From the NCBI RefSeq assembly GCF_001570585.1, contig NZ_BBXF01000005.1, positions 124,001 to 188,000 on the forward strand: a stretch of 64,000 bases of DNA. Direction: 5' to 3'. The translations under genes were made by a program, and so were the position numbers. Origin of the DNA: Herbidospora daliensis (lineage in GTDB: Bacteria > Actinomycetota > Actinomycetes > Streptosporangiales > Streptosporangiaceae). Positions 1 through 64,000 of this stretch are shown one piece after another (positions within the stretch are counted from its first letter, which is position 1; every line of letters starts with the position of its first letter). The notes under the pieces were generated by a model that was given only the letters and a program-made list of their open reading frames with translations, did no database searches and had not been told where the DNA came from.

Positions 1-17
1 CCGGCGCAGGTTGCGGA

Positions 18-887
18 TCACGCGTCAACCCCCAGGCAGGCGGCCACCCGACGCCATCCCCGCACCCGCTCGGCGTCGTCCCCGATGGCGGAGGCCACAG
101 CGTACCCGCGCGGCAGGCGCAGCTCGCCGACGGGCCGCCAGTCCAGCCCGAGCTCGGCGGCCTGGCGCGGCGAGCAGAGCAGCAGGTCGGCCGAGACCGT
201 CACCTCGGCGGCGGCCGTCACCAGCGAGGGCGCGACCGCGACCTGGGAGGGCAGCAGGCCGGCGGCGTCCCTGATCCGGAACAGGCGGTCTCTGATGTGC
301 GGTACGTCGTCCTCCGGCTGGATCCAGATCCTCGGTCTGCGGCCCGACCTGTCGGCGCGGGCGGGCCGGAGGCTCTCGACGTACACGACCGGACCCGGCG
401 GACCCGCCACGCCGGCCAGGCCCAGGTCGACCACCCACGTCGCGCCGTCTTCCGGCGTGGCGACCAGCGCCGCGCGGACCTCGCGGGAGCGCGCCAGCTC
501 GGCCCTGATCCCGGCGGCGGCGGCGACCACGTCGAGGTGCACGCCCTCCTGCCGGGCCTCCACGGTCAGCAGGGCCAGGTCGCGGACCGCGCAGATCTCC
601 GGGACGGCCAGCCGCAGCGGCTTGAGCCGGGCCTGGCCCGCCTCCCACTCCATGTCGTCGGCGAGCCGCACCAGGCGCTGCGCCGACGGGAGCAGGTCGC
701 GGCCGAAGTCGGTCAGCAGCGCGCCCCGCGCGGAGCGGTCGAAGAGCTTGGCGCCGAGGTGCTGTTCGAGCGCGGCGATGCGGCGGCTGGCCACGGGCTG
801 GGGCACCTGGGAGGCGGCGGCGCCTTCGGTGAAGCTGCCGCGTTCGCTGACGTTGACGAACACTCTCCAGGCCGCGAGGAGGTCCAC
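18..887 (-). CDS. LysR-family transcriptional regulator
   Basis: A 289-residue protein starting at GTG. Residues 1-60 form the winged helix-turn-helix of LysR regulators (SFTEGAAASQVPQPVASRRI, then a short LGAKLFDRSARGALLTDFG wing), followed by an effector-binding domain of ordinary length. It is transcribed away from a class A beta-lactamase gene 83 bp away. This arrangement recalls AmpR and the BlaA-type regulators of Streptomyces, which sense cell-wall damage or beta-lactams and activate the neighbouring lactamase. That function is inferred from position; the HTH is directly visible. The gene most likely also controls itself from the shared intergenic region. Confidence 0.9.
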   Translation of the reverse strand: MDLLAAWRVFVNVSERGSFTEGAAASQVPQPVASRRIAALEQHLGAKLFDRSARGALLTDFGRDLLPSAQRLVRLADDMEWEAGQARLKPLRLAVPEICAVRDLALLTVEARQEGVHLDVVAAAAGIRAELARSREVRAALVATPEDGATWVVDLGLAGVAGPPGPVVYVESLRPARADRSGRRPRIWIQPEDDVPHIRDRLFRIRDAAGLLPSQVAVAPSLVTAAAEVTVSADLLLCSPRQAAELGLDWRPVGELRLPRGYAVASAIGDDAERVRGWRRVAACLGVDA

Positions 888-895
888 GACCAGGA

Positions 896-916
896 ATTAT
901 GTCATGAATGCATAAT
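896..916. promoter_or_regulatory. Palindrome in the LysR/beta-lactamase divergent promoter
   Basis: Perfect 6-bp arms ATTATG and CATAAT are separated by 9 bases, just upstream of the lysR start and about 55 bp before the lactamase start. The sequence contains the T-N11-A spacing typical of LysR binding sites and is AT-rich in a GC-rich background. It is the best candidate for the operator of the adjacent LysR protein. Confidence 0.55.
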
Positions 917-970
917 GTAGTCTTCAAGTGTCTTTGACGGTATTTACGCTGACAGAACAGACTCCTCGGC

Positions 971-1819
971 ATGCTTTCCTTCGTGATGTCCCTCGCCCTG
1001 CTCTCCGGCGCGGTCACCGCGCCGCCGACCTCGGCGGTCGCGGATCTGCGCGCGCTGGAGACCTCGTTCAAAGGCCGCATCGGCCTGTACGCCATCGACA
1101 CCGCCACCGGCAAGACGATCGCCTACCGCTCGGGCGAGCGTTTCCCGCTGGCCTCGACCTTCAAGGCGGTGCTCGCGGCGGCCGTGCTGGACAAGAAGCC
1201 CGACATCCTCGGCAAGCGGATCTCGATCAAGAAGAAGGACCTGGTGGACTACTCGCCGGAGGTCGAGAAGCACGTCGGGTCGTCCATGACCGTGGCCGCG
1301 CTCGCCCGCGCGGCCGTCACCAAGAGCGACAACGCCGCCGCGAACCTGCTGCTCAAGCAGGTCGGCGGCCCGAAGGGCCTGACCAGGTACTTCCGCGGCC
1401 TGGGCGACCACGTGTCGCGGCTCGACCGCACCGAGCCCGGCCTGAACCGCTGGAGCCCCAGGGAGCTCCGCGACACCACCACCCCGGCCGCCGTCGGCCG
1501 CGACCTGAGGGACCTCGCCGCGGGTGACGCCCTCGACGCGGGCGACCGCCGGATCTTCACCGGCTGGCTGGTCGCCAACGAGACCGGCGACAAGCGCATC
1601 CGGGCCGGGCTGCCCAAGAGCTGGCGGGTCGGCGACAAGACCGGGACGGGCGGCACCTACGGGACCGCCAACGACATCGCGATCATCTGGCCGAAGGGGT
1701 CGAAGAAGCCGATCATCATGGCGATCTACACCAACCGCACCGACAGGAACGCCGCCGCCGACGACTCCGTCGTCGCCAGGACCGCCACGATCGCGGCACG
1801 TGGCCTCGGGAAACTCTGA
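971..1819 (+). CDS. bla: Class A beta-lactamase
   Basis: A 282-residue serine beta-lactamase that hydrolyses beta-lactams outside the membrane. A short hydrophobic N-terminus (about residues 1-22) looks like a secretion signal. All class A motifs are present: S62-T-F-K65 nucleophile motif, S119-D-N121, omega-loop E155-P-G-L-N159 with the deacylating Glu, and K223-T-G225. The length is normal. The stop codon overlaps the start of the next gene, a class A PBP, as TGATG, so the two are probably co-translated. Divergent lysR and the palindrome between them suggest inducible expression. No strong ribosome site is seen, so the start is the first plausible ATG before the signal peptide. Confidence 0.92.
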   Translation: MLSFVMSLALLSGAVTAPPTSAVADLRALETSFKGRIGLYAIDTATGKTIAYRSGERFPLASTFKAVLAAAVLDKKPDILGKRISIKKKDLVDYSPEVEKHVGSSMTVAALARAAVTKSDNAAANLLLKQVGGPKGLTRYFRGLGDHVSRLDRTEPGLNRWSPRELRDTTTPAAVGRDLRDLAAGDALDAGDRRIFTGWLVANETGDKRIRAGLPKSWRVGDKTGTGGTYGTANDIAIIWPKGSKKPIIMAIYTNRTDRNAAADDSVVARTATIAARGLGKL

Positions 1820-4146
1820 TGCGCCTACGTAACATGCCCGGCCTGCTCGTCGCCGGGATCGCGGCCGGGGTGATCACCGCCGGGCTCGCGCTCCCGGCCG
1901 GGATCGCCCTCAGCGGCGTGGCCGAGACCATCGACCTCAGCCCGATGGAGCTGGCCGAACCGCCACTGGCCGAGAAGACCACGCTCCTGGACGCCGACGG
2001 CAGACGCATCGCCCAGTTCTACGACCAGTTCCGCGAGAACGTCACCGTCGACAAGGTAGCGCCCATCATGCGCACCGCGATCGTGGCGATCGAGGACGAC
2101 CGCTTCTACCAGCACGGCGCCATCGACCTCGAAGGCACCATCCGCGCCCTGGCCGCCAACCTCAGCGCCGGCGGCGTCGCCCAGGGCGGCTCCAGCATCA
2201 CCCAGCAGTACGTCAAGCAGGTCCTGCTCAACAGCGCCACCACCGAGGAGCAGAAGGAGGCCGCGCTCGCGCCCAGCTACGTCCGCAAGCTGAACGAGCT
2301 GCGCTACGCGCTGTCGGTCGAGGAGAAGTACAGCAAGGACCAGATCCTCGAGAAGTACCTGAACATCGCCTACTTCGGCGCGGGCGCGCACGGCATCCAG
2401 GCCGCGGCCAAACGCTTCTTCGGCGTCACGGCGGCCAAGCTGAACCTCGCCCAGTCGGCGACGCTGGCGGCGGCGGTCCGGCTGCCGACGTCCACCGACC
2501 CCGAGGGCGGCAAGAAGAACCGCGACGCGCTGGTCGCCCGCCGCAACGTCGTGCTCGACCGGATGGCCGAACTCGGCAAGATCACCCCCGCCGAGGCGGC
2601 CAAGGCGAAGAAGAGCAAGCTCGGCTACAAGGGCGTGCCGATCCCCGGCGGCTGCGAGACCAGCGACTACCGCTACTTCTGCCAGTACGTCGCCGCGGAG
2701 GTGCTGGCCGACAAACGCTTCGGCAAGACCCGGGCAGATCGCGAGCGCACCCTCAAGCAGGGCGGCATGACGATCCGCACCACCCTCAACCCGAAGATGC
2801 AGGACGCCGCCCAGAAGGGCATCGAGGCGTTCGTCGGACCCAAGGACGGCCCGGTGGCCGCCCAGGCGCTCGTCGAGCCCGGCAGCGGCGCGATCCGCGC
2901 GATGGCCGCCAGCCGCGACAACCTCGACTACAACGTGGTCGCCGACCGCGCCCACGGCGGGCTCGGCGGCGTCCAGGCGGGGTCGACGTTCAAGACGTTC
3001 ACGCTGCTCACCGCGCTCGGCCAGGGCATGCGGCTGAGCGACGGGTTCACCGTCGGCGGGTCGTACACCGCGCCGTCGCCCTCGGCGTTCACCGACTGCG
3101 CCGGCAACGCCGTCGGCGACCCGAGCCACGCGGTCACCAACGACGAGGGCTCGCCCGGCTACACCACCCTCCAGACCGGGACGTGGGGTTCGGTCAACAC
3201 GTTCTTCCTGACGCTGGAGGAGCGCGTCGGCCTGTGCGAGACGGTCAAGACGGCCAAGTCGCTCGGCATCAAGCGCGCCGACGGCAAGAAGCTCCAGGAG
3301 TACGAGACCTTCACGCTCGGCATCAACGAGATGGACCCGGTCACCGTCGCCAACGCCTACGCGGCGATCGGCGCGCGCGGCAAGTACTGCAAGCCCATGG
3401 CCATCACCGCGATCACCGACCGCAACGGCGAGAAGACCTCGTTCACGCCGGAGTGCAACCAGGCGATCGAGGCCGAGGTGGCCGACGCCGCCGCCGACAT
3501 CCTGTCGGGCGTCTTCACCAAGGGCACCATGCGCAGCGTGGGCGGCATCGGCCGTCCGGCGGCCGGCAAGACCGGCACCAACGACAACCAGTCGAGCGCC
3601 TGGTTCGCCGGCTTCACCCCCGACCTGGCCGGCGCGGTCAGTCTCGCCGACCCGCGCGGCGCGATCACCCACAAGCTGAACAACGTGACGATCGGCGGCC
3701 GCTGGTACGGCTCGGTGTTCGGCGCGACCGTCCCGGGCCCGATCTGGAAGGCGACCATGACGGCCGCCCTGGAGGGGATCCCGGCGACGCCGTTCACGCC
3801 GATCGACCAGGCGCGGTTCGGCGTACAGGAACGCTTCGACCCGTGGGCGGACGACCCGTACGGCGAGCAGCCGTGGGACGACTACGGCCAGCGCCCGCCG
3901 GACGGCTGGGACCAGACCGACCCCGGCACCACCGACCCGAGCGACGACCGCCCGGGGCGCGGGGACCAGGGAGACCAGGATCAGGGGAACCAGGGTCCGG
4001 GCAACCAGGGTCCGGGCAACCAGGACCCGGGGCAGAACGACCCCGGACCGGGTGGCGGCGGGCCCGATGACCAGGGCCCGAACAATCCGGGCGGACCGAA
4101 CCAGGGCGACCAGCCGGACACGTCGCCAGGGAACGGCCGGGGCTGA
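1819..4146 (+). CDS. Class A penicillin-binding protein (transglycosylase/transpeptidase)
   Basis: A 775-residue bifunctional peptidoglycan synthase. An N-terminal membrane anchor (about residues 8-33) is followed by the GT51 transglycosylase with an EDDRFYQHGAIDLEG motif (from E92), GGSSITQQ (about 123-130) and a KYLNIAYFGAGAHGIQAAA block. The transpeptidase follows: S389-T-F-K392, S458-V-N460 and K584-T-G586. The last roughly 90 residues are a Pro/Gly/Asp/Gln-rich, low-complexity tail with repeated NQGPG-like units, probably wall-spanning. Its start overlaps the beta-lactamase stop. The coupling of a lactamase and a PBP suggests a wall-protection unit in which the PBP could be a beta-lactam-tolerant synthase; that is inference. 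Confidence 0.93.
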   Translation: MRLRNMPGLLVAGIAAGVITAGLALPAGIALSGVAETIDLSPMELAEPPLAEKTTLLDADGRRIAQFYDQFRENVTVDKVAPIMRTAIVAIEDDRFYQHGAIDLEGTIRALAANLSAGGVAQGGSSITQQYVKQVLLNSATTEEQKEAALAPSYVRKLNELRYALSVEEKYSKDQILEKYLNIAYFGAGAHGIQAAAKRFFGVTAAKLNLAQSATLAAAVRLPTSTDPEGGKKNRDALVARRNVVLDRMAELGKITPAEAAKAKKSKLGYKGVPIPGGCETSDYRYFCQYVAAEVLADKRFGKTRADRERTLKQGGMTIRTTLNPKMQDAAQKGIEAFVGPKDGPVAAQALVEPGSGAIRAMAASRDNLDYNVVADRAHGGLGGVQAGSTFKTFTLLTALGQGMRLSDGFTVGGSYTAPSPSAFTDCAGNAVGDPSHAVTNDEGSPGYTTLQTGTWGSVNTFFLTLEERVGLCETVKTAKSLGIKRADGKKLQEYETFTLGINEMDPVTVANAYAAIGARGKYCKPMAITAITDRNGEKTSFTPECNQAIEAEVADAAADILSGVFTKGTMRSVGGIGRPAAGKTGTNDNQSSAWFAGFTPDLAGAVSLADPRGAITHKLNNVTIGGRWYGSVFGATVPGPIWKATMTAALEGIPATPFTPIDQARFGVQERFDPWADDPYGEQPWDDYGQRPPDGWDQTDPGTTDPSDDRPGRGDQGDQDQGNQGPGNQGPGNQDPGQNDPGPGGGGPDDQGPNNPGGPNQGDQPDTSPGNGRG

Positions 4147-4149
4147 CGC

Positions 4150-4512
4150 TCAGCCGACGTCGTAGGAGTCCCGGGCCGACAGCACCTTCGGGAGGTTGGC
4201 CCGGGACCACGCGCACATCGTGTCGAGCGGCTCGACCAGGGAGTGGCCGAGCGGCGAGAGTTCGTACACGACCTTCGGCGGGATGCCCGGATGGGCGGTC
4301 CGGGTCAGCAGCCCGTCGCGCTCCATCGAGCGCAGCGACTCGGTCAGCACCTTCGGCGTGATGCCGGTCAGCGGGACCTTCAGCTCGGAGTAGCGCCGGG
4401 GCCCGTCCTGGAGACAGCGGATGATCTTCGCGGTCCACTTGTCGCCGATCCGCACGGGCGAGGTGACGGGTGCGCACCCGGCGAACATGTCGGGGTCGAG
4501 AGGCTCTGCCAC
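4150..4512 (-). CDS. HxlR-family transcriptional regulator
   Basis: A 120-residue single-domain winged-helix protein matching the HxlR pattern: GDKWTAKIIRCLQDGPRRYS, then GITPKVLTESLRSMERDGLL and PPKVVYELSPLGHSLVEPL. A cysteine at residue 13 lies near the position used for thiol sensing in relatives such as YodB/HypR, so a redox- or electrophile-responsive repressor is plausible. It is divergent from an NAD(P)-binding oxidoreductase-like gene, its probable target, and converges on the PBP gene with a gap of only 3 bases. Confidence 0.9.
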   Translation of the reverse strand: MAEPLDPDMFAGCAPVTSPVRIGDKWTAKIIRCLQDGPRRYSELKVPLTGITPKVLTESLRSMERDGLLTRTAHPGIPPKVVYELSPLGHSLVEPLDTMCAWSRANLPKVLSARDSYDVG

Positions 4513-4575
4513 GTTCGGGAGGGTACGTGAGTATCGTTGCGGAAACCAAGGGTGCGCAGGTTAACGTCACGCCCC

Positions 4576-5157
4576 ATGAGAATCGTGGTATTCGGAGCGG
4601 GCGGCCGAGCGGGCCGCCGGATCGTGACCGAGGCGCTCGCCCGCGGGCACGAGGTGACCGGCGTCTCCCACCGTCCGGGCGACTGGACGGTCGGCGACGT
4701 CACCGACCCGTCTACGGTGGCCGCCCTGGTCGGCGGGCACGACGCGGTCGTGATGGCGGCCGGCAGCCCTGAACCGGGCTTCTTCCCCCGGGCGGCCTCG
4801 GCTCTGGCCGGAACGGGGGTGACCCGGCTGGTGGCGATCGGCATCGGCACGACGCTGGAGACGCCGGAGGGCGTGCCGCTGTACGAGACGCCCGGCTTCC
4901 CCGAGGACGCGCGGGCCTTCACGATGGGGCACGTCGAGGAGCTCGGCGTGCTGCGGGAGTCGGCGCTCGACTGGGCGGTGCTCGCCCCGCCGCCCGTCTT
5001 CCTGGACGACGAGCCGCCGACCGGGCGGCACCGGGTCGGCGGCCTCACCGCGCCCGGCGACACGACGTTCGGCTACGCCGACCTGGCGGCGGCGGTGGTC
5101 GACGAGGTCGAACGGCCCACCGTGCACCGGGAACTGGCCGCCGTCACGGCCGTCTAG
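4576..5157 (+). CDS. NAD(P)-binding Rossmann protein (atypical SDR / NmrA-like)
   Basis: A 193-residue protein beginning MRIVVFGAGGRAGRRIVTEA, the glycine-rich nucleotide-binding turn of atypical short-chain dehydrogenases. ATG at 4576 is chosen because the Rossmann strand begins immediately; an upstream TTG would add only unstructured residues. Family members act as quinone or flavin-type reductases or redox sensors, and the divergent HxlR gene fits that. The TAG stop overlaps the TAG stop of the convergent megasynthase gene within one CTAG palindrome (5154-5157). Confidence 0.85.
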   Translation: MRIVVFGAGGRAGRRIVTEALARGHEVTGVSHRPGDWTVGDVTDPSTVAALVGGHDAVVMAAGSPEPGFFPRAASALAGTGVTRLVAIGIGTTLETPEGVPLYETPGFPEDARAFTMGHVEELGVLRESALDWAVLAPPPVFLDDEPPTGRHRVGGLTAPGDTTFGYADLAAAVVDEVERPTVHRELAAVTAV

Positions 5158-6104
5158 ACCCATTCGCCCGCGAGGTGGAGCGGGGCGGCCTCCACTCCCG
5201 CTTCGGTCATCGCGCGCCGGCAGGCCAGGGCCGTGCCGGTGTCGACCAGGCCGTGGACGGGGTTCAGCCCCGGGATGAGGGACTCCAGGCGGCAGGAGGC
5301 GATGGTGCCGGGCAACCAGGGGGCGGGGACGTCCACTGTCAGCCGTCGTTCGATGCCCGGCATCGACAGCAGGCCGCCGCCGACGACGGTGACGTCGCGG
5401 CGGGCGCGGGCCTTCTGGACGTCGAAGCAGTGGGGGAAGGAGTCGTCGACGAGGATCGTGCCGGGCCGCAGCCGGTCGACGTCGATGACGAGGTCGTGGC
5501 CGCTGACGGCGGCGACGATCAGGTCGGCTTCGTAGACCTGGTCTGCGTCGCAGCTCTCGGCGTCTGGGTGGAGGTTTTCAAGCGGGGCCGCGTCGTCGCG
5601 CAGCAGCAGCCGTCTCGGGCGGCCGGCCACGGTCAGCATCAAGCCGAGGGCCGACCGGCCGATCGACCCGAGCCCGACGAAGGCGACGGTCAGGTCGCCG
5701 ATCGGCCGTCCCGCCAGCGCCTTCTGAACGGTCAGGACCACCGAGACGGCCGTGGCGGCGTGACCGGTGGTGACGGGCACACCGGTCCGCCGCGCGACGT
5801 CGAAGCCGTAGCCGGTCAGCGAGGGGATCATCCCGGCGAGCGAGACGGTCCGCGCGCCCAGGGCGGCAGCGTGCTCGACGGCGTCGGCGGTCCGGGCCGC
5901 CAGGTCTGGCGTGTGGGTGAGCTCGTCGGCGAACAACGGCAGACAGACGAAGCCCGACCGCCCGAGCGGGGTGTCGAGTTCCTCGGCCAGCCGGGGGCGG
6001 CCGTGGGGGAAGAGCAGGGCGCGCACGTCTTCCCTGGTCATGGTGGCATTCGGGGCGAGCGCCCGAACATGCTCGAAGGGGGGCAGATAGCCGACCAGGG
6101 CGGC
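5154..6104 (-). other. C-terminal domain resembling cyanobacterial acyl-ACP reductase
   Basis: The last 316 residues of the megasynthase are neither a thioesterase nor the usual SDR-type terminal reductase. They follow the layout of cyanobacterial long-chain acyl-ACP reductase (AAR). The domain opens with VGYLPPFEHVRALAP, then has TTGHAATAV and a Rossmann turn VAFVGLGSIGRS near residue 3399. Next come ADLIVAAVSG, TILVDDSFPHCFDVQKAR and VVGGGLLSMPG. Finally ASCRLES places Cys3525 where AAR has its acyl-accepting cysteine. AAR uses NADPH to reduce acyl-thioesters to aldehydes, so a reductive release step is the natural inference. The alignment is from memory of the family pattern, so residue equivalence needs a profile search. 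Confidence 0.75.
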
Positions 6105-9100
6105 GTCCAGGGCCGCGGTCTCGGCACGCGGGGTCGGGATGGCTTCTTCGGCGCCAGGGCGCACCTGGCCGATCGATGCCAGGTCGCTGGCCGGCGTTGT
6201 GCTCCCGGCGTGCGAGAGTACTGGGCTCACAAGTGGCCGGCCGTCGGCGGGGGGTGGCAGTTCGGCCCTCAGGAGGCGTTCGAAACGGTCCGCTTCGGCC
6301 ACGGCGGTTCGCAGCACCAGTCGGAGGTCGCCCTCCGGCGTGGGCCGTACCGACAAGAAGGTCTGCGCGCCCACGGGGGCGATCTCCCCGTCGAGGTCCC
6401 AGGTCAGCCGGAGGCTGCGGCCCTCCAGCGGCCCCAAGGCCGTGAAATCGAGGTAGGTGAAGAAGAACTGGGCCGCTCTGATGTCCCCGGTGTTCGCCGA
6501 GCGGGCGGCCGTCACCTCCTCGGCCACCGCCCGCAGGCTTCCGGCGGCGGGCCGGACCGGCACCGCGTGCGCATACGGGCCGAACACCAAATGGGCGTCG
6601 GGCGGCGCGTCGTCGCGGCCGGACACGGCGACGCCGAGCATCAGGTCGTCGTGGCCGGTGAACGCCGTGAGCGCCCGGTGGTAGGCGGCCAGCACCGCGA
6701 CGAACAACGTCGTGCCCGCCTCGGCGGCGGCCCGCCGCGACTCCGTCGCGTCGACGGTGAAGGCCGTCGTGCGGTCCGGTCCCGGCGGAACCGCGGGCTT
6801 GAGGTACGCCTCCCGCTCATCCCCGGGCGGGCGCAGCCGGGCCACGTGGTCGCGGAAGGTGCTGCGCGGCGCGGGCGACTCGATCCCGTCGTAGGCGGCG
6901 AGCAGTTCGCGCCCCAGCAGCGCCGCGCTGTAGCCGTCGCCGATCAGATGGTGCGCGTGCACGACCAGCACGTGCTCCTCCGGATTCAAGGTCACGAGCC
7001 GGAGCCGGAGCAGCGGCCACGCCCACGGCTCGAAGACCCGGCCCCGTTCGGCGGCGATCGAGGCGGCCGGATCGGCGGCCTCTTCGAAGATCACGGGCAG
7101 GCGCAGGCTGCCGGGCAGCTCCTGCTGCACGTCGCCGGGGAACAGCGTGCGCAACATCCCGTGCCGCGCCACGCAGGCGTCGACCGCGTGCTGGAACCGC
7201 TCGCGGTCGACCCGCCCGTGCACGCGCAGCGTCGCCAGCCACGCCTGGTCCGACAGCAGGAACCCGCGTTGCGCGGGCGTCAGCGGGAACGGGCCGTCGG
7301 CGGCCGCGGGCACGAACGGCGCGGGGTCGGCCTCGTCGATCGCCCGGGACAGCGCTTCGAGGGTGCCGTGCTCGTAGACGACCGTCGGGCGCGGCAGGGT
7401 GCCGATGTGCTCGGCGAGCTGGGCGAACACGCGCAGGATCAGGATCGAGTCGCCGCCGAGGGCGAAGAAGTCGTCCTCCCGCGACACGCGCGGCACCTCC
7501 AGCAGGGAGCGCCACACCTCCGCGACCAGTTCCTCGGTCGGGGTCGCGGGCGGCGTGCCGTCGAGCTCGCGGCGATCGATCTTGCCCGTGGGGGTCTGCG
7601 GGAGCGCGGTCACGATCTCGATCCGGGCCGGGATCATGTACGAGGGCAGCGTCGCCCCCAGGTGCCGGCGCAGCGCGACGGGATCGGGGTCGCGGCCGGG
7701 CCGGGGCTCGACGAAGGCGGTCAGCCGTTCCCCGGTCAGCACCACGGCGGCCCGCGCGACCTCCGGATGCGTGTGGAACGCCGCCTCGACCTCCCCGGGC
7801 TCCACGCGGTGGCCGCGTACCTTGACCTGCGCGTCGAGCCGCCCGACGAAGACCAGGTCGCCATCGGCGTCGCGCCGCACCCGGTCGCCGCTGCGGTACC
7901 ACCGCACGCCGTCGCGTTCGACGAACGCCGTGCCGGGGTCGTCAAGGTAACCGGGCGTGAGCCCGGCTCCGGCGATGAGGAGTTCGCCCGAATCGTCCAC
8001 CTCGACGAACGTGCCCGCGATCGGCCGGCCGATCGGGATCGTGGTCACGTCGTCGGCGGGCCGTTCGTCGATGACGTGGCAGGTGGTGTTGACGGTCGAC
8101 TCGGTCGGGCCGTAGAGGTTGGCGATGCGGGCGCCGGGGCCGTAGAGGTCGAACCAGCGGCGCACGTGCTCGGGCGGCAGCGCCTCGCCGCCGACGTGGA
8201 TCCAGCGCAGCCGGTGCTCGACGGGCCCTTCGTCCAGCAGCCGCGCCCACAGGCTCGGCACCGAACTCCACACCGTGACGTCACGCAGCCGCCCCGCCAG
8301 CAGCGCGGGGTCGCGCACCTCCTCCCGCGTGAACGTCACCACGGTCGCGCCGACCAGCAGCGGAGCCAGCAGCTGCCGCACCGAGGCGTCGAAGCAGATC
8401 GACGCCGTCTGGGCCAGCCGGTCGCCCGCGTGGTAGCCGAACGTCGCCAGCGCCCAGTCGAGGTAGTTCTCCACCGACCGCCATGTGATGGGCACGCCCT
8501 TGGGCCGCCCGGTCGAACCGGAGGTGAAGATGACGTAGGCGGTCGCGTCGGCCGAGACGTCCGGAGCGTCATAGGACCCCTCGCCCGACACGTCGGTGAC
8601 GACCGTCGTCACCCCGCAGCGGGCGAGCTGGTCGCGGCGGCGCGCCTCCGGATGGGCGGCGTCGAGCGGCACCCAGCCCGCCCCCGCGCGGACGATGCCG
8701 ACCAGCCCGACGACGGTGTCGATCCCGGGTTCGGTCATCAACCCGATCAGGTCCCCGGCCCCGCGCAGCCGGTTGGCCAGCGCGGCCGACCGCCGGTCGA
8801 GCTCGCCGTAGGTCAGCCGGGCCGTCCCGGTGTCGACCGCGACCGCGTCGGGGGTGGCGCGGAACTGCGCCCGCAACCGCCCCGCCAGCCCCGGACTCTC
8901 CGCCACGGACAGCTCGGCCAGATGCTCGGCGGCCAGCCGGCCGACGGTCGCCCGGCGGAACGACCGCGACGGGAAGTTCCACGAGAACCGCAGCTCACCG
9001 CCCGACTCCCAGCACAACAGGCTCAACCGGGTCGCCGCCGAGGCGGTCCCGGCGGCGGTCGCGACGGCGTCCACCGGACAACCCGGATCGGTCGTGGCGG

Positions 9101-12100
9101 GAAAACGGGCGAAACTGAACGAGGCGGGGCTCGCCGTGCGCGGTCCGCCCGAAGCGGGCAGCAACCGGGCCAGATCGACGGAGGTCGGGGAGGCGTGGCG
9201 TTCGGCGTCCCGCCAGAGATCCCGCAACCGGGCCGCCAGTTCGGGCAGCGACTCGCCCGGCCGCACGTCGGCCACCAGCGGCAAGGTGTCGGCCAGCGGC
9301 CCGACGAGCCGCTCGACCCCCGCGAGGCGGATCTCGCGCCGGGCCCTGGCGACGTTCACCGCGACGCCGCCGCCCCCGCTCCAACGGGCGAGGCAGCGCA
9401 CATAAGCGGCCAGCAGCAGATGGAACAGCGAGACGCCGTGCGCCGCCGCCATGGCTTTCAGCGCCGCCGACCGTTCCGGCGTGAGGGCGACCTGAAGGGC
9501 GTCGAGCGGCGGCCCGTCCGGGTCGCCGTCGTAGGGAAGGTGCAGGTCGGGGGCATTTTCCAGAACCCCGGTCCAGTACGCCAGATCGCCCGCGCCCGCC
9601 GGTCCGGAGGCGGCGGCGTATTCGGCGAAGGTCGTCGGCAGCGGCGGCAGGACCGGGGTGGTGCCGTGTGACAGGGCGGTGTAGACGGCCCAGAGCTCGT
9701 CACCGAGCACGTTCAGGCTGAAGCCGTCGGCGGCGAGGTGGCTGACGACGATGACCAGGTGGGTCTCGGCGGGGGTCCGGGCGACCACGGCGCGCAGCGG
9801 ACCCTCGCGGGTGAGGTCGAAGGGGCGGTTGCGGAGGTCGCTTTCGAGGGCGTCGAGGTCGTCGGTGTCGCGCACCTCGAAGAAGAGCCGTCCCGCCGGT
9901 TCGGCCGACTGGGTGCCGTCGGCGTCGACCCGCAACCGCAACATCGGGTGCCGGTCGACGAGGAACTCCAGCGCCGCCCGCAGCCGGGCGGTGTCGAGGG
10001 GGCCGGTGATGGTCTGGCGGACATACCCATACGCCGAAATTTCGGGATAGAGGCGCTGCTGCGTCTGGAAGGCGACCTGCGTCGGCGTGAGCGGGAACGC
10101 CCCGCCGCCGTCGAGATGGGCCGACAACTCGCGCAGGGTGCGGAACTCGAAGAACAAGGTGACCGGCAGCGAACGGCCGAGCTCCTTCTCCAGACGTTTG
10201 ACCAGGTCGACAGCGGTGAGCGAGTCAAGCCCGAGGCTGAGGAACGACTCGTCGTCCCCGAGGTCGTCCCGCTTGAGGGCGCTCCCGACCAGCCTCCTGA
10301 TGACCGTCCGCACCTCACCGGAGGGCGGCCCAGAAGCCGGTTCCGGTACGGCGGCCAGATCGGCCACCACCACCTGCGCGCCCCCCGACCCGATCGCCGC
10401 GCGCAGCGCGGCCAACGCCGCCGAAGGCTCAAGCGCCCCCTGGGTGACCCCGGCACGAGCGGCCAGACCGACCTCCGCGAAAGCGGCGAAGTTCACCGAG
10501 ATCCACGGCCCTTGCTCGGCCCGGCACAACGCGTCGAGGTAGGCGTTGGCAGCGGCGTAGCCACCGATGCCCCCGGCCAGCCCAGGCAGCACCGAGGACA
10601 CCGACGAGAACGCGACACAAACGACCGGCGAGAGCCGATGCCGACGCAGCCCTTCGGCGAGCAGATGCCCGCCCCGGGTCTTGGCCGCCATACCCGCCAC
10701 GACCTGCTCGGCCGACCTGCTCCGCAACGCACCGGGACTCACCTCCCCGGCGGCGTGGAACACCCCGTCGAGCCGGGGCAACCGCGCGAGCAACGCCTCG
10801 ACATCGGCCTCCCGCGACACGTCGGCGGCGTGATACTCGACGGTCGCCCCCCGGGAGCGCAGGTCGGCAAGCAGCCCGGCAGGCGGCCGGGCCGACCGCC
10901 CGGCCAACACGATCGTGGGCCGCCCCCGGTCGGCAAGATCCCGCGCGAGCACGGCCCCGACCCCGCCCGCCCCGCCGGTGATCAGATAGACCCCATCGGG
11001 TGGCAGCTCCCGCCGGGCCGCGACGACGGCTTCCAGTTCCCGCTCCCACCGCCTGCCCCCGCGCCAGGCGATGACCCCGTAATCTCGGGCCGCGACCTCG
11101 TGCTCGACTGCGGCCACTCGCTGTTCGACGGGCTCGCGGGAGGTCAGGTCGGCGATCTCGTGCTCGACTGCGGCCACTCGCTGTTCGACGGGCTCGCGGG
11201 AGGTCAGGTCGGCGACCTCGTGCTCGACCGCAGGCACTCGCTGTTCGACGGGCTTGCGGGAGGTCAGGTCGGCGACCTCGTGCTCGACCGCTGCCATCCG
11301 CTGCTCCACGGGCTCTCGGGAGGCCAGGTCGGCGACTCTGATCTCGGTGCCCGTCTCCTGGGCGAGGGCCGCCGCAAGACCTTCGAGCACCGCCTGCTCG
11401 GGCCGGTCGACATGCACGTCCTGGGTGACGATGAGCAGCCGCTTCACGTCGAGCTTCAGCAGCGCCGACGTCAGGTCCCGGTGCATCGCGTCGAGCGCGT
11501 CGGCCGACTCCGCTCGCCGGGGCGCTCCCGCCACGAGGATCGTGACGTCGCCGCTGGTCAGGACGGTCGATCTGGGAGCGTCGAGCGCCTCCGCCAGCCC
11601 GCCGACCGTCACCCGCCGACCGTCGACCGGTCGTTCGTGCCAGACCAGTCGGTGCAGCAGCCGCGACGACGGCCAGTGGCGGCGGCGTTCGAACGGATAC
11701 GTCGGCACCGCCACCCGGGTCCGGCCCCGGTCCATGGCCGTGCGGTCGATCGGGAGGCCGCGTTGCCAGAGTGCGCCGACCGTTTCCAGCAGGGCCCGCG
11801 CGCCGCCCTCGTGTCCGGCCGCCATCGTCGTCACCGGTGTGGCCGCCGCATCCGACACGGCTCGCACCGCGCCGCTGAGTGCAGGGGAAGGGCCGAGCTC
11901 CAGGAAGGTGTTGTAGCCCTCGGCGATCAGCCGGTCGATCGTGTCGGCGAAGCGCACCGGGCGGGCGGCGTGGTCGCGCAGGTAGGCCGGGTCGAACGAC
12001 GGGTTCCATTCGGTGGTGACCGTGCTGATCAAGGGGATTTCCGGCGGACTGACGGTGAGTTTGGCCGCCGCCTCGGTCAGCGGGGCAAGTGCCGGTTCCA

Positions 12101-15100
12101 TCAGCGGCGAGTGGAAGGCCCGCGCCACGTCGAGACGGCGGCCGCCCAACGGCTCGACCGCCGCCACGGAACCGGCTACCACGATCCGGCCAGGGGCGTT
12201 GACCGCTGCCACCGTCACCCCCGGCGGCAGGTCGGTGTCATCTGGGACGACCGCCATCGCCCCAGGAGGGCAGAGGTCGTGCATCAGGCGGCCGCGTTCG
12301 GCCGCGAACGTGACCGCGTCGGCGAGGCTGAGCCGGCCGGACACGCAGGCGGCGGCGAGTTCGCCCACGCTGTGGCCCGCCACGGCGTCCGGGGTCACGC
12401 CCCAGGCGCGCAGTTGGCGGGCGAGCGCGATTCCGTACACGACCAGGAGGGGCTGGGCCACGTCGGTGCGGACGATCTCGGCGGCGGGATCGGCGCACCA
12501 GTCCTTGAGGGTGCGTCCGCCGACCGGGCCCACCAGGTCGGATGCCTCGTCGACGACCTGGCGGAACACGGGGGCGTGCCGGTAGAGGTCGGGGCCGGAG
12601 CCCTGGGCGCCCTGGCCGGGGAGCAGCAGAACCAGGCGGGGGCGCGGGCCCGCCACCCGGGCTTCGGCGGTCGCCAGGCGGGCGGGCAGGTCTCCGTCGG
12701 CGACGACCGCCACTCGGTGGGGGCCGTCGTCGCGGGCCTGCGCGACCGATGCGCAGACGTCGGCCTCGTGGCCGGGGAGGAAGGCGGCCAGGTCGGCGGC
12801 CGCCCGGCGCAGCGCGTCGGCGCTCCATGCCGACAGCGTCAGAAGGGTGAGTCCCTCGTGGACGGTGGGTTCGATGGAAGAAGCGGGGGGTTCGGACAGG
12901 ATGGCGTGGGCGTTGGTGCCGCCGAAGCCGAAGGCGTTGATCCCGGCGGTGCGGGGTGCCGGCCACTCGACCGGCTCCGAGGGGACGGTGAAGCCGTCGA
13001 GGCCGTCGGCGGGCGGGGTCGCGTGCAGCGACGGCGGCACTCTCCGGTGGTGCAGCGCCAGCACGACCTTGACCAGGCTCGGCATCGCCGCCGCGTTGAG
13101 CAGGTGCCCCACGTTGGTCTTGACCGAGCCGAGCAGGCGGGTGCCGGTGGGGAAGGCGTGTCGCAGCGACCGCAGTTCGATCGGGTCGCCGACCGGGGTG
13201 CCCGTCCCGTGGGCCTCGATGTACGTGACCTCGGCCGGGTCCACGCCCGCCTCCGCGTAGGCGCGGGTGATGACCTCGCGCTGGGTGAGCGGGTTGGGGG
13301 CGAGCAGGCTCAGCGACCGGCCGTCGTTGTTGACGGCGGTGCCCCTGACGACGGCCAGGACGGGGTCGCCGGCCCGTTCGGCGTCGTCGAGCCGGGCCAG
13401 CACCAGCGCCGCGCCGCCCTCGCCCGGGACGAAGCCGTCGGCCGCCGCGCCGAACGCGTGGCAGCGGCCCGACGGGGAGAGCGCCCGCGTCTTCCCGAGC
13501 GCGCGGTAGCCGGCGGGGGTGAGGGTGAGGTTGACGCCCGCCACCACCGCGAGGTCGCATTCGCCCTGCTGGAGGCTGCGGCGGGCCAGGTGGAGGGCGA
13601 CCAGCGCCGACGAGCAGGCGGTGTCGACGGCCAGCGCCGGGCCCGTCAGGTCGAGGGTGTGGGCGACCCTCGCGGCGAGCAGATTGGGCAGGTTGCCGGT
13701 CAGCGCCTCGGCCGGGAGGCCCGCCGGGCCGTGGGCCGCTTCCAGGATCTCCCGGTAGCCGCTCTCCCCGGCCGCGGCGAACACGCCGATGCGGCGGCCG
13801 TGGCGGCGCGGGCCCGCGTAGCCCGCGCGTTCGAGCGCTTCGTGGGCGAGTTCGAGCAGCAGGCGGGCCTGGGGGTCGGTCGCGGCGGCCTCGTCGTCGG
13901 ACAGGCCGAAGAAGCGGGCGTCGAACAGGGCCGGGTCGCCGAGGAAGCCGCCGTGGCCCGGGTGGTCGAAGCGGGTGATCGGGGTGACGGCGTCGTAGCC
14001 GGCTTCCAGCCGCTCCCAGAACCGCTCGGGGGTGTCGGCTCCGGGGAACCGGCAGGCCATCCCGGTGATCGCGACAGGCGATCCGCCGGCCCTCCCCATG
14101 AGCGGCCGGGCCGCGGCGGGCGGGGTCAGCAGGTGCGCCGCCAGGGCGGCGACCGTGTCGTGGTCGCGGACGTCGGAGGGCCGCAGCGTCACCCCGAAGC
14201 GGTCTTCGACGGCGGCCAGCACCTGCATCGCCGTGAGCGACGAACCGCCCAGCGCGGCGAACCGGTCGTGCGGCCCCACCTCGGCGACGCCGAGCACGTC
14301 GGCCCAGATCGCCGTGACGGCCGCCTCGACGTCACTGCGCGAGCGCGGGGCCGGGGTGAACTCCCCGGCCTCGAACCGGGCCCGCAGCACCGACCGCCGC
14401 AACTTTCCGCTGGTCGTGCGGGTGAACGCGGTCGACGGCACCGCGACCACCCGGACGTCGTCGTGCCCGCACGCCTCGGCGACCCGCCGCCGGACCTCGC
14501 CCACGACCTCGGCCGGCGCGGGGGCCCGCACGAACACCACGACCCGCTCGCCATCGAGGCCCGTCGTGCCGACGACCGCCGCCGGTCCCGTCGCCGCCCC
14601 GGCCGCGACCTCCTCCAGGTCGGCGGCGTGGAAGGTGGCGCCGTTGACGAACACGACGTCCTTGGCGCGGCCGGTCACGCACAACCGGCCTTCGTGCAGG
14701 AAGCCCAGGTCGCCGGTGTCGAGCCAGTCGCCGAACCGCGCGCCGCCGTGGTAGCCGCGGGCGACCTGCGGGCCCCGTACCTGGATGGGCCCGACCGGGT
14801 CGTCTCCGGCGACGCGCACCTCGCAGCCCGGCACGGGCACGCCGACGTCCATCAGCTCGACCGCGTGCGGGCCGGGGGTGGTGAGCTCGACCCGGCCCTC
14901 GGCCAGCGCCCGCCGGTCGAGCACCAGCGGTTCGGCCGTGGTGCCCGGCGGCGGCACGGTCACCGCGAGCGTCGCCTCGGCCAGGCCGTAGACGGGCTGC
15001 GGGACGTGGGGCGGCAAGCCGGTCTTGGCCAGGAACGCGCGCCAGACGCGCGGCGAGATCGGTTCGGCGCCGACCAGCATCAGCCGCACGCTCGACAGGT

Positions 15101-15866
15101 CGAGCCGGGCGATCACGTCGTCGGGCACCCGCCGCTCGACCAGCGCCAGCGCGAAGTTCGCCGCCGTCAGCACGGTCGCCCGGTGGCGCGCGGCCGTCTC
15201 CAGCCACAGGGCCGGGCGCTTGGCGAAGGCCAGCGGGCCCAGCTTGACCTGTTTGATGCGGGCCGCCAGCGGCGCGAGGTGGGTGCCGATGAGGCCCATG
15301 TCGTGGAAGTAGGGCATCCAGCTGACCGAGACGTCGTCGGCGGTGATCGCGGCGGCGGCCCGGATCTGGGCCAGGTTGGCCTCGACGGCGGCGTGGGTGA
15401 GCTCGACGCCCTTCGGGTCTCCGGTGCTGCCGGAGGAGAACTGGAGGAACGCCACGTCGTGCGGTGACCGTACCGGCAGATCCAAGGCCATTTCCCCGCG
15501 CAGCAGCGCGGCGGGGGAGAGCACCCGCGCCTCCGGGACCGGAGGCTCGCCGGCGACCATCGGCGGGCGGCCGAGGAGCTCCCACACCGGCCGCACCCGG
15601 CGCGGGTCGGGGGCCAGCGGGACCGGCACCAGCCCGGCGGCGACCAGCCCCCAGAAGAGCGGCTGGAACTCCTCGCTGCGCTCGGCGACCAGCGGGATCG
15701 GGGTGCCCGGCGCGAGGCCCTCGCGCAGCAGCGCGCCCGCGACCCGCAGCGCCTCGTCGCGGAGTTCCGCGTGGGTGACGACCCGTTCGCCGCCGTCGCC
15801 CCGCACGTGGACGACGACCTGGCCGGGCGCCTCGCCGGCCGCCCCCAGCAGTACGTCAAGCAGCAT
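5154..15866 (-). CDS. Hybrid FAAL-PKS-NRPS megasynthase with C-terminal AAR-like reductase
   Basis: A 3570-residue assembly line. The ATG at 15866 is preceded by a G-rich ribosome site and opens the FAAL domain; reading further upstream would only add sequence antisense to other genes. Domain order, in approximate residues: fatty acyl-AMP ligase 1-490 (FSSGSTGDPKGVELTH near 145, WMPYFHDMGLIG, YGLAEATLAV); carrier protein with Ser543; ketosynthase 595-1010 (DTACSSA, Cys751); acyltransferase 1080-1370 (GHSVG Ser1166; AFH ending at His1252, favouring malonyl-CoA); ketoreductase 1380-1840 (GGAGGVG near 1630, Tyr1770-AAAN; no DH or ER); carrier Ser1882; condensation 1920-2345 (SHLAADG); adenylation 2350-2770; peptidyl carrier Ser2807; second condensation 2860-3210 (HHLIGDG); AAR-like domain 3255-3570. 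Predicted product: an amino acid N-acylated by a beta-hydroxy fatty acid and released as an aldehyde or by a further condensation. The chemistry is inferred; the domains are seen. Confidence 0.93.
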   Translation of the reverse strand: MLLDVLLGAAGEAPGQVVVHVRGDGGERVVTHAELRDEALRVAGALLREGLAPGTPIPLVAERSEEFQPLFWGLVAAGLVPVPLAPDPRRVRPVWELLGRPPMVAGEPPVPEARVLSPAALLRGEMALDLPVRSPHDVAFLQFSSGSTGDPKGVELTHAAVEANLAQIRAAAAITADDVSVSWMPYFHDMGLIGTHLAPLAARIKQVKLGPLAFAKRPALWLETAARHRATVLTAANFALALVERRVPDDVIARLDLSSVRLMLVGAEPISPRVWRAFLAKTGLPPHVPQPVYGLAEATLAVTVPPPGTTAEPLVLDRRALAEGRVELTTPGPHAVELMDVGVPVPGCEVRVAGDDPVGPIQVRGPQVARGYHGGARFGDWLDTGDLGFLHEGRLCVTGRAKDVVFVNGATFHAADLEEVAAGAATGPAAVVGTTGLDGERVVVFVRAPAPAEVVGEVRRRVAEACGHDDVRVVAVPSTAFTRTTSGKLRRSVLRARFEAGEFTPAPRSRSDVEAAVTAIWADVLGVAEVGPHDRFAALGGSSLTAMQVLAAVEDRFGVTLRPSDVRDHDTVAALAAHLLTPPAAARPLMGRAGGSPVAITGMACRFPGADTPERFWERLEAGYDAVTPITRFDHPGHGGFLGDPALFDARFFGLSDDEAAATDPQARLLLELAHEALERAGYAGPRRHGRRIGVFAAAGESGYREILEAAHGPAGLPAEALTGNLPNLLAARVAHTLDLTGPALAVDTACSSALVALHLARRSLQQGECDLAVVAGVNLTLTPAGYRALGKTRALSPSGRCHAFGAAADGFVPGEGGAALVLARLDDAERAGDPVLAVVRGTAVNNDGRSLSLLAPNPLTQREVITRAYAEAGVDPAEVTYIEAHGTGTPVGDPIELRSLRHAFPTGTRLLGSVKTNVGHLLNAAAMPSLVKVVLALHHRRVPPSLHATPPADGLDGFTVPSEPVEWPAPRTAGINAFGFGGTNAHAILSEPPASSIEPTVHEGLTLLTLSAWSADALRRAAADLAAFLPGHEADVCASVAQARDDGPHRVAVVADGDLPARLATAEARVAGPRPRLVLLLPGQGAQGSGPDLYRHAPVFRQVVDEASDLVGPVGGRTLKDWCADPAAEIVRTDVAQPLLVVYGIALARQLRAWGVTPDAVAGHSVGELAAACVSGRLSLADAVTFAAERGRLMHDLCPPGAMAVVPDDTDLPPGVTVAAVNAPGRIVVAGSVAAVEPLGGRRLDVARAFHSPLMEPALAPLTEAAAKLTVSPPEIPLISTVTTEWNPSFDPAYLRDHAARPVRFADTIDRLIAEGYNTFLELGPSPALSGAVRAVSDAAATPVTTMAAGHEGGARALLETVGALWQRGLPIDRTAMDRGRTRVAVPTYPFERRRHWPSSRLLHRLVWHERPVDGRRVTVGGLAEALDAPRSTVLTSGDVTILVAGAPRRAESADALDAMHRDLTSALLKLDVKRLLIVTQDVHVDRPEQAVLEGLAAALAQETGTEIRVADLASREPVEQRMAAVEHEVADLTSRKPVEQRVPAVEHEVADLTSREPVEQRVAAVEHEIADLTSREPVEQRVAAVEHEVAARDYGVIAWRGGRRWERELEAVVAARRELPPDGVYLITGGAGGVGAVLARDLADRGRPTIVLAGRSARPPAGLLADLRSRGATVEYHAADVSREADVEALLARLPRLDGVFHAAGEVSPGALRSRSAEQVVAGMAAKTRGGHLLAEGLRRHRLSPVVCVAFSSVSSVLPGLAGGIGGYAAANAYLDALCRAEQGPWISVNFAAFAEVGLAARAGVTQGALEPSAALAALRAAIGSGGAQVVVADLAAVPEPASGPPSGEVRTVIRRLVGSALKRDDLGDDESFLSLGLDSLTAVDLVKRLEKELGRSLPVTLFFEFRTLRELSAHLDGGGAFPLTPTQVAFQTQQRLYPEISAYGYVRQTITGPLDTARLRAALEFLVDRHPMLRLRVDADGTQSAEPAGRLFFEVRDTDDLDALESDLRNRPFDLTREGPLRAVVARTPAETHLVIVVSHLAADGFSLNVLGDELWAVYTALSHGTTPVLPPLPTTFAEYAAASGPAGAGDLAYWTGVLENAPDLHLPYDGDPDGPPLDALQVALTPERSAALKAMAAAHGVSLFHLLLAAYVRCLARWSGGGGVAVNVARARREIRLAGVERLVGPLADTLPLVADVRPGESLPELAARLRDLWRDAERHASPTSVDLARLLPASGGPRTASPASFSFARFPATTDPGCPVDAVATAAGTASAATRLSLLCWESGGELRFSWNFPSRSFRRATVGRLAAEHLAELSVAESPGLAGRLRAQFRATPDAVAVDTGTARLTYGELDRRSAALANRLRGAGDLIGLMTEPGIDTVVGLVGIVRAGAGWVPLDAAHPEARRRDQLARCGVTTVVTDVSGEGSYDAPDVSADATAYVIFTSGSTGRPKGVPITWRSVENYLDWALATFGYHAGDRLAQTASICFDASVRQLLAPLLVGATVVTFTREEVRDPALLAGRLRDVTVWSSVPSLWARLLDEGPVEHRLRWIHVGGEALPPEHVRRWFDLYGPGARIANLYGPTESTVNTTCHVIDERPADDVTTIPIGRPIAGTFVEVDDSGELLIAGAGLTPGYLDDPGTAFVERDGVRWYRSGDRVRRDADGDLVFVGRLDAQVKVRGHRVEPGEVEAAFHTHPEVARAAVVLTGERLTAFVEPRPGRDPDPVALRRHLGATLPSYMIPARIEIVTALPQTPTGKIDRRELDGTPPATPTEELVAEVWRSLLEVPRVSREDDFFALGGDSILILRVFAQLAEHIGTLPRPTVVYEHGTLEALSRAIDEADPAPFVPAAADGPFPLTPAQRGFLLSDQAWLATLRVHGRVDRERFQHAVDACVARHGMLRTLFPGDVQQELPGSLRLPVIFEEAADPAASIAAERGRVFEPWAWPLLRLRLVTLNPEEHVLVVHAHHLIGDGYSAALLGRELLAAYDGIESPAPRSTFRDHVARLRPPGDEREAYLKPAVPPGPDRTTAFTVDATESRRAAAEAGTTLFVAVLAAYHRALTAFTGHDDLMLGVAVSGRDDAPPDAHLVFGPYAHAVPVRPAAGSLRAVAEEVTAARSANTGDIRAAQFFFTYLDFTALGPLEGRSLRLTWDLDGEIAPVGAQTFLSVRPTPEGDLRLVLRTAVAEADRFERLLRAELPPPADGRPLVSPVLSHAGSTTPASDLASIGQVRPGAEEAIPTPRAETAALDAALVGYLPPFEHVRALAPNATMTREDVRALLFPHGRPRLAEELDTPLGRSGFVCLPLFADELTHTPDLAARTADAVEHAAALGARTVSLAGMIPSLTGYGFDVARRTGVPVTTGHAATAVSVVLTVQKALAGRPIGDLTVAFVGLGSIGRSALGLMLTVAGRPRRLLLRDDAAPLENLHPDAESCDADQVYEADLIVAAVSGHDLVIDVDRLRPGTILVDDSFPHCFDVQKARARRDVTVVGGGLLSMPGIERRLTVDVPAPWLPGTIASCRLESLIPGLNPVHGLVDTGTALACRRAMTEAGVEAAPLHLAGEWV
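11092..11340. repeat. 60-bp in-frame tandem repeat (four copies) inside the megasynthase KR region
   Basis: Four consecutive 60-bp units lie at 11101, 11161, 11221 and 11281, with a short partial unit before them. Units 1 and 2 differ at one base; units 3 and 4 diverge progressively. Each encodes a 20-residue repeat of the type VADLTSREPVEQRVAAVEHE (residues about 1510-1590), between the structural and catalytic parts of the ketoreductase. Within each unit, hydrophobic residues spaced 4-3-4-3 form an amphipathic helix broken by one proline. The near-identity of two units indicates recent slippage or unequal crossing-over, and copy number may vary between strains. Confidence 0.95.
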
Positions 15867-15921
15867 CGTTCGCCCCCGGCTCCGCGCGCATTCCGGGACA
15901 TGATGGCAGAGATCACCCTGA

Positions 15922-15953
15922 TTGCGTGTTGCGCAAATAGTGCGTGACACGCA
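15922..15953. promoter_or_regulatory. Twin palindromic operators between the megasynthase and the hydrolase gene
   Basis: Two adjacent palindromes fill the 90-bp divergent intergenic region. The first, at 15922-15936, has TTGCG and CGCAA arms around 5 bases. The second, at 15941-15953, is TGCGTG-A-CACGCA. They share the half-site TGCGTG and together form a larger inverted repeat (TTGCGTGT at 15922 and ACACGCAA ending at 15954). A TetR gene lies about 1 kb away in the same cluster, so these are its likely binding sites, controlling both directions. Confidence 0.65.
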
Positions 15954-15956
15954 AAC

Positions 15957-16961
15957 ATGTGGGACATGAAGACCCGAGGCATCAACTACGACACCGGCTT
16001 CGCCGACCTCCACGCCCGCAGGGCCGGGCACAGCACTCACGAACCCTTCGACCCCGCCGCGGTCGCCCGCGACATGCGGGTCATCCGCGACGACCTGCGC
16101 TGCACGGCGGTCCGGATCACCGGGCAGTACGCCGACCGGCTGACAATCGCCGCCACCGCCGCGGCCGAGGCGGGGCTGGAGGTCTGGTTGTCCCCGTTCA
16201 CCTGCGACGTCACCACCGGCGAGCTGCTCGCGGTGCTCGCCGACTGCGCCGCGCACGCCGAGCGGCTGCGGCAGGGCGGCGCCGAGGTGGTCATGGTCAC
16301 CGGCTCGGAGATCGGCCTGATGACCGACGGCTTCCTGCCGGGGGAGACGCTGCGCGAGCGGGTGCCCCGGCTGGGTGAGGGCGTCGCGCTCGTGCCGGAC
16401 AAGGTCAACGCCTTCCTCGCCGAGGCGGTCGCGGTGGTGCGCGAGCGGTTCGGGGGCCGCGTCACCTACTCGTCGTTGCCGTTCGAGAAGGTCGACTGGA
16501 CGATCTTCGACGTCGTCGCCACCGACGCGGGCTACCGGTCGGCGGCCACCGCCGCGACCTACCGCGAGTCGGTCCGGGCGCTGGTCGCGCAGGCGAGGGA
16601 GCTGGGCAAGCCCTTCTCGGTCAACGAGTTCGGCTGCGTGACCTACCGGGGCGCGGCCGACGCGGGGGAGCGCGGCGACGCCGTGGTCGAGTGGAGCGAG
16701 CGCGGCCCGGCCGCCCGGCTGACGCGGGAGGTCGTCAGGGACGAGGAGGAGCAGGCCCGCTACCTGCGCGAGGTGCTGGCGATCCTCGACGACGAAGGGG
16801 TCGACGCGGCGTTCTGGTACACCTTCGCGCGGTGGGACCTGCCGGGCGCCTTCGACGTCGCGAGCCCGGGGGTGGTGAAGGTGCTCGACGGCGGGGCCAG
16901 GTGGGAGCCGAAGGCGTCCTTCGCCGCCCTCGCCGAGGTCTACGGGCGCATGGACGCGTGA
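15957..16961 (+). CDS. TIM-barrel hydrolase-like protein of the family often labelled 'abortive infection protein'
   Basis: A 334-residue cytosolic protein with no signal peptide. The pattern is that of a glycoside-hydrolase-like (beta/alpha)8 barrel: KTRGINYDTGF at the start, AVRITGQYADRL, LEVWLSPFTCD, VVMVTGSEIGLM with a candidate acid, PFSVNEFGC with the second candidate acid Glu near 223, and AAFWYTFARWDLPG near the end. Actinobacterial relatives are often annotated as abortive infection proteins without evidence, and I do not endorse that role. It is divergent from the megasynthase through a double operator and followed 13 bp later by tetR. A role in tailoring or removing a sugar or precursor is possible. 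A second ATG at 15966 is an equally good start. Confidence 0.75.
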   Translation: MWDMKTRGINYDTGFADLHARRAGHSTHEPFDPAAVARDMRVIRDDLRCTAVRITGQYADRLTIAATAAAEAGLEVWLSPFTCDVTTGELLAVLADCAAHAERLRQGGAEVVMVTGSEIGLMTDGFLPGETLRERVPRLGEGVALVPDKVNAFLAEAVAVVRERFGGRVTYSSLPFEKVDWTIFDVVATDAGYRSAATAATYRESVRALVAQARELGKPFSVNEFGCVTYRGAADAGERGDAVVEWSERGPAARLTREVVRDEEEQARYLREVLAILDDEGVDAAFWYTFARWDLPGAFDVASPGVVKVLDGGARWEPKASFAALAEVYGRMDA

Positions 16962-16974
16962 ATATGCTGCCTGC

Positions 16975-17556
16975 ATGACCGACCTGAGGGCCCGCAACCG
17001 GCAGGCCACCCGCGAGGCGATCACCGCCGCGGCGCTGCGCCTGGCCGTCGAACAGGGCCCCAGCGGGCTGGCCCTCGTGCGGGTCAACGACATCGCCTCG
17101 GCGGCCGGGGTGTCGCCCCGGACGTACAACAACTACTTCTCCAGCAGGGAAGAGGCCATCTGCGGCGGGCAGGCCGACCAGTCGCGGCGCGCGGGCGACG
17201 CGCTGCGCGCCCGGCCCGCCGGCGAGCCGCTCGACGTGGCGATCACCGAGGCGATGGTCGGGCTGTTCACCGACCCCGAGCCCGACCGGGCCGGGCTGCG
17301 GATGATCATGCTGACCCCCGAGCTGGAGGGCGAGGCGCTGCGCGCCTTCACCGTGGGGGAGAGCTCGCTCGCCGAGGCGATCGCCGAGCGGACCGGGGAG
17401 AGCGGCCTGCGTCCCGAGGTCACGGCGGCGGCGGTGGTCGCCGCGATCAGGGTCGCCGGGCGGCACTGGCTGACCCCGGCCGCCAACCGGCCGTTCGCCG
17501 ACGACATCCGGCGGGCGCTGAGCTGTGTCTTCTCACCTGATCAAACCTCGCGATGA
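16975..17556 (+). CDS. TetR-family transcriptional regulator
   Basis: A 193-residue protein with an N-terminal TetR helix-turn-helix: RNRQATREAITAAALRLAVE, then VNDIASAAGVSPRTYNNYFS and an aromatic start to helix 4. The C-terminal ligand domain is all-helical and has no recognisable specificity. It lies 13 bp after the TIM-barrel gene and is probably co-transcribed with it. The twin palindromes at 15922-15953 are the likely operator, which would make it the local switch for the megasynthase locus. Confidence 0.9.
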   Translation: MTDLRARNRQATREAITAAALRLAVEQGPSGLALVRVNDIASAAGVSPRTYNNYFSSREEAICGGQADQSRRAGDALRARPAGEPLDVAITEAMVGLFTDPEPDRAGLRMIMLTPELEGEALRAFTVGESSLAEAIAERTGESGLRPEVTAAAVVAAIRVAGRHWLTPAANRPFADDIRRALSCVFSPDQTSR

Positions 17557-17676
17557 GGTAGATCGTTTACGCCCCTGCAACGGAAGTTAATGCCGGGACA
17601 ATAGTTGAAAGTTTAACTCGTGCTGTTTCGTGAGCTTTGTGTGGCTTGCGGGACGTAAATGCACGAGAGGAATGCC

Positions 17677-20016
17677 ATGAGGCTTTTAAGGGCCACCGCG
17701 ATCCTGGCGGTGGTGACAGGGCTTCTCGCCCTGCCCCTTCCCGCCGCCGCAGACACCTGGTCGGTCGTCGAGGTCGACGGCGGATACCGGGTGACGTTGA
17801 CGCTGGACGAACCCCTGCCCGTCCGGAACGCCGCCCCCGAGCTGGCGGTCGACGGAGAATCACTCGGATACGCCACCGAGAGCGCCGACGGTCACACCCT
17901 GACCCTGCTCACCGACGATCCGCGCGCCGCCGGGGCGCAGCGGGTCGAGGTCGCCTGGAACGGCGTCACCGAGTCGGCGGCGCAGGTCAGGTCGCGGGCG
18001 ATCTACACCCCGCCGGCCGACCCGCAGCCGACGACCATCCCGACCGACCCGGCCGTGCCGGGACCGTTCCCGGTCACCGAGACCGACTACGACCTGGGCG
18101 CGCAGGCCATCGCCCTGGAAGGGCTCGGCGGGCGGCTCGGCGAACTGAAGGCGCGCGTCTACGCGCCCACGGGCGCGGCCGGCCGGCGTCCGCTGGTGCT
18201 GTTCCTGCACGGACGGCACTCCGCCTGCTACGACGCCGTGACCCGGCGCACCAGCAACAACGCCTGGCCGTGCCCCGCGCCGCAGATCCCCATCGACAGC
18301 TACTCCGGCTACAAGGGCCCGGCCGACGCCCTGGCCAGCCACGGCTACATCGTGGTGTCGGTCAGCGCCAACGCGGTCAACGCCTTCGACGCCAACTTCT
18401 CCGAGGACCGGGGCGCGCTGGCGCGCGGCGAGGTCGTCATGCGGCACCTCGACCTGATCAACGAGGCCGAGAAGGGCAAGGGCGACGCCCAGCTGGTCTC
18501 CCTGTTCAAGGGCCGCGTCGACCTCGACAACGTCGGGCTGATGGGCCACTCGCGCGGCGGCGAGGGCGTCGCGAAGGCGGTGCTGATGAACGCCGGACGG
18601 GCCAAGCCGTACGGCATCCGCGCCGTGCTGCCGCTCGCGCCGACCGACTTCGCGCGGGCCTCGCTGCCCGGCATCCCGACGCTGACGATCCTGCCGTACT
18701 GCGACGGCGACGTGTCGAACCAGCAGGGCCAGCACTTCTACGACGACTCCCTGTACGCCGTCCCCGGCGACACCGCCTTCCGCTCGGTCCAGATGGTCAT
18801 GGGCACCGACCACAACTTCTTCAACACCGAGTGGACGCCCGGCGTCGCCACCGCCCCCGCCTCCGACGACTGGTCGAACAACAACGACCCCGTCTGCGGC
18901 AACCGGGCCCCCTCCCGCCTGTCGGCGAGTGAGCAGTACGCCGTCGGCACCGCCCTGATGGCCGGCTTCTTCCGGCTCGTCCAGGGCCAGGAGACGGCGT
19001 TGCTGCCGCTGTTCGACGGCAGCAACAAGACGGTCGCCTCGACCGGCCGCGCCGTCGTCTACTCGGTCGCCCAGGCCCCGGCCGCCAGCCGGATCGACGT
19101 CGACACCTTCGCCGGGTCGACCATCTCCACGGTCTCCGGCGGCGCGACCGGCGTCGTCTGCGCCAGCATGCTCGACCGCTCCCCGCAGAGCGGGCTGCCG
19201 TCGTGCGCGACGAAGCTGACCACCTCGCAGGCGCCGTCGTGGACCCCCGCGACGTACCTGCCGAACGCGGCGGCGACCTCGCTGATGCGGTTCGCCTGGA
19301 CCGACACCACCGGGAAGCTGACCGTCACGCTGCCCGAGCGGAACGTCTCCAAGGCCGAGTACCTGACCTTCCGGGTGGCCCGCGACGAGAACGTCCCGGC
19401 GGCCCAGCCGCTCGACCTCTCCCTCACCCTGGTCGACGGCCGCGACCGCAGCGTCACCGTGCCGGTCTCCTCGCTGAGCACCGCGCTGGAGGCGCTGCCG
19501 GGCCTGGCCTCGCCGCTGCCGAAGACGTGGTTGCGGGCGGTCCGCCTGCCGCTGTCGGGGCTCAGCGGCATCGACAAGAAGGACGTCAAGGAGGTGTCGC
19601 TGACCGGCGCCTCGCCGACCGGCGGCGTCTACCTGGCCGACCTGTCGTTCACCCGCTACCGCGTCGGCGAGGAGACCATCGCCGCGCTGCCGCAGGTGTC
19701 GGTCGGCGACGTGACCGTGGCCGAGGGGAACGCGGCGGGCACGGCGACGATCCCCGTGACGCTGTCGCGGGTCTCCGACCGGCCGGTGACGGTGTCGGTG
19801 CAGGCCATCCAGGCCGGCACCAACCCGGTGATCACCTCGCTGGCGGCCTCGCTCACCATCCCGGCGGGGCAGACGGGCGCGACGTTCACCGTGCCCGTCG
19901 CCGGCAACACGGTGAAGGCGGCGGCCGCGCAGTCGTACCAGGTCGTGGCCGGCGTCTCGGCCGGCGCCACCATCGGCGACGGCTTCGCCCGCCTGGTCGT
20001 CACCGACGACGACTGA
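17677..20016 (+). CDS. Secreted alpha/beta hydrolase (esterase/lipase-like) with C-terminal Calx-beta-type domain
   Basis: A 779-residue exported enzyme. ATG at 17677 is preceded by an AGAGGA ribosome site and opens a classical signal peptide (MRLLRATAILAVVTGLLALP, cleaved near AAA-DTW). The catalytic domain (about 130-450) has LFLHGRHSACYD for the oxyanion region, the nucleophile motif GHSRGGEG, and MGTDHNFFNTEW, which may carry the catalytic His. Cysteines suggest disulfides. A middle beta-rich region follows, and the last roughly 95 residues (VSVGDVTVAEGNAAGTATIP onward) look like a Calx-beta repeat, often a calcium-binding adhesion or scaffold module. The gene ends at a strong terminator shared with the convergent regulator genes. 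The substrate is unknown. Confidence 0.85.
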   Translation: MRLLRATAILAVVTGLLALPLPAAADTWSVVEVDGGYRVTLTLDEPLPVRNAAPELAVDGESLGYATESADGHTLTLLTDDPRAAGAQRVEVAWNGVTESAAQVRSRAIYTPPADPQPTTIPTDPAVPGPFPVTETDYDLGAQAIALEGLGGRLGELKARVYAPTGAAGRRPLVLFLHGRHSACYDAVTRRTSNNAWPCPAPQIPIDSYSGYKGPADALASHGYIVVSVSANAVNAFDANFSEDRGALARGEVVMRHLDLINEAEKGKGDAQLVSLFKGRVDLDNVGLMGHSRGGEGVAKAVLMNAGRAKPYGIRAVLPLAPTDFARASLPGIPTLTILPYCDGDVSNQQGQHFYDDSLYAVPGDTAFRSVQMVMGTDHNFFNTEWTPGVATAPASDDWSNNNDPVCGNRAPSRLSASEQYAVGTALMAGFFRLVQGQETALLPLFDGSNKTVASTGRAVVYSVAQAPAASRIDVDTFAGSTISTVSGGATGVVCASMLDRSPQSGLPSCATKLTTSQAPSWTPATYLPNAAATSLMRFAWTDTTGKLTVTLPERNVSKAEYLTFRVARDENVPAAQPLDLSLTLVDGRDRSVTVPVSSLSTALEALPGLASPLPKTWLRAVRLPLSGLSGIDKKDVKEVSLTGASPTGGVYLADLSFTRYRVGEETIAALPQVSVGDVTVAEGNAAGTATIPVTLSRVSDRPVTVSVQAIQAGTNPVITSLAASLTIPAGQTGATFTVPVAGNTVKAAAAQSYQVVAGVSAGATIGDGFARLVVTDDD

Positions 20017-20020
20017 CCGA

Positions 20021-20059
20021 GTGCCTCCGCCCGGCGGTGGGAACGCCGGGCGGAGGCAC
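20021..20059. terminator. Bidirectional intrinsic terminator
   Basis: A perfect 16-bp stem, GTGCCTCCGCCCGGCG at 20021 with its complement at 20044-20059, encloses a 7-base loop between two convergent transcription units. There is no clear T-run, as is common in actinomycetes. It sits 5 bases after the esterase stop and 47 bases from the end of the response-regulator gene, so it can serve both strands. Confidence 0.85.
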
Positions 20060-20105
20060 TTCCCAGCATCGGGCACCCGCGTATAGGCCCGGTATAGGCC
20101 AGGTC

Positions 20106-20699
20106 TCAGAGCCAGCCGCGCGACCGGGCCGTGCCGACCGCCTCGGCCCGGTTGCGGGCCCCCGTCTTGCCGATGGCCGACGACAGGTAGTTGCGCACCG
20201 TGCCCTCGGTGAGGAACAACGAGCGGGCGATGTCGGCGACGCTCGCCCCGCCGTCGGCCGCGCGCAGCACGTCGCACTCGCGTACGGTCAGCGGGCTCGC
20301 CCCCACCGTCAGCGCCGTCACCGCGAGCTTCGGGTCGACCACCCGCTCGCCCGCCATCACCCGCCGGACGGCGTCGGCCAGCTCGGCGGCGGGCGCGTCC
20401 TTCACCACGAACCCGGCCACCCCGGCGTCGAGCGCGCGGCGCAGGTAGCCGGGACGGCCGAACGTGGTCACCACGACCACCCGCACGCCGGTGAGCCGCT
20501 CGGCGACCTCCAGGCCCGTCAGGCCCGGCATCTCGATGTCGAGCAGCACCACGTCGGGCCGGTGCGCGGCCACCGAGGCGAGCACCTCGTCGCCCCGGGC
20601 CACCTCGGCCACCACCTCGATGTCGGGTTCGAGGCCGAGCAGCGCGGCCAGGCCGCCCCGCACGAGGTCCTGGTCGTCGGCGATGAGCACGCGGATCAC
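20106..20699 (-). CDS. NarL/FixJ-type response regulator
   Basis: A 197-residue two-component response regulator. The receiver domain begins VIRVLIADDQDLVRGGLAAL with the acidic pair, the phospho-acceptor Asp in VVLLDIEMPG and the conserved Lys in VVKDAPA. The C-terminal LuxR-type HTH includes LTVRECDVLRAADGGASVAD and LFLTEGTVRNYLSSAIGKTG. Its GTG start overlaps the kinase stop as GTGA, so the pair is translationally coupled. It is the last gene of the ATPase-permease-kinase-regulator operon and most likely controls that exporter. Confidence 0.93.
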   Translation of the reverse strand: MIRVLIADDQDLVRGGLAALLGLEPDIEVVAEVARGDEVLASVAAHRPDVVLLDIEMPGLTGLEVAERLTGVRVVVVTTFGRPGYLRRALDAGVAGFVVKDAPAAELADAVRRVMAGERVVDPKLAVTALTVGASPLTVRECDVLRAADGGASVADIARSLFLTEGTVRNYLSSAIGKTGARNRAEAVGTARSRGWL

Positions 20700-21748
20700 G
20701 GCACCTCCACCCGCAGCCGGTAGCCGCCCTCCTCGCGGGCGCCGGCCTCCAGGGTGCCACCGGCCGCCTCGACCCGCTCGGCCAGGCCCAGCAGCCCGGT
20801 GCCGGGCCCCGCCCCCGGGCCGGCCCGGCCGTCGTCGGAGACCTCCAGCGACCGCTCGCCGAGGGTGATCCAGCACCGGGTGGCCCCGCTGTGCCGCAGC
20901 ACGTTGGTCACCGCCTCCCGGACGACCCAGGCGAGCAGCGACTCGGACCCGGGCGGGACGGGGCCCGCGCCCGTGACGGTCAGCCCGATCCCGGCCAGGT
21001 CGAGCGCCGCCCGCGCGTTGGCCAGCTCCTCCGCCAGCGACACCGCGCGGTATCCGGCGACCGCGTCGCGCACGTCGTCGAGGGCCTGGCGGGCGGTGCG
21101 CTCGACCCCGCCCATCTCCTCGGCGGCCCGCGCCGGGTCGGTCGCGGCCAGCCGGGCGGCGAGCTGGCTGCGGATGGTGATCGAGGTCAGCGTGTGGCCG
21201 AGGATGTCGTGCAGGTCGCGGGCGAACCGCAGCCGCTCGTTCTCCACCGCGAGCCGCTCGCTCTCGGCCGTGGCCCGGCTGAGCCGCATGATCAGCTCCC
21301 GCATGTGGACGAGCGCCCGCACCGCCCCCGCCTCCAGCGTCATCGCCAGCGGCACCCACCACACGAACCCCTCACCGGACGCGGCCAGCGTCGCGACGGT
21401 CGCCCCCAGCGTCACCACGAACCCGGCCGCGAACAACAGCGGGCGCAGCGTGCCCAGCACGGAGATGACGAGCACGAACGCGGTGTACGCCCACGGCGCC
21501 CCCAGCAGCGGGCAGAGCGCCCCCGCCGCGACCAGCAGCACCACGACGCTCCACGGGGCGGGCCCGCCGACGCCCATGACCCGCCACATGACCCGCCCCC
21601 AGCAGAGGGCGAACACGCAGACCAGAGCCATGACGAGGACGAGCTCGGCGGGCCCGCGCGTCTGGAACGCCACCCACAGCGGCCAGACCAGCACGAGCAG
21701 CCACACCTGGGAGGCCAGCCGCGCGACGGTCAGCGCCCCGCGGCTCAC
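20696..21748 (-). CDS. Sensor histidine kinase (HisKA_3 / DesK-like)
   Basis: A 350-residue membrane kinase. Four or five hydrophobic segments (about residues 8-120) lack a large extracellular loop, suggesting it senses within the membrane. The dimerisation and phosphotransfer box reads FARDLHDILGHTLTSITI with the phospho-accepting His. The ATPase domain has VVREAVTNVLRHSG as N-box and a GTGLLGLAERV G-box. Its GTG start overlaps the permease stop (GTGA); another GTG lies 6 bases upstream. The operon resembles the DesKR and LiaRS-like systems linked to ABC exporters that respond to membrane stress. Confidence 0.92.
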   Translation of the reverse strand: MSRGALTVARLASQVWLLVLVWPLWVAFQTRGPAELVLVMALVCVFALCWGRVMWRVMGVGGPAPWSVVVLLVAAGALCPLLGAPWAYTAFVLVISVLGTLRPLLFAAGFVVTLGATVATLAASGEGFVWWVPLAMTLEAGAVRALVHMRELIMRLSRATAESERLAVENERLRFARDLHDILGHTLTSITIRSQLAARLAATDPARAAEEMGGVERTARQALDDVRDAVAGYRAVSLAEELANARAALDLAGIGLTVTGAGPVPPGSESLLAWVVREAVTNVLRHSGATRCWITLGERSLEVSDDGRAGPGAGPGTGLLGLAERVEAAGGTLEAGAREEGGYRLRVEVP

Positions 21749-22452
21749 CTCCACCCGGCGCTCCGGTACCGCCACACCCCGAGCAGCACGAACAGCGCCG
21801 TCCACCCCGCGAGCACCAGCACCGACGTCGCGGTCGGCGGCAGCCCGTCGAGCGCCCGCCAGCCCAGCGACCCCGCCTGATAGGCCGGGCTGTACTCCGC
21901 GAGCGTGCGCAGCCCCTCGGGCATGCGCGACACCGGCAACCACAACCCGCCGAGCACCGCCGTCACGAAGTAGACGACCATCATGGCGATGTTGGCCGAC
22001 TGGCCCTTCAGCGAGTAGCCGAACGCCACCCCCAGCGCCGCGAACGGCACCACCCCGGCCCAGATCAGCGGCGGCAGCGCCAGCCAGGTCGCGGGGGGCA
22101 GCCGCACGCCGCCCAGCAGCGCCCCGGCGGCCAGCACGATCACCACGCTCGGCAGCACGGCCAGCATGCCGCCTGCCAGCTTGGCCACGATGTAGCCGTG
22201 GGCGGGCAGCGGCGTGACGGCCAGCTGCCGCAACCAGCCGCCCGACCGCTCCAGCGCGATGGCCCCGCCGATGAACAACGCGCCGCCCATCGCGCCGTAC
22301 GTCGCCATCGACACCATCGACACCGGCCCCGAGGCCAGGTCGAGCAGCTTGGTCCACAGGAGGTAGAGCAGCACCGGGAAGCCGGCCAGGAAGACCAGGT
22401 TGACCGGGCTGGACAGGGCGCGCCGCACCTCGAACCGCAGGAAGGACCGCAT
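21745..22452 (-). CDS. ABC-2 type exporter permease
   Basis: A 235-residue integral membrane protein with about six hydrophobic segments, starting MRSFLRFEVRRALSSPVNLV, the usual ABC-2 N-terminus. It contains an ALERSGGWLRQLAVTPLPAH coupling-helix motif typical of drug and lipid exporters. Its ATG overlaps the ATPase stop as ATGA and its stop overlaps the kinase start. With the ATPase it forms a half-transporter dimer; the cargo is unknown. Linkage to a two-component system suggests defence against a membrane-active agent. Confidence 0.92.
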   Translation of the reverse strand: MRSFLRFEVRRALSSPVNLVFLAGFPVLLYLLWTKLLDLASGPVSMVSMATYGAMGGALFIGGAIALERSGGWLRQLAVTPLPAHGYIVAKLAGGMLAVLPSVVIVLAAGALLGGVRLPPATWLALPPLIWAGVVPFAALGVAFGYSLKGQSANIAMMVVYFVTAVLGGLWLPVSRMPEGLRTLAEYSPAYQAGSLGWRALDGLPPTATSVLVLAGWTALFVLLGVWRYRSAGWR

Positions 22453-23303
22453 CAGGCCCCCTTCCCGGTCAGGCTGACGAACGCGCTCTCCAGGTCGGCC
22501 CCCGACGTGCGCACGTTCCGCGCGTCGCCGAACCCGGCGAACAAGGCGCGGAGCGTCGCGTCGGAGTCGCCGGTCCGCAGCACGGCGGTCGCCCCCTCGA
22601 CCACGACGTCGTGGACGCCGGGCAGGGCCCGCAGGCCGGGTTCGTCCATCGTATCGAGGGTGAGCCGGACCTCCGTGCCCCCGACCAGCGCCTTGATCTC
22701 CTCGACCGGCCCGTCGGCGACGACCCGGCCGCCCGCCAGCAGCACCACCCGGTCGGCGTGGTCGTCGGCCTCGGCCAGGTAGTGGGTGGCGAACACGACC
22801 GTGCGGTCGCGGACCCGCCGCCACAACGCCCGGCGCGCGTCGACGTCGAGCCCGACCGTGGGCTCGTCGAGGATCAGCAGCCGGGGGTCGCCCGCCAGCG
22901 CGAGGGCGAACCGCACGAGCTGCCGCTGCCCGCCCGACAACCCCGCCACACGGCGTCCGGCCAGCGCTTCGAGCTCGGGGTCGGCCAGGATCGACGGCGT
23001 GGGATACATCCCGGCCACCGCCGCCACCAGGTCGCCGACCCGGACGTCGTCGGGCAGCCCGGCGTCCTGCAGCAGCACCCCGACGCGCCCGGCGGCCAGC
23101 GCCTCGCGGGGCGGGCGACCGAGCAGCCGGGCGGCGCCCGAGTCGGGGGCGAGCAGCCCGAGCGCGATCGACAACAACGTGGTCTTCCCGGCCCCGTTGG
23201 GGCCGAGCAGGGCGACCTTCTCGCCCTCGCCGACGCGCAGGCTCACGCCGTCGAGCGCGGTGAGGGCGCCGTACTTCTTCGTCAGTCCGGTGAGTTCCAG
23301 CAT
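22452..23303 (-). CDS. ABC transporter ATP-binding protein
   Basis: A 283-residue ATPase with Walker A GPNGAGKTT, a Q-loop in VGVLLQDAGLP, signature LSGGQRQL, Walker B LLILDEP and the switch His in FATHYLAEADD. A C-terminal extension of about 80 residues is typical of drug-exporter ATPases. It is the first gene of a four-gene operon (ATPase, permease, kinase, regulator) in which each junction overlaps by one to four bases, so the parts are made in fixed ratio. Confidence 0.94.
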   Translation of the reverse strand: MLELTGLTKKYGALTALDGVSLRVGEGEKVALLGPNGAGKTTLLSIALGLLAPDSGAARLLGRPPREALAAGRVGVLLQDAGLPDDVRVGDLVAAVAGMYPTPSILADPELEALAGRRVAGLSGGQRQLVRFALALAGDPRLLILDEPTVGLDVDARRALWRRVRDRTVVFATHYLAEADDHADRVVLLAGGRVVADGPVEEIKALVGGTEVRLTLDTMDEPGLRALPGVHDVVVEGATAVLRTGDSDATLRALFAGFGDARNVRTSGADLESAFVSLTGKGA

Positions 23304-23373
23304 GCGCCCAGCCTCGCCGCGAGGGCCCGGCCGCCTGTAGTGCCGCCGATCAGCCCGGACGGCATGACGGATG

Positions 23374-23972
23374 TCATACGGGCAGGAACTCCACGATCTG
23401 CCGGTCGCCCAGCGGGATGACCGCGCCCCTCCTCAGCCCCGCCCCTCGGGCCAGGCCGGTCAGCTGGCCGACGTCGCGTTCGCGGCCCAGTCGTAGGCCG
23501 CGGCGACCTCGCCGACCTCCCGCGCGCCCATGGCCGCGTCGAACGAGGCGGCCAGGTCGGGCTGGGCGGCGAGGTCCTCCCAGAAGCCGCGGCCGAACCG
23601 CCGGGGGAAGGCGGCCTCGCCGGTGCGGACCGTGTGGAGCAGCTCCGTCGCGCACAGGTCGGCGCGGCCGATGGCGCCCGTCAGGTCGAGCATGCTCCGG
23701 ACCCGCTCGGGGTGGTCGTCGCGCAGCCACTGCCCGTCGTCGGTCAGCGTGTAGGAACCCTGCTCGCGGCTCAGGAAACCGGCCGTGACCAGGTGGTCGA
23801 GGACGCGCACGAGCGGGTCTTCGGCGACCCCGAGCCGGTCGGCCAGCGCCGGCCCGGTCGTGACCCCGGCCGTGATCTCGTCGGCGACCCGCAGCGTGGC
23901 CGCGACCCGCAGGGCCATCGGGGTGTAGAGGTCGGCGGCCTGCCACAGCCGGCCGCCCCAGGGCTCCGTCAT
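23374..23972 (-). pseudogene. O-methyltransferase gene with catalytic domain deleted
   Basis: ATG at 23972 opens the dimerisation and winged-helix part of a small-molecule O-methyltransferase (ADLYTPMALRVAATLRVADE, LADRLGVAEDPLVRVLDHLV, YTLTDDGQWLRDD), which runs normally to about residue 160. It then leaves the family pattern at YDWAANATSAS and stops at 23460. In a shifted frame the downstream DNA encodes a typical family C-terminus, LTGLARGAGLRRGAVIPLGD then RQIVEFLPV, stopping at 23374. The entire SAM-binding domain is missing, so an internal deletion of about 500 bp has joined the two ends out of frame. It lies 20 bp after the FAH-family gene, as the last member of that operon. Confidence 0.8.
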
Positions 23973-23992
23973 CGTGCTCTCCTCTCGTCGGT

Positions 23993-24859
23993 TCAGAAGC
24001 CTGGCATGTTCGCCTTCCCGGCGACGACCGTGCTGGTGAGGGTGCCGACCTCGGAGATCGTGATGGTGATCTCGTCGCCCGCGCGCAGCGTGAACGGCAA
24101 CTCGGGCACCAGGCAGGTGCCGGTCGCCAGGATCACCCCGTCGGGGAAGACGTCCTCGCGGAACAGGTAGCCGGCCAGGTCGTCGAGCCGGCGGTGCAAC
24201 TGGCCCGTGCTCGCCTCGCCGTGCCAGGCACGCTCGCCGTCGCGGGTGATCGTCAGTTCGATGCCGAGCGTGTACGGGTCGGGCACCTCCCACGACGGCC
24301 GGATCGCCGGGCCGGTGGCGCAGCCGCCCAGATAGATCTTGGCCTGCGGGAGGTACAGCGGGTTCTCGCCCTCGATCGTGCGCGAGCTCATGTCGTTCAC
24401 CACGGTGTATCCGGCGATCTCGCCGTGCCGGTTGACGACCAGGCCCAGTTCCGGTTCCGGTACGTCGATCTCCGAGTCGGCCCGCACCGAGACGTGGCCG
24501 CCGTGGCCGGTCGCCCGCCAGGCCGCCGACTTGAAGAACAACTCGGGGCGGTCGGCGTCGTAGACGAGGTCGTAGACGTCGGCCGCCTTCTCGCTCTCGA
24601 CCATGCGGGCCGCCTTGGAGCGCTCGTAGGTCACCCCGGCCGCCCACACCTCCATGCGGTCGTCGAGCGGCGGGAGCAGGCGTACCGACGACCGGTCGTG
24701 GCGGGGGCCGTCGGCGGCGGCGCACCGGTCGCGCAGCTCCTCCACGGTCAGCCCGAGCAGTTCGCCGATCGTCCCGTCGATCTCCGTGAGGTGGACGCCG
24801 TCGTCGAGACCGATGGCAGGACGGCCGGTGACCGGGCCGATGAACCGCACGATGTGCAC
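23993..24859 (-). CDS. Fumarylacetoacetate hydrolase family protein
   Basis: A 288-residue FAH-fold enzyme starting at GTG behind an AAGGAG ribosome site. Metal-binding and active-site signatures are visible: DVPEPELGLVV with two acidic ligands, then GYTVVNDMSSRTIEGENPLY with the third Asp and a following PQAKIYLGGCATGPA. Relatives act on 2-keto-3-deoxy sugar acids or on 4-oxalocrotonate-like keto acids; the long insert with RPELFFKSAAW favours the sugar-acid dehydratase/hydrolase side, but I cannot decide. It lies between the esterase-like gene (30-bp gap) and the methyltransferase relic, all on one strand. Confidence 0.85.
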   Translation of the reverse strand: MHIVRFIGPVTGRPAIGLDDGVHLTEIDGTIGELLGLTVEELRDRCAAADGPRHDRSSVRLLPPLDDRMEVWAAGVTYERSKAARMVESEKAADVYDLVYDADRPELFFKSAAWRATGHGGHVSVRADSEIDVPEPELGLVVNRHGEIAGYTVVNDMSSRTIEGENPLYLPQAKIYLGGCATGPAIRPSWEVPDPYTLGIELTITRDGERAWHGEASTGQLHRRLDDLAGYLFREDVFPDGVILATGTCLVPELPFTLRAGDEITITISEVGTLTSTVVAGKANMPGF

Positions 24860-24889
24860 TATCTGCTCCTTTGGGGTGGTTCTCCGGGG

Positions 24890-26038
24890 CTATCCTCCCA
24901 AAGCCGTTCCGTCGGCGACGTGCAGGAGGGCGTCGGCGCCGTCGAGGGTGTCGGCGGCCAGCGGGAAGTAGCCCATCGGCGGGGTGGTGTCGGTGCGGGT
25001 GACCCCTGAGGGCATCGTGGTGGTCAGCCCCCACGTGGCGAACCGGCCGCCCAGCTCGGCCTCGTAGGTGCCCGCCGCCGGGTCGCCCAGGCCGAGGGCC
25101 GCGCTGCGGCCCAGGGAGGAGGCGATGAAGGCGTACCGGTCTCCCCACAGCGACGCCACGATCTCGCCGGCGCCGTGCCAGGTCGTGGAGTGCCCGCCCA
25201 GTTGCCAGGAGCTCGGGGTCTTCTTCAGGTGGAGGTTGTGGGAGAAGACCAGGGTGCGGCCCCGGCGGGACTCGGCGTCGCGGATGGCGAAGAGGTTCTC
25301 GGCCATGATGCCGTCGCGGGTGGCCAGCAGCAGGCCGATGCGCGCGCCCTGGTCGAGCGGGATCGCCGCCTGCCGGTGGTAGCGGAGCAGGGCGATGCCC
25401 GCCGTCAGGTGGGTCCTGACCCGCAACCAGGTCGCGCGCGGGGTCTGCGGCGCCCTCTCGTGCAGCCGGGCGAGCATGTCGTCGGCGAGCACCCGCGCCT
25501 TCTCGGCCTCCGGGGTCGCGCCGGGCGAGCGGGCCGCGTCCATGATGGCGTCGGTGTGGTGCCAGCGTTCGTCGTCGCCCAGCAGCCCGGCCAGGTCGAG
25601 GTCGAGGCCCAGGTGGTCGCGGGCGTGTTCGAGGTAGGCGCGCGGGCTGGGCGCGGTGGTGTTCTCGGTGGGGGCGTCGAAGCCGTGGAAGGTCAGCCGC
25701 TCCTGCGGGGGCCGGGTGGCGTTGTGCTCGCGCAGCCGGGTGACCAGGGCGCGGTTGGGCGCGAACGCGCCCCAGTCGTGGGAGAAGCCGTCGCGCATGA
25801 CGTCGTCGAGCGAGCCGGGCCCGCCCTGGACGTAGTCGTCGACGGCCAGCGCCGCGACCCGGTCGATCTCCAGGGCGATCGAGCGGAAGCCGAGGCCGGT
25901 CAGCCGGTCGAGGAACAGGTCGTTGCGCACCCACCCGAAGGCGGGCTCGCCGTGGGTCGGCTCGCCGAGGCCCAGCAGTTCACATGACGGAGGGACGAAG
26001 TCACCGATGTCCTGACTCATGTGCCGCAAGCGTAACAT
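24890..26038 (-). CDS. Erythromycin-esterase family protein
   Basis: A 382-residue protein of the EreA/EreB-like superfamily. Recognisable blocks are CELLGLGEPTHGEPAFG with the conserved Glu and His, SIALEIDRVAALAVDDYV, VVFSHNLHLKKT-like (here TLVFSHNLHLKK) and GHSTTWHGAGE. True macrolide esterases linearise the lactone, but most actinobacterial members have no proven substrate. ATG at 26038 has GGAG six bases upstream and gives MLRLRHMSQD; ATG at 26020 is the alternative. It is divergent from a TioE-type regulator across about 60 bp and is its probable target. Confidence 0.82.
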   Translation of the reverse strand: MLRLRHMSQDIGDFVPPSCELLGLGEPTHGEPAFGWVRNDLFLDRLTGLGFRSIALEIDRVAALAVDDYVQGGPGSLDDVMRDGFSHDWGAFAPNRALVTRLREHNATRPPQERLTFHGFDAPTENTTAPSPRAYLEHARDHLGLDLDLAGLLGDDERWHHTDAIMDAARSPGATPEAEKARVLADDMLARLHERAPQTPRATWLRVRTHLTAGIALLRYHRQAAIPLDQGARIGLLLATRDGIMAENLFAIRDAESRRGRTLVFSHNLHLKKTPSSWQLGGHSTTWHGAGEIVASLWGDRYAFIASSLGRSAALGLGDPAAGTYEAELGGRFATWGLTTTMPSGVTRTDTTPPMGYFPLAADTLDGADALLHVADGTALGG

Positions 26039-26099
26039 TGAAGGCTCCGTGGCGACTTTCGCGGTGTTTCCGCTGGACGAAGGGGCTGAAGTTTCAACC

Positions 26100-26984
26100 A
26101 TGCGTCCCGCCGACCTGGCCCGCGAACACGGCATCTCCCCCCAGGCGGTGCGCAACTACGAACAGGCGGGCTGCCTCCCGCCCGCCGCGCGCACCCCGAG
26201 CGGCTACCGCGTCTACACCGAGGTCCACGCGGCGGCGCTGCGCGCCTTCCTGGGGCTGGTCCCGGCGTACGGGCACGCGGCGGCGGTGCAGATCATGAAC
26301 GCCGTCCACGACGACCGGCTCGACGACGCGCTGGCCCTGATCGACGCGGGCCACGCCCAGCTGATCCGCGACCGGGAGACGCTCGACGCGGTGCGCGGAG
26401 CCGTCCACCACCTGACGGAGGGACCGGCGCGGCCCGGCGCGCGCGGCATCGGCGCGCTCGCGCGCCGGCTCGCGGTCACCCCGGCCACGCTGCGGAAATG
26501 GGAGGAGGCCGGGATCCTCGACCCGGCCCGCGACCCGGCCACCGGATACCGGGTCTTCCGCGCCGACGACGTCCGCGACGCCGAACTCGCCCACCTGCTC
26601 CGGCGCGGCGGCCACCCGCTGACGCGCATCGCGACGGTGGTGCGGCAGGTCCGCACGGCGGGCGGCGCCGGGTCGCTCGCCCGCGCCCTGGACGACTGGC
26701 GGCGCCGCCTCACCGGCAGGGGGCTGGCCACGCTGCACGCGGCGGCGCGGCTCAGCTCCTACCTGTCACTTGTGGAAGCGCAGGACGCGCCTCTCGACCA
26801 GCCCGAGGAGCACGTCGCACACCTTGCCGAGGGTGGCGAGCAGCACGATGGCCATCAGCAGGATGTCGGTCCGGCCGGTGTTCTGGCTGTCGGTGAGCAG
26901 GAAGCCCAGGCCCATCGACGAGGCGATCAGCTCGGCCGCGACCAGGAACAACCAGCCCTGGGCCAGCGCGAGCCGCAGTCCTGA
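26100..26984 (+). CDS. TioE-type MerR-family regulator with 3' run-on
   Basis: A 294-residue frame. Residues 1-223 form a double-HTH MerR protein of the TioE type: MRPADLAREHGISPQAVRNY, YEQAGCLPPAARTPSGYRVY, then a second HTH with LARRLAVTPATLRKWEEAGI. The family usually ends near the ARLSSYLSL sequence at about 26770. Here no stop follows, and the frame continues 72 residues through DNA antisense to the 3' end of the convergent ABC permease gene, giving a Gln/Glu/His-rich tail (VEAQDAPLDQPEEHVAHLAE onward). The tail is probably an accident of stop loss. ATG at 26100 is chosen because it starts the HTH. Confidence 0.82.
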   Translation: MRPADLAREHGISPQAVRNYEQAGCLPPAARTPSGYRVYTEVHAAALRAFLGLVPAYGHAAAVQIMNAVHDDRLDDALALIDAGHAQLIRDRETLDAVRGAVHHLTEGPARPGARGIGALARRLAVTPATLRKWEEAGILDPARDPATGYRVFRADDVRDAELAHLLRRGGHPLTRIATVVRQVRTAGGAGSLARALDDWRRRLTGRGLATLHAAARLSSYLSLVEAQDAPLDQPEEHVAHLAEGGEQHDGHQQDVGPAGVLAVGEQEAQAHRRGDQLGRDQEQPALGQREPQS

Positions 26985-27584
26985 GAAGATCGCCGGGGCG
27001 ACGCTGGGCAGCATGATGCGGCCCAGCAGCTCGCCGCCCCGCAGGCCGTAGGCGCGGCCGACCTCCACGAGGTGGGCGTCGGCGTGGGCGAGGGCGGCCG
27101 AGACCGTGGTGTAGACGGGGAAGAAGCTCCCGATCGCCACCAGCGTGATCTTCGGCCCCTCGCCGATGCCGAACCACAGCAGCAGCAGCGGCACCCACGC
27201 GAGCGACGGCACCGCCCGCAGCGCCGCGATGCTCGGGGCGACGAACGCCCGCGCACGGGCCGAGAGCCCGACGACCGCGCCCAGCAGGAACCCGGCGCCG
27301 GCCCCGGCCGCGAACCCGGCGACCACCCGCTGCACGCTGATCGCGATGTGCGTCCACAACGAGCCGTCGCCGGCCAGCTCGCCCAGCGCGTCCAGGACCG
27401 AGAGCGGTGACGGGAGCTGGGCGGACGAGTAGAGCCCGCTCGCCGCGGTGACCTGCCAGACCACCAGCACCACGACCGGCAGCACCAGACCGGCCGCCGC
27501 CAGGCGCCAGTTCCGCCCGGCGGCGCGTTTCCTGACCGGCTTGGCCGTCTCCTCGTCGGCGCCGGTCGCCTCGATCAGCGTCAC
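26766..27584 (-). CDS. ABC transporter permease, sulfonate/nitrate/taurine type
   Basis: A 272-residue permease with about six membrane segments and the cytoplasmic EAA-like loop (GLRGGELLGRIMLPSVAPAI) of SsuC/TauC/NrtB proteins. Its GTG start overlaps the stop of the binding-protein gene (GTGA). It is the third gene of an ATPase, binding protein, permease operon. The 3' end is overlapped on the other strand by the run-on of the TioE-type regulator frame. Confidence 0.93.
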   Translation of the reverse strand: MTLIEATGADEETAKPVRKRAAGRNWRLAAAGLVLPVVVLVVWQVTAASGLYSSAQLPSPLSVLDALGELAGDGSLWTHIAISVQRVVAGFAAGAGAGFLLGAVVGLSARARAFVAPSIAALRAVPSLAWVPLLLLWFGIGEGPKITLVAIGSFFPVYTTVSAALAHADAHLVEVGRAYGLRGGELLGRIMLPSVAPAIFSGLRLALAQGWLFLVAAELIASSMGLGFLLTDSQNTGRTDILLMAIVLLATLGKVCDVLLGLVERRVLRFHK

Positions 27585-28594
27585 GGCTTGGCCGCCGCCT
27601 CGGCGAACTTCGGCTCCAGCAGGGTGTCCAGAGCGGTCCGCGCGTCCTGCTCGGTCTTGACCTGCTTCTCCTCGACGAGCGTCGGGAGGATGCGCTCCAG
27701 CACCGCGCGCTGGTCGGCGCCGGGCACCGGGCTGACGGTCAGGTTGGTGCGCTCGGTCAGCACCAGCTTGGCGACCTCGGGCGACACCTTCGACTCCTTC
27801 GACAGCAGCGCGACGGCCGCGTCGGGGTTCTTCTGGATCCAGTCGCGGGCTTTCTCGTAGGCGTTGATCGTCGCCTGGACGAGATCGGGGTGCTCGGTGA
27901 TGAACGCCTCGCGGGCGTTGAGGAAGCCGTAGGAGTTGAAGCCCGGGTTGCGGTAGATGAGCTTGGACCCCGCGTCGAGCTGGCTCTGCGCCATCAGCGG
28001 GTCGAGCCCGGCCCACGCGTCGACGTCGCCGCGCTCCAGCGCGGTCTTGCCGTCGGCGTGCTGGAGGTTGACCACCTCGACGTCGGTGGCGGCGAGGCCG
28101 GCCTCGTGCAGCGACTGGAGGAGGAAGAAGTAGGGGTCGGTGCCCTTGGTGGCCGCGACCTTCTTGCCCTTCAGCCCCGCGACGTCGGCGATCCCCGAGT
28201 CCTTCGCCACCACGACCGCCGCCCACTCGGGCTGGCTGAAGATGCCGACGGCCTTGATGGGCGTGCCGTTCGACCGGGCCTGGAACGCGGCGGCGCCCGC
28301 CGTCGAGCCGAGGTCGATCACGTTGGCGCGCAGGTTCTCGTTGGCCTTGTTGGAGCCCGCCGACAACGTCCAGGTGACCTTGACGTTCTTGGCGGCCAGC
28401 TCGGTCTCCAGCCACTTCTGCTCGCGGATGACCAGGCTGGAGGGGTTGTAGTAGGCGTAGTCGAGCCGCAGTTCGGTCTGCTGCCCGCCCGCGCCCTCCG
28501 CGGCGGGCGCGCCCGTCGCGTCCTCACCGCTGACGCAGGCGGTGGCGAGCGTCGCGGCCAGGGCGAGGGTCAGCGTGATCCGGAGTCTGCTCAT
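27581..28594 (-). CDS. ABC substrate-binding lipoprotein, aliphatic sulfonate type
   Basis: A 337-residue SsuA-like periplasmic-fold protein with a signal peptide ending in a lipobox-like LATAC at residue 20, so it should be lipid-anchored. Family features include LRLDYAYYNPSSLVIREQKW, LGSTAGAAAFQARSNGTPIK and GLKGKKVAATKGTDP, matching aliphatic-sulfonate receptors more than nitrate or taurine ones. No sulfonate monooxygenase (ssuD) lies in the window, so substrate identity remains an inference. Its ATG overlaps the ATPase stop (ATGA). Confidence 0.9.
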   Translation of the reverse strand: MSRLRITLTLALAATLATACVSGEDATGAPAAEGAGGQQTELRLDYAYYNPSSLVIREQKWLETELAAKNVKVTWTLSAGSNKANENLRANVIDLGSTAGAAAFQARSNGTPIKAVGIFSQPEWAAVVVAKDSGIADVAGLKGKKVAATKGTDPYFFLLQSLHEAGLAATDVEVVNLQHADGKTALERGDVDAWAGLDPLMAQSQLDAGSKLIYRNPGFNSYGFLNAREAFITEHPDLVQATINAYEKARDWIQKNPDAAVALLSKESKVSPEVAKLVLTERTNLTVSPVPGADQRAVLERILPTLVEEKQVKTEQDARTALDTLLEPKFAEAAAKP

Positions 28595-29376
28595 CGTGCG
28601 TGGGTCTCTCTTTCCAGGGGGGTACGTCGCGGCACGCCGAGGCCTGCCAGCAGTTCGGACCTCAGCGCGGCCAGTTCCGGCTGATGATGGTCCCGGGGCC
28701 GGTCTCCCGGCACGTCCAGGACGACGCTCACTCCGGTGGGAGCGCCGCCCAGGAGCACGACCCGGTCGGCCAGCTTCAACGCCTCGTCGACGTCGTGGGT
28801 GACGAGGACGACGGTGGTGCCCGACCGCCGCTGCACGTCCTCGACGAGGTCCTGCATGCGCAGCCGCGTCAGCGCGTCGAGGGCCGCGAACGGCTCGTCG
28901 AGCAGCAGCACGCCGGGCCGCCGCGCCAGCGCGCGGGCCAGCGCCGTGCGCTGCGCCATGCCGCCCGACACCTGGCGGGGCCGGTGGCCGGCGAACCCGT
29001 GCAGCTCGACCTCGGCCAGCCACTGGCGGCTCTCGGCGTCACGCCGGTTCCGGGGCAGGTCGCGGGGCAGCCCGAGGGCGACGTTGCCCGCGAGGGTTCG
29101 CCAGGGGAGCAGCCGGGGCTCCTGGAACACGACGGCGCAGCGAGGGTCGATCCCGGTGACGTCGTGCCCGTCGACCCGCACGCTCCCGGAGGTGGCGAGG
29201 TCGAGCCCGCCGATCATGCGGAGCAGCGTGGACTTGCCGCACCCGGAGGCGCCGAGCAGGGCGGTCACTTCGCCGGGAGCGATCTCCAGGTCGATGTCGC
29301 GCAGCACGACATGGTCGCCGAATGCCCGGCCGACGCCGCGCAGCGAGACCCCTGCGGGAGCGGTAGTGATCGTCAC
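28591..29376 (-). CDS. ABC transporter ATP-binding protein, sulfonate type
   Basis: A 261-residue ATPase with Walker A GASGCGKSTLL, Q-loop VVFQEPRLLPW, signature VSGGMAQRTALARAL, Walker B VLLLDEP and the switch motif VLVTHDVDEA, all as in SsuB/TauB. It is the first gene of the importer operon. Upstream lies an AT-rich segment with an inverted repeat (29391-29420), the only candidate control site before the divergent lacI gene. Confidence 0.93.
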   Translation of the reverse strand: MTITTAPAGVSLRGVGRAFGDHVVLRDIDLEIAPGEVTALLGASGCGKSTLLRMIGGLDLATSGSVRVDGHDVTGIDPRCAVVFQEPRLLPWRTLAGNVALGLPRDLPRNRRDAESRQWLAEVELHGFAGHRPRQVSGGMAQRTALARALARRPGVLLLDEPFAALDALTRLRMQDLVEDVQRRSGTTVVLVTHDVDEALKLADRVVLLGGAPTGVSVVLDVPGDRPRDHHQPELAALRSELLAGLGVPRRTPLERETHAR

Positions 29377-29390
29377 GAACCGGACTATAT

Positions 29391-29420
29391 CCTACCAAAC
29401 CGATAGACATAACGGGTAGG
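29391..29420. promoter_or_regulatory. Inverted repeat in the sulfonate-transporter promoter region
   Basis: Arms CCTACC and GGTAGG lie 18 bases apart in an AT-rich stretch (TATCCTACCAAACCGATAG), 15 bases upstream of the ATPase start. The position fits a promoter with an operator for a sulfur-responsive regulator. No specific regulator can be named from the sequence. Confidence 0.4.
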
Positions 29421-29493
29421 GGACCCCGGAGAGCTCGATGATCGGGACGAATGTGGCGAACCTCCGGAACCGGCCCGGATCCGCTCTGGAAGA

Positions 29494-29505
29494 GAGAGCG
29501 CTCTC
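29494..29505. promoter_or_regulatory. LacI-type operator
   Basis: The perfect 12-bp palindrome GAGAGCGCTCTC has the central CG and GAGAGC half-sites typical of LacI/GalR-family operators. It lies 19 bases before the lacI-family start and is most simply an autoregulatory site that also controls the MFS gene downstream. Confidence 0.7.
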
Positions 29506-29524
29506 GCTCCTATAGTCCGGGAGC

Positions 29525-30535
29525 ATGCGGCACCGCAGACCCACCATCGAGGACGTGGCCCGCGAGGCCGGCGTGTCGCGCGCCACGGCCTCGCGCGCGA
29601 TGAACAACCTGCCCGGCGCGTCCACGGCGACGCGGGCCCGGGTCGCCCGCGCGGCCGGGGAGCTCGGCTACCGGCCCGACCCGGCCGCCCGCGCGCTGGC
29701 CTCCGGCCGCCGGACGGCCGTCGACCTCCTGGTGGTCAACTACGACCCCGACCTCGTCGCCATCGGCGGGCACCCCTACTTCGGCCGGGTCATCGCCGGG
29801 ATGACGACGGCGCTCGACGGCACCGACGTCCACCTGCGCGTCCACGTGACCCCCCTCGACCGGGCCGCCGCGACCGTCGATTCGGTGGCGCGGGAGACGA
29901 CGGTCGGGGCGGTGCTCGTCAACGTCACCCCCGACCTGGCCGAGCGATTCCGGCGGCTGTGCCCGCAGGTGGTCTCGCTCAACACCCCCGCGCCGCCGGT
30001 GCCGCTGGTGGCCTCGGAGAACACCGCCGGGGCGTACACCGCGCTGGCGCACCTGCACCGGATCGGCCGCCGCCGGATCGCGGCGATCCACGGGCCCGCC
30101 GTCAACGCGTGCGCGACCAGCCGCCGCGCCGGCCACCTCGGCCTCGTCGCCGACGCCGGCCTGCCCGACCTCGCCGACCGGGGGGAGTTCACCCGCGAGG
30201 GCGGCTACCGGGCGGCGGCCCGGCTCCTCGCCCTGCACCCCGACCTCGACGGCCTGTTCGTCGCCAGCGATCTGATGGCCGCCGGGGCGGTGCAGGCGCT
30301 CACGGCGGCCGGGCGGCGCATCCCCGACGACGTCGCCGTGGTCGGCTTCGACGACAGCATCGCGGCGATCTGCTCAAACCCGCCGCTGAGCACGATGCGG
30401 CTGCCGGTGGAGGAGATGGCGGCCACGGCGACCCGCGCCCTGCTCGACGGCGACCTGGCCCCCGGCTGGCTGAGCGGTTTCCCGGTCGGGCTCGTCACCC
30501 GCCGGAGCACCGACCCGGCCGCGGCGCTCTGCTGA
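29525..30535 (+). CDS. LacI-family transcriptional regulator
   Basis: A 336-residue repressor. The N-terminal HTH TIEDVAREAGVSRATASRAM is followed by the LGYRPDPAARALASGRR hinge helix and a periplasmic-binding-protein-like sensor domain ending with DDVAVVGFDDSIAA. A matching palindromic operator lies just upstream. The next gene, an MFS transporter, starts one base after its stop, so the regulator probably controls uptake or export of its own ligand, likely a sugar or sugar-like compound. Confidence 0.94.
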   Translation: MRHRRPTIEDVAREAGVSRATASRAMNNLPGASTATRARVARAAGELGYRPDPAARALASGRRTAVDLLVVNYDPDLVAIGGHPYFGRVIAGMTTALDGTDVHLRVHVTPLDRAAATVDSVARETTVGAVLVNVTPDLAERFRRLCPQVVSLNTPAPPVPLVASENTAGAYTALAHLHRIGRRRIAAIHGPAVNACATSRRAGHLGLVADAGLPDLADRGEFTREGGYRAAARLLALHPDLDGLFVASDLMAAGAVQALTAAGRRIPDDVAVVGFDDSIAAICSNPPLSTMRLPVEEMAATATRALLDGDLAPGWLSGFPVGLVTRRSTDPAAALC

Positions 30536-30536
30536 C

Positions 30537-31682
30537 ATGCCCGTCGCGGTCGCCGTCAGGGCGACGAACATCGTCTTCGCCGCCTGCGGGCTCCTGCTGG
30601 CGAGCTGGGTGACCCGCATCCCGCAGCTGCGCGACCATCTGCAGCTCGACCCGGCCATGCTCGGCTGGGTGCTGCTCGGCGCCGCCGCCGGGGCGCTGCT
30701 GTCCCGGCCGCTGTCGGGGGCCATCGTCAACCGGCTCGGCCAGCGGCGCGCGGTCGCCGTCACGGGCGTGCTGGCCGCCGCCGGGCTCGTGGTCATCGGG
30801 CTCGGCGACGTGACCGGCCTGGCGGTGCTGGTGGCCGGGCTGCTCGTCGTCGGGTTCGGCACCGCCGTGTGGGACGTGGCGATGAACGTCCAGGGAGCCG
30901 AGGTGGAACGGGCCCTGGGACGTTCGGTGATGCCCCGGTTCCACGCCGCCTTCGCGGCCGGGACCGTCGCGGCCGCCGCGCTGGGCGCCGCCATGGTCGC
31001 CCTGCGGGTGCCGGTGGTGCTCCACCTGACGGCCGTCGCCGTCCTCGTGGCCGTGGCCGTGCCGCTCGCCGCCCGCGGTTACCTGCCCGACGTCCGCCAC
31101 GTCCCCGAGCCGGGGTCCCGCGCGGTCCGCGCGTGGCGGGAGCCGAGAACCCTCCTCATCGGCGTGTACGTGCTGGCCTTCGCCTTCGGCGAAGGCGCGG
31201 CCCACGACTGGCTCGCGGTCGCCCTGATCGACGGCCACGGCGCGCCCGCGGCCGTGGGCACGATCGGCTTCGCCGTCTTCCTGGCCGCGATGACGATGGT
31301 GCGCTGGTGGGGCGCGGGACTGATCGACCGGTACGGCCGGGTCACGACGCTGCGTGTGCTCGGCGCGACCACCATCACGGGCCTGCTGCTGTTCGTCTTC
31401 GGCCCGACCCTGCCGGTCGCCCTTTTCGGGGCGGCGTTGTGGGGGGTGGGCATCGCGTTCGGCTACCCCGTCGCCATGAGCGCCGGAGCCGACGACCCCC
31501 GGTACGCCGCCGCCCGCGTGACCGTCGTGTCCACCATCGGCAAGCTGGCCGCCTTCACCGGCCCGCCGCTGATCGGCTGGATCGGCGACCACACCTCGGT
31601 GCTGCGGGCCCTGCTGCTGGTCGTCGCCCTCCAAGGGGTGGCGCTGCTCGTCGCCGGCGCGACCCGGAAACCGGCGACCTGA
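30537..31682 (+). CDS. MFS transporter (YbjJ-like)
   Basis: A 381-residue membrane protein with about 12 hydrophobic segments. The N-terminal SWVTRIPQLRDHLQLDPAML and GRLVD-like (here SGAIVNRLGQRRAV) loop match a YbjJ/FucP-like branch of the major facilitator superfamily. It begins one base after the lacI stop and is co-transcribed. A distant paralogue lies at 40424-41632 next to a DeoR regulator. The substrate is unknown; the regulator type suggests a carbohydrate or related metabolite. Confidence 0.9.
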   Translation: MPVAVAVRATNIVFAACGLLLASWVTRIPQLRDHLQLDPAMLGWVLLGAAAGALLSRPLSGAIVNRLGQRRAVAVTGVLAAAGLVVIGLGDVTGLAVLVAGLLVVGFGTAVWDVAMNVQGAEVERALGRSVMPRFHAAFAAGTVAAAALGAAMVALRVPVVLHLTAVAVLVAVAVPLAARGYLPDVRHVPEPGSRAVRAWREPRTLLIGVYVLAFAFGEGAAHDWLAVALIDGHGAPAAVGTIGFAVFLAAMTMVRWWGAGLIDRYGRVTTLRVLGATTITGLLLFVFGPTLPVALFGAALWGVGIAFGYPVAMSAGADDPRYAAARVTVVSTIGKLAAFTGPPLIGWIGDHTSVLRALLLVVALQGVALLVAGATRKPAT

Positions 31683-31718
31683 ACTCTCCAAGCGGCGTGC
31701 AAGTGATCCCTGCCAAGC

Positions 31719-31745
31719 TGATCCAGAAATTTCTGGAAAGGATCA
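31719..31745 (+). promoter_or_regulatory. Nested palindrome over the DUF5685 ribosome site
   Basis: The perfect palindrome CCAGAAATTTCTGG (31723-31736) is nested within a longer inverted repeat, TGATCC at 31719 and GGATCA at 31740-31745. It directly precedes and partly covers the GGAAAGGA ribosome site of the TTG-started DUF5685 gene. As RNA the outer pairing would hide the ribosome site; as DNA the inner palindrome could be an operator. Confidence 0.5.
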
Positions 31746-31747
31746 CC

Positions 31748-32821
31748 TTGTTCGGGATTGTTCGCCCCTGCAAGCACAACCTGTGCGGCGGCCTCTTCGC
31801 CGAGTGGACGGCCCACCTGTGCGGCCTGTGCGTGGCCCTCCGCGACGAGCACGGCCACGCCGCCCGCCTGGTCACCAACTACGACGGCCTGCTGGTCTCG
31901 GTCCTGACCGAGGCCCAGTCGGAACGGACCCGGCGCCGCCGCGCCGCCCCCTGCCCCCTGCGCGGGTTCAAGGGCGCCGACATCGCGCAGGCGGAGGGCG
32001 TCCGGCTGGCCGCCGCCGTGTCCCTGATCCTGGCTTCGGGCAAGCTCAGGGACCACATCGAAGACGGCGACGGCCCCTTCGACCGCCGTCTGGTCGCCGC
32101 GGGCGGCACGAGACTGGCCGGCCGCTGGTCGCGGGCGGGCACGGCCACGGCCGGGGCGCTGGCCTTCGATCCGGGGCCGCTGCTGGTGGCCGTCCAAGAG
32201 CAGGCACGGCTCGAACGCCTCCCGGCCCCCTCGCTCCTCCAGCTGACCGCCCCGACCGAGGAGGCCGTCGCGGCGGCGTTCGGCCACACGGCGGTGCTCG
32301 CCGGGAAACCGGGCAACCGGGAGACCCTGGAGGAGCTGGGCCGCTACTTCGGCCGGCTGGCCCACCTCCTCGACGCCGTCGAGGACCTGGACGAGGACCG
32401 GGAGCAGGGCGCCTACAACCCGCTGGCCGCCTCCGGCACCGACCTCGCGACCGCCCGCCGGCACTGCGACGAGGCGGTCGCCGGGCTGGGCCTGGCCGTC
32501 GCCGACCTCGACCTCGAACGGCGCGGCCTGGTCAGGGCCCTGCTCGTCAGGGAGACCGGCCGCGCCGTCGGCCGCACCTTCGCCGAGGCTGAGGCGTCGA
32601 GGAAGGACCGCCGCCTCAAGCGCGACCCCGGCGGCCTGACCTCGTTGCTGTGCACGTCGGCGGCCTGCTGCACCTGCGGCCTCTACCGCCCGCCGTGGGA
32701 CGAGGACCGCGACAAGTCGTGCACCGAACGCTTCGACTGCGGCGGCTGCGAGATCTGCTCGGGGTGCTGCGAGTGGTGCTCGGGCTGCGGCAAGTGCTGC
32801 GACTGCTCCTGCGACTGCTAG
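31748..32821 (+). CDS. DUF5685 family cysteine-rich protein
   Basis: A 357-residue actinobacterial protein of unknown function. It starts at TTG, seven bases after GGAAAGGA, because the family begins (M)FGIVRPC. Visible features are FGIVRPCKHNLCGG and HLCGLCVALRDEHGHAARLV near the N-terminus, then a largely helical body with GRYFGRLAHLLDAVEDLDED, which includes acidic residues that could bind metal. The last roughly 55 residues are extremely Cys-rich with many CxxC pairs (CGGCEICSGCCEWCSGCGKC). Such a tail suggests metal or Fe-S cluster binding. A nested palindrome covers its ribosome site. Confidence 0.85.
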   Translation: MFGIVRPCKHNLCGGLFAEWTAHLCGLCVALRDEHGHAARLVTNYDGLLVSVLTEAQSERTRRRRAAPCPLRGFKGADIAQAEGVRLAAAVSLILASGKLRDHIEDGDGPFDRRLVAAGGTRLAGRWSRAGTATAGALAFDPGPLLVAVQEQARLERLPAPSLLQLTAPTEEAVAAAFGHTAVLAGKPGNRETLEELGRYFGRLAHLLDAVEDLDEDREQGAYNPLAASGTDLATARRHCDEAVAGLGLAVADLDLERRGLVRALLVRETGRAVGRTFAEAEASRKDRRLKRDPGGLTSLLCTSAACCTCGLYRPPWDEDRDKSCTERFDCGGCEICSGCCEWCSGCGKCCDCSCDC

Positions 32822-32822
32822 G

Positions 32823-33215
32823 TCACGAGCGCAGGGCGCCCACGGCCGTCGCGTCCATGTAGTCGCGGGTGTGCACGATCCGGCCGTCGCGGGCGCGGAT
32901 CACCAGGAGACCGGGGACGGTGTGCGGCCTGCCGTGCACCGTGACGTCCACCTCGTGTTCCACGACGACGACGTCCGGGTCGCCGCCCTGGTGCAGGGAG
33001 ACGCGCCGGACGCGCACGACCTCGGCGGGGGAGGACCCCCAGCTCAGGCCGTATCCGGCCCGGATCTCCTCGCGGCCGGTGTAGCGCTCCGGCATGCCCG
33101 GCAGGCGGAACGGGAACTCGTGCACGCCGTCTTCGGCGTAGAGGTCGGCGAGGTCGTCGGCCGACTTGTCGCGCATGGCGGCGTGGAATCTCTCGACGAT
33201 CCGGACGATGGACAC
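32823..33215 (-). CDS. NTF2-like / SnoaL-type small protein
   Basis: A 130-residue single cone-fold domain: VERFHAAMRDKSADDLADLY, a charged central strand block, and GLLVIRARDGRIVHTRDYMD, the usual NTF2-like ending. GTG at 33215 is chosen for a GGAGG ribosome site four bases before it. Relatives include ketosteroid isomerase, SnoaL cyclases and non-catalytic ligand binders; the active-site pattern is not specific. It is divergent from a TetR gene across about 77 bp and is the likely target of that regulator. Confidence 0.8.
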   Translation of the reverse strand: MSIVRIVERFHAAMRDKSADDLADLYAEDGVHEFPFRLPGMPERYTGREEIRAGYGLSWGSSPAEVVRVRRVSLHQGGDPDVVVVEHEVDVTVHGRPHTVPGLLVIRARDGRIVHTRDYMDATAVGALRS

Positions 33216-33292
33216 GGGGCCTCCTCGGATGGGTTCGCTCAACAACCGTAGAGCGAAAAACGGGGTTCGGTCAACGCCTGTAGAGTCGGCGC

Positions 33293-33841
33293 ATGACAGT
33301 GTCCCGGGCCGAACGCCGGCAGCGGAGCGAGCAGCGCATCCTGGGCGCGGCACGCACGCTGTTCGCCGAGCGCGGTTTCGAACGCACCACCATCCGGGCC
33401 GTCGCCGCCAGGGCGGGGGTCGACCCGGCGCTGGTCATGCAGCACTTCGGCACCAAGGACGACCTCTTCCGGCGGGCCGTCCAGGCGCCGCCGCCCGACG
33501 AGCGGGCCGAGAGCCCCGAGGGGCTGGTCGACCACCTGCTCGACACCCTCGGGCTGAAGATGGGCGGTCTCTCGGAGCAGTCGCTGGCGATGATGCGCTC
33601 GATGCTCACCCACCCCGACGCCTCCGCGACGGCCAGGGCGGCGCTGGGCGCGCAGATCGACCGTCTCGCCGCGGGCATCGACGCACCCGACGCCCGGCTG
33701 CGCGCCGCCCTGCTGACCACGATCATGCTCGGGGTGACCGTCGGCCACCAGCTGCTCGACATCGAGGAACTGCGGGACGTCCCCCCGGAGGAACTGGCCG
33801 CACTGCTCCGCCCGGTCCTGCACGCCCTCCTGCCCGCCTAG
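33293..33841 (+). CDS. TetR-family transcriptional regulator
   Basis: A 182-residue protein with a canonical TetR DNA-binding domain: RRQRSEQRILGAARTLFAER, TTIRAVAARAGVDPALVMQH, HFGTKDDLFRRAV. The C-terminal domain is of the common actinobacterial type. The divergent NTF2-like gene is the natural target. Two direct copies of GTAGAG lie in the shared 77-bp region (about 33247 and 33282) but I see no clear palindrome. Confidence 0.9.
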   Translation: MTVSRAERRQRSEQRILGAARTLFAERGFERTTIRAVAARAGVDPALVMQHFGTKDDLFRRAVQAPPPDERAESPEGLVDHLLDTLGLKMGGLSEQSLAMMRSMLTHPDASATARAALGAQIDRLAAGIDAPDARLRAALLTTIMLGVTVGHQLLDIEELRDVPPEELAALLRPVLHALLPA

Positions 33842-33942
33842 CTCCCGGCCGCATCCGTTGGCGCATGGGCGCGGATCGAGCCGCTACGCCCGCCCAGCCG
33901 ATACGGGGCAGGCGAGGTTCATGCCCGATCTGACGGCACGTC

Positions 33943-34488
33943 CTAGAGGGCGGACCACTCCTGGCGGCGGGCCTCGGCCAGGGCGATGGCGGCCGCGACG
34001 GCGACGTTGAAGGAGCCGACGCGGCCCACCTGCGGGATGTAGGCGACCGCGTCGGCCGACTCCAGGACGGCGGGGGAGCAGCCGTGGTCTTCGCTGCCGA
34101 CCACCAGGCACACGTCGCCGGTGAGCTTGGCCTCGTGGAGGGGGAGCGCGTCGCCGGTGAGCTCGATCGCCACGACGGTGAACCCGTCGTCCTTGGCCGC
34201 GCGCACCGCCTGGGCGGCGGGGACCGGCTCGTGCCATTCGACCAGGCGGTCGGTGCCCAGGGCGGTCTTCTGCGCCTTGGGGTTGGTCGGCGGGGTGGCG
34301 TTGCCGGCCAGCCACACCACGTCGACGCCGAAGGCGGCGGCCGTACGGAAGATGGAACCGATGTTGAACGGCCCGGTGACCGATTCGACGATCATCCCGA
34401 GGCGGCCGGCCGTGTTGCGGCGCCAGGTGCGGTTGAGCCGCTTGACGTCGGTCGGGCGGAGCTGGCGGCGCGGGTTCGGGGTGCTCAT
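33943..34488 (-). CDS. TrmH/SpoU-family RNA 2'-O-methyltransferase
   Basis: A 181-residue SPOUT methyltransferase, short like TrmL/TrmH-type tRNA enzymes. The knotted-fold motifs are present: ESVTGPFNIGSIFRTAAAFG (motif 1, Asn and Arg), CLVVGSEDHGCSP (motif 2) and VAYIPQVGRVGSFNVAVAAA (motif 3 with SxNVxxA). Its ATG overlaps the stop of the preceding methyltransferase gene (ATGA), so the two are coupled. The target is presumably tRNA or rRNA ribose; which nucleotide cannot be told. Confidence 0.92.
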   Translation of the reverse strand: MSTPNPRRQLRPTDVKRLNRTWRRNTAGRLGMIVESVTGPFNIGSIFRTAAAFGVDVVWLAGNATPPTNPKAQKTALGTDRLVEWHEPVPAAQAVRAAKDDGFTVVAIELTGDALPLHEAKLTGDVCLVVGSEDHGCSPAVLESADAVAYIPQVGRVGSFNVAVAAAIALAEARRQEWSAL

Positions 34489-35078
34489 CTGGCAGGCGTC
34501 ACTTTCAGGATGCGGTAGGCGGCGCGGGAGGCGTGGCGGGTGGCGGCGTAGCCCTGCTCGGTGAGCCACTTCTGCAGGGAGTCGGAGCCGAGGTGTTTCT
34601 GCACGACGAGGTAGGCGGCCCCGTCGGGGAGGAGCCGGTCGAGCCAGCGGGTGAGCATGGCGTGGAGGGCGGGCTTGCCGATGCGGATGGCCGGGTTGGA
34701 CCAGATCGCGGCGAACCTCACCTCGTCGGGCATCTCGTCGGCGTGTACGCACCTTACTTTGTCAAGGCGGGCGGCCGCGGCGTTGCGCTCGGTGAGGTCG
34801 AGTGACCGGCGGTTGACGTCCACGGCCCAGACGGTCGCCTGCGGCGACCGGGTCGCCATGGTGAGCGCGATCGGGCCGTAGCCGCAGCCCAGATCGAGCA
34901 GGTCGCCCGCGGCCGGCGGCGGCGGCACCGACTCCAGCAGGATCTTGGTGCCGGTGTCGACGCGGTCGGGGGAGAAGACGCCCCGGTCGGTCTCGAGCCG
35001 CAGGTGCAGGTCGGGCAGCACCAGCGCGACCGTGGCGGGCCGGCTCTCGGCCTGCGGCCGTTCGTCGAAGTAGTGCAC
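34485..35078 (-). CDS. RsmC-like class I SAM-dependent methyltransferase
   Basis: A 197-residue methyltransferase. The start is taken as GTG at 35078 (HYFDERPQAES follows). SAM-binding motif I is LLDLGCGYGPIALTMA and acidic loop II is VWAVDVNRRSL. The catalytic motif IV, normally NPPY/NPPF-like in the RsmC and N-methylase group, reads SNPAIRIGKPAL, with the second proline replaced by Ala. A C-terminal YLVVQKHLGSDSLQKWL is typical of the group. It lies 23 bp after the VWA gene and is coupled to the SpoU gene. Confidence 0.85.
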   Translation of the reverse strand: MHYFDERPQAESRPATVALVLPDLHLRLETDRGVFSPDRVDTGTKILLESVPPPPAAGDLLDLGCGYGPIALTMATRSPQATVWAVDVNRRSLDLTERNAAAARLDKVRCVHADEMPDEVRFAAIWSNPAIRIGKPALHAMLTRWLDRLLPDGAAYLVVQKHLGSDSLQKWLTEQGYAATRHASRAAYRILKVTPAR

Positions 35079-35101
35079 GGCGTGGAACGTTACCCGAGCT
35101 T

Positions 35102-36049
35102 TCAGGGGATGCGGGTGCCGAGCACCAGCGCCGACCCCGCGACCAGCATCCCGGCGATGACGGCGCCGATGATGAACCGCTGGGTGATCTCCTGGTGGAC
35201 GACGCGATAGCCGAGGCTGGTGCCGATCTGGGCGTACACCTCGCGCAGTTCGTCGCCCGACTCGGCGGTGTAGGCGCGGCCGTTGGTGCCGTCGGCGAGC
35301 GACTGGAGGGTCTGCTTGTTGACCGGCACCTGGACGCTGCGGCCGTCGATGGCCACGGTGCCCTCGGGCGTGCCGTAGGCGATGGTGGAGACCGGGACCT
35401 TGCCGCCGGCGGCGGCCTCGACGGCCTCGTTGACCGACCGGCCGCTGGTGTTGTCGCCGTCGGACAGCAGCACGATCGCGGCGGGCGGCGGGTCGGAGGC
35501 GGCCTGCTGGTCGAAGGAGCGGATGGCGTCGAGAGAGTTGAAGACGGCCTCGCCGATCGCGGTGCCGGGCCGCGTGGTCAGGTTGCGGATGGTGTTGACC
35601 ACGGCGGCGTGGTCGGTGGTGGGCGGGATCGCCACGGCGGCCGAGCGGGCGAAGGAGACGACGCCGACGTTGAAGCGCTCGGGCAGGTCCTGGACGAACC
35701 GTTCGGCGGCCTGGCGGGCGGCGACCATGCGGGTCGGGGCGACGTCGGCGGCCTCCATCGACAACGAGATGTCGACGGCGATCATGATGGTGGCGCGGTC
35801 GCGCGGCACCCGCACCTCGTCGGCGGGCCGGGCGGCGCCGAGCACCAGCAGGCTCATCATGGCCAGGAACAGCCCGGCCGTGAGGTGGCGGCGCCAGCCG
35901 GGCTTCTCGGGCGCGACCAGGGCCAGCAGGGCCAGGTTGGTGAAGCGGACCGCGTAGCGGCGGCGGACGAACTGGACGACCACGTAGCCGGCGGCCAGGG
36001 CGACCAGCGCGGCGAACAGCCAGAGCCACGCGGGGGACAGGAAGATCAT
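35102..36049 (-). CDS. VWA-domain membrane protein (BatA-like)
   Basis: A 315-residue protein with N-terminal membrane segments ([20 protein letters not shown] and a second around residues 55-72), a von Willebrand A domain and a C-terminal membrane helix. The metal-ion-dependent adhesion site is intact: DISLS near residue 95, with a later Thr and Asp in [11 protein letters not shown]. It is the third gene in a MoxR, DUF58, VWA operon; in known systems MoxR ATPases act as chaperones that load or remodel VWA partners in envelope stress. Confidence 0.9.
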
Positions 36050-36948
36050 GCGCGGGCCCTCCGGGCCATCAGGTGTGCGGTTCGGCGCTGCCGCAGCACG
36101 AACTGGGCGATGTCGGTCATCCAGTCGCGGTCGGTGCGCAGGACGAGGTGTTCGGCGCCGGCCCGGCGCAGCGCGGCCCGGTTGTTCTCCCGCTGCTCGG
36201 CGGCGGCCTCGGCGTAGCGTTCGCGGATGGCGCGGGTGAGGTGGATGTCGCGGTGGCGGCCGGTCTCCGGGTCGAGCAGGGTGATGCGGCCGACGTCGGG
36301 CAGTTCGAGCTCGCGCGGGTCGATGACCTCGATGGCGAGCACCTGCTGGCGGGTGGCCAGGCGGCGGATGGGGCGTTCCCAGTCGCCGGGGTCGTCGAGG
36401 AAGTCGGAGACGACCACGCGCATGCCGCGGCGGCGGTGGGCGGCGGCGAGCATCTCGATCGCGCCGCCCAGGCTGCTGGTGCCCTGCGCGCGGGGGGCGT
36501 CGGTGAGCGACTGGAGCAGGCCGAACAGGTTGGCGCGGCCGGGCCGGGCCGGGTAGCGGTGGACCTCCTCGCCGTGCAGGACGTAGGCGCCGAAGCGGTC
36601 GCCGACGCGGCTGGACAGGAAGCCGAGCGCGCCGACGGCGTGGATGACCAGGGTGCGCTTGTCCATGTCGGCGGTGCCGAAGTCCATGCTGGCGGTCAGG
36701 TCGACTAGCGCCCAGGTCTCCAGTTCGCGGTCGGAGATGAGGTCGCGGACGTGCGGGACGGTGGTGCGGGCGGTGACGTTCCAGTCCATCCGCCGCGTGT
36801 CGTCCTCGCCGGGGACGTAGACGCGGGTGTCGCCGAACTCGCTGCCGGGGCCGGGCAGCAGGCCCAGGTGGCCGCCCTGGAGGAGACCGTCGAGGCGGCG
36901 CACGACGGTCAGCTCCAGTTTGCGCAGCGCGGAGTCGGCGCCCTTCAT
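36046..36948 (-). CDS. DUF58 domain protein
   Basis: A 300-residue DUF58 protein. The family hallmark [20 protein letters not shown] is followed by a VWA-like fold with [20 protein letters not shown], including a degenerate metal site. It overlaps the MoxR gene stop and the VWA gene start by four bases each, so the three are made together. Function is known only as part of MoxR-linked envelope systems. Confidence 0.92.
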
Positions 36949-37997
36949 CGCTGGCCCTGGTTCCAGACGACCAGCGGCGGCGGCACGGAGTGGAGGATCT
37001 GGCGTACGACGTCTTCGGGTTCGATGCCGTCGGCGAGCGCGTCGAAGGTGAGCATGAGCCGGTGGGACATGACGTCGACGGCGACGTCGCGGATGTCGTC
37101 GGGCAGCAGGTAGTCGCGGCCGCGCAGCAGCGCCAGGGCGCGGCCGGCGGCGACCAGGCCGAGGGTGGCGCGGGGGCTGACCCCGATCTCGATGGTCTCC
37201 TCCAGTTCGCGCAGCCCGTAGTCGGCGGGCGCGCGGGTGGCCATCACCAGGCGGACGACGTAGTCGGCCACCAGCTGGTGGACCGACACGGCCTCGGCCG
37301 ACTTCTGCAGCGAGAGCAGGCGCGGCGCGTCGAGGATCGGGTCGGGCGTCGGCGGCGTGACGCTCATCCGGTGGAGGATCTCCAGCTCCTCGTTGGCGGT
37401 CGGGTGCTCGACGCGGACCTTGAACAGGAACCGGTCGCGCTGCACCTCGGGGAGCGGGTAGACGCCTTCGGACTCGATCGGGTTCTGGGTGGCCAGCACG
37501 ACGAACGGGCGCGGCAGCGGGTGGGTGACGCCGGCCAGGGAGACCTGGCGTTCGGCCATCACCTCCAGCAGGGCCGACTGCACCTTGGCCGGGGCGCGGT
37601 TGATCTCGTCGGCGAGCAGGAAGTTGACGAAGACCGGCCCGAGCTCGACGTCGAAGCGTTCGGTGCCGGGGTGGTAGACGCGGGTGCCGACGATGTCGCT
37701 GGGAACCAGGTCGGGCGTGAACTGGATGCGCGCGAACGTGCCGCCGACCACGGTGGCCAGGGTCGAGGCGGCCAGCGTCTTGGCCACGCCCGGGACGCCC
37801 TCCAGCAGGCAGTGGCCGCGCGCCAGCAGGGCGACCAGGAGCCGTTCGACCATGTGGTCCTGCCCCACGATGACCCGCCGCACCTCCGCCAGGGCGTCGC
37901 GCAGCGCGCCCATGTCGGCGTCGGTCGAGGCGCCGCCACCTGCGGACATGTTCGCCGGCACGACGGACGTGCCCGGCCCTTCATCAGCAACCATCAT
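36945..37997 (-). CDS. MoxR-type AAA+ ATPase
   Basis: A 350-residue AAA+ ATPase. Walker A is [12 protein letters not shown], Walker B is [20 protein letters not shown], sensor 1 is [20 protein letters not shown], and the C-terminal lid ends with [20 protein letters not shown]. The upstream 15 to 20 residues are poorly conserved, so ATG at 37994 or 37949 could also be the start. It heads an operon with DUF58 and VWA genes and then two RNA-type methyltransferases. Confidence 0.93.
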
Positions 37998-38089
37998 GCG
38001 TGTTATTCAATCGTGACTTGGCGGGAAAGACCATGGTCTCACCCTGCCCGTTGCGATCGCCGGAAACACCCTGTGTGTTTTGATGGGGT

Positions 38090-38830
38090 GTGGCCACTCC
38101 TCTCCAGTATGGCGATCCGCCCCGGCTGGGTCCGTTCGTGCTGCAGGCGCGTCTGCAGACGGCCCCGGCGGGTCTGGTCTACCTGGGGCAGGCGCCCGAC
38201 GGGCGGGCGGTGTCGGTGGTCGTGCTGACCCGGGGCGCGGCGCTCGACGCGGCGGCCAGGGACCGGTTCGTGACCGGCATCAAGGAGGCCGAGTCGGCCC
38301 GGTCGGGGGTGCGGGGCCTGCTGTCGCGGGTCCGCCGCGCGAGTCCGGCCACGCCCTACGTGGTGGCGTGGGACGGCGGTGAGGCGCCGTGGGCGGCGAC
38401 GCCGTTCGTGCCGGGCGGGCCGGGGGCCGAGAAGTTCCTGGAGCCGGTCATGGTGTCGGGGATGCTGATCGGCGACCGGCACGGCCCCGATTTCGTGCCC
38501 TACTGGCTGGGCGACCGCAATCCGGCGCTGCCCGCGCCGCCTCCGCCCGCTCCGCCGCCGACGGCGACGCCGCGCCAGGTGGCGGCGGCCTCGGCGGTGC
38601 TGGCCGTGCTGGTGCTGCTGCTCCTGGTCATGGTGTGGTTGTTCCTGTTCCGGGGCGACGACGAGGCGATCCCGGCGCAGCCGCTGCCGCCGACGGTGTT
38701 CGTGCCGACCCCGCCGCCGGTGCCCGAGCAGTCGGAGCCGACCCAGCCCTCGCCGTCGCCGGGCCCGAGCGAGGGGGCCAGCCCGACGCCGCTGCCCGGC
38801 GGCTCGGACGACCCCGGCGACGCCATCTGA
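38090..38830 (+). CDS. Membrane protein with degenerate Ser/Thr-kinase N-lobe
   Basis: A 246-residue protein starting at GTG. Residues 10-70 (RLGPFVLQARLQTAPAGLVY, LGQAPDGRAVSVVVLTRGAA) follow the N-lobe of actinobacterial PknB-type kinases. The glycine loop is broken, and the catalytic Lys of the usual VAVKV strand is replaced, reading VSVVVL. There is no C-lobe. A Pro-rich linker, one membrane helix (about residues 165-185, AVLAVLVLLLLVMVWLFLF) and an extracellular Pro/Ser-rich tail follow. It is divergent from the MoxR operon. A pseudokinase-like scaffold or a truncated kinase are the two readings. Confidence 0.7.
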   Translation: MATPLQYGDPPRLGPFVLQARLQTAPAGLVYLGQAPDGRAVSVVVLTRGAALDAAARDRFVTGIKEAESARSGVRGLLSRVRRASPATPYVVAWDGGEAPWAATPFVPGGPGAEKFLEPVMVSGMLIGDRHGPDFVPYWLGDRNPALPAPPPPAPPPTATPRQVAAASAVLAVLVLLLLVMVWLFLFRGDDEAIPAQPLPPTVFVPTPPPVPEQSEPTQPSPSPGPSEGASPTPLPGGSDDPGDAI

Positions 38831-38831
38831 G

Positions 38832-38861
38832 ACTTGAGCCTCACGTAACGGGAGTCCTTAG
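38832..38861 (+). promoter_or_regulatory. MerR-type promoter/operator before the DUF2268 gene
   Basis: The element CTTGAGCCTCACGTAACGG (38833-38851), followed by AGTCCTTAG, has the TTGA -35-like start and central dyad typical of promoters activated by MerR regulators with long spacers. The same 19-mer with two changes lies before the TipAL-like MerR gene at 56158-56176, which points to that protein as the regulator. Confidence 0.6.
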
Positions 38862-38871
38862 GGTCGGCCGC

Positions 38872-39723
38872 GTGAAACTCAACGTGATCGACTCCGTCTC
38901 CCGGATGCGCGAGATCCTCGCCGTCCCGCTGCCCGGACGGCCCGCGGCGCTCGGCGACCTGCTCGAACCGATGGCCGCCGCGATGCCGTGGCCGGCCGCC
39001 GGCGCGCTCGCCGACTTCCACCACCAGGGGTCCGGGTTCCGCACCGACCGCGACGACGCCCGCTACCTGCCGGCGCTCGACCGGCTCGACGGGGTGCTGC
39101 CCCGGATCGAGGCCGCCCTGCACCGGGCGTGGGAGCACCAGAAGGCCGCCGTGCCGGGCATCCGGGTCGCCGACACGGTGAACGTGCTGCTGGTGCTCGG
39201 CGACCCCGACGACGCCTATCTGACCGGGACCTGCCACGGCTACTTCGGCGTGGGCGGCTTCCCCGGCTGGATCCATCTCACGATCTGGCCGACCGAGGAG
39301 AGCGTCGGGGCGATCGCCGACTGCGCGGTGCACGAGTTCCACCACAACGTGCGGTACGCCAACGTCGTCTGGGACCCGGAGACGGTCCAGCTGGGGGAGC
39401 AGATCGTGTCGGAGGGGCTGGCCGACGCGTTCACGGCCGAGCTGGGCGGCACCCCCGGCTACTGGGCGGGGACGCCGGACGAGGGGGCGTACCGGAAGAT
39501 CGTGGCGAACCTGTCGCTGACGGGGATGGGGAACTTCGCCGCCTACGTCCTCGGCGACGCGGCGGCGGCGCGGTTCGGCGGCACGCCCGTCGGGCTGCCC
39601 GCGATGGCGGGCTATCCGGTCGGGCGGCGGATCGTCGAGGCGCACCTGGCGGCGACGGGGCTGAGCGCGGCGCAGTCGACGGCCCTGACCAGCGCGGAGA
39701 TCATCGCGAACGCGGGTCTATAG
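38872..39723 (+). CDS. DUF2268 putative zinc-dependent metalloprotease
   Basis: A 283-residue protein starting at GTG. It carries the gluzincin-like motif CAVHEFHHNVRYANVVW (HExxH type with a Phe-His variation) and a downstream acidic residue in VSEGLADAFTAEL as candidate third ligand. DUF2268 proteins are predicted Zn proteases of unknown substrate, often controlled by MerR-type regulators. A MerR-style promoter lies directly upstream and matches the one before the TipAL-like regulator 17 kb away. The TSUP gene follows after 9 bp. Confidence 0.85.
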   Translation: MKLNVIDSVSRMREILAVPLPGRPAALGDLLEPMAAAMPWPAAGALADFHHQGSGFRTDRDDARYLPALDRLDGVLPRIEAALHRAWEHQKAAVPGIRVADTVNVLLVLGDPDDAYLTGTCHGYFGVGGFPGWIHLTIWPTEESVGAIADCAVHEFHHNVRYANVVWDPETVQLGEQIVSEGLADAFTAELGGTPGYWAGTPDEGAYRKIVANLSLTGMGNFAAYVLGDAAAARFGGTPVGLPAMAGYPVGRRIVEAHLAATGLSAAQSTALTSAEIIANAGL

Positions 39724-39732
39724 TTCTGGCCC

Positions 39733-40488
39733 GTGACCGGGGGACAAATCGTACTTTTGCTATTGGCCGCAATGGCGGCCGGGTGGGTCGACGCCGTGGT
39801 GGGCGGCGGCGGGCTGCTGCAACTGCCCGCGCTGCTGCTGGCCGGGCTGAGCCCGGTCGAGGCGCTGGCGACCAACAAGAGCGCCTCGGTCTTCGGCACC
39901 ACCAGCGCCGCCTACACCTACGCGCGCCGGACCGGCGTCGACCGGATCGCGGTCCCGGCCGGGGTGGCGGCGGTGCTGAGTTCGGCCGGCGGGGCGCTGC
40001 TGGCGGCGCTGCTCGACCCGGCGGTCCTGAAGCCGCTGATCATCGTGATCCTGGTGGGCGTGGCGGCCTTCGTGGCGCTGCGGCCCTCCTTCGGCGCGGT
40101 CGCGCTGCCCGACCGGCGCACCCGGGCGCGGGTGGTGGCCGCCGTGCTGGCGGCGGGGGTGGCGATCGCGTTTTACGACGGGCTGGTCGGGCCGGGCACC
40201 GGCACCTTCCTGATCATCGTGTTCACGTCGGTGATCGGGATGGACTTCGTGCGGGCCTCCGCCACCTCCAAGATCATCAACATGGGGACCAACCTCGGCG
40301 CCATCGCCGTCTTCGCCGCCCAGGGGCACGTGGTCTGGGCGCTGGGGCTGGCGATGGGCGTGGCGAACATCGCCGGCGCCCAGCTCGGCGCGCGGATGGC
40401 GCTCAAGCGGGGCGCCGGCTTCGTCAGGGCCGTTCTGCTGACTGTGGTGTCGGCGCTGGTGCTGCGGCTGGGCTGGGATCTGCTGTAG
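39733..40488 (+). CDS. TSUP-family (TauE/SafE) anion exporter
   Basis: A 251-residue membrane protein with about eight hydrophobic segments. Both halves carry the family repeat: VDAVVGGGGLLQLPALLLAG and FYDGLVGPGTGTFLIIVFTS, with ALATNKSASVFGTT and RASATSKIINMGTN. The family moves sulfite, sulfoacetate or related organic anions. Its 3' end overlaps the convergent MFS gene by 65 bp. Confidence 0.93.
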   Translation: MTGGQIVLLLLAAMAAGWVDAVVGGGGLLQLPALLLAGLSPVEALATNKSASVFGTTSAAYTYARRTGVDRIAVPAGVAAVLSSAGGALLAALLDPAVLKPLIIVILVGVAAFVALRPSFGAVALPDRRTRARVVAAVLAAGVAIAFYDGLVGPGTGTFLIIVFTSVIGMDFVRASATSKIINMGTNLGAIAVFAAQGHVVWALGLAMGVANIAGAQLGARMALKRGAGFVRAVLLTVVSALVLRLGWDLL

Positions 40489-41632
40489 CGACGGGCTTGA
40501 GCGCCCCGGCGGCCAGGGCCACGAACAGGGCCATGACGGCCGGCACCCCGAGGGCGAACGGCAGGCCGGTGAGCTCGGCCACGCCGCCGATGAGGACCGG
40601 GCCGGCGAGCAGGCCGGCGTACCCGAGGCTGGCGACGCGGGCCAGCGCCCGGCCGCTGGTGGCCGGGTCGCGGTGCCCGGCGGCGGAGAACACCTGCGGG
40701 ATGATGCACGACAGGCCCGCGCCGAACAGGCCGAAGCCCACGATGCCTGCCACCGGGTGGCCGATGAGCAGCGCGACCAGCAGGCCGGTGCCGGCCAGCG
40801 TGCCGCAGCAGCGCACCAGCACGACCGGGCCGAGCCAGGCGGCGAGCCGGTCGCCGGCGAACCGGCCGGCCGTCATCATGATCGAGAAGGCGGCGTATCC
40901 GGCGGCGCCGACGCTCTCGTCCGACAGCAGGTCCTCGACCAGGTAGACCGAGCTCCAGTCGGCCATCGACCCCTCGCCGACCAGGCAGCAGAAGGCCAGC
41001 ACGCCCAGGAACAGCACCCATCCGGCCATCGCGTTGCCGGTCTTGCCGGGCGCCTGCTGCGCCGGGGCGCGCGACAGGTCGAGCTCGTCGGGCAGCGCCA
41101 TGCGGGCGCAGGCCAGCGACACGGCCAGGATGAGCACGCCGACCGTCGCGAACGTCGCCACCACGCTGGCGCCGGCGTGCGCGAACAGACCGCCGGTGGA
41201 GGCCCCGAGGAACCCTCCGACGGAGAAGACGGCGTGGAAGGAGGACATGATCGGGCGGTGGTAGTGCCGCTCGACGATGACGGCGTTGGCGTTCATCGAC
41301 ACGTCCAGCACGCCGTGGACGACGCCGAAGGCCAGCAGCGCGGCGGCCAGCCCGGTCAGGCCCGGCGCGAGCGCGGGCAGCACCAGCACGGGCCCCTGCA
41401 GCAGGGCGACGGGGATCATGACGCGGCGGGAGCCGTAGCGGTCGACCAGGCGGCCGACGGCCTGCATGCCGGCGATGGCGCCGGCGGCGATGCCCAGCAG
41501 GGCCAGGCTGAGTTCGCCCTCGCTGAGGTTGAGGTCGGATTTGATGGCGGGGATGCGGGAGGTCCAGGTGCCCAGGGCGACACCGGAGATCAGGAACAAC
41601 CCGTAGACGGCCACGCGGGCGCGCAACAACAT
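40424..41632 (-). CDS. MFS transporter (YbjJ-like)
   Basis: A 402-residue membrane protein with about 12 hydrophobic segments. The N-terminus (GTWTSRIPAIKSDLNLSEGE, then VGRLVDRYGSRRVMIP) resembles the MFS protein at 30537 and the E. coli YbjJ group. It lies 11 bp after a DeoR-family regulator on the same strand and is probably its target. The last roughly 20 residues are Ala/Pro-rich and lie opposite the end of the TSUP gene. The substrate is unknown; DeoR regulators usually sense sugar phosphates. Confidence 0.9.
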   Translation of the reverse strand: MLLRARVAVYGLFLISGVALGTWTSRIPAIKSDLNLSEGELSLALLGIAAGAIAGMQAVGRLVDRYGSRRVMIPVALLQGPVLVLPALAPGLTGLAAALLAFGVVHGVLDVSMNANAVIVERHYHRPIMSSFHAVFSVGGFLGASTGGLFAHAGASVVATFATVGVLILAVSLACARMALPDELDLSRAPAQQAPGKTGNAMAGWVLFLGVLAFCCLVGEGSMADWSSVYLVEDLLSDESVGAAGYAAFSIMMTAGRFAGDRLAAWLGPVVLVRCCGTLAGTGLLVALLIGHPVAGIVGFGLFGAGLSCIIPQVFSAAGHRDPATSGRALARVASLGYAGLLAGPVLIGGVAELTGLPFALGVPAVMALFVALAAGALKPVATADPSPAAAPAPTPQSAERP

Positions 41633-41643
41633 GTGGGGGATCC

Positions 41644-42402
41644 TCAGGCGGTGATGACGGTGACGCCCGCTCCGGTGAGGGCGTCGTGTTCGTCCGGCGG
41701 GACGCCGGTGTCGGTGACGACGACGTCCAGGCCCGTGAAGGAGCAGACGGCGCCGAAGGCGGTGCGGGTGAACTTGCCGGAGTCGCAGGCCACGATGACG
41801 CGCCGGGCCGAGGCGATGGCGGCCTGCTTGACCGCGACGTCCTCCAGGTCGTGGGCGGTGACGCCGTGCTTGGCCGACAGGCCGCAGCAGCCGATGACGG
41901 CGGTGTCGAAGCGCAGCGCCCGCAGCGACGCCTCGGCGAGCGGGCCGACCAGGTTGAGCTCGACCGGCCGGACCTCCCCGCCGGGCATGACGAGTTTCAC
42001 CCGCGGGGCGGTGGCCAGTTCGTTGGCGCACCGCAGGGCCAGCGGCAGCACGGTCAGCCGGCGGTCGTGCACCGCCCGCGCCACCTCCAGCAGGGTCGAG
42101 CCGCCGTCGAGGACGACGGCCTCGCCGTCGGAGAGCAGCCCGGCGACGGCCTGGGCGATGCGCTTCTTGGCGTCGACGGCCTCCAGTTCACGGGCCCCGT
42201 AGGGGGGTTCCTCGCCGCGCAGCAACAGGCTGAGCGCGCCGCCGCGGACCCGCCGCACCACGCCCTGCTGGGCGAGTTCGTCGAGGTCACGGCGGATGGT
42301 CATCTCCGACACGCCGTAGTGGCCGGCCAGGTCGGCCACCGTGACGCTGTCGGCGGACCGCAGCGTGCTCATGATCGCGTTCAGCCTTTCGGCACTCTCC
42401 AT
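41644..42402 (-). CDS. DeoR/GlpR-family transcriptional regulator
   Basis: A 252-residue repressor. The HTH is SVTVADLAGHYGVSEMTIRR followed by DLDELAQQGVVRRVRGGALS. The sensor domain shows the family VVLDGGSTLLEVAR, TVLPLALRCANELA and VIVACDSGKFTR blocks. ATG at 42402 is chosen as it starts the HTH domain. It precedes the MFS gene in an operon and faces a WYL regulator across about 56 bp that contains a perfect palindrome. Confidence 0.92.
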   Translation of the reverse strand: MESAERLNAIMSTLRSADSVTVADLAGHYGVSEMTIRRDLDELAQQGVVRRVRGGALSLLLRGEEPPYGARELEAVDAKKRIAQAVAGLLSDGEAVVLDGGSTLLEVARAVHDRRLTVLPLALRCANELATAPRVKLVMPGGEVRPVELNLVGPLAEASLRALRFDTAVIGCCGLSAKHGVTAHDLEDVAVKQAAIASARRVIVACDSGKFTRTAFGAVCSFTGLDVVVTDTGVPPDEHDALTGAGVTVITA

Positions 42403-42403
42403 G

Positions 42404-42417
42404 TGTTCATTTGAACA
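42404..42417. promoter_or_regulatory. DeoR-type palindromic operator
   Basis: The perfect palindrome TGTTCATTTGAACA lies immediately upstream of the DeoR-family start. A weaker repeat, GAAC-TCT-GTTC, follows at 42419-42429. TGTTCA half-sites are typical of DeoR/GlpR operators. The location suggests autoregulation and possible control of the divergent WYL gene. Confidence 0.6.
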
Positions 42418-42458
42418 TGAACTCTGTTCGATCGGCAATATGGGACAGACTGGGCGTC

Positions 42459-43427
42459 ATGCGTGCCAGCCGGTTGCTCTCCCTGCTGCTGCTCCTGCAG
42501 ACCCGGGGGCGGATGACGGCGGCGGAACTGTCCGCCGAGCTGGAGGTGTCGGTCCGGACCGTCTACCGCGACATGGACGCGCTCTCGTCGGCCGGCGTCC
42601 CGATCTACGCCGACCGGGGGCCCGCCGGGGGATACCAGCTGCTCGACGGCTACCGCACGAAGCTGAACGGGCTGACCGAGGCCGAGGCGTCGTCGTTGTT
42701 CCTGGCCGGATTGCCCGGACCGGCCGCCGAACTCGGGCTCGCCGAGGTCGCGGCCGCCGCTGAGCTGAAGCTGCTGGCCGCGCTGCCGCCCGGCCCCCGC
42801 TCCCAGGCGGCCCGGATGCGCGAGCGGTTCCTGCTCGACGTGCCCGGCTGGTACCGGGGCGCCGAGGACGTGCCGTTCCTGGCCGAGGTCGCTTCGGCGG
42901 TGTGGGAGCAGCGCCCGCTGCGGCTGACCTACCGGCGGTGGGGCCCGGCCGAGGTGCGCCGCGACGTGCTGCCCTACGGCCTGGTGCTCAAGGGCGGGTC
43001 GTGGTACCTGGCCGCCGAGTGCGACGGGTCGATGCGCACCTACCGGGTGGCCCGCATCCTGGCCCTGGCCGGGCTGCCGGGCCGGTTCGAGCGGGGCGAG
43101 TTCGACCTGCCGGCGTTCTGGGAGCGGTTCTCGGCCGAGTTCGCCGCGCGCCTGTACACCGGGACGGCCCGGATCCGGCTGGCGCCCGGGGGAGAGGGGC
43201 TGCTGACGTACACGATCGGGGAGGAACGCGCCGAACCCGCGCTGGCGCTGGCCGAGCCCGACCCCGACCGGCCGGGGTGGAGGGTGCTGGAGATCCCGGT
43301 CGAGGGGCTGAACGGCGCGCGGTGGACGTTGTTGCGGCTGGGGGCGCTGATCGAGGTGCTGGGGCCGCCGGATCTGCGCGCGATGATGGCCGAGGCGGCG
43401 CTCGGCATGGCGGAGATGTACCGCTGA
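42459..43427 (+). CDS. WYL-domain transcriptional regulator
   Basis: A 322-residue regulator with an N-terminal HTH (LLSLLLLLQTRGRMTAAELS, VRTVYRDMDALSSAGVPIYA) and a WYL domain (PYGLVLKGGSWYLAAECDGS, then RTYRVARILAL) plus a WCX-like C-terminus. ATG at 42459 is used because it opens the HTH. WYL domains bind ligands or nucleic acids; many actinobacterial members control small-molecule or DNA-damage responses. It is divergent from the DeoR operon, and downstream after 164 bp is the alpha/beta hydrolase. Confidence 0.9.
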   Translation: MRASRLLSLLLLLQTRGRMTAAELSAELEVSVRTVYRDMDALSSAGVPIYADRGPAGGYQLLDGYRTKLNGLTEAEASSLFLAGLPGPAAELGLAEVAAAAELKLLAALPPGPRSQAARMRERFLLDVPGWYRGAEDVPFLAEVASAVWEQRPLRLTYRRWGPAEVRRDVLPYGLVLKGGSWYLAAECDGSMRTYRVARILALAGLPGRFERGEFDLPAFWERFSAEFAARLYTGTARIRLAPGGEGLLTYTIGEERAEPALALAEPDPDRPGWRVLEIPVEGLNGARWTLLRLGALIEVLGPPDLRAMMAEAALGMAEMYR

Positions 43428-43428
43428 G

Positions 43429-43443
43429 ACTTACTTTGTAAAG
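43429..43443 (+). promoter_or_regulatory. Shared 15-bp element before the alpha/beta hydrolase
   Basis: ACTTACTTTGTAAAG has near-symmetric CTTAC / GTAAG-like arms and is identical to the element at 45320-45334 before the aldo/keto reductase. The layout resembles sites bound by HxlR- or MarR-type regulators. It lies directly after the WYL stop and about 150 bp before the hydrolase start. Confidence 0.5.
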
Positions 43444-43591
43444 GTGCCGGGCTGGTGCAATGCAAACTTTGCCTGCAAAAAGCCTCGCAGCGACGGTAAA
43501 TGGTTTGCTCCGGACGGGGCCGGATGGCGACGATGGGCCGGGCGCTCTGCCACGGGGGCGAGAGCGCCCCTTTCAGAAAGGCCGACGTCTG

Positions 43592-44347
43592 TTGGGTGTC
43601 TGGTTCGAGGAGGCCGGTTCCGGGGCTCCTGTCGTGCTGCTGCATTCGAGTGCCGCCGACGCGCGCATGTGGGATCCGCTCTGGCCGGAGCTGACCGCGC
43701 GCTTCCGCGTGGTGCGGCTGGACTTCCGCGGCTACGGGCGCAGCCCGTGGGCGGCCCAGGAGCCCTATACCGACGCCGGCGACGTCGCCGAGGTGCTCGA
43801 CGGGCTCGGCGTGCGCGGGGCGGCCGTGATCGGCGCCTCGCACGGCGGCCGGGTGGCGCTTGAGGTGGCCACCGCGCGTCCCGATCTGGTGGGCCGGCTG
43901 ATCCTGCTGTGCGCCGGGATGGGCCTGCCGCCGACGCCCGACGTGCGCGCGTTCGGCCAGGCCGAAGACGCCTTCATCGAGGCGGGCGACGTCGAGGGGG
44001 CGGTGCGGCTGAACGTCGACACCTGGCTCGGGCCCGAGGCGGGGGAGGCCGAGCGGATCTGGGTGGCGGAGATGCAGCGCAACTCCTTCGAGCTGCAGCT
44101 GGCCGCCGATCCGGAGCCGACGGCCGGGCACCTGCCGATCGACCTTTCGGCGATCACGGCCCCGGCGGTCGTGGTGGCGGGGGCGCACGATCTTCCGTAC
44201 TTCCAGGAGACCGCGCGGGTGATCGCGGCGGGGCTGGCGTCGGCGGAGCTGGTGGAGCTCGCCTGGGCGGGTCACCTGCCCTCCGTCGAGCGGCCCGGCG
44301 AGATCACGCGGCTGCTGCTTGACCGGCTCGAGGGTTTCAGTGGTTGA
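43592..44347 (+). CDS. Alpha/beta hydrolase
   Basis: A 251-residue cytosolic hydrolase of the haloperoxidase/esterase type. The oxyanion block [20 protein letters not shown], nucleophile [12 protein letters not shown], acidic residue in [11 protein letters not shown] and His in [12 protein letters not shown] form the triad. TTG at 43592 follows an AGAAAGG site by about ten bases and begins at the domain edge; an in-frame start further upstream at 43460 would add about 44 unlikely residues. The last 11 bases overlap the convergent aldo/keto reductase. A shared element suggests the two genes are co-regulated. Confidence 0.82.
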
Positions 44348-45308
44348 GGGTCGCCATGCCGGCCGCGTTGTAGCGGTCGCCGGCGACGTGGTCGGCGAGG
44401 TCGCCGAGGCGGGCCAGTTCGTCTCCTGACAGGGTGAGGCCGGCGGCGGCGACGTTCTCCTCGACGCGGGCGGCGCGGCGGGTGCCGGGGATCGGCACGA
44501 CGTCGTCGCCCTGCGCGAGCACCCAGGCGAGGGCGATCTGGGCGGCGGTGGCGTGGTGGGCGCGGGCGACGGCGGTGACCTCGCCGACCAGGGCCATGTT
44601 GGCGGTGAGGTTGGCGTCCTCCCAGCGGGGGTTGGTGCGGCGGAAGTCGTCTTCGCGCAGGTCGCCGAGGTCGACGGCGCCGGTGAGCAGGCCGCGGCCG
44701 AGGGGGCTGTAGGGGACCAGGCCGATGCCCAGTTCGCGCAGGGTGGGCAGCAGGTCGGTCTCGATGTCGCGGGTGAACAGGGAGTATTCGTACTGCCCGG
44801 CGGTGATCGGGTGGATGGCGTGGGCGCGCCGCACGGTCTCGGGGGCGGCCTCGGAGATGCCCAGGAAGCGGACCTTGCCGGCCTCGACCAGTTCCTTCAT
44901 GGCGCCCCAGGTGTCCTCGACGGGCACGGCGGGGTCGACGCGGTGCTGGTAGTAGAGGTCGATGTGGTCGACGCCGAGGCGGCTCAGGGAGGCGTCGGCA
45001 CTGGCGCGCACGTAGTCGGGGTGGCCGTTGATGCCCAGGCGGGTGCCGTCGCCGGCGCGCTGGATGCCGAACTTGGTGGCGATGACGACCTGGTCGCGGC
45101 GGTCGCGGACGGCGCGGCCGACGAGCTTCTCGTTGGTGAAGGGGCCGTAGGCGTCGGCGGTGTCGAGCAGGGTGACGCCGAGGTCGAGGGCGCGGTGGAT
45201 GGCGGCGATGGATTCGGCGTCGTCCCCGGGGCCGTAGAAGTCGCTCATGCCCATGCAGCCGAGGCCGAGCGCGGCGGTGGTGAGGTGGCCGAGTGTGCGC
45301 GTCTCCAT
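44337..45308 (-). CDS. Aldo/keto reductase
   Basis: A 323-residue NADPH-dependent reductase of the AKR13/YakC-like group. The tetrad is recognisable: Asp and Tyr in [19 protein letters not shown], Lys in [10 protein letters not shown] and His in [14 protein letters not shown]. The cofactor end is [19 protein letters not shown]. Family members reduce aldehydes and ketones, often in detoxification. A 15-bp element 12 bases upstream of the start is also present before the alpha/beta hydrolase. Confidence 0.94.
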
Positions 45309-45319
45309 GTCTACTCCTC

Positions 45320-45334
45320 ACTTACTTTGTAAAG
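45320..45334 (-). promoter_or_regulatory. Shared 15-bp element before the aldo/keto reductase
   Basis: An exact second copy of ACTTACTTTGTAAAG. It lies 12 bases upstream of the aldo/keto reductase start, where a repressor would block transcription. The other copy is at 43429-43443. Confidence 0.5.
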
Positions 45335-45419
45335 CCGGTGGGCTGTTCGTTTACCCTGACCCACTCTTCACAACCTATCCGCGACGGGTGAGCCGATTTT
45401 GTCGGTGGCGGGGTGCACT

Positions 45420-45902
45420 ATGGCGGGCATGGCCTCGTGGCAGGAGATCGAGAACGACGCCCCTGAGTTCGCAGCGCGCTTTCTGCGGCTGTTCGACGCG
45501 GGCAAGCACAAGACCATGGCGACGCTGCGCCGTGACGGCTCGCCGCGGATCAGCGGCACCGAGACCCAGTTCACCCAGGGGGAGTTGTGGCTGGGGTCGA
45601 TGACCAAGGCGGTGAAGGCGGCCGATCTGCTGCGTGATGGCCGCATGGCGCTCCACGGCCCGACGACCGATCCGGGTGAGGAGGGGTCGGGCACCTGGCC
45701 GGGCGAGGCGAAGTTGTCGGGGCGCGCGGTGGAGGTCACCGATCCGCAGGTGGTCAAGGCCGTGGTGGGCGGGGATCCGGGGGAGTCGCACCTGTTCCGG
45801 GTGGAGATCGAGGGTGCGGTGATCACGCGGGTCGACGAGGCGATGCTGGTGATCGAGAGCTGGGCGCCGGGCCGCGGGGTGAGTGTGGTCCGGCGTCGTT
45901 AG
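45420..45902 (+). CDS. Pyridoxamine-5'-phosphate-oxidase-fold (flavin- or F420-binding) protein
   Basis: A 160-residue split-barrel protein: KHKTMATLRRDGSPRISGTE, then LWLGSMTKAVKAADLLRDGR and RMALHGPT, the common actinobacterial PPOX pattern. Such proteins bind FMN or F420 and many are reductases of unknown substrate. ATG at 45420 has a GGGG site about six bases upstream; ATG at 45429 is the alternative. It is followed by a strong terminator and then a dispersed repeat. Confidence 0.85.
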   Translation: MAGMASWQEIENDAPEFAARFLRLFDAGKHKTMATLRRDGSPRISGTETQFTQGELWLGSMTKAVKAADLLRDGRMALHGPTTDPGEEGSGTWPGEAKLSGRAVEVTDPQVVKAVVGGDPGESHLFRVEIEGAVITRVDEAMLVIESWAPGRGVSVVRRR

Positions 45903-45905
45903 TGC

Positions 45906-45951
45906 CCCATCGGCCGCCCGTGTTCTTCCCCTTCTTCGGGCGGCCGATGGG
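45906..45951 (+). terminator. Intrinsic terminator after the PPOX gene
   Basis: A perfect 15-bp stem, CCCATCGGCCGCCCG at 45906-45920 with its complement at 45937-45951, has a 16-base pyrimidine-rich loop. A T-rich tract (TCTTTTCTTT) begins a few bases later. It lies three bases after the stop codon of the PPOX gene. Confidence 0.9.
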
Positions 45952-45961
45952 TACGGGTCTT

Positions 45962-46070
45962 TTCTTTCCGTTACGGCTTCGCGTGGCCGGCGCCGACGGC
46001 CGGTGTCCGGTGCGGGGTGAGGGGCGGCGCGAACCGGCGGTGTCCGGTCCGGGTGGTCACGGGTGACGGC
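45962..46070 (+). repeat. Dispersed GC-rich repeat, copy A
   Basis: A copy of a roughly 100-bp repeat that begins TTCTTTCCGTTACGGCT and passes through GGCCGGC.CCGAC, a GC-rich foldable centre and GCGGCG..AACCGGC to a GTCACG end. Its first 36 bases differ from copy C by only three. It sits between the terminator of the PPOX gene and the NUDIX gene, oriented like the PPOX gene. Confidence 0.75.
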
Positions 46071-46084
46071 GGGGAGGCGGGGGC

Positions 46085-46729
46085 GTGACTGTTCGGATCG
46101 TGACGGCGGTTCTGCGTGACGGCGATCGGGTGTTGTTGTGCCATCGCAACGCGGGGCGCCGCTGGTATCCCGATGTGTGGGATCTGCCGGGTGGTCATGT
46201 CGAGGACGGGGAGGCGCCGGAGGCGGCCCTGGTCCGGGAGCTTCGTGAGGAGCTGGGCGTCGCCGTGCCGCCGCCGTCGGGCCCGCCGCTGCGGGTGGTC
46301 CGGACGGCGGCGTTCCACCTGCGGGTCTGGCTGGTGGAGCGGTGGGCGGGGACTCCGGTGAACGCGGCGCCGGAGGAGCACGACGATCTGGCGTGGTTCG
46401 GGGCGTCCGAGCTCGCCGGTCTGCGGCTGGCGCATGAGTCGTTTCTGCCGATGCTTCTCGCGTGCGTGGGGTCAGGTGATGGAGAAGCCGCCGTCGACGC
46501 AGATGTTCTGCCCGGTGACGAAGGCGGCGGCGTCGGAGGCGAGGAAGACGGCGATGCCGGCGTAGTCGTCGGGGAGGCCGTTGCGGCCGACGGCGTGGCG
46601 GGCGGCGAGGGCGTCGACGCGGCCGGGGATGGCTTGCACGGCTTCGGTGAGGGGGGTGAGGACGAAGCCGGGGAGGATGGTGTTGGCGGTGACGCCGTGG
46701 CGGCTCCAGGCTTCGGCTTGGGAGCGTGA
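46085..46729 (+). CDS. NUDIX hydrolase with 3' run-on
   Basis: A 214-residue frame starting at GTG. Residues 1-130 are a complete NUDIX domain; the box reads GGHVEDGEAPEAALVRELRE then ELGV, with all metal-binding Glu residues. Such enzymes cleave nucleoside diphosphates linked to other moieties; the substrate is not predictable. The normal end lies near LPMLLACVGS at about 46473. Instead of stopping, the frame continues 85 residues antisense to the convergent SDR gene, giving a Gly/Glu/Asp/Val-rich tail (GEEDGDAGVVVGEAVAADGV). The tail is probably not functional. Confidence 0.82.
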   Translation: MTVRIVTAVLRDGDRVLLCHRNAGRRWYPDVWDLPGGHVEDGEAPEAALVRELREELGVAVPPPSGPPLRVVRTAAFHLRVWLVERWAGTPVNAAPEEHDDLAWFGASELAGLRLAHESFLPMLLACVGSGDGEAAVDADVLPGDEGGGVGGEEDGDAGVVVGEAVAADGVAGGEGVDAAGDGLHGFGEGGEDEAGEDGVGGDAVAAPGFGLGA

Positions 46730-47245
46730 CAGGCCGCCGATGGCGGCTTTGGCGACGCCGTAGGCGCCGCTGTTGCCGAAGGCGCGGTGGGTCTGCTGTG
46801 AGCCGATGTTGATGATGCGGCCCCAGCCGCGTTCGGCCATGCGGGGGGCGTGGTGCTGGCCGAGGTGGTAGGGGGCGGTGAGGTTGACGGCGATGGTCTG
46901 CTGGTAGTCGTCGGGGGTGAGGTCGCCCATGGGGTGGCGGATGTTGTTGGCGGCGCTGGTGACGAGGATGTCGGTGTCGGTGACGGTGTCGCACAGGCGG
47001 GTGAGGTCGTCGGGGTCGCCCATGTCGGCTTGGACGGCGGTGGCGGTGATGCCGTGGTCGCGGAGCCGGGTGAGGGCGTGGTCGAGCTGGGGGCGGCGGC
47101 GGGCGGCGATGGTGATGTGGGCGCCGGCGCCGCCGAGGGCGCGGGCGATGGCGTAGCCGATGCCGCTGCTGCCGCCGGTGATGAGGGCGGTGCGGCCGTG
47201 GAGGCCGAACAGGTCAGTGAGGTAGGGGGCGCCCGCAGGTGTCAT
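46472..47245 (-). CDS. Short-chain dehydrogenase/reductase (gluconate 5-dehydrogenase-like)
   Basis: A 257-residue classical SDR: TGGSSGIGYAIARAL cofactor turn, the SAANN variation of NNAG, catalytic Ser in IINIGSQQTHRA, and YGVAKAA with catalytic Tyr and Lys. The C-terminus FVTGQNICVDGGFSIT is typical. Overall it resembles gluconate 5-dehydrogenase and KduD-type sugar-acid reductases. Its start lies inside the end of the MarR gene (32-bp overlap), so the two are co-transcribed. The 3' end is covered on the other strand by the NUDIX run-on. Confidence 0.9.
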   Translation of the reverse strand: MTPAGAPYLTDLFGLHGRTALITGGSSGIGYAIARALGGAGAHITIAARRRPQLDHALTRLRDHGITATAVQADMGDPDDLTRLCDTVTDTDILVTSAANNIRHPMGDLTPDDYQQTIAVNLTAPYHLGQHHAPRMAERGWGRIINIGSQQTHRAFGNSGAYGVAKAAIGGLSRSQAEAWSRHGVTANTILPGFVLTPLTEAVQAIPGRVDALAARHAVGRNGLPDDYAGIAVFLASDAAAFVTGQNICVDGGFSIT

Positions 47246-47744
47246 GAGGGTTCACCCTATCGCCGGAATCGTCGGATGATCCGAGTTCTTCGGTGATGAC
47301 TTCGCTGATGCGCCGCATGACGCGGCTCATGTCGCGCAGGGTGTCGGTGTCGAGGCGGGTGAGGAGCTGGCGCCAGTTGCTGGCGCCGGCGTCGAGCATG
47401 TCGTCGGTGAGGGTGCGGCCTTCGGTGGTGAGGGTGAGGCGGCGGACGCGGCGGTCGGCGGGGTCTTCGCGGCGGGTGAGGAGGCCGTGGGCGACGAGGC
47501 GGTCGACGATGCCGGTGAGGGTGCCGAGGCCGATGCCGAGTTCGCGGGCGAGTTCCTGGCCGGAGGCCGACTCGTGGAACGACAGGGCGACGATGACCTT
47601 GAGCTGCTGCATGGTCAGGGTGGTGGCGAGCAGGGGGAGGGAGCGGTCGCGGGCGAAGACGCGTCCGAGGAGGCGCTGGGTGTCGGCGATCCAGTCGATG
47701 AGCTGCTCGCGTTCGTCGCCGTCTGTCGTGTCGTGTGTTTTCAC
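47214..47744 (-). CDS. MarR-family transcriptional regulator
   Basis: A 176-residue winged-helix regulator: LTMQQLKVIVALSFHESASG, QELARELGIGLGTLTGIVDR, then the wing with REDPADRRVRRLTLTTEGR. The layout and dimerisation helices are those of MarR. It is divergent from an RND permease, a classic target of MarR repressors, and overlaps the SDR gene downstream on its own strand. Either or both may be regulated by it. Confidence 0.92.
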   Translation of the reverse strand: MKTHDTTDGDEREQLIDWIADTQRLLGRVFARDRSLPLLATTLTMQQLKVIVALSFHESASGQELARELGIGLGTLTGIVDRLVAHGLLTRREDPADRRVRRLTLTTEGRTLTDDMLDAGASNWRQLLTRLDTDTLRDMSRVMRRISEVITEELGSSDDSGDRVNPHDTCGRPLPH

Positions 47745-47882
47745 GCTGGCCTTCGGTGGGCGGTCGCAAACCTGAGAAGGTTATCAGGAATGCCACGTGA
47801 CATTAAATATTCGTACGACGCGAAGTGTTAGGGTGAGCCGCACTAATCTTCCGGCCGACCTTCTGTCAAGGAGCCTTCGCGC

Positions 47883-50800
47883 ATGACCTTCCTGGCCAGG
47901 CTGAGCCTCGCCAACCGCACTCTTGTGATCATGATTGCGGTGGTGGCCAGCGCTCTCGGCGCCTATGCCATCCCCTCGTTGAAACAGCAGCTGTTCCCGT
48001 CGCTGGAGTTCCCGGGGGCGTTCGTGGTGGCGCCGTATGCCGGCGCCGCGCCCGACATCGTCGAAGACCAGGTGACCAAGCCTATCGAGAGCAGCTTCCA
48101 GGGCATCGCCGGGGTGACGGAGATCTCCTCCACCTCGCGTGAGGGCATGGCCTCGATCCAGGTGGCGTTCGAGTTCGGCACCGACATCGACGAGGCCATC
48201 GGCCAGATGGAGCAGGCGATCTCGGGCATCGAGGCGCAGCTCCCGGCGACGGTCGACCCGCGGGTGATCGCGGGCGGCACCGACGACATCCCGGTGGTGG
48301 TGCTGGCGGCCTCCGGCGCTGATGAGGCGACGCTGCTCGACCGGCTGGAGCAGACGGCGGTGCCGTCGCTGCGGGGAGTCGACGGCGTGCGGGAGGTGGA
48401 GGTCACCGGCGCGCGCGGCAAGCAGGTGACGATCACGCCCGACACCGAGGAGATGCTGAAGAAGGGGTTGTCGCCGGCGGCGATCCCGGAGCTGCTGCGC
48501 GCCAACGGCGTGGCGATCCCGGCGGGGTCGATCAGCGAGGACGGCCGTAACCTGACCGTCCAGATCGGCGACCGCGTGGCGACGGTGGAGGACCTGAAGA
48601 ACCTCTACCTGGCTCCGCCGGCCGCGCCCGCGCAGCCGCAGGCGCAGGTTCCGGGCCGTCCCGGCGCGGCGACGGGCCAGGCGGTGCGGCCGCCGGCGCC
48701 GCCCAAGCCGGTGGCGCTGGGGTCGGTGGCCGACGTCGAGGTGGTCGACGACTCGGCCACGACGCTGACGCGGACCGACGGCAAGCCGAGCCTGGGCGTG
48801 TCGATCACGATGAAGCCCGATGGGAACGCGGTGGCGATCTCCCATGACGTGCGGGATCTGATGCCGGAGCTGACGACGGCGCTGGGGTCGGGGGCGACGC
48901 TGACGGTGGTGTTCGACCAGGCGCCGTATGTGGAGCGGTCGATCCACGACCTGACGACCGAGGGCCTGCTGGGCCTGGCGTTCGCGGTGATCATCATTCT
49001 GATCTTCCTGCTGTCGATCCGGTCGACGCTGGTGACGGCGGTGTCGATCCCGCTGTCGGTGGTGATCGCGCTGATCGCGTTGTGGGTGGGCGACTACTCG
49101 CTGAACCTGCTGACGCTGGGCGCGATGACGATCGCGGTCGGGCGGGTGGTCGACGACTCGATCGTGGTCCTGGAGAACATCAAGCGTCATCTGGGCTACG
49201 GCGAGCCGAAGCGGCAGGCGATCCTGAGCGCGGTGCGTGAGGTGTCGGGCGCGGTGACGGCCTCGACGCTGACGACGGTGGCGGTGTTCGCGCCGATCGC
49301 GTTCGTGGGCGGCATGGTGGGCCAGTTGTTCTCGCCGTTCGCGGTGACGGTGACGGTGGCGCTGCTGGCCTCGCTGCTGGTGTCGCTGACGGTGATCCCG
49401 GTGCTGGCGTTCTGGTTCCTGAAGGCGCCGGCGGTGTCGCCGGAGGAGGCGCGCCGGGTGCGGGAGGAGGCCGAGGCCAAGGAGCTGCGCTCGCCGCTGC
49501 AGCGCGCCTATCTGCCGGTGCTGCGGTTCGCGACGCAGCGCCGCTGGGTGACGCTGGCCATCGGTGTGGTGATCTTCATCGGGACGATGGCGCTGGCGCC
49601 GAACCTGAAGACGAACTTCCTCGACTCCTCCGGCCAGGACACGGTCAACATCACCCAGCGGATGCCGGTGGGCACGAACCTGGCGGCCACCGACGAGGCG
49701 GCCGGCGCGGTGGAGCGGGTCCTGGCCGACGAGCCGGGTGTGGCGTCCTACCAGGTGAACGTCGGCGGCGGGAACCAGTTCATGGGCGGGGCGGGCGGCA
49801 GCGCCGACCGGGCCTCGTTCTCGGTGACGCTGGCCGACGACGTCGACGCCGACGCGCTGCAGGAGGGGCTGCGGGAGAAGTTCGCGGCGCTCGGCTCGGG
49901 CGTGGGCGAGATCACGGTCGGCGGGGGCGGCGGCGGGGGCGGTCTGGGGTCCAACCAGATGCAGGTGATCCTGCAGGGTCCCGACGTCGACCAGCTGGCG
50001 GCGGCGTCCAAGACGGTGGTGGCGGCGCTGGCCGGGGTGCCGGGGCTGCGGGATGTGGCCTCCAACCTGGAGGACAGCGCCGAGCGGATCGAGGTCCACG
50101 TCGACCGCGAGAAGGCGGCGGCCAAGGGCCTGACGGAGGCGGGGATCGGCCAGCAGGTCGCCCAGGCGTTCCGGGGCGCTCCGGTGGGGTCGATCGACAT
50201 CGACGGCCGGGCCGCCGACATCGTGCTGCGCACGGGTGACACGCCCGAGAGCCTGAAGCAGGTCGAGGACCTGGAGATCGCCTCGGCGACCGGCATGGTG
50301 AAGCTGACCGACGTGGCCGAGGTCGCCAAGAACGGCGGCCCGACGCAGATCAGCCGTCTCGACGGCGAGCGCACCGCGACCGTGTCGGGCGCGGCCGACG
50401 CCTCCAACCTGGGGGCGGTCACGACCGAGGTGACGGCCGAGCTCGACGGGCTCACGCTGCCCGCCGGGGTCACCGCCACCGTCGGCGGCGCCTCGGCCGA
50501 CCAGGAGGAGGCGTTCGCCGACCTGGGGCTGGCGATGGTGCTGGCCATCGCGATCGTCTTCATGATCATGGTGGCGACGTTCTCGAGCTTCGTGCAGCCG
50601 CTGATCCTGCTGGTGTCGATCCCGTTCGCGGCGACCGGCGCGATCGGGCTGCTGCTGATCACCGACACGGCGCTGGGCGTGCCGGCGCTGATCGGCATGC
50701 TGATGCTGATCGGCATCGTGGTCACCAACGCGATCGTGCTCATCGACCTGATCAACCAGTACCGCGAGCAGGGCATGGGCGTCGTGGAGGCCGTCATGGA

Positions 50801-51083
50801 GGGCGGCCGCCGCCGGGTGCGCCCGATCCTGATGACGGCGCTGGCCACCATCGGCGCGCTCACGCCGATGGCGGTCGGGCTGACGGGGTCGGGCGGGTTC
50901 ATCTCGCAGGCGCTGGCGATCGTCGTCATCGGCGGCCTGGTGTCCTCGACGCTGCTGACGCTGGTCCTGGTGCCGACGCTGTACGTGATGGTCGAGCGGA
51001 CCAAGGAGCGGTTCAGCCGCACCCCCAAGCACGAACGCCGCCTGGAGGTGTACGAGGAGGAGGCGCTGGCCCCCACCCGGTAA
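47883..51083 (+). CDS. RND-family efflux permease (HAE1/AcrB-like)
   Basis: A 1066-residue inner-membrane exporter. The N-terminal helix is followed by a large porter loop, a block of about six membrane helices with the proton-relay motif GRVVDDSIVVLENIKRH, a second porter loop and a second helix block with GIVVTNAIVLIDLINQYREQ. Two oddities in the loops are a Pro/Ala/Gln-rich insert (about residues 242-278) and a run of glycines near residue 680. There is no membrane-fusion protein or outer-membrane channel gene nearby, as is usual in Gram-positives. ATG at 47883 has AAGGAG nine bases before it. The divergent marR gene is the likely repressor. Confidence 0.92.
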   Translation: MTFLARLSLANRTLVIMIAVVASALGAYAIPSLKQQLFPSLEFPGAFVVAPYAGAAPDIVEDQVTKPIESSFQGIAGVTEISSTSREGMASIQVAFEFGTDIDEAIGQMEQAISGIEAQLPATVDPRVIAGGTDDIPVVVLAASGADEATLLDRLEQTAVPSLRGVDGVREVEVTGARGKQVTITPDTEEMLKKGLSPAAIPELLRANGVAIPAGSISEDGRNLTVQIGDRVATVEDLKNLYLAPPAAPAQPQAQVPGRPGAATGQAVRPPAPPKPVALGSVADVEVVDDSATTLTRTDGKPSLGVSITMKPDGNAVAISHDVRDLMPELTTALGSGATLTVVFDQAPYVERSIHDLTTEGLLGLAFAVIIILIFLLSIRSTLVTAVSIPLSVVIALIALWVGDYSLNLLTLGAMTIAVGRVVDDSIVVLENIKRHLGYGEPKRQAILSAVREVSGAVTASTLTTVAVFAPIAFVGGMVGQLFSPFAVTVTVALLASLLVSLTVIPVLAFWFLKAPAVSPEEARRVREEAEAKELRSPLQRAYLPVLRFATQRRWVTLAIGVVIFIGTMALAPNLKTNFLDSSGQDTVNITQRMPVGTNLAATDEAAGAVERVLADEPGVASYQVNVGGGNQFMGGAGGSADRASFSVTLADDVDADALQEGLREKFAALGSGVGEITVGGGGGGGGLGSNQMQVILQGPDVDQLAAASKTVVAALAGVPGLRDVASNLEDSAERIEVHVDREKAAAKGLTEAGIGQQVAQAFRGAPVGSIDIDGRAADIVLRTGDTPESLKQVEDLEIASATGMVKLTDVAEVAKNGGPTQISRLDGERTATVSGAADASNLGAVTTEVTAELDGLTLPAGVTATVGGASADQEEAFADLGLAMVLAIAIVFMIMVATFSSFVQPLILLVSIPFAATGAIGLLLITDTALGVPALIGMLMLIGIVVTNAIVLIDLINQYREQGMGVVEAVMEGGRRRVRPILMTALATIGALTPMAVGLTGSGGFISQALAIVVIGGLVSSTLLTLVLVPTLYVMVERTKERFSRTPKHERRLEVYEEEALAPTR

Positions 51084-51121
51084 GCGCGGGGGGATGCGCG
51101 GCTTCGATAAGCTCGGGGAAC

Positions 51122-52546
51122 GTGACCGACAAGCCGCGCATCCCCAACGTCCTGGCCACCCGCTACGCCTCGCCCGCCCTGGCCCGTCTGTGGTCTCCCG
51201 ACCACAAGGTGGTGCTGGAGCGGCGGTTGTGGGTGGCCGTGCTCAAGGCCCAGGCCGATCTCGGGATCCCGGTGCCCGCCGACGTGATCGCCGCCTATGA
51301 GAAGGCGGCCGACAGCGTCGACCTGGCCTCGATCGCCGCGCGTGAACGCGTCACCCGCCACGACGTGAAGGCGCGCATCGAGGAGTTCAACGCGCTGGCC
51401 GGGCACGAGCACGTCCACAAGGGCATGACCAGCCGCGACCTGACCGAGAACGTCGAGCAGCTGCAGGTCCGCGACAGCCTCCTGCTGGTCCGCGACCGCG
51501 TCGTCGCGCTGCTGGCGCGGCTGGCGCGGCTGGCGGGGGAATACTCGGCGACCGTGATGGCGGGCCGCTCCCACAACGTCGCCGCCCAGGCCACCACCCT
51601 CGGCAAACGCTTCGCGACCGCCGCCGACGAGCTCCTGGTCGCCTACGAGCGGCTGGAGGAGCTGATCGCCCGCTATCCGCTGCGCGGCGTCAAGGGCCCG
51701 GTCGGCACCTCCCAGGACATGCTCGACCTGCTGGGCGCCGACCGGCTGGCCGACCTGGAGCAGCGCGTCGCCGCCCACCTCGGCTTCACCCGCGCCTTCA
51801 CCAGCGTCGGCCAGGTCTACCCGCGCTCCCTCGACTACGACGTGCTGACCACGCTGGTGCAGCTGGCGGCCGCGCCGTCGTCGCTGGCCAAGACGATCCG
51901 GCTGATGGCCGGCCACGAACTGGTCACCGAGGGCTTCCAGGAGGGGCAGGTCGGCTCCTCGGCGATGCCGCACAAGATGAACACCCGCTCCTGCGAGCGC
52001 GTCAACGGCCTGACCGTGATCCTGCGCGGCTACGCCTCCATGGCCGGGGAGCTGGCCGGCGACCAGTGGAACGAGGGCGACGTGTCGTGCTCGGTGGTGC
52101 GCCGCGTCGCCCTGCCGGACGCGTTCTTCGCCTTCGACGGCCTGGTCGAGACGATGCTGACGGTCCTGGACGAGTTCGGCGCCTTCCCCGCCGTCATCGA
52201 GGCCGAACTCGACCGCTACCTGCCCTTCCTCGGCACCACCAAGATGCTGATGGCCGCCGTGAAGGCTGGACTGGGCCGCGAGGCGGGCCACGAGCTCATC
52301 AAGGAGCACGCGGTCGCGGCGGCGCTGGCGATGCGCCAGGACGGCGGCGGCAACACCCTGCTCGACCGCCTGGCCGCCGACGACCGGTTCCCGCTGTCGC
52401 GCGCCGACCTCGACGCGCTGCTGGCCGACCGGGTCTCCTTCACCGGCGCGGCCGCCGACCAGGTCGCCGCCGTGGCCGCCCGCGTGGGAGAGATCACCGC
52501 CCGCCACCCGCAGGCCGCCCAGTACACGCCGGGCGCCATTCTGTGA
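51122..52546 (+). CDS. purB: Adenylosuccinate lyase
   Basis: A 474-residue fumarase/aspartase-superfamily enzyme acting twice in purine synthesis (SAICAR to AICAR and adenylosuccinate to AMP). The signature GSSAMPHKMNTRSCERVNGL is intact, with the catalytic Ser loop, and KGMTSRDLTENVEQLQ and TSQDMLDLL supply the His/Thr-Ser substrate-binding regions. It starts at GTG, 38 bp after the RND gene. The GNAT gene overlaps its stop by four bases (GTGA). Confidence 0.95.
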   Translation: MTDKPRIPNVLATRYASPALARLWSPDHKVVLERRLWVAVLKAQADLGIPVPADVIAAYEKAADSVDLASIAARERVTRHDVKARIEEFNALAGHEHVHKGMTSRDLTENVEQLQVRDSLLLVRDRVVALLARLARLAGEYSATVMAGRSHNVAAQATTLGKRFATAADELLVAYERLEELIARYPLRGVKGPVGTSQDMLDLLGADRLADLEQRVAAHLGFTRAFTSVGQVYPRSLDYDVLTTLVQLAAAPSSLAKTIRLMAGHELVTEGFQEGQVGSSAMPHKMNTRSCERVNGLTVILRGYASMAGELAGDQWNEGDVSCSVVRRVALPDAFFAFDGLVETMLTVLDEFGAFPAVIEAELDRYLPFLGTTKMLMAAVKAGLGREAGHELIKEHAVAAALAMRQDGGGNTLLDRLAADDRFPLSRADLDALLADRVSFTGAAADQVAAVAARVGEITARHPQAAQYTPGAIL

Positions 52547-53391
52547 TCGAACTGCACCACGTCGAGGAGGTCGCCGCCGCCTGCGGAGGCGACGACCTGC
52601 TCGTCTGGACGGCCCAGCGGCTGCCCGACGGCGGAGCCCGCGCCTGGGCGCACGGCGAGGCCGTGGTCGCGGCGTGCGCGGCGGTGTCCAAACACGACCG
52701 CCTCGCGGTCTCCGGCACGCCCGGTGATCCCGCGCTGCCAGAGCTGGTGCGGCGGGCGTGGCGGGAGATGGGCACCGGCTTCCGGCCCTTCGGCGACCGC
52801 GAGGTGATCCACCGCCTGGTTGAGGCGATGCCGGGGGAACTGGGCCCGGCGGGGAACTTCACCTGGATGACCGTCGACCCGAGCACGGTCCGCCTGGACG
52901 CGGCGCGGTCGGCCACGGCGGGGCTGGACACGGCGCAATTGGAGACGGCACGGCTTGAGACCAGGCCGCTGGGAACATCAGGGCAGGTGCTGGTGGAGCC
53001 CCGGGTCGAATGGCTCGGGCCTGGGGACGTCGAGGAGGTCGCGCGGGTGCTGGCGGTCGCCAATCCCGATGCCTATGCGCGGCCCGGTATGCCCGGGATC
53101 TTCCGCTGGGCCGGGATCCGTGATGAGGGCGGGCGGCTGGTGGCGGTCGGGGCCGATGCCTGGTCGGCGCCGACCGTCGGGTTCGTCGGCGGGGTCGCGA
53201 CGCTGCCGCGGGCGCGGGGGAGCGGGCTGGCCGGGGCGATCTGCCGGTTCCTGACCGTCGCGCTGCTGGAGCGGCACGGGCGGGTGTCCCTCATGGTCGA
53301 CGACGTCAACGCCGCCGCGCTGGCCGTCTACCGGCGGCTGGGCTACGCGCGGCGGGCGGTGGCGGCGACCCGGGCCGTACAGGGGGCATAA
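52543..53391 (+). CDS. GNAT-family N-acetyltransferase
   Basis: A 282-residue protein starting at GTG within the purB stop. The C-terminal half is a GNAT domain: VGFVGGVATLPRARGSGLAG (acetyl-CoA binding) and LMVDDVNAAALAVYRRLGYA. The N-terminal half is a poorly conserved partner domain, joined through a linker of quasi-repeats rich in Leu, Asp, Glu, Thr and Ala (RLDAARSATAGLDTAQLETA). The substrate is unknown. Coupling to purB is positional and need not be functional. Confidence 0.85.
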   Translation: MIELHHVEEVAAACGGDDLLVWTAQRLPDGGARAWAHGEAVVAACAAVSKHDRLAVSGTPGDPALPELVRRAWREMGTGFRPFGDREVIHRLVEAMPGELGPAGNFTWMTVDPSTVRLDAARSATAGLDTAQLETARLETRPLGTSGQVLVEPRVEWLGPGDVEEVARVLAVANPDAYARPGMPGIFRWAGIRDEGGRLVAVGADAWSAPTVGFVGGVATLPRARGSGLAGAICRFLTVALLERHGRVSLMVDDVNAAALAVYRRLGYARRAVAATRAVQGA

Positions 53392-53432
53392 AACCAGGTG
53401 AGCGGCGCGGCCCGACCATGCACAGTGAGGGA

Positions 53433-54473
53433 ATGATGTCCGCGTTTGTCCCCGGCCTGGAGTTGTGCCGCGCCTACTACCACGATGTGCTGCGGCCCCT
53501 TCTGGACGACTGTTCCCATCCCGTTCCGCACAGCGCCGCGCTCATCGGGCCCGGCTCGGAGGTGCTCGGTTTCGACACCGCCCGCTCCGCCGACCACGAC
53601 TGGGGGCCGCGCGCGATCGTGTTCGTGCCCGCCGGCCGCGCCGAGGAGGTCCGTGACCGGGTCTGGCAGCGGCTGCCGGCCGAGTACGGCGGTTTCCCGA
53701 CGGCGTTCGGGTCCGACGTGCATCCGGTGCGGCCGGGCGTCACGGTCACCGAGTTCACGCCGTGGGCGCGGGACCTGCTCGGCTTCGACCCGCGTGACCC
53801 GATCGGCGTCGACGACTGGCTGGGGGCGCCGTGGCAGCGGCTGGCGGAGTTCACCGGCGGCGACGTCTTCCACGACGGGCTCGACGAGTTGTGCGCGGCC
53901 CGCCGGCGGCTGCGCTGGTACCCCGACGACGTGTGGCGGTATGTGCTGGCGTGCCAGTGGACCCGCATCGCGCAGGAGGAGGGTTTCCCCGGCCGCGCCG
54001 GGGAGGTGGGCGACGATCTGGGGTCGGTGCTGGCCACGGGGCGGATCGCCCGGGACCTGATGCGGCTGACGCTGCTGATGCGGCGGCGCTACCCGCCGTA
54101 CACCAAATGGCTCGGCAGCGCCTTCAACCGGCTGTCGGGGTCGGCCGAGCTCGGCGACGCCCTGTCGGGGGCGCTGCGGGAGGCGACCTGGCAGGGCCGC
54201 GAACACCATCTGTCGCGGGCCTACCGGCGGGTGGCCGCGCTGCACAACCGGCTGGCGCTGACCGCGCCGGTCGAACCGGGCACCCGGCCCTTCCACGACC
54301 GGCCGTTCCAGGTGATCGGCGGCCACCGGTTCGCCCGCGCGCTCATGGACGCCGTCACCGACCCCGCCGTCGCCCGCCTGGACCTGGTCGGCACCGTCGA
54401 CCAGGTCGCCGACAACACCGGCGCCCTCACCCACCCCCGCCGGGCCCGCAACCTCGCCGCGGCGGCCCGCTGA
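53433..54473 (+). CDS. DUF4037 nucleotidyltransferase-like protein
   Basis: A protein of about 346 residues with a degenerate nucleotidyltransferase-fold start (ALIGPGSEVLGFDTARSADH then DWGPRAIVF, with GS and Asp pairs) and the DUF4037 helical C-terminus (YPPYTKWLGSAFNRL). It resembles minimal or antibiotic-type nucleotidyltransferases, but no activity is established. GAGGG precedes paired ATGs at 53433 and 53436; ATG at 53418 is another option. It ends four bases before the convergent HAD gene. Confidence 0.85.
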   Translation: MMSAFVPGLELCRAYYHDVLRPLLDDCSHPVPHSAALIGPGSEVLGFDTARSADHDWGPRAIVFVPAGRAEEVRDRVWQRLPAEYGGFPTAFGSDVHPVRPGVTVTEFTPWARDLLGFDPRDPIGVDDWLGAPWQRLAEFTGGDVFHDGLDELCAARRRLRWYPDDVWRYVLACQWTRIAQEEGFPGRAGEVGDDLGSVLATGRIARDLMRLTLLMRRRYPPYTKWLGSAFNRLSGSAELGDALSGALREATWQGREHHLSRAYRRVAALHNRLALTAPVEPGTRPFHDRPFQVIGGHRFARALMDAVTDPAVARLDLVGTVDQVADNTGALTHPRRARNLAAAAR

Positions 54474-54477
54474 ACCC

Positions 54478-55200
54478 TCAGACCAGGGCCAGGGGGCGGA
54501 CCGACGCCAGCGTCGGCAGCAGCGCCGGGAGGTCGGACAGGGTGCGGATCGCCGGGACGCCCGCCGGGGGAGGGGCCGACCCGTAGCGGTCGAGCCACAC
54601 GCCGTGCATGCCCGCCCGGGTCGGCCCGATGGCGTCGAGGTTCAGGTTGTCGCCCACCAGCACCACCTCGGCCGGGTGCAGGCCCAGCTTGGCCGCGGCG
54701 GCGGTGTAGACCTCGGCGGCGGGTTTGAAGTTCCCGCCCAGCGCGTCGGGGGTGAGCACCGGGTCGAGCCGGTCGAGCAGGCCCAGCCGCCGCAGCTTCG
54801 CCTCCTGCTGCACCGGCTGCCCGTTGGTCAGCACCCCGAGCGTCAGGCCGGTGCCCGCCAGCCTCCCGATGAGGGGCGCGGCGTCGGGGAAGGCCGTCCA
54901 GGCGCGTTCGTACAGGTCGAGGAACTGCGCGTAGGCGCCGTCGAGGTCGGCGGGGACCCGCACGCCCATGCGGCGGCAGTAGTCGCGCAGCCGGCGGCGG
55001 CGCTGTTCGCCGAAGGAGCATTCGCCCCGGTGCCAGGCCGGGAGGTGGACGTCCTCCAGCCGCAGCCACAACCCCGGCCCCTCGGCCAGCAGCGGATGGA
55101 ACGGGGACCGTTCGGCCGTCCACGCCGTCACCGCGTGCGCGACCGCCGCACGATGATCGAACAGCGTCTCGTCCAGGTCGAAGAGAATGGCCCTGATCAT
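54478..55200 (-). CDS. HAD-family hydrolase
   Basis: A 240-residue phosphatase-like enzyme: motif I FDLDETLFDH with the Asp nucleophile, motif II LGVLTNGQP, motif III Lys in GGNFKPAAEVYTAAAAKLGL and motif IV VLVGDNLNLDAIGPTRAGMH. An alpha-helical cap (about residues 20-95) is the C1 type of YjjG/haloacid dehalogenase-like enzymes, so a nucleotide or sugar phosphate is likely. ATG at 55200 is preferred because GGAGG lies nine bases upstream, whereas ATG at 55209 directly abuts it. Confidence 0.92.
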   Translation of the reverse strand: MIRAILFDLDETLFDHRAAVAHAVTAWTAERSPFHPLLAEGPGLWLRLEDVHLPAWHRGECSFGEQRRRRLRDYCRRMGVRVPADLDGAYAQFLDLYERAWTAFPDAAPLIGRLAGTGLTLGVLTNGQPVQQEAKLRRLGLLDRLDPVLTPDALGGNFKPAAEVYTAAAAKLGLHPAEVVLVGDNLNLDAIGPTRAGMHGVWLDRYGSAPPPAGVPAIRTLSDLPALLPTLASVRPLALV

Positions 55201-55337
55201 GCCGCCCATCCTCCGGAACCCCGATTACAACGGCGTTTCCACGACGTGAAAGGGGAAACCGGGCTTACCCACAGCCAGTCACGCCCATCATGACAAAGAT
55301 CACGGGCGGCCGTGGGCAAACCGGCGACAAAAGGGGC

Positions 55338-56114
55338 CTAGCGGGCGTTGGCCGTGATCGAGTCGCGGATGTAGACCGCCAGCCCCTCGGCCACCTCCTC
55401 GTAGTTGCGGGCGAACCGCTCGTCGGCCACGTACATCTCCCCGAGACCCACGTGGATCTCCGGCGTGCATTCGTAGAACCAGCGGCTGATGTGGGCCCGG
55501 TGGCGTTCGGCCACCTCCGTCGCCTCGGGCGAATCAGCCGGCGTCCCGCCCGCGAACAGGGCGTGCCAGTCGTGCACGAGCCCGGCCGCCTCGGCCTTGA
55601 TCTGTTCCCAGTCGGCCTTGGTGTAGGAGGAGGTCCGCCGGCGGCTCTCCGTCCACGCCGACGTGCCGCCCCAGCGGTTCTCGGCCTCCTCGGCGTGGTC
55701 TTCGGGCCGGAACTCGCCGAACACCTCGTAACGCTCCTCGGGCGTCAACGACACTCCCATTCTCGCCGCCTCCATCGCGGTCTCCACGGACACCACCAGC
55801 GCCTCGAGCCGGGAGATGCGCCGCCGCAGCAGCTCGTGCTGACGCCGCAGATGCGTCTGCGCGTCGGCCCCCGGGTCGTCGAGGATCGTGGTGATCTCCT
55901 CCAGGGGGAACCCCAGCTCCCGGTAGAACAGCACCTGCTGCAGCCGGTCGAGATCGGGCTCGGCGTAGCGCCGGTAGCCGGCGGCCGTGCGTTCGCTCGG
56001 CGACAGCAGGCCGATCTCGTCGTAGTGGTGCAGCGTGCGGACGGTCACGCCCGCGAACGCCGCCACCTGGCCCACCGAATATGCCGCCACCTGGCCCACC
56101 GAATATCCCGCCAT
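55338..56114 (-). CDS. TipAL-like MerR-family regulator
   Basis: A 258-residue regulator with an N-terminal MerR HTH (FAGVTVRTLHHYDEIGLLSP, then RTAAGYRRYAEPDLDRLQQV), a coiled-coil helix and a C-terminal TipAS-type domain (residues about 120-258, with WTESRRRTSSYTKADWEQIK). TipA proteins recognise thiopeptide antibiotics and activate their own promoter. ATG at 56114 has a strong AAGGAGG site. The N-terminus carries an 8-residue tandem duplication (YSVGQVAA twice) from a 24-bp DNA repeat. A MerR box upstream is repeated before the DUF2268 gene. Confidence 0.9.
   Translation of the reverse strand: MAGYSVGQVAAYSVGQVAAFAGVTVRTLHHYDEIGLLSPSERTAAGYRRYAEPDLDRLQQVLFYRELGFPLEEITTILDDPGADAQTHLRRQHELLRRRISRLEALVVSVETAMEAARMGVSLTPEERYEVFGEFRPEDHAEEAENRWGGTSAWTESRRRTSSYTKADWEQIKAEAAGLVHDWHALFAGGTPADSPEATEVAERHRAHISRWFYECTPEIHVGLGEMYVADERFARNYEEVAEGLAVYIRDSITANAR
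56059..56106. repeat. 24-bp perfect tandem duplication in the TipAL-like gene
   Basis: Two identical 24-bp copies (56059-56082 and 56083-56106) encode YSVGQVAA twice at the N-terminus of the MerR regulator. Without the duplication the protein would begin MAGYSVGQVAAFAGVTVRTL, the normal family form. Identity at every base shows it is recent. Confidence 0.95.
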
Positions 56115-56157
56115 GATTCCCCCTCCTTCCTTCTGACGCGACTCAGCCTGGGGCCTG

Positions 56158-56176
56158 CCGTTACGTGAGAGTCAAG
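56158..56176 (-). promoter_or_regulatory. MerR-type promoter/operator before the TipAL-like gene
   Basis: CTTGACTCTCACGTAACGG, read on the minus strand, lies 44-62 bases upstream of the regulator start. It has a -35-like TTGACT and the TCACGTAACGG core. It matches the site at 38833-38851 in 17 of 19 positions. The expected use is autoactivation, as known for TipA. Confidence 0.65.
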
Positions 56177-56202
56177 CCTTATACGGCCTTCTACCGCCCG
56201 CC

Positions 56203-57216
56203 CTAGACACCCGTATCGTGCACGAGCGGATGGGCGCGCATCGCCGCCTCCAGCTCGCCCGGCAGCTCGTCGCGGTAGCGGCCCAGCGTGCTCAGGTCGC
56301 CGTGGCCCAGCACCCGCCGCACCGCGTCCATGTCGGTCCCGCCCGCCAGCAGATGCGTCGCGGTGGTGTGGCGCAGCCCGTGAGGGGTCACCGAGCGGCG
56401 CCGCTCGGGATCGACCCGCGCCTGGACCCGGTCGATCACGCCCTGCACGTCGCCGCGCGCCAGCCGCCGCCCCCGCCACGACAACAACAACGCCTTCTCC
56501 TCCCCGGTGCGGACCTCCAGGTAGGCGGCCAGGGCGTGGGCCACCAGGCGGGGGAGCGGCACGTCACGCGTCTTGCCGCCCTTGCCGAAGATCCGCCAGT
56601 AGCGTTCGCCGTCGTTGGTGTAGAAATCCTCCACGTTCGCCCGCACCAGCTCCGACACGCGCGGCCCCACCATCGTCAGCAGCAGCACGATCAGCGCGTC
56701 ACGCACCTCGGTCCGCTGGTCGCGCCGCCCCCGCCCCTCCTCACCCGCCTCCGGGGCCGCCGCGGCGCCGATCAGGCCCTGCGCCTGCTCGCGCGTCAGC
56801 GCCCGCCGCTCGGCCCGCAGCCCGCCCCGCTCGCGCGCCACCACCGTCGCGGCCGCCATCGGGTTCAGCTGCACCCACCCGGCCAGCGCCGCGTGCTTGA
56901 ACAGCGCCGACACCGACCGCCGGAACCGCGCCTGCGAGGCCGCGCTCTGCAGCTCCCCGGAGGCGGTCTTGCGCCGTTCGTCGGGTTTGCGGGCGAAGGC
57001 CAGCAGCACCGCGTCGACGTCGTCGCCCGACAGGTCGTCGAGCACCCCCGACAACCGGCAGGCCGCCGACAGCCGCACGAAGGTCTGCACATCACGCGCG
57101 TACACCTCCGCCGTCGCGCGCGACAACCCGCCCGTCACCACCTTGGCGCGGACCAGCTCCACATAACGATCCGCCGCCTCTTCCACCGACAACCGATTCA
57201 GCTCCGCCGGACGCAT
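56203..57216 (-). CDS. XerC/D-like tyrosine recombinase
   Basis: A 337-residue site-specific recombinase. The N-terminal SAM-like DNA-binding part (about 1-125) is followed by the catalytic domain with all six residues: Arg in TMVGPRVSELVRAN, Lys in FGKGGKTRDVPLP, HxxR in TPHGLRHTTATHLL, His in RVLGHGDLSTL and the nucleophile Tyr in GRYRDELPGE. There are no phage, transfer or excisionase genes nearby and no obvious attachment site or tRNA. It may be a chromosomal dimer-resolution paralogue or the remnant of an integrated element. The long Gly/Arg-rich insert AAAAPEAGEEGRGRRDQRTE after the core-binding domain is unusual. Confidence 0.92.
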   Translation of the reverse strand: MRPAELNRLSVEEAADRYVELVRAKVVTGGLSRATAEVYARDVQTFVRLSAACRLSGVLDDLSGDDVDAVLLAFARKPDERRKTASGELQSAASQARFRRSVSALFKHAALAGWVQLNPMAAATVVARERGGLRAERRALTREQAQGLIGAAAAPEAGEEGRGRRDQRTEVRDALIVLLLTMVGPRVSELVRANVEDFYTNDGERYWRIFGKGGKTRDVPLPRLVAHALAAYLEVRTGEEKALLLSWRGRRLARGDVQGVIDRVQARVDPERRRSVTPHGLRHTTATHLLAGGTDMDAVRRVLGHGDLSTLGRYRDELPGELEAAMRAHPLVHDTGV

Positions 57217-57274
57217 GACCCCAGACCCTAACCCCCGCCACCGACAATCCCAGCTCAGTGGCATGATCGATAAC

Positions 57275-57760
57275 ATGACATATCCGGAACCGCGCTACCT
57301 GGGGGACACCGGGGAGATCACCGCCACCTACCTCCCGCACGGCGCCCCGCCCGACATCGCCTACGCCAACGGCGGCAGCTGCACCTACCTGGCGACCGGC
57401 GCGACCACCGACGGCAAGTTCGGCCTCTACCGCTGGGACATGGGCGCCAAACCCAGCGGCCCCGCCCCGCACTTCCACCGCAGCCTCACCGAATCGTTCT
57501 TCATCCTCACCGGCACCGTCCGCATCTACAACGGGCAGGAATGGATCACCACCGTGCCCGGCGACTTCGTGCACGTCCCGGAGGGCGGCGTCCACGGCTT
57601 CCGCAACGAATCCGGCGAACCGGCCAGCCTGCTGCTGATCTTCTCGCCCGGGGCGCCCCGCGAGGCCTACTTCGAGGGCATCGCCGAATGGGCCGCCTCC
57701 GGCCGCACCGACCAGGAGTTCTTCGTCCGCCACGACACCTTCTGGGTCGACGAGAAATAG
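57275..57760 (+). CDS. Cupin-domain protein
   Basis: A 161-residue single cupin: PHFHRSLTESFFILTGTVRI (cupin motif 1 with His, His and Glu) and GDFVHVPEGGVHGFRNESGE (motif 2 with His). Metal ligands are complete, so a mononuclear metalloenzyme or binder is likely; the function of this actinobacterial group is unknown. ATG at 57275 is used because the conserved start is TYPEPRYLG; ATG at 57263 is an alternative. It converges on a small hypothetical gene three bases after its stop. Confidence 0.85.
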   Translation: MTYPEPRYLGDTGEITATYLPHGAPPDIAYANGGSCTYLATGATTDGKFGLYRWDMGAKPSGPAPHFHRSLTESFFILTGTVRIYNGQEWITTVPGDFVHVPEGGVHGFRNESGEPASLLLIFSPGAPREAYFEGIAEWAASGRTDQEFFVRHDTFWVDEK

Positions 57761-57763
57761 CCG

Positions 57764-57967
57764 TCAGCCGCGCGCGTAGCGGCGCATCGACTCCAGGCCC
57801 GACACGCCGTAGACCTCCTCGACCGCGTTCGCGAGCAGATGACAGGCGCGGAACCGGTCGAGCGGGGTCAGGCCCAGCCCCGTCAGGTGCAGGTAGGTGT
57901 AGTTGAGCACCACCCGGTAGCGCAGGAAGTCGGGGCGGGTGAACATGTCGCGCTCGCCCTCAGGCAC
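57764..57967 (-). CDS. Small hypothetical protein
   Basis: A 67-residue unrecognised protein, MPEGERDMFTRPDFLRYRVV onward, with a helical, amphipathic body (LDRFRACHLLANAVEEVYGV) and no signal peptide. Codon use looks coding. It sits tightly between the cupin stop and the ArsR promoter region, divergent from the ArsR-SRPBCC pair, so it may share their regulation. A second in-frame ATG gives a 60-residue form. Function unknown. Confidence 0.55.
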   Translation of the reverse strand: MPEGERDMFTRPDFLRYRVVLNYTYLHLTGLGLTPLDRFRACHLLANAVEEVYGVSGLESMRRYARG

Positions 57968-57988
57968 GGCACCGATATATCAGCCTTT

Positions 57989-58021
57989 ACTTATATAAGT
58001 GCAGAACGGTACGATAACCGT
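57989..58021. promoter_or_regulatory. ArsR-type operator palindromes
   Basis: The perfect 12-bp palindrome ACTTATATAAGT (57989-58000) is followed by ACGGT / ACCGT arms 6 bases apart (58006-58010 and 58017-58021), just before the ArsR start. The AT-rich core stands out from the background. Position and symmetry suit an autorepressed ArsR promoter. Confidence 0.6.
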
Positions 58022-58022
58022 C

Positions 58023-58376
58023 GTGCACGCGTTCGACATCCTCGGCGACCCCGTGCGCCGCCGCATCCTGGAACTCCTCGCCGACGGCGAACAGACCTCC
58101 GGAGCCATCACCGACGTCATCCGCGCCGAATTCGCCATCTCCCAACCGGCCGTCTCCCAGCATCTGCGCGTCCTGCGCGACAGCGGATTCGCCACGGTGC
58201 GCGCCGAAGGCGCCCGCCGCTTCTACACCGTCGAGCCTGCGCCACTCCGCGAGATCGACACATGGCTCGACCGGTTCCGCGGATCCTGGGAACACCGCCT
58301 CGACGCCCTGAGCACCGAACTCGCCCGAGGCAGACGCACCCGCCCCGCCGGCGGCCCACCACCCACACAGGAATGA
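58023..58376 (+). CDS. ArsR-family transcriptional regulator
   Basis: A 117-residue winged-helix repressor: AFDILGDPVRRRILELLADG, AISQPAVSQHLRVLRDSGFA, VRAEGARRFYTVEPAPLREI. It lacks the cysteine metal site of true arsenic sensors and belongs to the group paired with SRPBCC/AHSA1 proteins. GTG at 58023 fits the conserved domain start; GTG at 57999 would place the start inside the palindrome. The SRPBCC gene begins one base after its stop. Confidence 0.9.
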   Translation: MHAFDILGDPVRRRILELLADGEQTSGAITDVIRAEFAISQPAVSQHLRVLRDSGFATVRAEGARRFYTVEPAPLREIDTWLDRFRGSWEHRLDALSTELARGRRTRPAGGPPPTQE

Positions 58377-58377
58377 C

Positions 58378-58944
58378 ATGAAAGACGTACTCGACGAACT
58401 GGCCGCCGTGCACCGCACGATGGGCAACGGCACCGTGCCCGCCGGCGACGCCTACACCGTGGAACTACGACGCCGCTACGACGCCGACATCCACGACGTC
58501 TGGGACGCCATCACCAACCCCGAACGCCTACGCCGCTGGCTCAACACGATCACCGGCGACCTCCGGCCCGGCGGAAAGTTCCACCTCGACAGCGGCGAAC
58601 ACGGCGACATCCTCCAGTGCGAACCACCACACCTGCTCAAGGTCTCCTGGCTCTACGGACCCGACGCCTGGCCCGGCACCAGCGAAGTACACGTGCGCCT
58701 GACCCCGGGACCCACCGGCGACACCGAACTCGAACTCATCCACGCAGCGGTCATGGGGGAGCCCTCCTTCCCCGTCTACGGCCCCGGCGCCGGCGGCGTC
58801 GGCTGGGACCTGGCCCTGCTCACCCTCGCCCGCTTCCTCACCGACGACGAGCGGCATCCTGATGAAGCTGGTCGGACAACTGATGCCCGGCGCCTTCCGC
58901 AAACAGTCGCTCCAGCACATGCAGGACTTCAAGGCGTTTGCTGA
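58378..58944 (+). CDS. SRPBCC (AHSA1-like) protein with fused foreign 3' end
   Basis: A 188-residue frame. Residues 1-159 are a normal AHSA1-type START-like domain (LRRRYDADIHDVWDAITNPE, LRRWLNTITGDLRPGGKFHL, LLKVSWLYGPDAWPGTSEVH) of the sort co-operonic with ArsR regulators. After FLTDDER the sequence departs from the family and ends DEAGRTTDARRLPQTVAPAH before the stop. The DNA there, read in the next frame, encodes the tail of a different SRPBCC protein, so a deletion has joined two paralogues. The N-terminal part may still fold, but the usual C-terminal helix is lost. Confidence 0.75.
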   Translation: MKDVLDELAAVHRTMGNGTVPAGDAYTVELRRRYDADIHDVWDAITNPERLRRWLNTITGDLRPGGKFHLDSGEHGDILQCEPPHLLKVSWLYGPDAWPGTSEVHVRLTPGPTGDTELELIHAAVMGEPSFPVYGPGAGGVGWDLALLTLARFLTDDERHPDEAGRTTDARRLPQTVAPAHAGLQGVC

Positions 58945-58978
58945 GCAGGGAAAAGACGTCCGCGAGGCGACGAACTGA
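58856..58978 (+). pseudogene. 3' remnant of a second SRPBCC gene
   Basis: Forty residues in the frame one base off from the upstream gene, beginning ILMKLVGQLMPGAFRKQSLQ and ending KAFAEQGKDVREATN, then a stop. This is the ending typical of a different SRPBCC subgroup, which closes with an amphipathic helix of this pattern. No start or domain core is present. Confidence 0.6.
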
Positions 58979-59536
58979 GATGCCGTCACCACGACTCCCG
59001 GCGACACCATCGACCGCACCGGGTTGTGGATGCAGCCGCCGGGCCTTCTCATGAGCATTGACGGTCACATGGGTGAGCAGAGCCAGACGCCCCCCTGGCA
59101 TAGACGGCGAGGTTGGGAGAACGTCTCTCGGCGTTGAGAAGCCATAGGGGAAGCCCGGTAGATGAGCTTGGCGCCCACGTCGATCTGGCCGGTTTTCGCC
59201 ATGGGGCGTGTGGATGGCCTGCGGATCTTCCGGTGGGTGGCGGTCCCGGTGAACACGAGCGTGGAGCTCCTGTTCGACGACCGCCGTCGGAGCCGCTGGC
59301 GGATGACTGTTCGTGATGCTCGACCGATGTGGGGCCCGGCGTGACACCAAGACCGACCTGGTGAAGGCGCTGCAGCGTGCTCTTCCCGGCGCCCGACGGG
59401 TCGGTCAGGATCACCAACGATCCCGGCGGAGACCCGATGGAGCCCGCCGCCAATTGCGCGACGTCAGGAGGTCGCGGGCCGGCATCGCGACCCGCGACGT
59501 GCGGCTCACGAAGCAGCCCGTGGTGCTCCTTTGACC
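58979..59536. other. No intact gene; decayed DNA
   Basis: About 560 bp between the SRPBCC remnant and an orphan palindrome, with no frame that shows a recognisable domain and good codon use. The only protein-like trace, on the minus strand near 59380-59440, reads VILTDPSGAGKSTLQRLHQV, a P-loop-like string of uncertain origin and without a surrounding domain. It looks like relic DNA next to two deletion scars. Confidence 0.5.
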
Positions 59537-59583
59537 GATGTCTTATACCAAACAGAATTCACCTTCTGTACGGTATAGACATC
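59537..59583. promoter_or_regulatory. Large composite palindrome without an adjacent regulator gene
   Basis: Outer arms at 59537-59549 (GATGTC-T-TATACC) and 59572-59583 (GGTATAGACATC) match apart from one extra T. Inner arms ACAGAA and TTCTGT are 6 bases apart. GGTATA half-sites with such symmetry are typical of TetR operators. No start codon lies close downstream; it abuts the 3' end of the L7/L12-like gene and faces the decayed stretch, so it looks like an orphan operator or an unusual terminator. Confidence 0.5.
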
Positions 59584-59603
59584 TTTGCCCGATAAAGGGG
59601 TTT

Positions 59604-60053
59604 TCAGATGAGGCCGACGAACGCCTCGGCCTGTTCCTGGTTCATGCCGGTCTCGCCGCGCACCAGGAAGATCGCCTGCTCGGTCCGCCCGGCCTCCTTG
59701 AGCTCGCGGACCCGCCCGGCCAGGTCGGGCCCGGTCTGGAGGGCGCGTTCGGTGCTGGTGGGGAGGTAGCGGCCGGCGATGATCGATTCGGTGACGAATT
59801 TGGCGTCGCGGAGCCCGAGGCCGGTTTCCTGCCGGACGAGTTTGATCGCTTCCAGGACGCGTCCCTCGGCGCCGAGGTCGCGGACGCGGTCGCGGATGGG
59901 TTCGGCGATCTGCGGGATGACGCCGGGCGCCCAGTAGGCGACTTGGGCGCGGGGTCGTCCGCCGGCGGCTCTGACAGCGAGCAGGACGATGCCGGCGATG
60001 ATGCCGAGGAGGATCAGCAGGACGAGGATTTCGGTGGGTCCGACGTTGCCCAT
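59604..60053 (-). CDS. Membrane-anchored protein with two L7/L12 C-terminal-like motifs
   Basis: A 149-residue protein with an N-terminal membrane helix (about residues 8-28, ILVLLILLGIIAGIVLLAV) and a cytosolic tail. Two segments resemble the C-terminal helix-turn-helix of ribosomal protein L7/L12: GRVLEAIKLVRQETGLGLRD then AKFVTE near 84, and GRTEQAIFLVRGETGMNQEQ then AEAFV near the end. In L7/L12 this surface recruits translation GTPases. The tandem pattern in a membrane anchor is seen in some actinobacterial proteins of unknown role. A perfect AT-rich palindrome lies 33 bases upstream. Confidence 0.75.
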   Translation of the reverse strand: MGNVGPTEILVLLILLGIIAGIVLLAVRAAGGRPRAQVAYWAPGVIPQIAEPIRDRVRDLGAEGRVLEAIKLVRQETGLGLRDAKFVTESIIAGRYLPTSTERALQTGPDLAGRVRELKEAGRTEQAIFLVRGETGMNQEQAEAFVGLI

Positions 60054-60085
60054 GACGGTGATCTTACGACGCCTTTGCCTGCTCG

Positions 60086-60099
60086 ATAATGAACATTAT
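60086..60099. promoter_or_regulatory. AT-rich palindrome upstream of the L7/L12-like gene
   Basis: ATAATGAACATTAT is a perfect palindrome of 6-bp arms around AA, 33 bases upstream of the gene start on the minus strand. It is a likely operator, possibly of the MarR/PadR type, and includes a plausible -10 region. Confidence 0.45.
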
Positions 60100-60472
60100 G
60101 TCAAGTTAGCTGGTGGAGGTGAAAGGTTCAGCCCGCCGGGCGGCGCGGGTGGGCGCGGTTGTGCTGGTCGTGGTGCGTTTCGGTCGGGTCGTGAGCGGGT
60201 CTCGGGATTGACCGTGGCGGGCGGCGAAGGTGAACATCGCCGTTCGTCCGGCTTTCGGCGGGCATGACGTGTCGGCGGGATGGGTGGCGCTGGTTTTCGG
60301 GTGGTCGGTCGCGGCGGTGTCGACCACCTTGTCCGGGGTCGCTGGTGGTGACGGCCGCGCGGGTTACGGCGGTGACCCGCGCGCGGCTGTCCCCCGTCGC
60401 CTGCCGGTGCCGGTACGTGGTGAGGGGCCCTCTTTCCCGTGGTTGGGTGGGGGGCTCCTCCACGTTCAGGCT

Positions 60473-60572
60473 CTTTTTCCGTTACGGCTCCCGCCGGGCC
60501 GGCCCCGCCCGCCGCGTGCGGCGGCGGGGTGCGCGGCGGCAACCGGCCGTGCTGGTGCCGCGCCGTCACGGG
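60473..60572 (+). repeat. Dispersed GC-rich repeat, copy B
   Basis: The copy begins CTTTTTCCGTTACGGCTCC, continues GGGCCGGC, a strong hairpin at 60503-60529 (GC-only arms with one bulge), then GCGGCGGCAACCGGCCGT and CTGGT to GCCGTCACG. It aligns along its whole length with copy C on the other strand (60843-60950). Similarity may extend to the GAGCGACCG at about 60591. Confidence 0.75.
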
Positions 60573-60842
60573 TCATGGGCGGCCTATCGCCGAGCGACCG
60601 TGATCTCCTCCGCATCGCATGCTTCGGCCGGGCTCAAGGCCGAAGGCGCGTCTGCGCTGTTTGATCTCGGAATCCCCTGGCCTGAGGATTCCTGCGTGCC
60701 GCCGGCTGCTTTGACAGCGGCTTGCGGCGCGTTGATGGCGCGTCCCCTTCCTGTCCTGCCTTGGCCGTCAACCTCCGGCGCTTGTGAAGCGATTGGCGGG
60801 GAAACGTCTCGGCCCTCGCTCCCCCCGGTGAGTTCGGTCGCT

Positions 60843-60950
60843 CCGTGGGCGTGACGGTGCGTAACCAGAGCGGCCGGTTGCCGCCGCTCCCCCGGCCGGG
60901 ATGCATGACGGTGGTCGGTGCCGGCCAGGCGGAGCCGTAACGGAAAGAAG
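60843..60950 (-). repeat. Dispersed GC-rich repeat, copy C
   Basis: Read on the minus strand it begins TTCTTTCCGTTACGGCTCC, then TGGCCGGCACCGAC, a CCCGGCCGGG centre, GCGGCGGCAACCGGCCG and CTGGT to CCGTCACG. It starts five bases after the DUF3224 stop codon, in the same orientation as that gene, and faces copy B about 270 bp away. Confidence 0.75.
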
Positions 60951-60954
60951 TCTG

Positions 60955-61344
60955 TTATGTACCGAGGGTGTAGTCGAGCGTGTAGTGGTGGCCGTCGTCG
61001 TTGATGATCTGGCCGGAGCCGGTGATGCCGGTCAGTTCCCCCGTTCCCGATGTGGCGACGATCTCCCAGCGCATCCAGGGGGTGCCGTCCGCTCCCCCGC
61101 CGGCGCTGTGGGCGAGGACGAAGGTGCCTTTGCGGCCGTGGAGGGTGGCGTCGACGTGTTCGAGGCCGGTGTAGGCGGCGGGGCCGTCGGGGGTGGCGAC
61201 GGTCAGGATTTCGGTGGTGGAGGTTCCGGTGAGGTCGCCGGTGAAGTGTTTGGTGAGGCGGTGGCGGGCGATGGTGGCGCCGGGGTGCTCGTCGGTGGCG
61301 AGGGTGTCCCAGGTGGTGATGTCGAAGGTTCCGGTGGCGTGCAT
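60955..61344 (-). CDS. DUF3224 domain protein
   Basis: A 129-residue beta-barrel protein: TGTFDITTWDTLATDE at the start, ARHRLTKHFTGDLTGTSTTE, AAYTGLEHVDATLHGRKGTF and GTGELTGITGSGQI near the end, the full DUF3224 pattern (allene-oxide-cyclase-like barrel). No reaction is known for the family. A dispersed repeat begins just after its stop codon, where a terminator would lie. Confidence 0.88.
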   Translation of the reverse strand: MHATGTFDITTWDTLATDEHPGATIARHRLTKHFTGDLTGTSTTEILTVATPDGPAAYTGLEHVDATLHGRKGTFVLAHSAGGGADGTPWMRWEIVATSGTGELTGITGSGQIINDDGHHYTLDYTLGT

Positions 61345-61428
61345 GGGTGCATCGTCGTGGTGATTGTTGCCAGGTTCTGTCAGGTGGGGTAGGGGTCTGT
61401 CGTCTCGAGATCGGATGAGGGGGCGGTC

Positions 61429-61872
61429 ATGGCGGTGCGGTTGGCGGTGTCGGCGGAGGCGGGGGTGCCGGCGGAGCGGTTGTTCGCGGTGATGACGGAT
61501 TGGCCGCGGCATCGGGAGTGGATGTTGCTGACGGATGCGCGGGTGACGGAAGGTGACGGGCGCGGGGCGGGGTCGCGGTTGTCGGCGTTCACGGGGGTGG
61601 GTCCGGTGGGGTTCACGGACACGATGGAGATCACGGCGTTCGTGCCGGGGTCGGTGGTGGAGGTTCGTCACACGGGGGCGCTGGTGCGCGGGGGCGGGGT
61701 GTTCCGGGTTTCTCCGTTGCCGGGTGGGCGGAGCCGGGTGGAGTGGGTGGAGGACCTGGATCTGCCGTTGGGTGTGGTCGGCCGGGCGGGGTGGGTGGTG
61801 GTGCGGCCGGTGATGGCGGCGGCGTTGCGGTGGTCGCTGGAGCGGTTGGCGCGGGTGGCGGCTGGAGAGTGA
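61429..61872 (+). CDS. SRPBCC-family (polyketide cyclase/dehydrase-like) protein
   Basis: A 147-residue START-fold ligand-binding protein: RLAVSAEAGVPAERLFAVMT, DWPRHREWMLLTDAR and SRVEWVEDLDLPLGV, ending with a long helix (VVVRPVMAAALRWSLERLAR). Family members bind lipids, polyketides or hormones; no active-site signature is visible. It is divergent from the DUF3224 gene. Confidence 0.85.
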   Translation: MAVRLAVSAEAGVPAERLFAVMTDWPRHREWMLLTDARVTEGDGRGAGSRLSAFTGVGPVGFTDTMEITAFVPGSVVEVRHTGALVRGGGVFRVSPLPGGRSRVEWVEDLDLPLGVVGRAGWVVVRPVMAAALRWSLERLARVAAGE

Positions 61873-61906
61873 AGGTGCGGAGTTCGTGGGCGGGGTCGGC
61901 GGCGAC

Positions 61907-61950
61907 GGGATGTGACCTCCGACCTGGAGGACAGCGCCGGGCGGATCGAG
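61907..61950 (+). pseudogene. 44-bp relic of an RND permease gene
   Basis: This segment matches 50050-50093 inside the RND permease gene at 41 of 44 positions and breaks off sharply on both sides. Translated it reads DVTSDLEDSAGRIEL where the intact gene has DVASNLEDSAERIEV. It is therefore a small remnant of an RND permease paralogue or a stray copy of this one, in otherwise non-coding DNA. Confidence 0.75.
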
Positions 61951-62134
61951 CTTTCCGCTTAGGGGTTCGGCACTGAGGAGGTCGTCAGCGTGGGCGGTGC
62001 TGGCACGGGCGTGGGCGTTCCGCTGGTGGCCGAGGTGGTCGGGGCGGCGGAGGACGTGGGCGGCTTGACGGGTTTGTCGGGTCGGGGAAATGGCGTTGCG
62101 GGATTGTCGGTGGGCGGGGCTAGGGTCGGGTTTT

Positions 62135-63058
62135 GTGGCTGAGGAACCGTTGATTGTCGCGCGTGGGCTGGTCAAACGCTTCGGGGAGTTCACGGCGGTC
62201 GACGGGATCGACGTGTCGGTGGAGCGGGGTGAGGCGTTCGGTTTTCTGGGGCCGAACGGGGCCGGTAAGTCGTCGACGATGCGGATGATCAGTTGTGTGT
62301 CGCCGCCGACGGCGGGTGAGTTGCGGATTCTGGGGTTGGATCCGGTGCGTGACGGGGTGGCGATCCGGGGGCGGTTGGGGGTGTGTCCGCAGTTGGGCAA
62401 TCTCGACACTGATTTGTCGGTGTTCGAGAACTTGACGACGTATGCGCGCTATTTCGGGTTGTCGCGGGCGGAGGCGCGGCGGCGGGCGGGTGAGCTGCTG
62501 GAGTTCGTGCAGCTGGCCGATCGGGCGAAGGGGAAGGTGGAGCCGCTGTCGGGGGGCATGAAGCAGCGGCTGACGATCGCGCGGGCGCTGGTGAACGATC
62601 CGGAGATCGTGTTGCTCGACGAGCCGACGACGGGGCTTGATCCGCAGGCGCGGCATCTGTTGTGGGAGCGGCTTTATCAGCTGAAGCGTCAGGGGGTGAC
62701 GCTGGTGCTGACGACGCATTACATGGATGAGGCCGAGCAGTTGTGTGATCGGCTGGTGGTGATGGACGGCGGGCGGATCGTGGCGGAGGGGTCGCCGCGG
62801 GATCTGATCGGGCGGTATTCGACGCCTGAGGTGGTGGAGTTGCGGTTCTCCGGGGGCGGGGATGTGGCGGGGAAGCTCGACGGGGTGGGTGAGCGGGTCG
62901 ACGCGTTGCCTGATCGGGTGCTGGTGTATGCGCGTGATGGTGACGCGGCGGTGGCGGAGGTGCATCGGCGGGGGCTGGCGCCGTTGAGTGTGCTGGTGCG
63001 GCGGTCGACGTTGGAGGATGTGTTCCTGCATCTCACGGGCCGGACGCTGGTCGACTGA
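62135..63058 (+). CDS. ABC exporter ATP-binding protein (NodI/DrrA-like)
   Basis: A 307-residue ATPase starting at GTG: Walker A GPNGAGKSS, Q-loop GVCPQLGNLDTDLS, signature LSGGMKQRLTIARAL, Walker B IVLLDEPTTGLDP and switch His in LTTHYMDEAEQL, with the usual C-terminal extension (RRSTLEDVFLHLTGR). It resembles NodI and daunorubicin-type DrrA ATPases that export lipophilic or lipo-oligosaccharide cargo. Two permease genes follow with one-base overlap or short spacing. Confidence 0.93.
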   Translation: MAEEPLIVARGLVKRFGEFTAVDGIDVSVERGEAFGFLGPNGAGKSSTMRMISCVSPPTAGELRILGLDPVRDGVAIRGRLGVCPQLGNLDTDLSVFENLTTYARYFGLSRAEARRRAGELLEFVQLADRAKGKVEPLSGGMKQRLTIARALVNDPEIVLLDEPTTGLDPQARHLLWERLYQLKRQGVTLVLTTHYMDEAEQLCDRLVVMDGGRIVAEGSPRDLIGRYSTPEVVELRFSGGGDVAGKLDGVGERVDALPDRVLVYARDGDAAVAEVHRRGLAPLSVLVRRSTLEDVFLHLTGRTLVD

Positions 63059-63816
63059 TGGCGCATTCGACGGTGGCGGTGCTGGAGCGGCATCTGTCGC
63101 TTTATCGCAGGTTGTTCTGGGCGTCGGCGTTGTCGTCGTTCGTGCTGCCGGTGTTGTTCCTGGTGTCGATCGGGATCGGGGTCGGCGGTTATGTGGGTGA
63201 GCTCGGCGGGGTGTCGTATCTGCAGTGGATCGTGCCGGGGGTGATGGCGTCCACGGCGTTCCAGATGGCGATCGGTGAGACGACCTATCCGGTGCTGGGC
63301 GATTTCAAGTGGTCGCGGGGGTATCACGCGATGCGGGCGACGCCGGTGCGGATCGGTGACATGGTGGCCGGTCAGGTGCTGTTCATGGTGGTGCGGGTGC
63401 TGCCGCAGACGGTGGTGTTCCTGCTGGTCGTGGTGGCGTTCGGCGGGTTGCGGTCGTGGTGGTCGGTGGTGACGCCGCTGGTGTGCGCGGCGGTGGTGGT
63501 GGCGTCGGCGTTGCCGGTGATGGGGTTTTCGGCGCGGATCGACAACGACGGTTATTTCGCGTTGTTGTTTCGGTTCGTGATGATTCCGATGACGTTGTTC
63601 TCGGGGGTGTTCTTCCCGGTGGCGCAGCTGCCGGTGGTGGCGCAGTGGCTGGCGTGGGTGTCGCCGTTGTGGCATGGGGTGGAGTTGTGCCGGGCGGCGA
63701 CGCTGGGGGTGGCGCCGCCGTGGCCAATCTGGGCGCATCTGTCGTGCCTGGTGGCGTGGACGGTGGCGGGCGGCTGGTTCGCGATGCGCGGGTTCGCCCG
63801 CCGGTTGGCGGTGTGA
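63058..63816 (+). CDS. ABC-2 exporter permease (NodJ-like), first
   Basis: A 252-residue membrane protein with about six hydrophobic segments; ATG overlaps the ATPase stop as TGATG. The NodJ/ABC-2 signature is seen in PGVMASTAFQMAIGETTYPV and the coupling-helix WSRGYHAMRATPVRIGDMVA. It forms a heteromeric exporter with the following permease; the cargo is unknown. Confidence 0.92.
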   Translation: MAHSTVAVLERHLSLYRRLFWASALSSFVLPVLFLVSIGIGVGGYVGELGGVSYLQWIVPGVMASTAFQMAIGETTYPVLGDFKWSRGYHAMRATPVRIGDMVAGQVLFMVVRVLPQTVVFLLVVVAFGGLRSWWSVVTPLVCAAVVVASALPVMGFSARIDNDGYFALLFRFVMIPMTLFSGVFFPVAQLPVVAQWLAWVSPLWHGVELCRAATLGVAPPWPIWAHLSCLVAWTVAGGWFAMRGFARRLAV

Positions 63817-63820
63817 CGCG

Positions 63821-64000
63821 ATGATGACGGCGTGGGTGGCGGCCCGGCGGAACCACCGTGCCGGCGGGGTGTCGGTGCGGCGGGTGGGGGCGGTGCTGGG
63901 CCGCAACGTGGGGGCGTTGCGGTCGGGGCCGGCCTATTGGCTGGTGTTGTTGTCGGGGTTCTTCGAGCCGCTGCTGTATCTGCTGTCGATCGGGGTCGGG
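63821..64000 (+). CDS. ABC-2 exporter permease, second (cut by window edge)
   Basis: The first 60 residues of a second ABC-2 permease, MMTAWVAARRNHRAGGVSVR onward, with a first membrane helix starting near residue 39 (PAYWLVLLSGFFEPLLYLLS). ATG at 63821 is four bases after the previous stop. The frame is still open at the last base. Paired permeases of this kind occur with NodI-like ATPases. Confidence 0.85.
   Translation, partial: MMTAWVAARRNHRAGGVSVRRVGAVLGRNVGALRSGPAYWLVLLSGFFEPLLYLLSIGVG

Follow-up and report, generated by a model that had tools for sequence, protein, structure and literature searches.

Can one gene hold a complete route to an acylated amino acid, and how would such a route end? 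The question is raised by a megasynthase gene in the window, the 64,000-nucleotide stretch of Herbidospora daliensis DNA analysed here, which had been predicted to combine fatty-acid activation, one reduced polyketide extension, one amino-acid loading step and an atypical end. On balance, its sequence probably describes a self-contained lipo-aminoacyl assembly line whose product would leave with an amidated or a reduced carboxyl.

An intact frame and its domains

The gene is one minus-strand frame without internal stops from its ATG (15866) to its stop codon (5154), with GGGGG located 6 nt 5′ of the ATG; plus-strand frame 1 over the same stretch (5154-15866) holds two internal stops. The frame is uninterrupted in all six other Herbidospora loci (identity 77-88%), where the start codon is ATG in four and a GTG preceded one codon earlier by ATG in two. 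Whole-gene dN/dS between the window and three other Herbidospora is 0.21, 0.23 and 0.26, and the per-domain values of the same three comparisons span 0.08-0.58, below 1 throughout. Together, the six open frames and these ratios rule out a broken frame or sequencing accident, and the predicted single intact gene of 3570 residues holds.

Domain annotation likewise recovers the predicted order (Table 1). Family-built HMMs, for which the window's own domain slices serve as the model definition, return FAAL-ACP-KS-AT-KR-ACP-C-A-PCP-C-TAD in the relatives scanned, and Pfam finds four AMP-binding, three PP-binding and three Condensation stretches, ketoacyl-synt N and C, acyltransferase and KR in the megasynthase, with no family above cut-off in the final ~350 residues (best 15.1 bits vs 27). 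The N-terminal domain can be assigned by sequence to the FAALs: its closest solved chains include the FAALs 3pbk, FadD32 and FadD28, and NCBIfam FAAL models score on it, though under their own cut-offs. The beta-hydroxyacyl-amino-acid logic of the original prediction is upheld by an AT whose GHSVG/RAFHS motifs we take to be a malonyl-type signature, by a KR with its motifs, and by the lack of any DH or ER match in the megasynthase; for the KR stereotype, neither LDD nor the W motif was seen by eye.

Table 1. Features of the megasynthase gene and its upstream neighbours, in window positions.
Feature	Position	Strand	Remarks
Megasynthase gene	5154..15866	-	3570 aa; codon of residue n begins 15866-3(n-1)
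FAAL (fatty acyl-AMP ligase), residues 1-508	14343..15866	-	NCBIfam PRK09192 324 bits, below cut-off 600; closest solved chains include 3pbk, FadD32, FadD28
ACP1	14127..14330	-	GGSS motif
KS	12858..14087	-	DTACSS / EAHGTGT / KTNVGH
AT	11817..12644	-	GHSVG and RAFHS
60-bp tandem repeat x4.1, KR linker	11092..11336	.	encodes four ~20-aa copies
KR	10482..11099	-	Ser and YxxxN present
ACP2	10107..10325	-	LGLDS
C1 condensation domain	8931..10103	-	HHxxxDG, first His -> Ser
A domain	7557..8873	-	specificity residues DARSHGLVNK
PCP	7329..7529	-	LGGDS
C2, second condensation-family domain	6252..7295	-	intact HHLIGDG; between PCP and TAD
TAD/AAR-fold release domain, residues 3254-3570	5157..6107	-	GLGSIG, TTGH, DDSFPHCF, Cys3480, Cys3525
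Cys3525 codon	5292..5294	-	aligns with Cys common to TADs and AARs
Paired palindromes (TTGCGTGTTGCGCA; GTGCGTGACACGCA), putative operator	15922..15953	.	tracks GH113-like gene; megasynthase link not clear
GH113-like protein, divergent neighbour	15957..16961	+	24.5 bits, under Pfam cut-off 27
TetR-family regulator	16975..17556	+	MftR-type C-terminal domain

Motifs are well kept among the relatives, in counts that leave out the window and enter one genome twice (L029 = L110): the KS Cys in 46/46 and KxNxGH in 45/46, AT GHS in 45/45, KR YxxxN in 46/46, the carrier motifs of ACP1 in 44/45, ACP2 in 47/47 and PCP in 48/48, and C1 [HS]HxxxDG in 47/47, the first His being replaced by Ser in the window and six other Herbidospora. 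For the KR Ser motif, only 38/46 match when the pattern is applied strictly, variants also occurring. The A-domain pocket, DARSHGL[IV]NK, is nearly invariant in the family, and Cys3525 is kept in 53/53 alignment rows.

Class of the terminal domain

The last domain has the acyl-ACP-reductase (AAR) fold that had been predicted, but profile, tree, motifs and modelled fold together place it with the carmabin TAD, which binds NAD(H). Its hmmsearch profile gave E values of 8.2e-61 against the carmabin TAD 9e4x, 3.5e-12 against 4ppm, which we take to be PigE, and 6e-6 against AAR, and Foldseek returned TMq of 0.86-0.88 against the carmabin TAD, to which the window domain is about 28% identical, and 0.74-0.78 against AAR. 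The TAD-only structure model is the one to trust (mean pLDDT 81.4), the C2-TAD model averaging 64.4 with a poor C2 part. In a tree that carries long-branch and composition warnings, 13 TAD-like rows, including two cyanobacterial NRPS ends, stand apart from 16 stand-alone reductases with support of 100/100; GxGS[IV]G, TTGH and DDSxP[HY]C are present in the 11 TAD rows of the motif comparison and absent from all 16 reductases. The window domain has the conserved Cys, GxGSxG, TTGH and DDSxPHCF of the TAD class.

By contrast, it is no canonical AAR: TIGR04058 reaches 19.7 bits vs a cut-off of 449.7, and there is no GA[TS]GSIG or TTGN, signatures taken from the 16 stand-alone actinobacterial reductases (TTGN also occurs in the 6jzz alignment). 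Across ten family members, weak TIGR04058 matches occur in seven (best 2.3e-9), and the NCBIfam PigE model matches all ten. No aminotransferase Pfam match accompanies the domain in the megasynthase, and the PigE model scores 63 bits vs a cut-off of 850; the protein is thus not a PigE/TamH-type fusion. An R domain of PF07993 type is ruled out, none of the 10 PF07993 hits in the window's own genome lying at this locus.

PDB titles describe the TAD with NAD, with NADH, and with Cys2238 linked to dephospho-CoA. We infer that TAD denotes a terminal amidation domain, the same as the HcaD/VatR domain, a reading spelled out in no PDB title. PMC10949194, which mentions carmabin A, puts forward terminal amidation as the role of the equivalent HcaD/VatR domain but terms this activity hypothesised and unstudied. 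Since the window domain is closer to the carmabin TAD than to AAR or 4ppm, an amide product would be at least as likely as the aldehyde originally predicted.

Proposed pathway and its release step

In the proposed pathway, FAAL would load a fatty acid onto ACP1, KS-AT would perform a single extension with malonyl-CoA, and KR would leave a 3-hydroxyacyl chain on ACP2. C1 would then couple this chain to the amino acid put on PCP by the A domain, whose pocket suggests, by A-domain specificity codes, an acidic (Asp/Glu-like) substrate; the A domain close to the TAD of the cyanobacterial L148, identified by elimination, reads DAFFLGVTFK and is not acidic-looking. C2, which qualifies by sequence as a member of the NRPS C-domain family (HHxxxDG; Pfam 90.8 bits vs cut-off 30.6), would perform some further step on the PCP-bound product, and the TAD would take the acyl group onto Cys3525 beside bound NAD(H) before release, giving an N-(3-hydroxyacyl) acidic amino acid with its released carboxyl amidated or reduced.

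Release as a terminal amide is the most likely ending, with about an even chance. Reduction would also suit the conserved Cys and the NAD(H) site; the AAR-fold domain would then turn the thioester into an N-acyl amino aldehyde, perhaps cyclised or further reduced: the domain has the fold, an NAD(H)-type glycine loop, a Cys equivalent to that of AAR and the PigE-model matches given above, the TamH domain is classed as an AAR that would free aldehydes (PMC9594044), and PigE is reported to reduce a thioester (PMC8341465). Against this, the TAD is nearer than AAR by each measure used, the TIGR04058 score is far below cut-off, and TTGH, DDSxPHCF and GxGSxG stand in place of reductase motifs, so that an aldehyde is possible but distinctly less probable than an amide; any remaining chance falls to another route.

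The position of C2 allows two further readings. If C2 were the true releaser, acting by condensation with a free small amine or by cyclisation, the TAD would modify the product or be structural. C2 does precede the TAD in every family protein long enough to include this region (48 proteins), HHxxxDG being intact in each (48/49 stretches, one C2 being in two pieces), and its dN/dS is 0.16-0.28; no C2 match was found ahead of the TADs of the cyanobacterial L147 and L148, where the TAD directly follows PCP and from which the release step here may therefore differ. TAD motifs are conserved to an equal degree, however, and the C2 profile ranks ordinary C domains on top with AmbE and E domains below, pointing to no clear subtype; we consider release by C2 unlikely. 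That C2 is an epimerisation domain, forming a D-amino acid before release, is least probable of all: it occupies the E-domain place after PCP, but its HHxxxDG motif is as in C domains, and the chains we take to be E domains fall far below C stretches (2xhg, 1.2e-17; PvdL, a chain arranged E2-C3-A3, 3.9e-58 for its best-scoring stretch, 559-874).

ACV synthetase, McyE and McyB module 2 load acidic amino acids via the side-chain carboxyl, and R2497 (pocket position 239) is presumably shared with them. A speculative and quite improbable extension is that N-(3-hydroxyacyl)-Asp would be held via its beta-carboxyl, with amidation yielding N-acyl-asparagine and reduction N-acyl-aspartate semialdehyde. 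If true, a single further step would lead from the semialdehyde to N-(3-hydroxyacyl)-homoserine lactone, and one Streptomyces gene would yield signal-like acyl amino acids by way of an assembly line.

Distribution, neighbourhood and known systems

The megasynthase is not unique: the complete order stands in one frame at 44 further loci. All seven Herbidospora genomes searched carry it, it also occurs in a second genus of the same family, and among 295 Streptomyces sampled at least 37 encode the full domain order within one frame; one Streptomyces copy (L121) is distributed over several. No characterised cluster with the same domain order was met in the literature searched, and no source searched names a product of the gene. 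Limited searches on specificity codes, FAAL/AAR/NRPS combinations and TAD PDB ids gave nothing or related work only, and an A-domain query matched 239 plasmid records, with generic names or none among the 15 matches listed.

The locus looks, from the sequence, like a one-gene pathway, because no called gene other than the megasynthase is common to all eight loci compared and dN/dS is below 1 in each domain. The gene caller accepted non-overlapping frames only and missed some genes, including the window's TetR and GH-like genes, whose proteins have no tblastn match at E 1e-15 in the stretches tested from outside Herbidospora. A gene cluster with neighbours common to all loci is thereby ruled out. 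Eight nearby window genes were scanned: two ABC ATPases, an FAA hydrolase, and erythromycin-esterase-like, LacI, MFS, VWA and MoxR-like genes. The claim that the megasynthase has its own TetR and operators found no support: in the two informative relatives, H. cretacea and H. mongoliensis, no paired palindrome stands in front of the megasynthase and one lies directly 5′ of the GH113-like gene, at distances of about 2.2 and 5.3 kb, which rules out the adjoining palindrome as evidence for megasynthase regulation. In H. cretacea and G005, more than 1 kb separates the TetR gene from the GH-like one.

The gene represents a widespread and, it seems, uncharacterised form of a known type of assembly line: a single gene appears to encode the whole compact pathway, and roughly one in eight of the sampled Streptomyces species carry it. 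Here actinobacteria have a release domain of the TAD class behind a C domain, a pairing observed at neither of the two cyanobacterial loci examined, and terminal amidation by a TAD becomes an enzymology question directly testable via a one-gene system in tractable Streptomyces.

FAAL-initiated PKS-NRPS lipopeptide pathways share the loading of a fatty acid on ACP by FAAL and its PKS/NRPS extension; these usually comprise several genes and tailoring, whereas here there is one gene and no neighbour common to all loci. An NRPS R domain (PF07993) would likewise sit at the C-terminus and use NAD(P)H for release, but the megasynthase has no such match. AAR (TIGR04058, 6jzu) and the PigE/TamH AAR-aminotransferase fusions are alike in fold and catalytic Cys, and differ in motifs, in curated cut-offs that the megasynthase stays far under, and in the aminotransferase partner. 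The carmabin TAD (9e4s, 9e4u, 9e4x, 9e50, 9e56) and the vatiamide/hectoramide "amidotransferase" domain share the AAR fold, NAD(H)-type site, conserved Cys, DDSxPHCF and C-terminal NRPS position. The megasynthase differs from these systems in forming one complete FAAL-PKS-NRPS chain, in hosts that are chiefly actinobacteria, and in the extra C domain between PCP and TAD, which also sets it outside the cyanobacterial PCP-TAD module and is the odd part of the architecture.

Architecture, distribution and conservation

The minus-strand translation of the megasynthase gene is one 3570-aa frame from the ATG at 15866, which bears out the predicted gene boundaries. Pfam and NCBIfam searches recognise in it FAAL/AMP-binding, KS, AT and KR domains, three carrier proteins, condensation stretches and an A domain, the last with TIGR01733 above its cut-off and the FAAL region with NCBIfam FAAL models under theirs; KS, AT (RAFHS), KR (Ser, YxxxN), carrier and condensation motifs are all found. 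The protein's Pfam list holds no DH, ER or thioesterase family and no PF07993 reductase, and its last ~350 residues match no Pfam family above cut-off. Family HMMs, built on an alignment of 14 members with the window included, give the order in relatives as FAAL-ACP-KS-AT-KR-ACP-C-A-PCP-C-TAD, where TAD is a release domain of the carmabin type with an acyl-ACP-reductase (AAR) fold.

The original prediction matched this architecture to no characterised cluster. It is commoner than could be known from the window: 44 further loci carry the full domain set, namely six in Herbidospora (relatives including H. sakaeratensis, H. yilanensis, H. mongoliensis and H. cretacea), one in another genus of the family and 37 in Streptomyces. 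A search of 198 genomes, the host's own included, with this end domain gives 14 matches: 7/7 Herbidospora, the one other family genus, three genomes of a genus taken to be Streptomyces and three weak cases; the genus is so named because its G293 matches at an identical place and score to Streptomyces sp. ADI96-02. In 295 genomes of that genus the TAD is matched in 47, one as a stand-alone TAD-like frame (L145); the full region was examined in 38 of the 47, and 37 show the complete order in a single frame, counting one in which the contig begins within the FAAL (L114), while the remaining megasynthase is broken over several frames (L121). Two compared loci, L027 and L029, are cut by locus or contig ends, and L029 is from the same genome as L110. 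Phylum-wide, 34 of 396 genomes match, and 30 of these, neither Herbidospora nor Streptomyces, are taken as stand-alone reductases because their frames span 359-458 aa. A Sericytochromatia MAG, one of three matches among 292 genomes of its phylum, encodes KS-KR-ACP-C-A-PCP-C-TAD, with neither FAAL nor AT in that protein or in seven nearby frames scanned. A candidate copy on an S. fungicidicus plasmid, an 11.8-kb gene, is annotated only as NRPS/type I PKS. The finding holds up as real; it is well conserved and has been under-described.

A simple gene-calling script was applied to eight actinobacterial loci: the window, five from Streptomyces (two of these lacking the upstream flank), one from Herbidospora and one from the other family genus. 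The megasynthase is the sole called gene common to all; scattered pairs, such as ABC transporters, are common to some, and the flanks are largely syntenic within Herbidospora. It looks like a one-gene pathway. In pairwise comparison with three Herbidospora, dN/dS of the whole gene comes to 0.21, 0.23 and 0.26, with domain values of 0.08-0.58 that peak in the short PCP; all domains, the second condensation-family domain (C2) and the end domain among them, therefore appear to be maintained by selection.

By motif scan, the KR-linker repeat has four copies in the window only and one copy in two Herbidospora relatives. In the HHxxxDG motif of the first condensation domain (C1), the first His is Ser in 7/7 Herbidospora and His in the other 41 relatives tested.

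Coordinates of features in the window and in compared loci
Feature	Location	Coordinates	Strand	Remark
Beta-lactamase-like gene	window	971-1819		Pfam
Large gene	window	1819-4146		directly after the preceding gene; by eye resembles a penicillin-binding protein
Megasynthase	window	5154-15866	-	TAD at residues 3254-3570
C2	window	6252-7295		between PCP and TAD
C1	window	8931-10103		
60-bp repeat	window	11092-11336		KR linker; 4.1 copies, in frame
Two palindromes, putative operator	window	15922-15953		in 90-bp gap between megasynthase and divergent GH113-like gene
GH113-like gene	window	15957-16961	+	
TetR gene	window	16975-17556	+	
Paired palindrome	L035	17035-17067		with GH113-like gene, apart from megasynthase
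Paired palindrome	L034	19716-19747		with GH113-like gene, apart from megasynthase
Stand-alone TAD-like protein	L152, Pantoea stewartii pCN101	9719-11008		annotated hypothetical; flanked by a luciferase-like monooxygenase gene on one side and two adenylation-domain (NRPS) genes on the other
Short TAD/AAR-like protein	L153, Streptomyces sp. NBC_00470 plasmid	7875-9071		near ACP and KS genes

Palindromes and the divergent genes

The pattern TGCGTGNCACGCA, with at most one mismatch, occurs once in the window vs 0.37 expected; at two mismatches it is met at three more places there and at one place in each of three Streptomyces loci, and at none in G015 or Streptomyces sp. ADI96-02. The pair precedes the megasynthase in 5/7 Herbidospora. 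The megasynthase promoter is without it in H. cretacea and H. mongoliensis, where the pair is instead found about 2.2 and 5.3 kb away, immediately upstream of the GH-like gene. This argues that it tracks the GH-like gene and makes the proposed private regulator a weak point of the original prediction. In the window and three relatives the TetR gene directly adjoins the GH-like gene; it lies >1 kb from it in H. cretacea and another compared genome (G005), and in H. mongoliensis falls beyond the stretch examined. A candidate alpha/beta hydrolase frame stands between the megasynthase and the GH-like gene in H. cretacea.

Substrates

Across 49 family A domains (window included, one genome counted twice) the ten pocket residues read DARSHGLINK in 37, DARSHGLVNK in nine, DARSHGLINA in one and DARSQGLINK in the Sericytochromatia MAG, and the remaining row has a gap over its first four residues. 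Arg at pocket position 239 occurs in A domains for acidic amino acids, and from it we infer an acidic substrate. The A domain adjoining the TAD of L147, a cyanobacterial NRPS end, has the pocket DLTKIGHVGK, which we take to be Asp-like; the presence of a TAD would nonetheless not imply an acidic residue, because that of a second such end, L148, reads DAFFLGVTFK (assigned by elimination). In L148, C-A and PCP-TAD are on separate frames. The AT motif is [RHC]AFHS in 41/45 and GFHS in the other four; AFH marks malonyl-type ATs, and the megasynthase AT is predicted to be of this type.

The release domain and its place among known systems

A single-sequence search with the end domain returns 9e4x/9e4s as best solved relatives (E 1.5e-30), followed by 4ppm (6e-12), which we take to be PigE; the family profile gives TAD 8.2e-61, 4ppm 3.5e-12 and AAR 6e-6. 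PDB titles describe 9e4s and its kin as 'TAD from Carmabin Biosynthetic Pathway', in complexes with NAD or NADH, and one carmabin structure as carrying dephospho-CoA in a disulfide with Cys2238. The window domain, modelled as TAD alone (mean pLDDT 81.4, pTM 0.83), scores TMq 0.86-0.88 vs TAD and 0.74-0.78 vs AAR. A 29-row tree, which carries long-branch and composition warnings, sets 13 TAD-like domains, including two cyanobacterial NRPS ends and two stand-alone Streptomyces domains, apart from 16 stand-alone reductases with support 100/100. Eleven TAD rows share GxGS[IV]G, TTGH and DDSxP[HY]C, and the 16 reductases GA[TS]GSIG, TTGN and DVA.P; one Cys is common to both groups, Cys3525 in the window, and is Cys in 53/53 TAD rows. 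Short TAD/AAR-like Streptomyces proteins outside the megasynthase also occur in L145 and L146, and the Pantoea protein is possibly a trans-acting TAD.

The aldehyde product of the original prediction is its other weak point, the end domain being nearer TAD than AAR. Reduction is a less likely alternative, given that the TamH domain is classed as AAR (PMC9594044) and that a thioester is the reported substrate of reduction by PigE (PMC8341465). Release as a terminal amide is our leading guess by analogy, because offloading by the equivalent domain of HcaD and VatR, possibly related to that of carmabin A, is believed to be a terminal amidation, a mechanism described as not yet studied (PMC10949194).

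The megasynthase is a variant on an established type, a FAAL-PKS-NRPS line with a release domain of the TAD class. By family HMMs, every one of the 48 family proteins reaching that far has C2 placed between PCP and TAD, with HHxxxDG in each (48/49 stretches). In a profile search with C2, ordinary C domains come out on top (PvdL 3.9e-58, BacC, McyB, TycC), above AmbE (1.4e-27) and chains near 1e-17 that are presumably E domains. No C2 precedes the TAD in the cyanobacterial ends L147 and L148, and there PCP is followed directly by TAD, whereas in the window family C2 stands in between.
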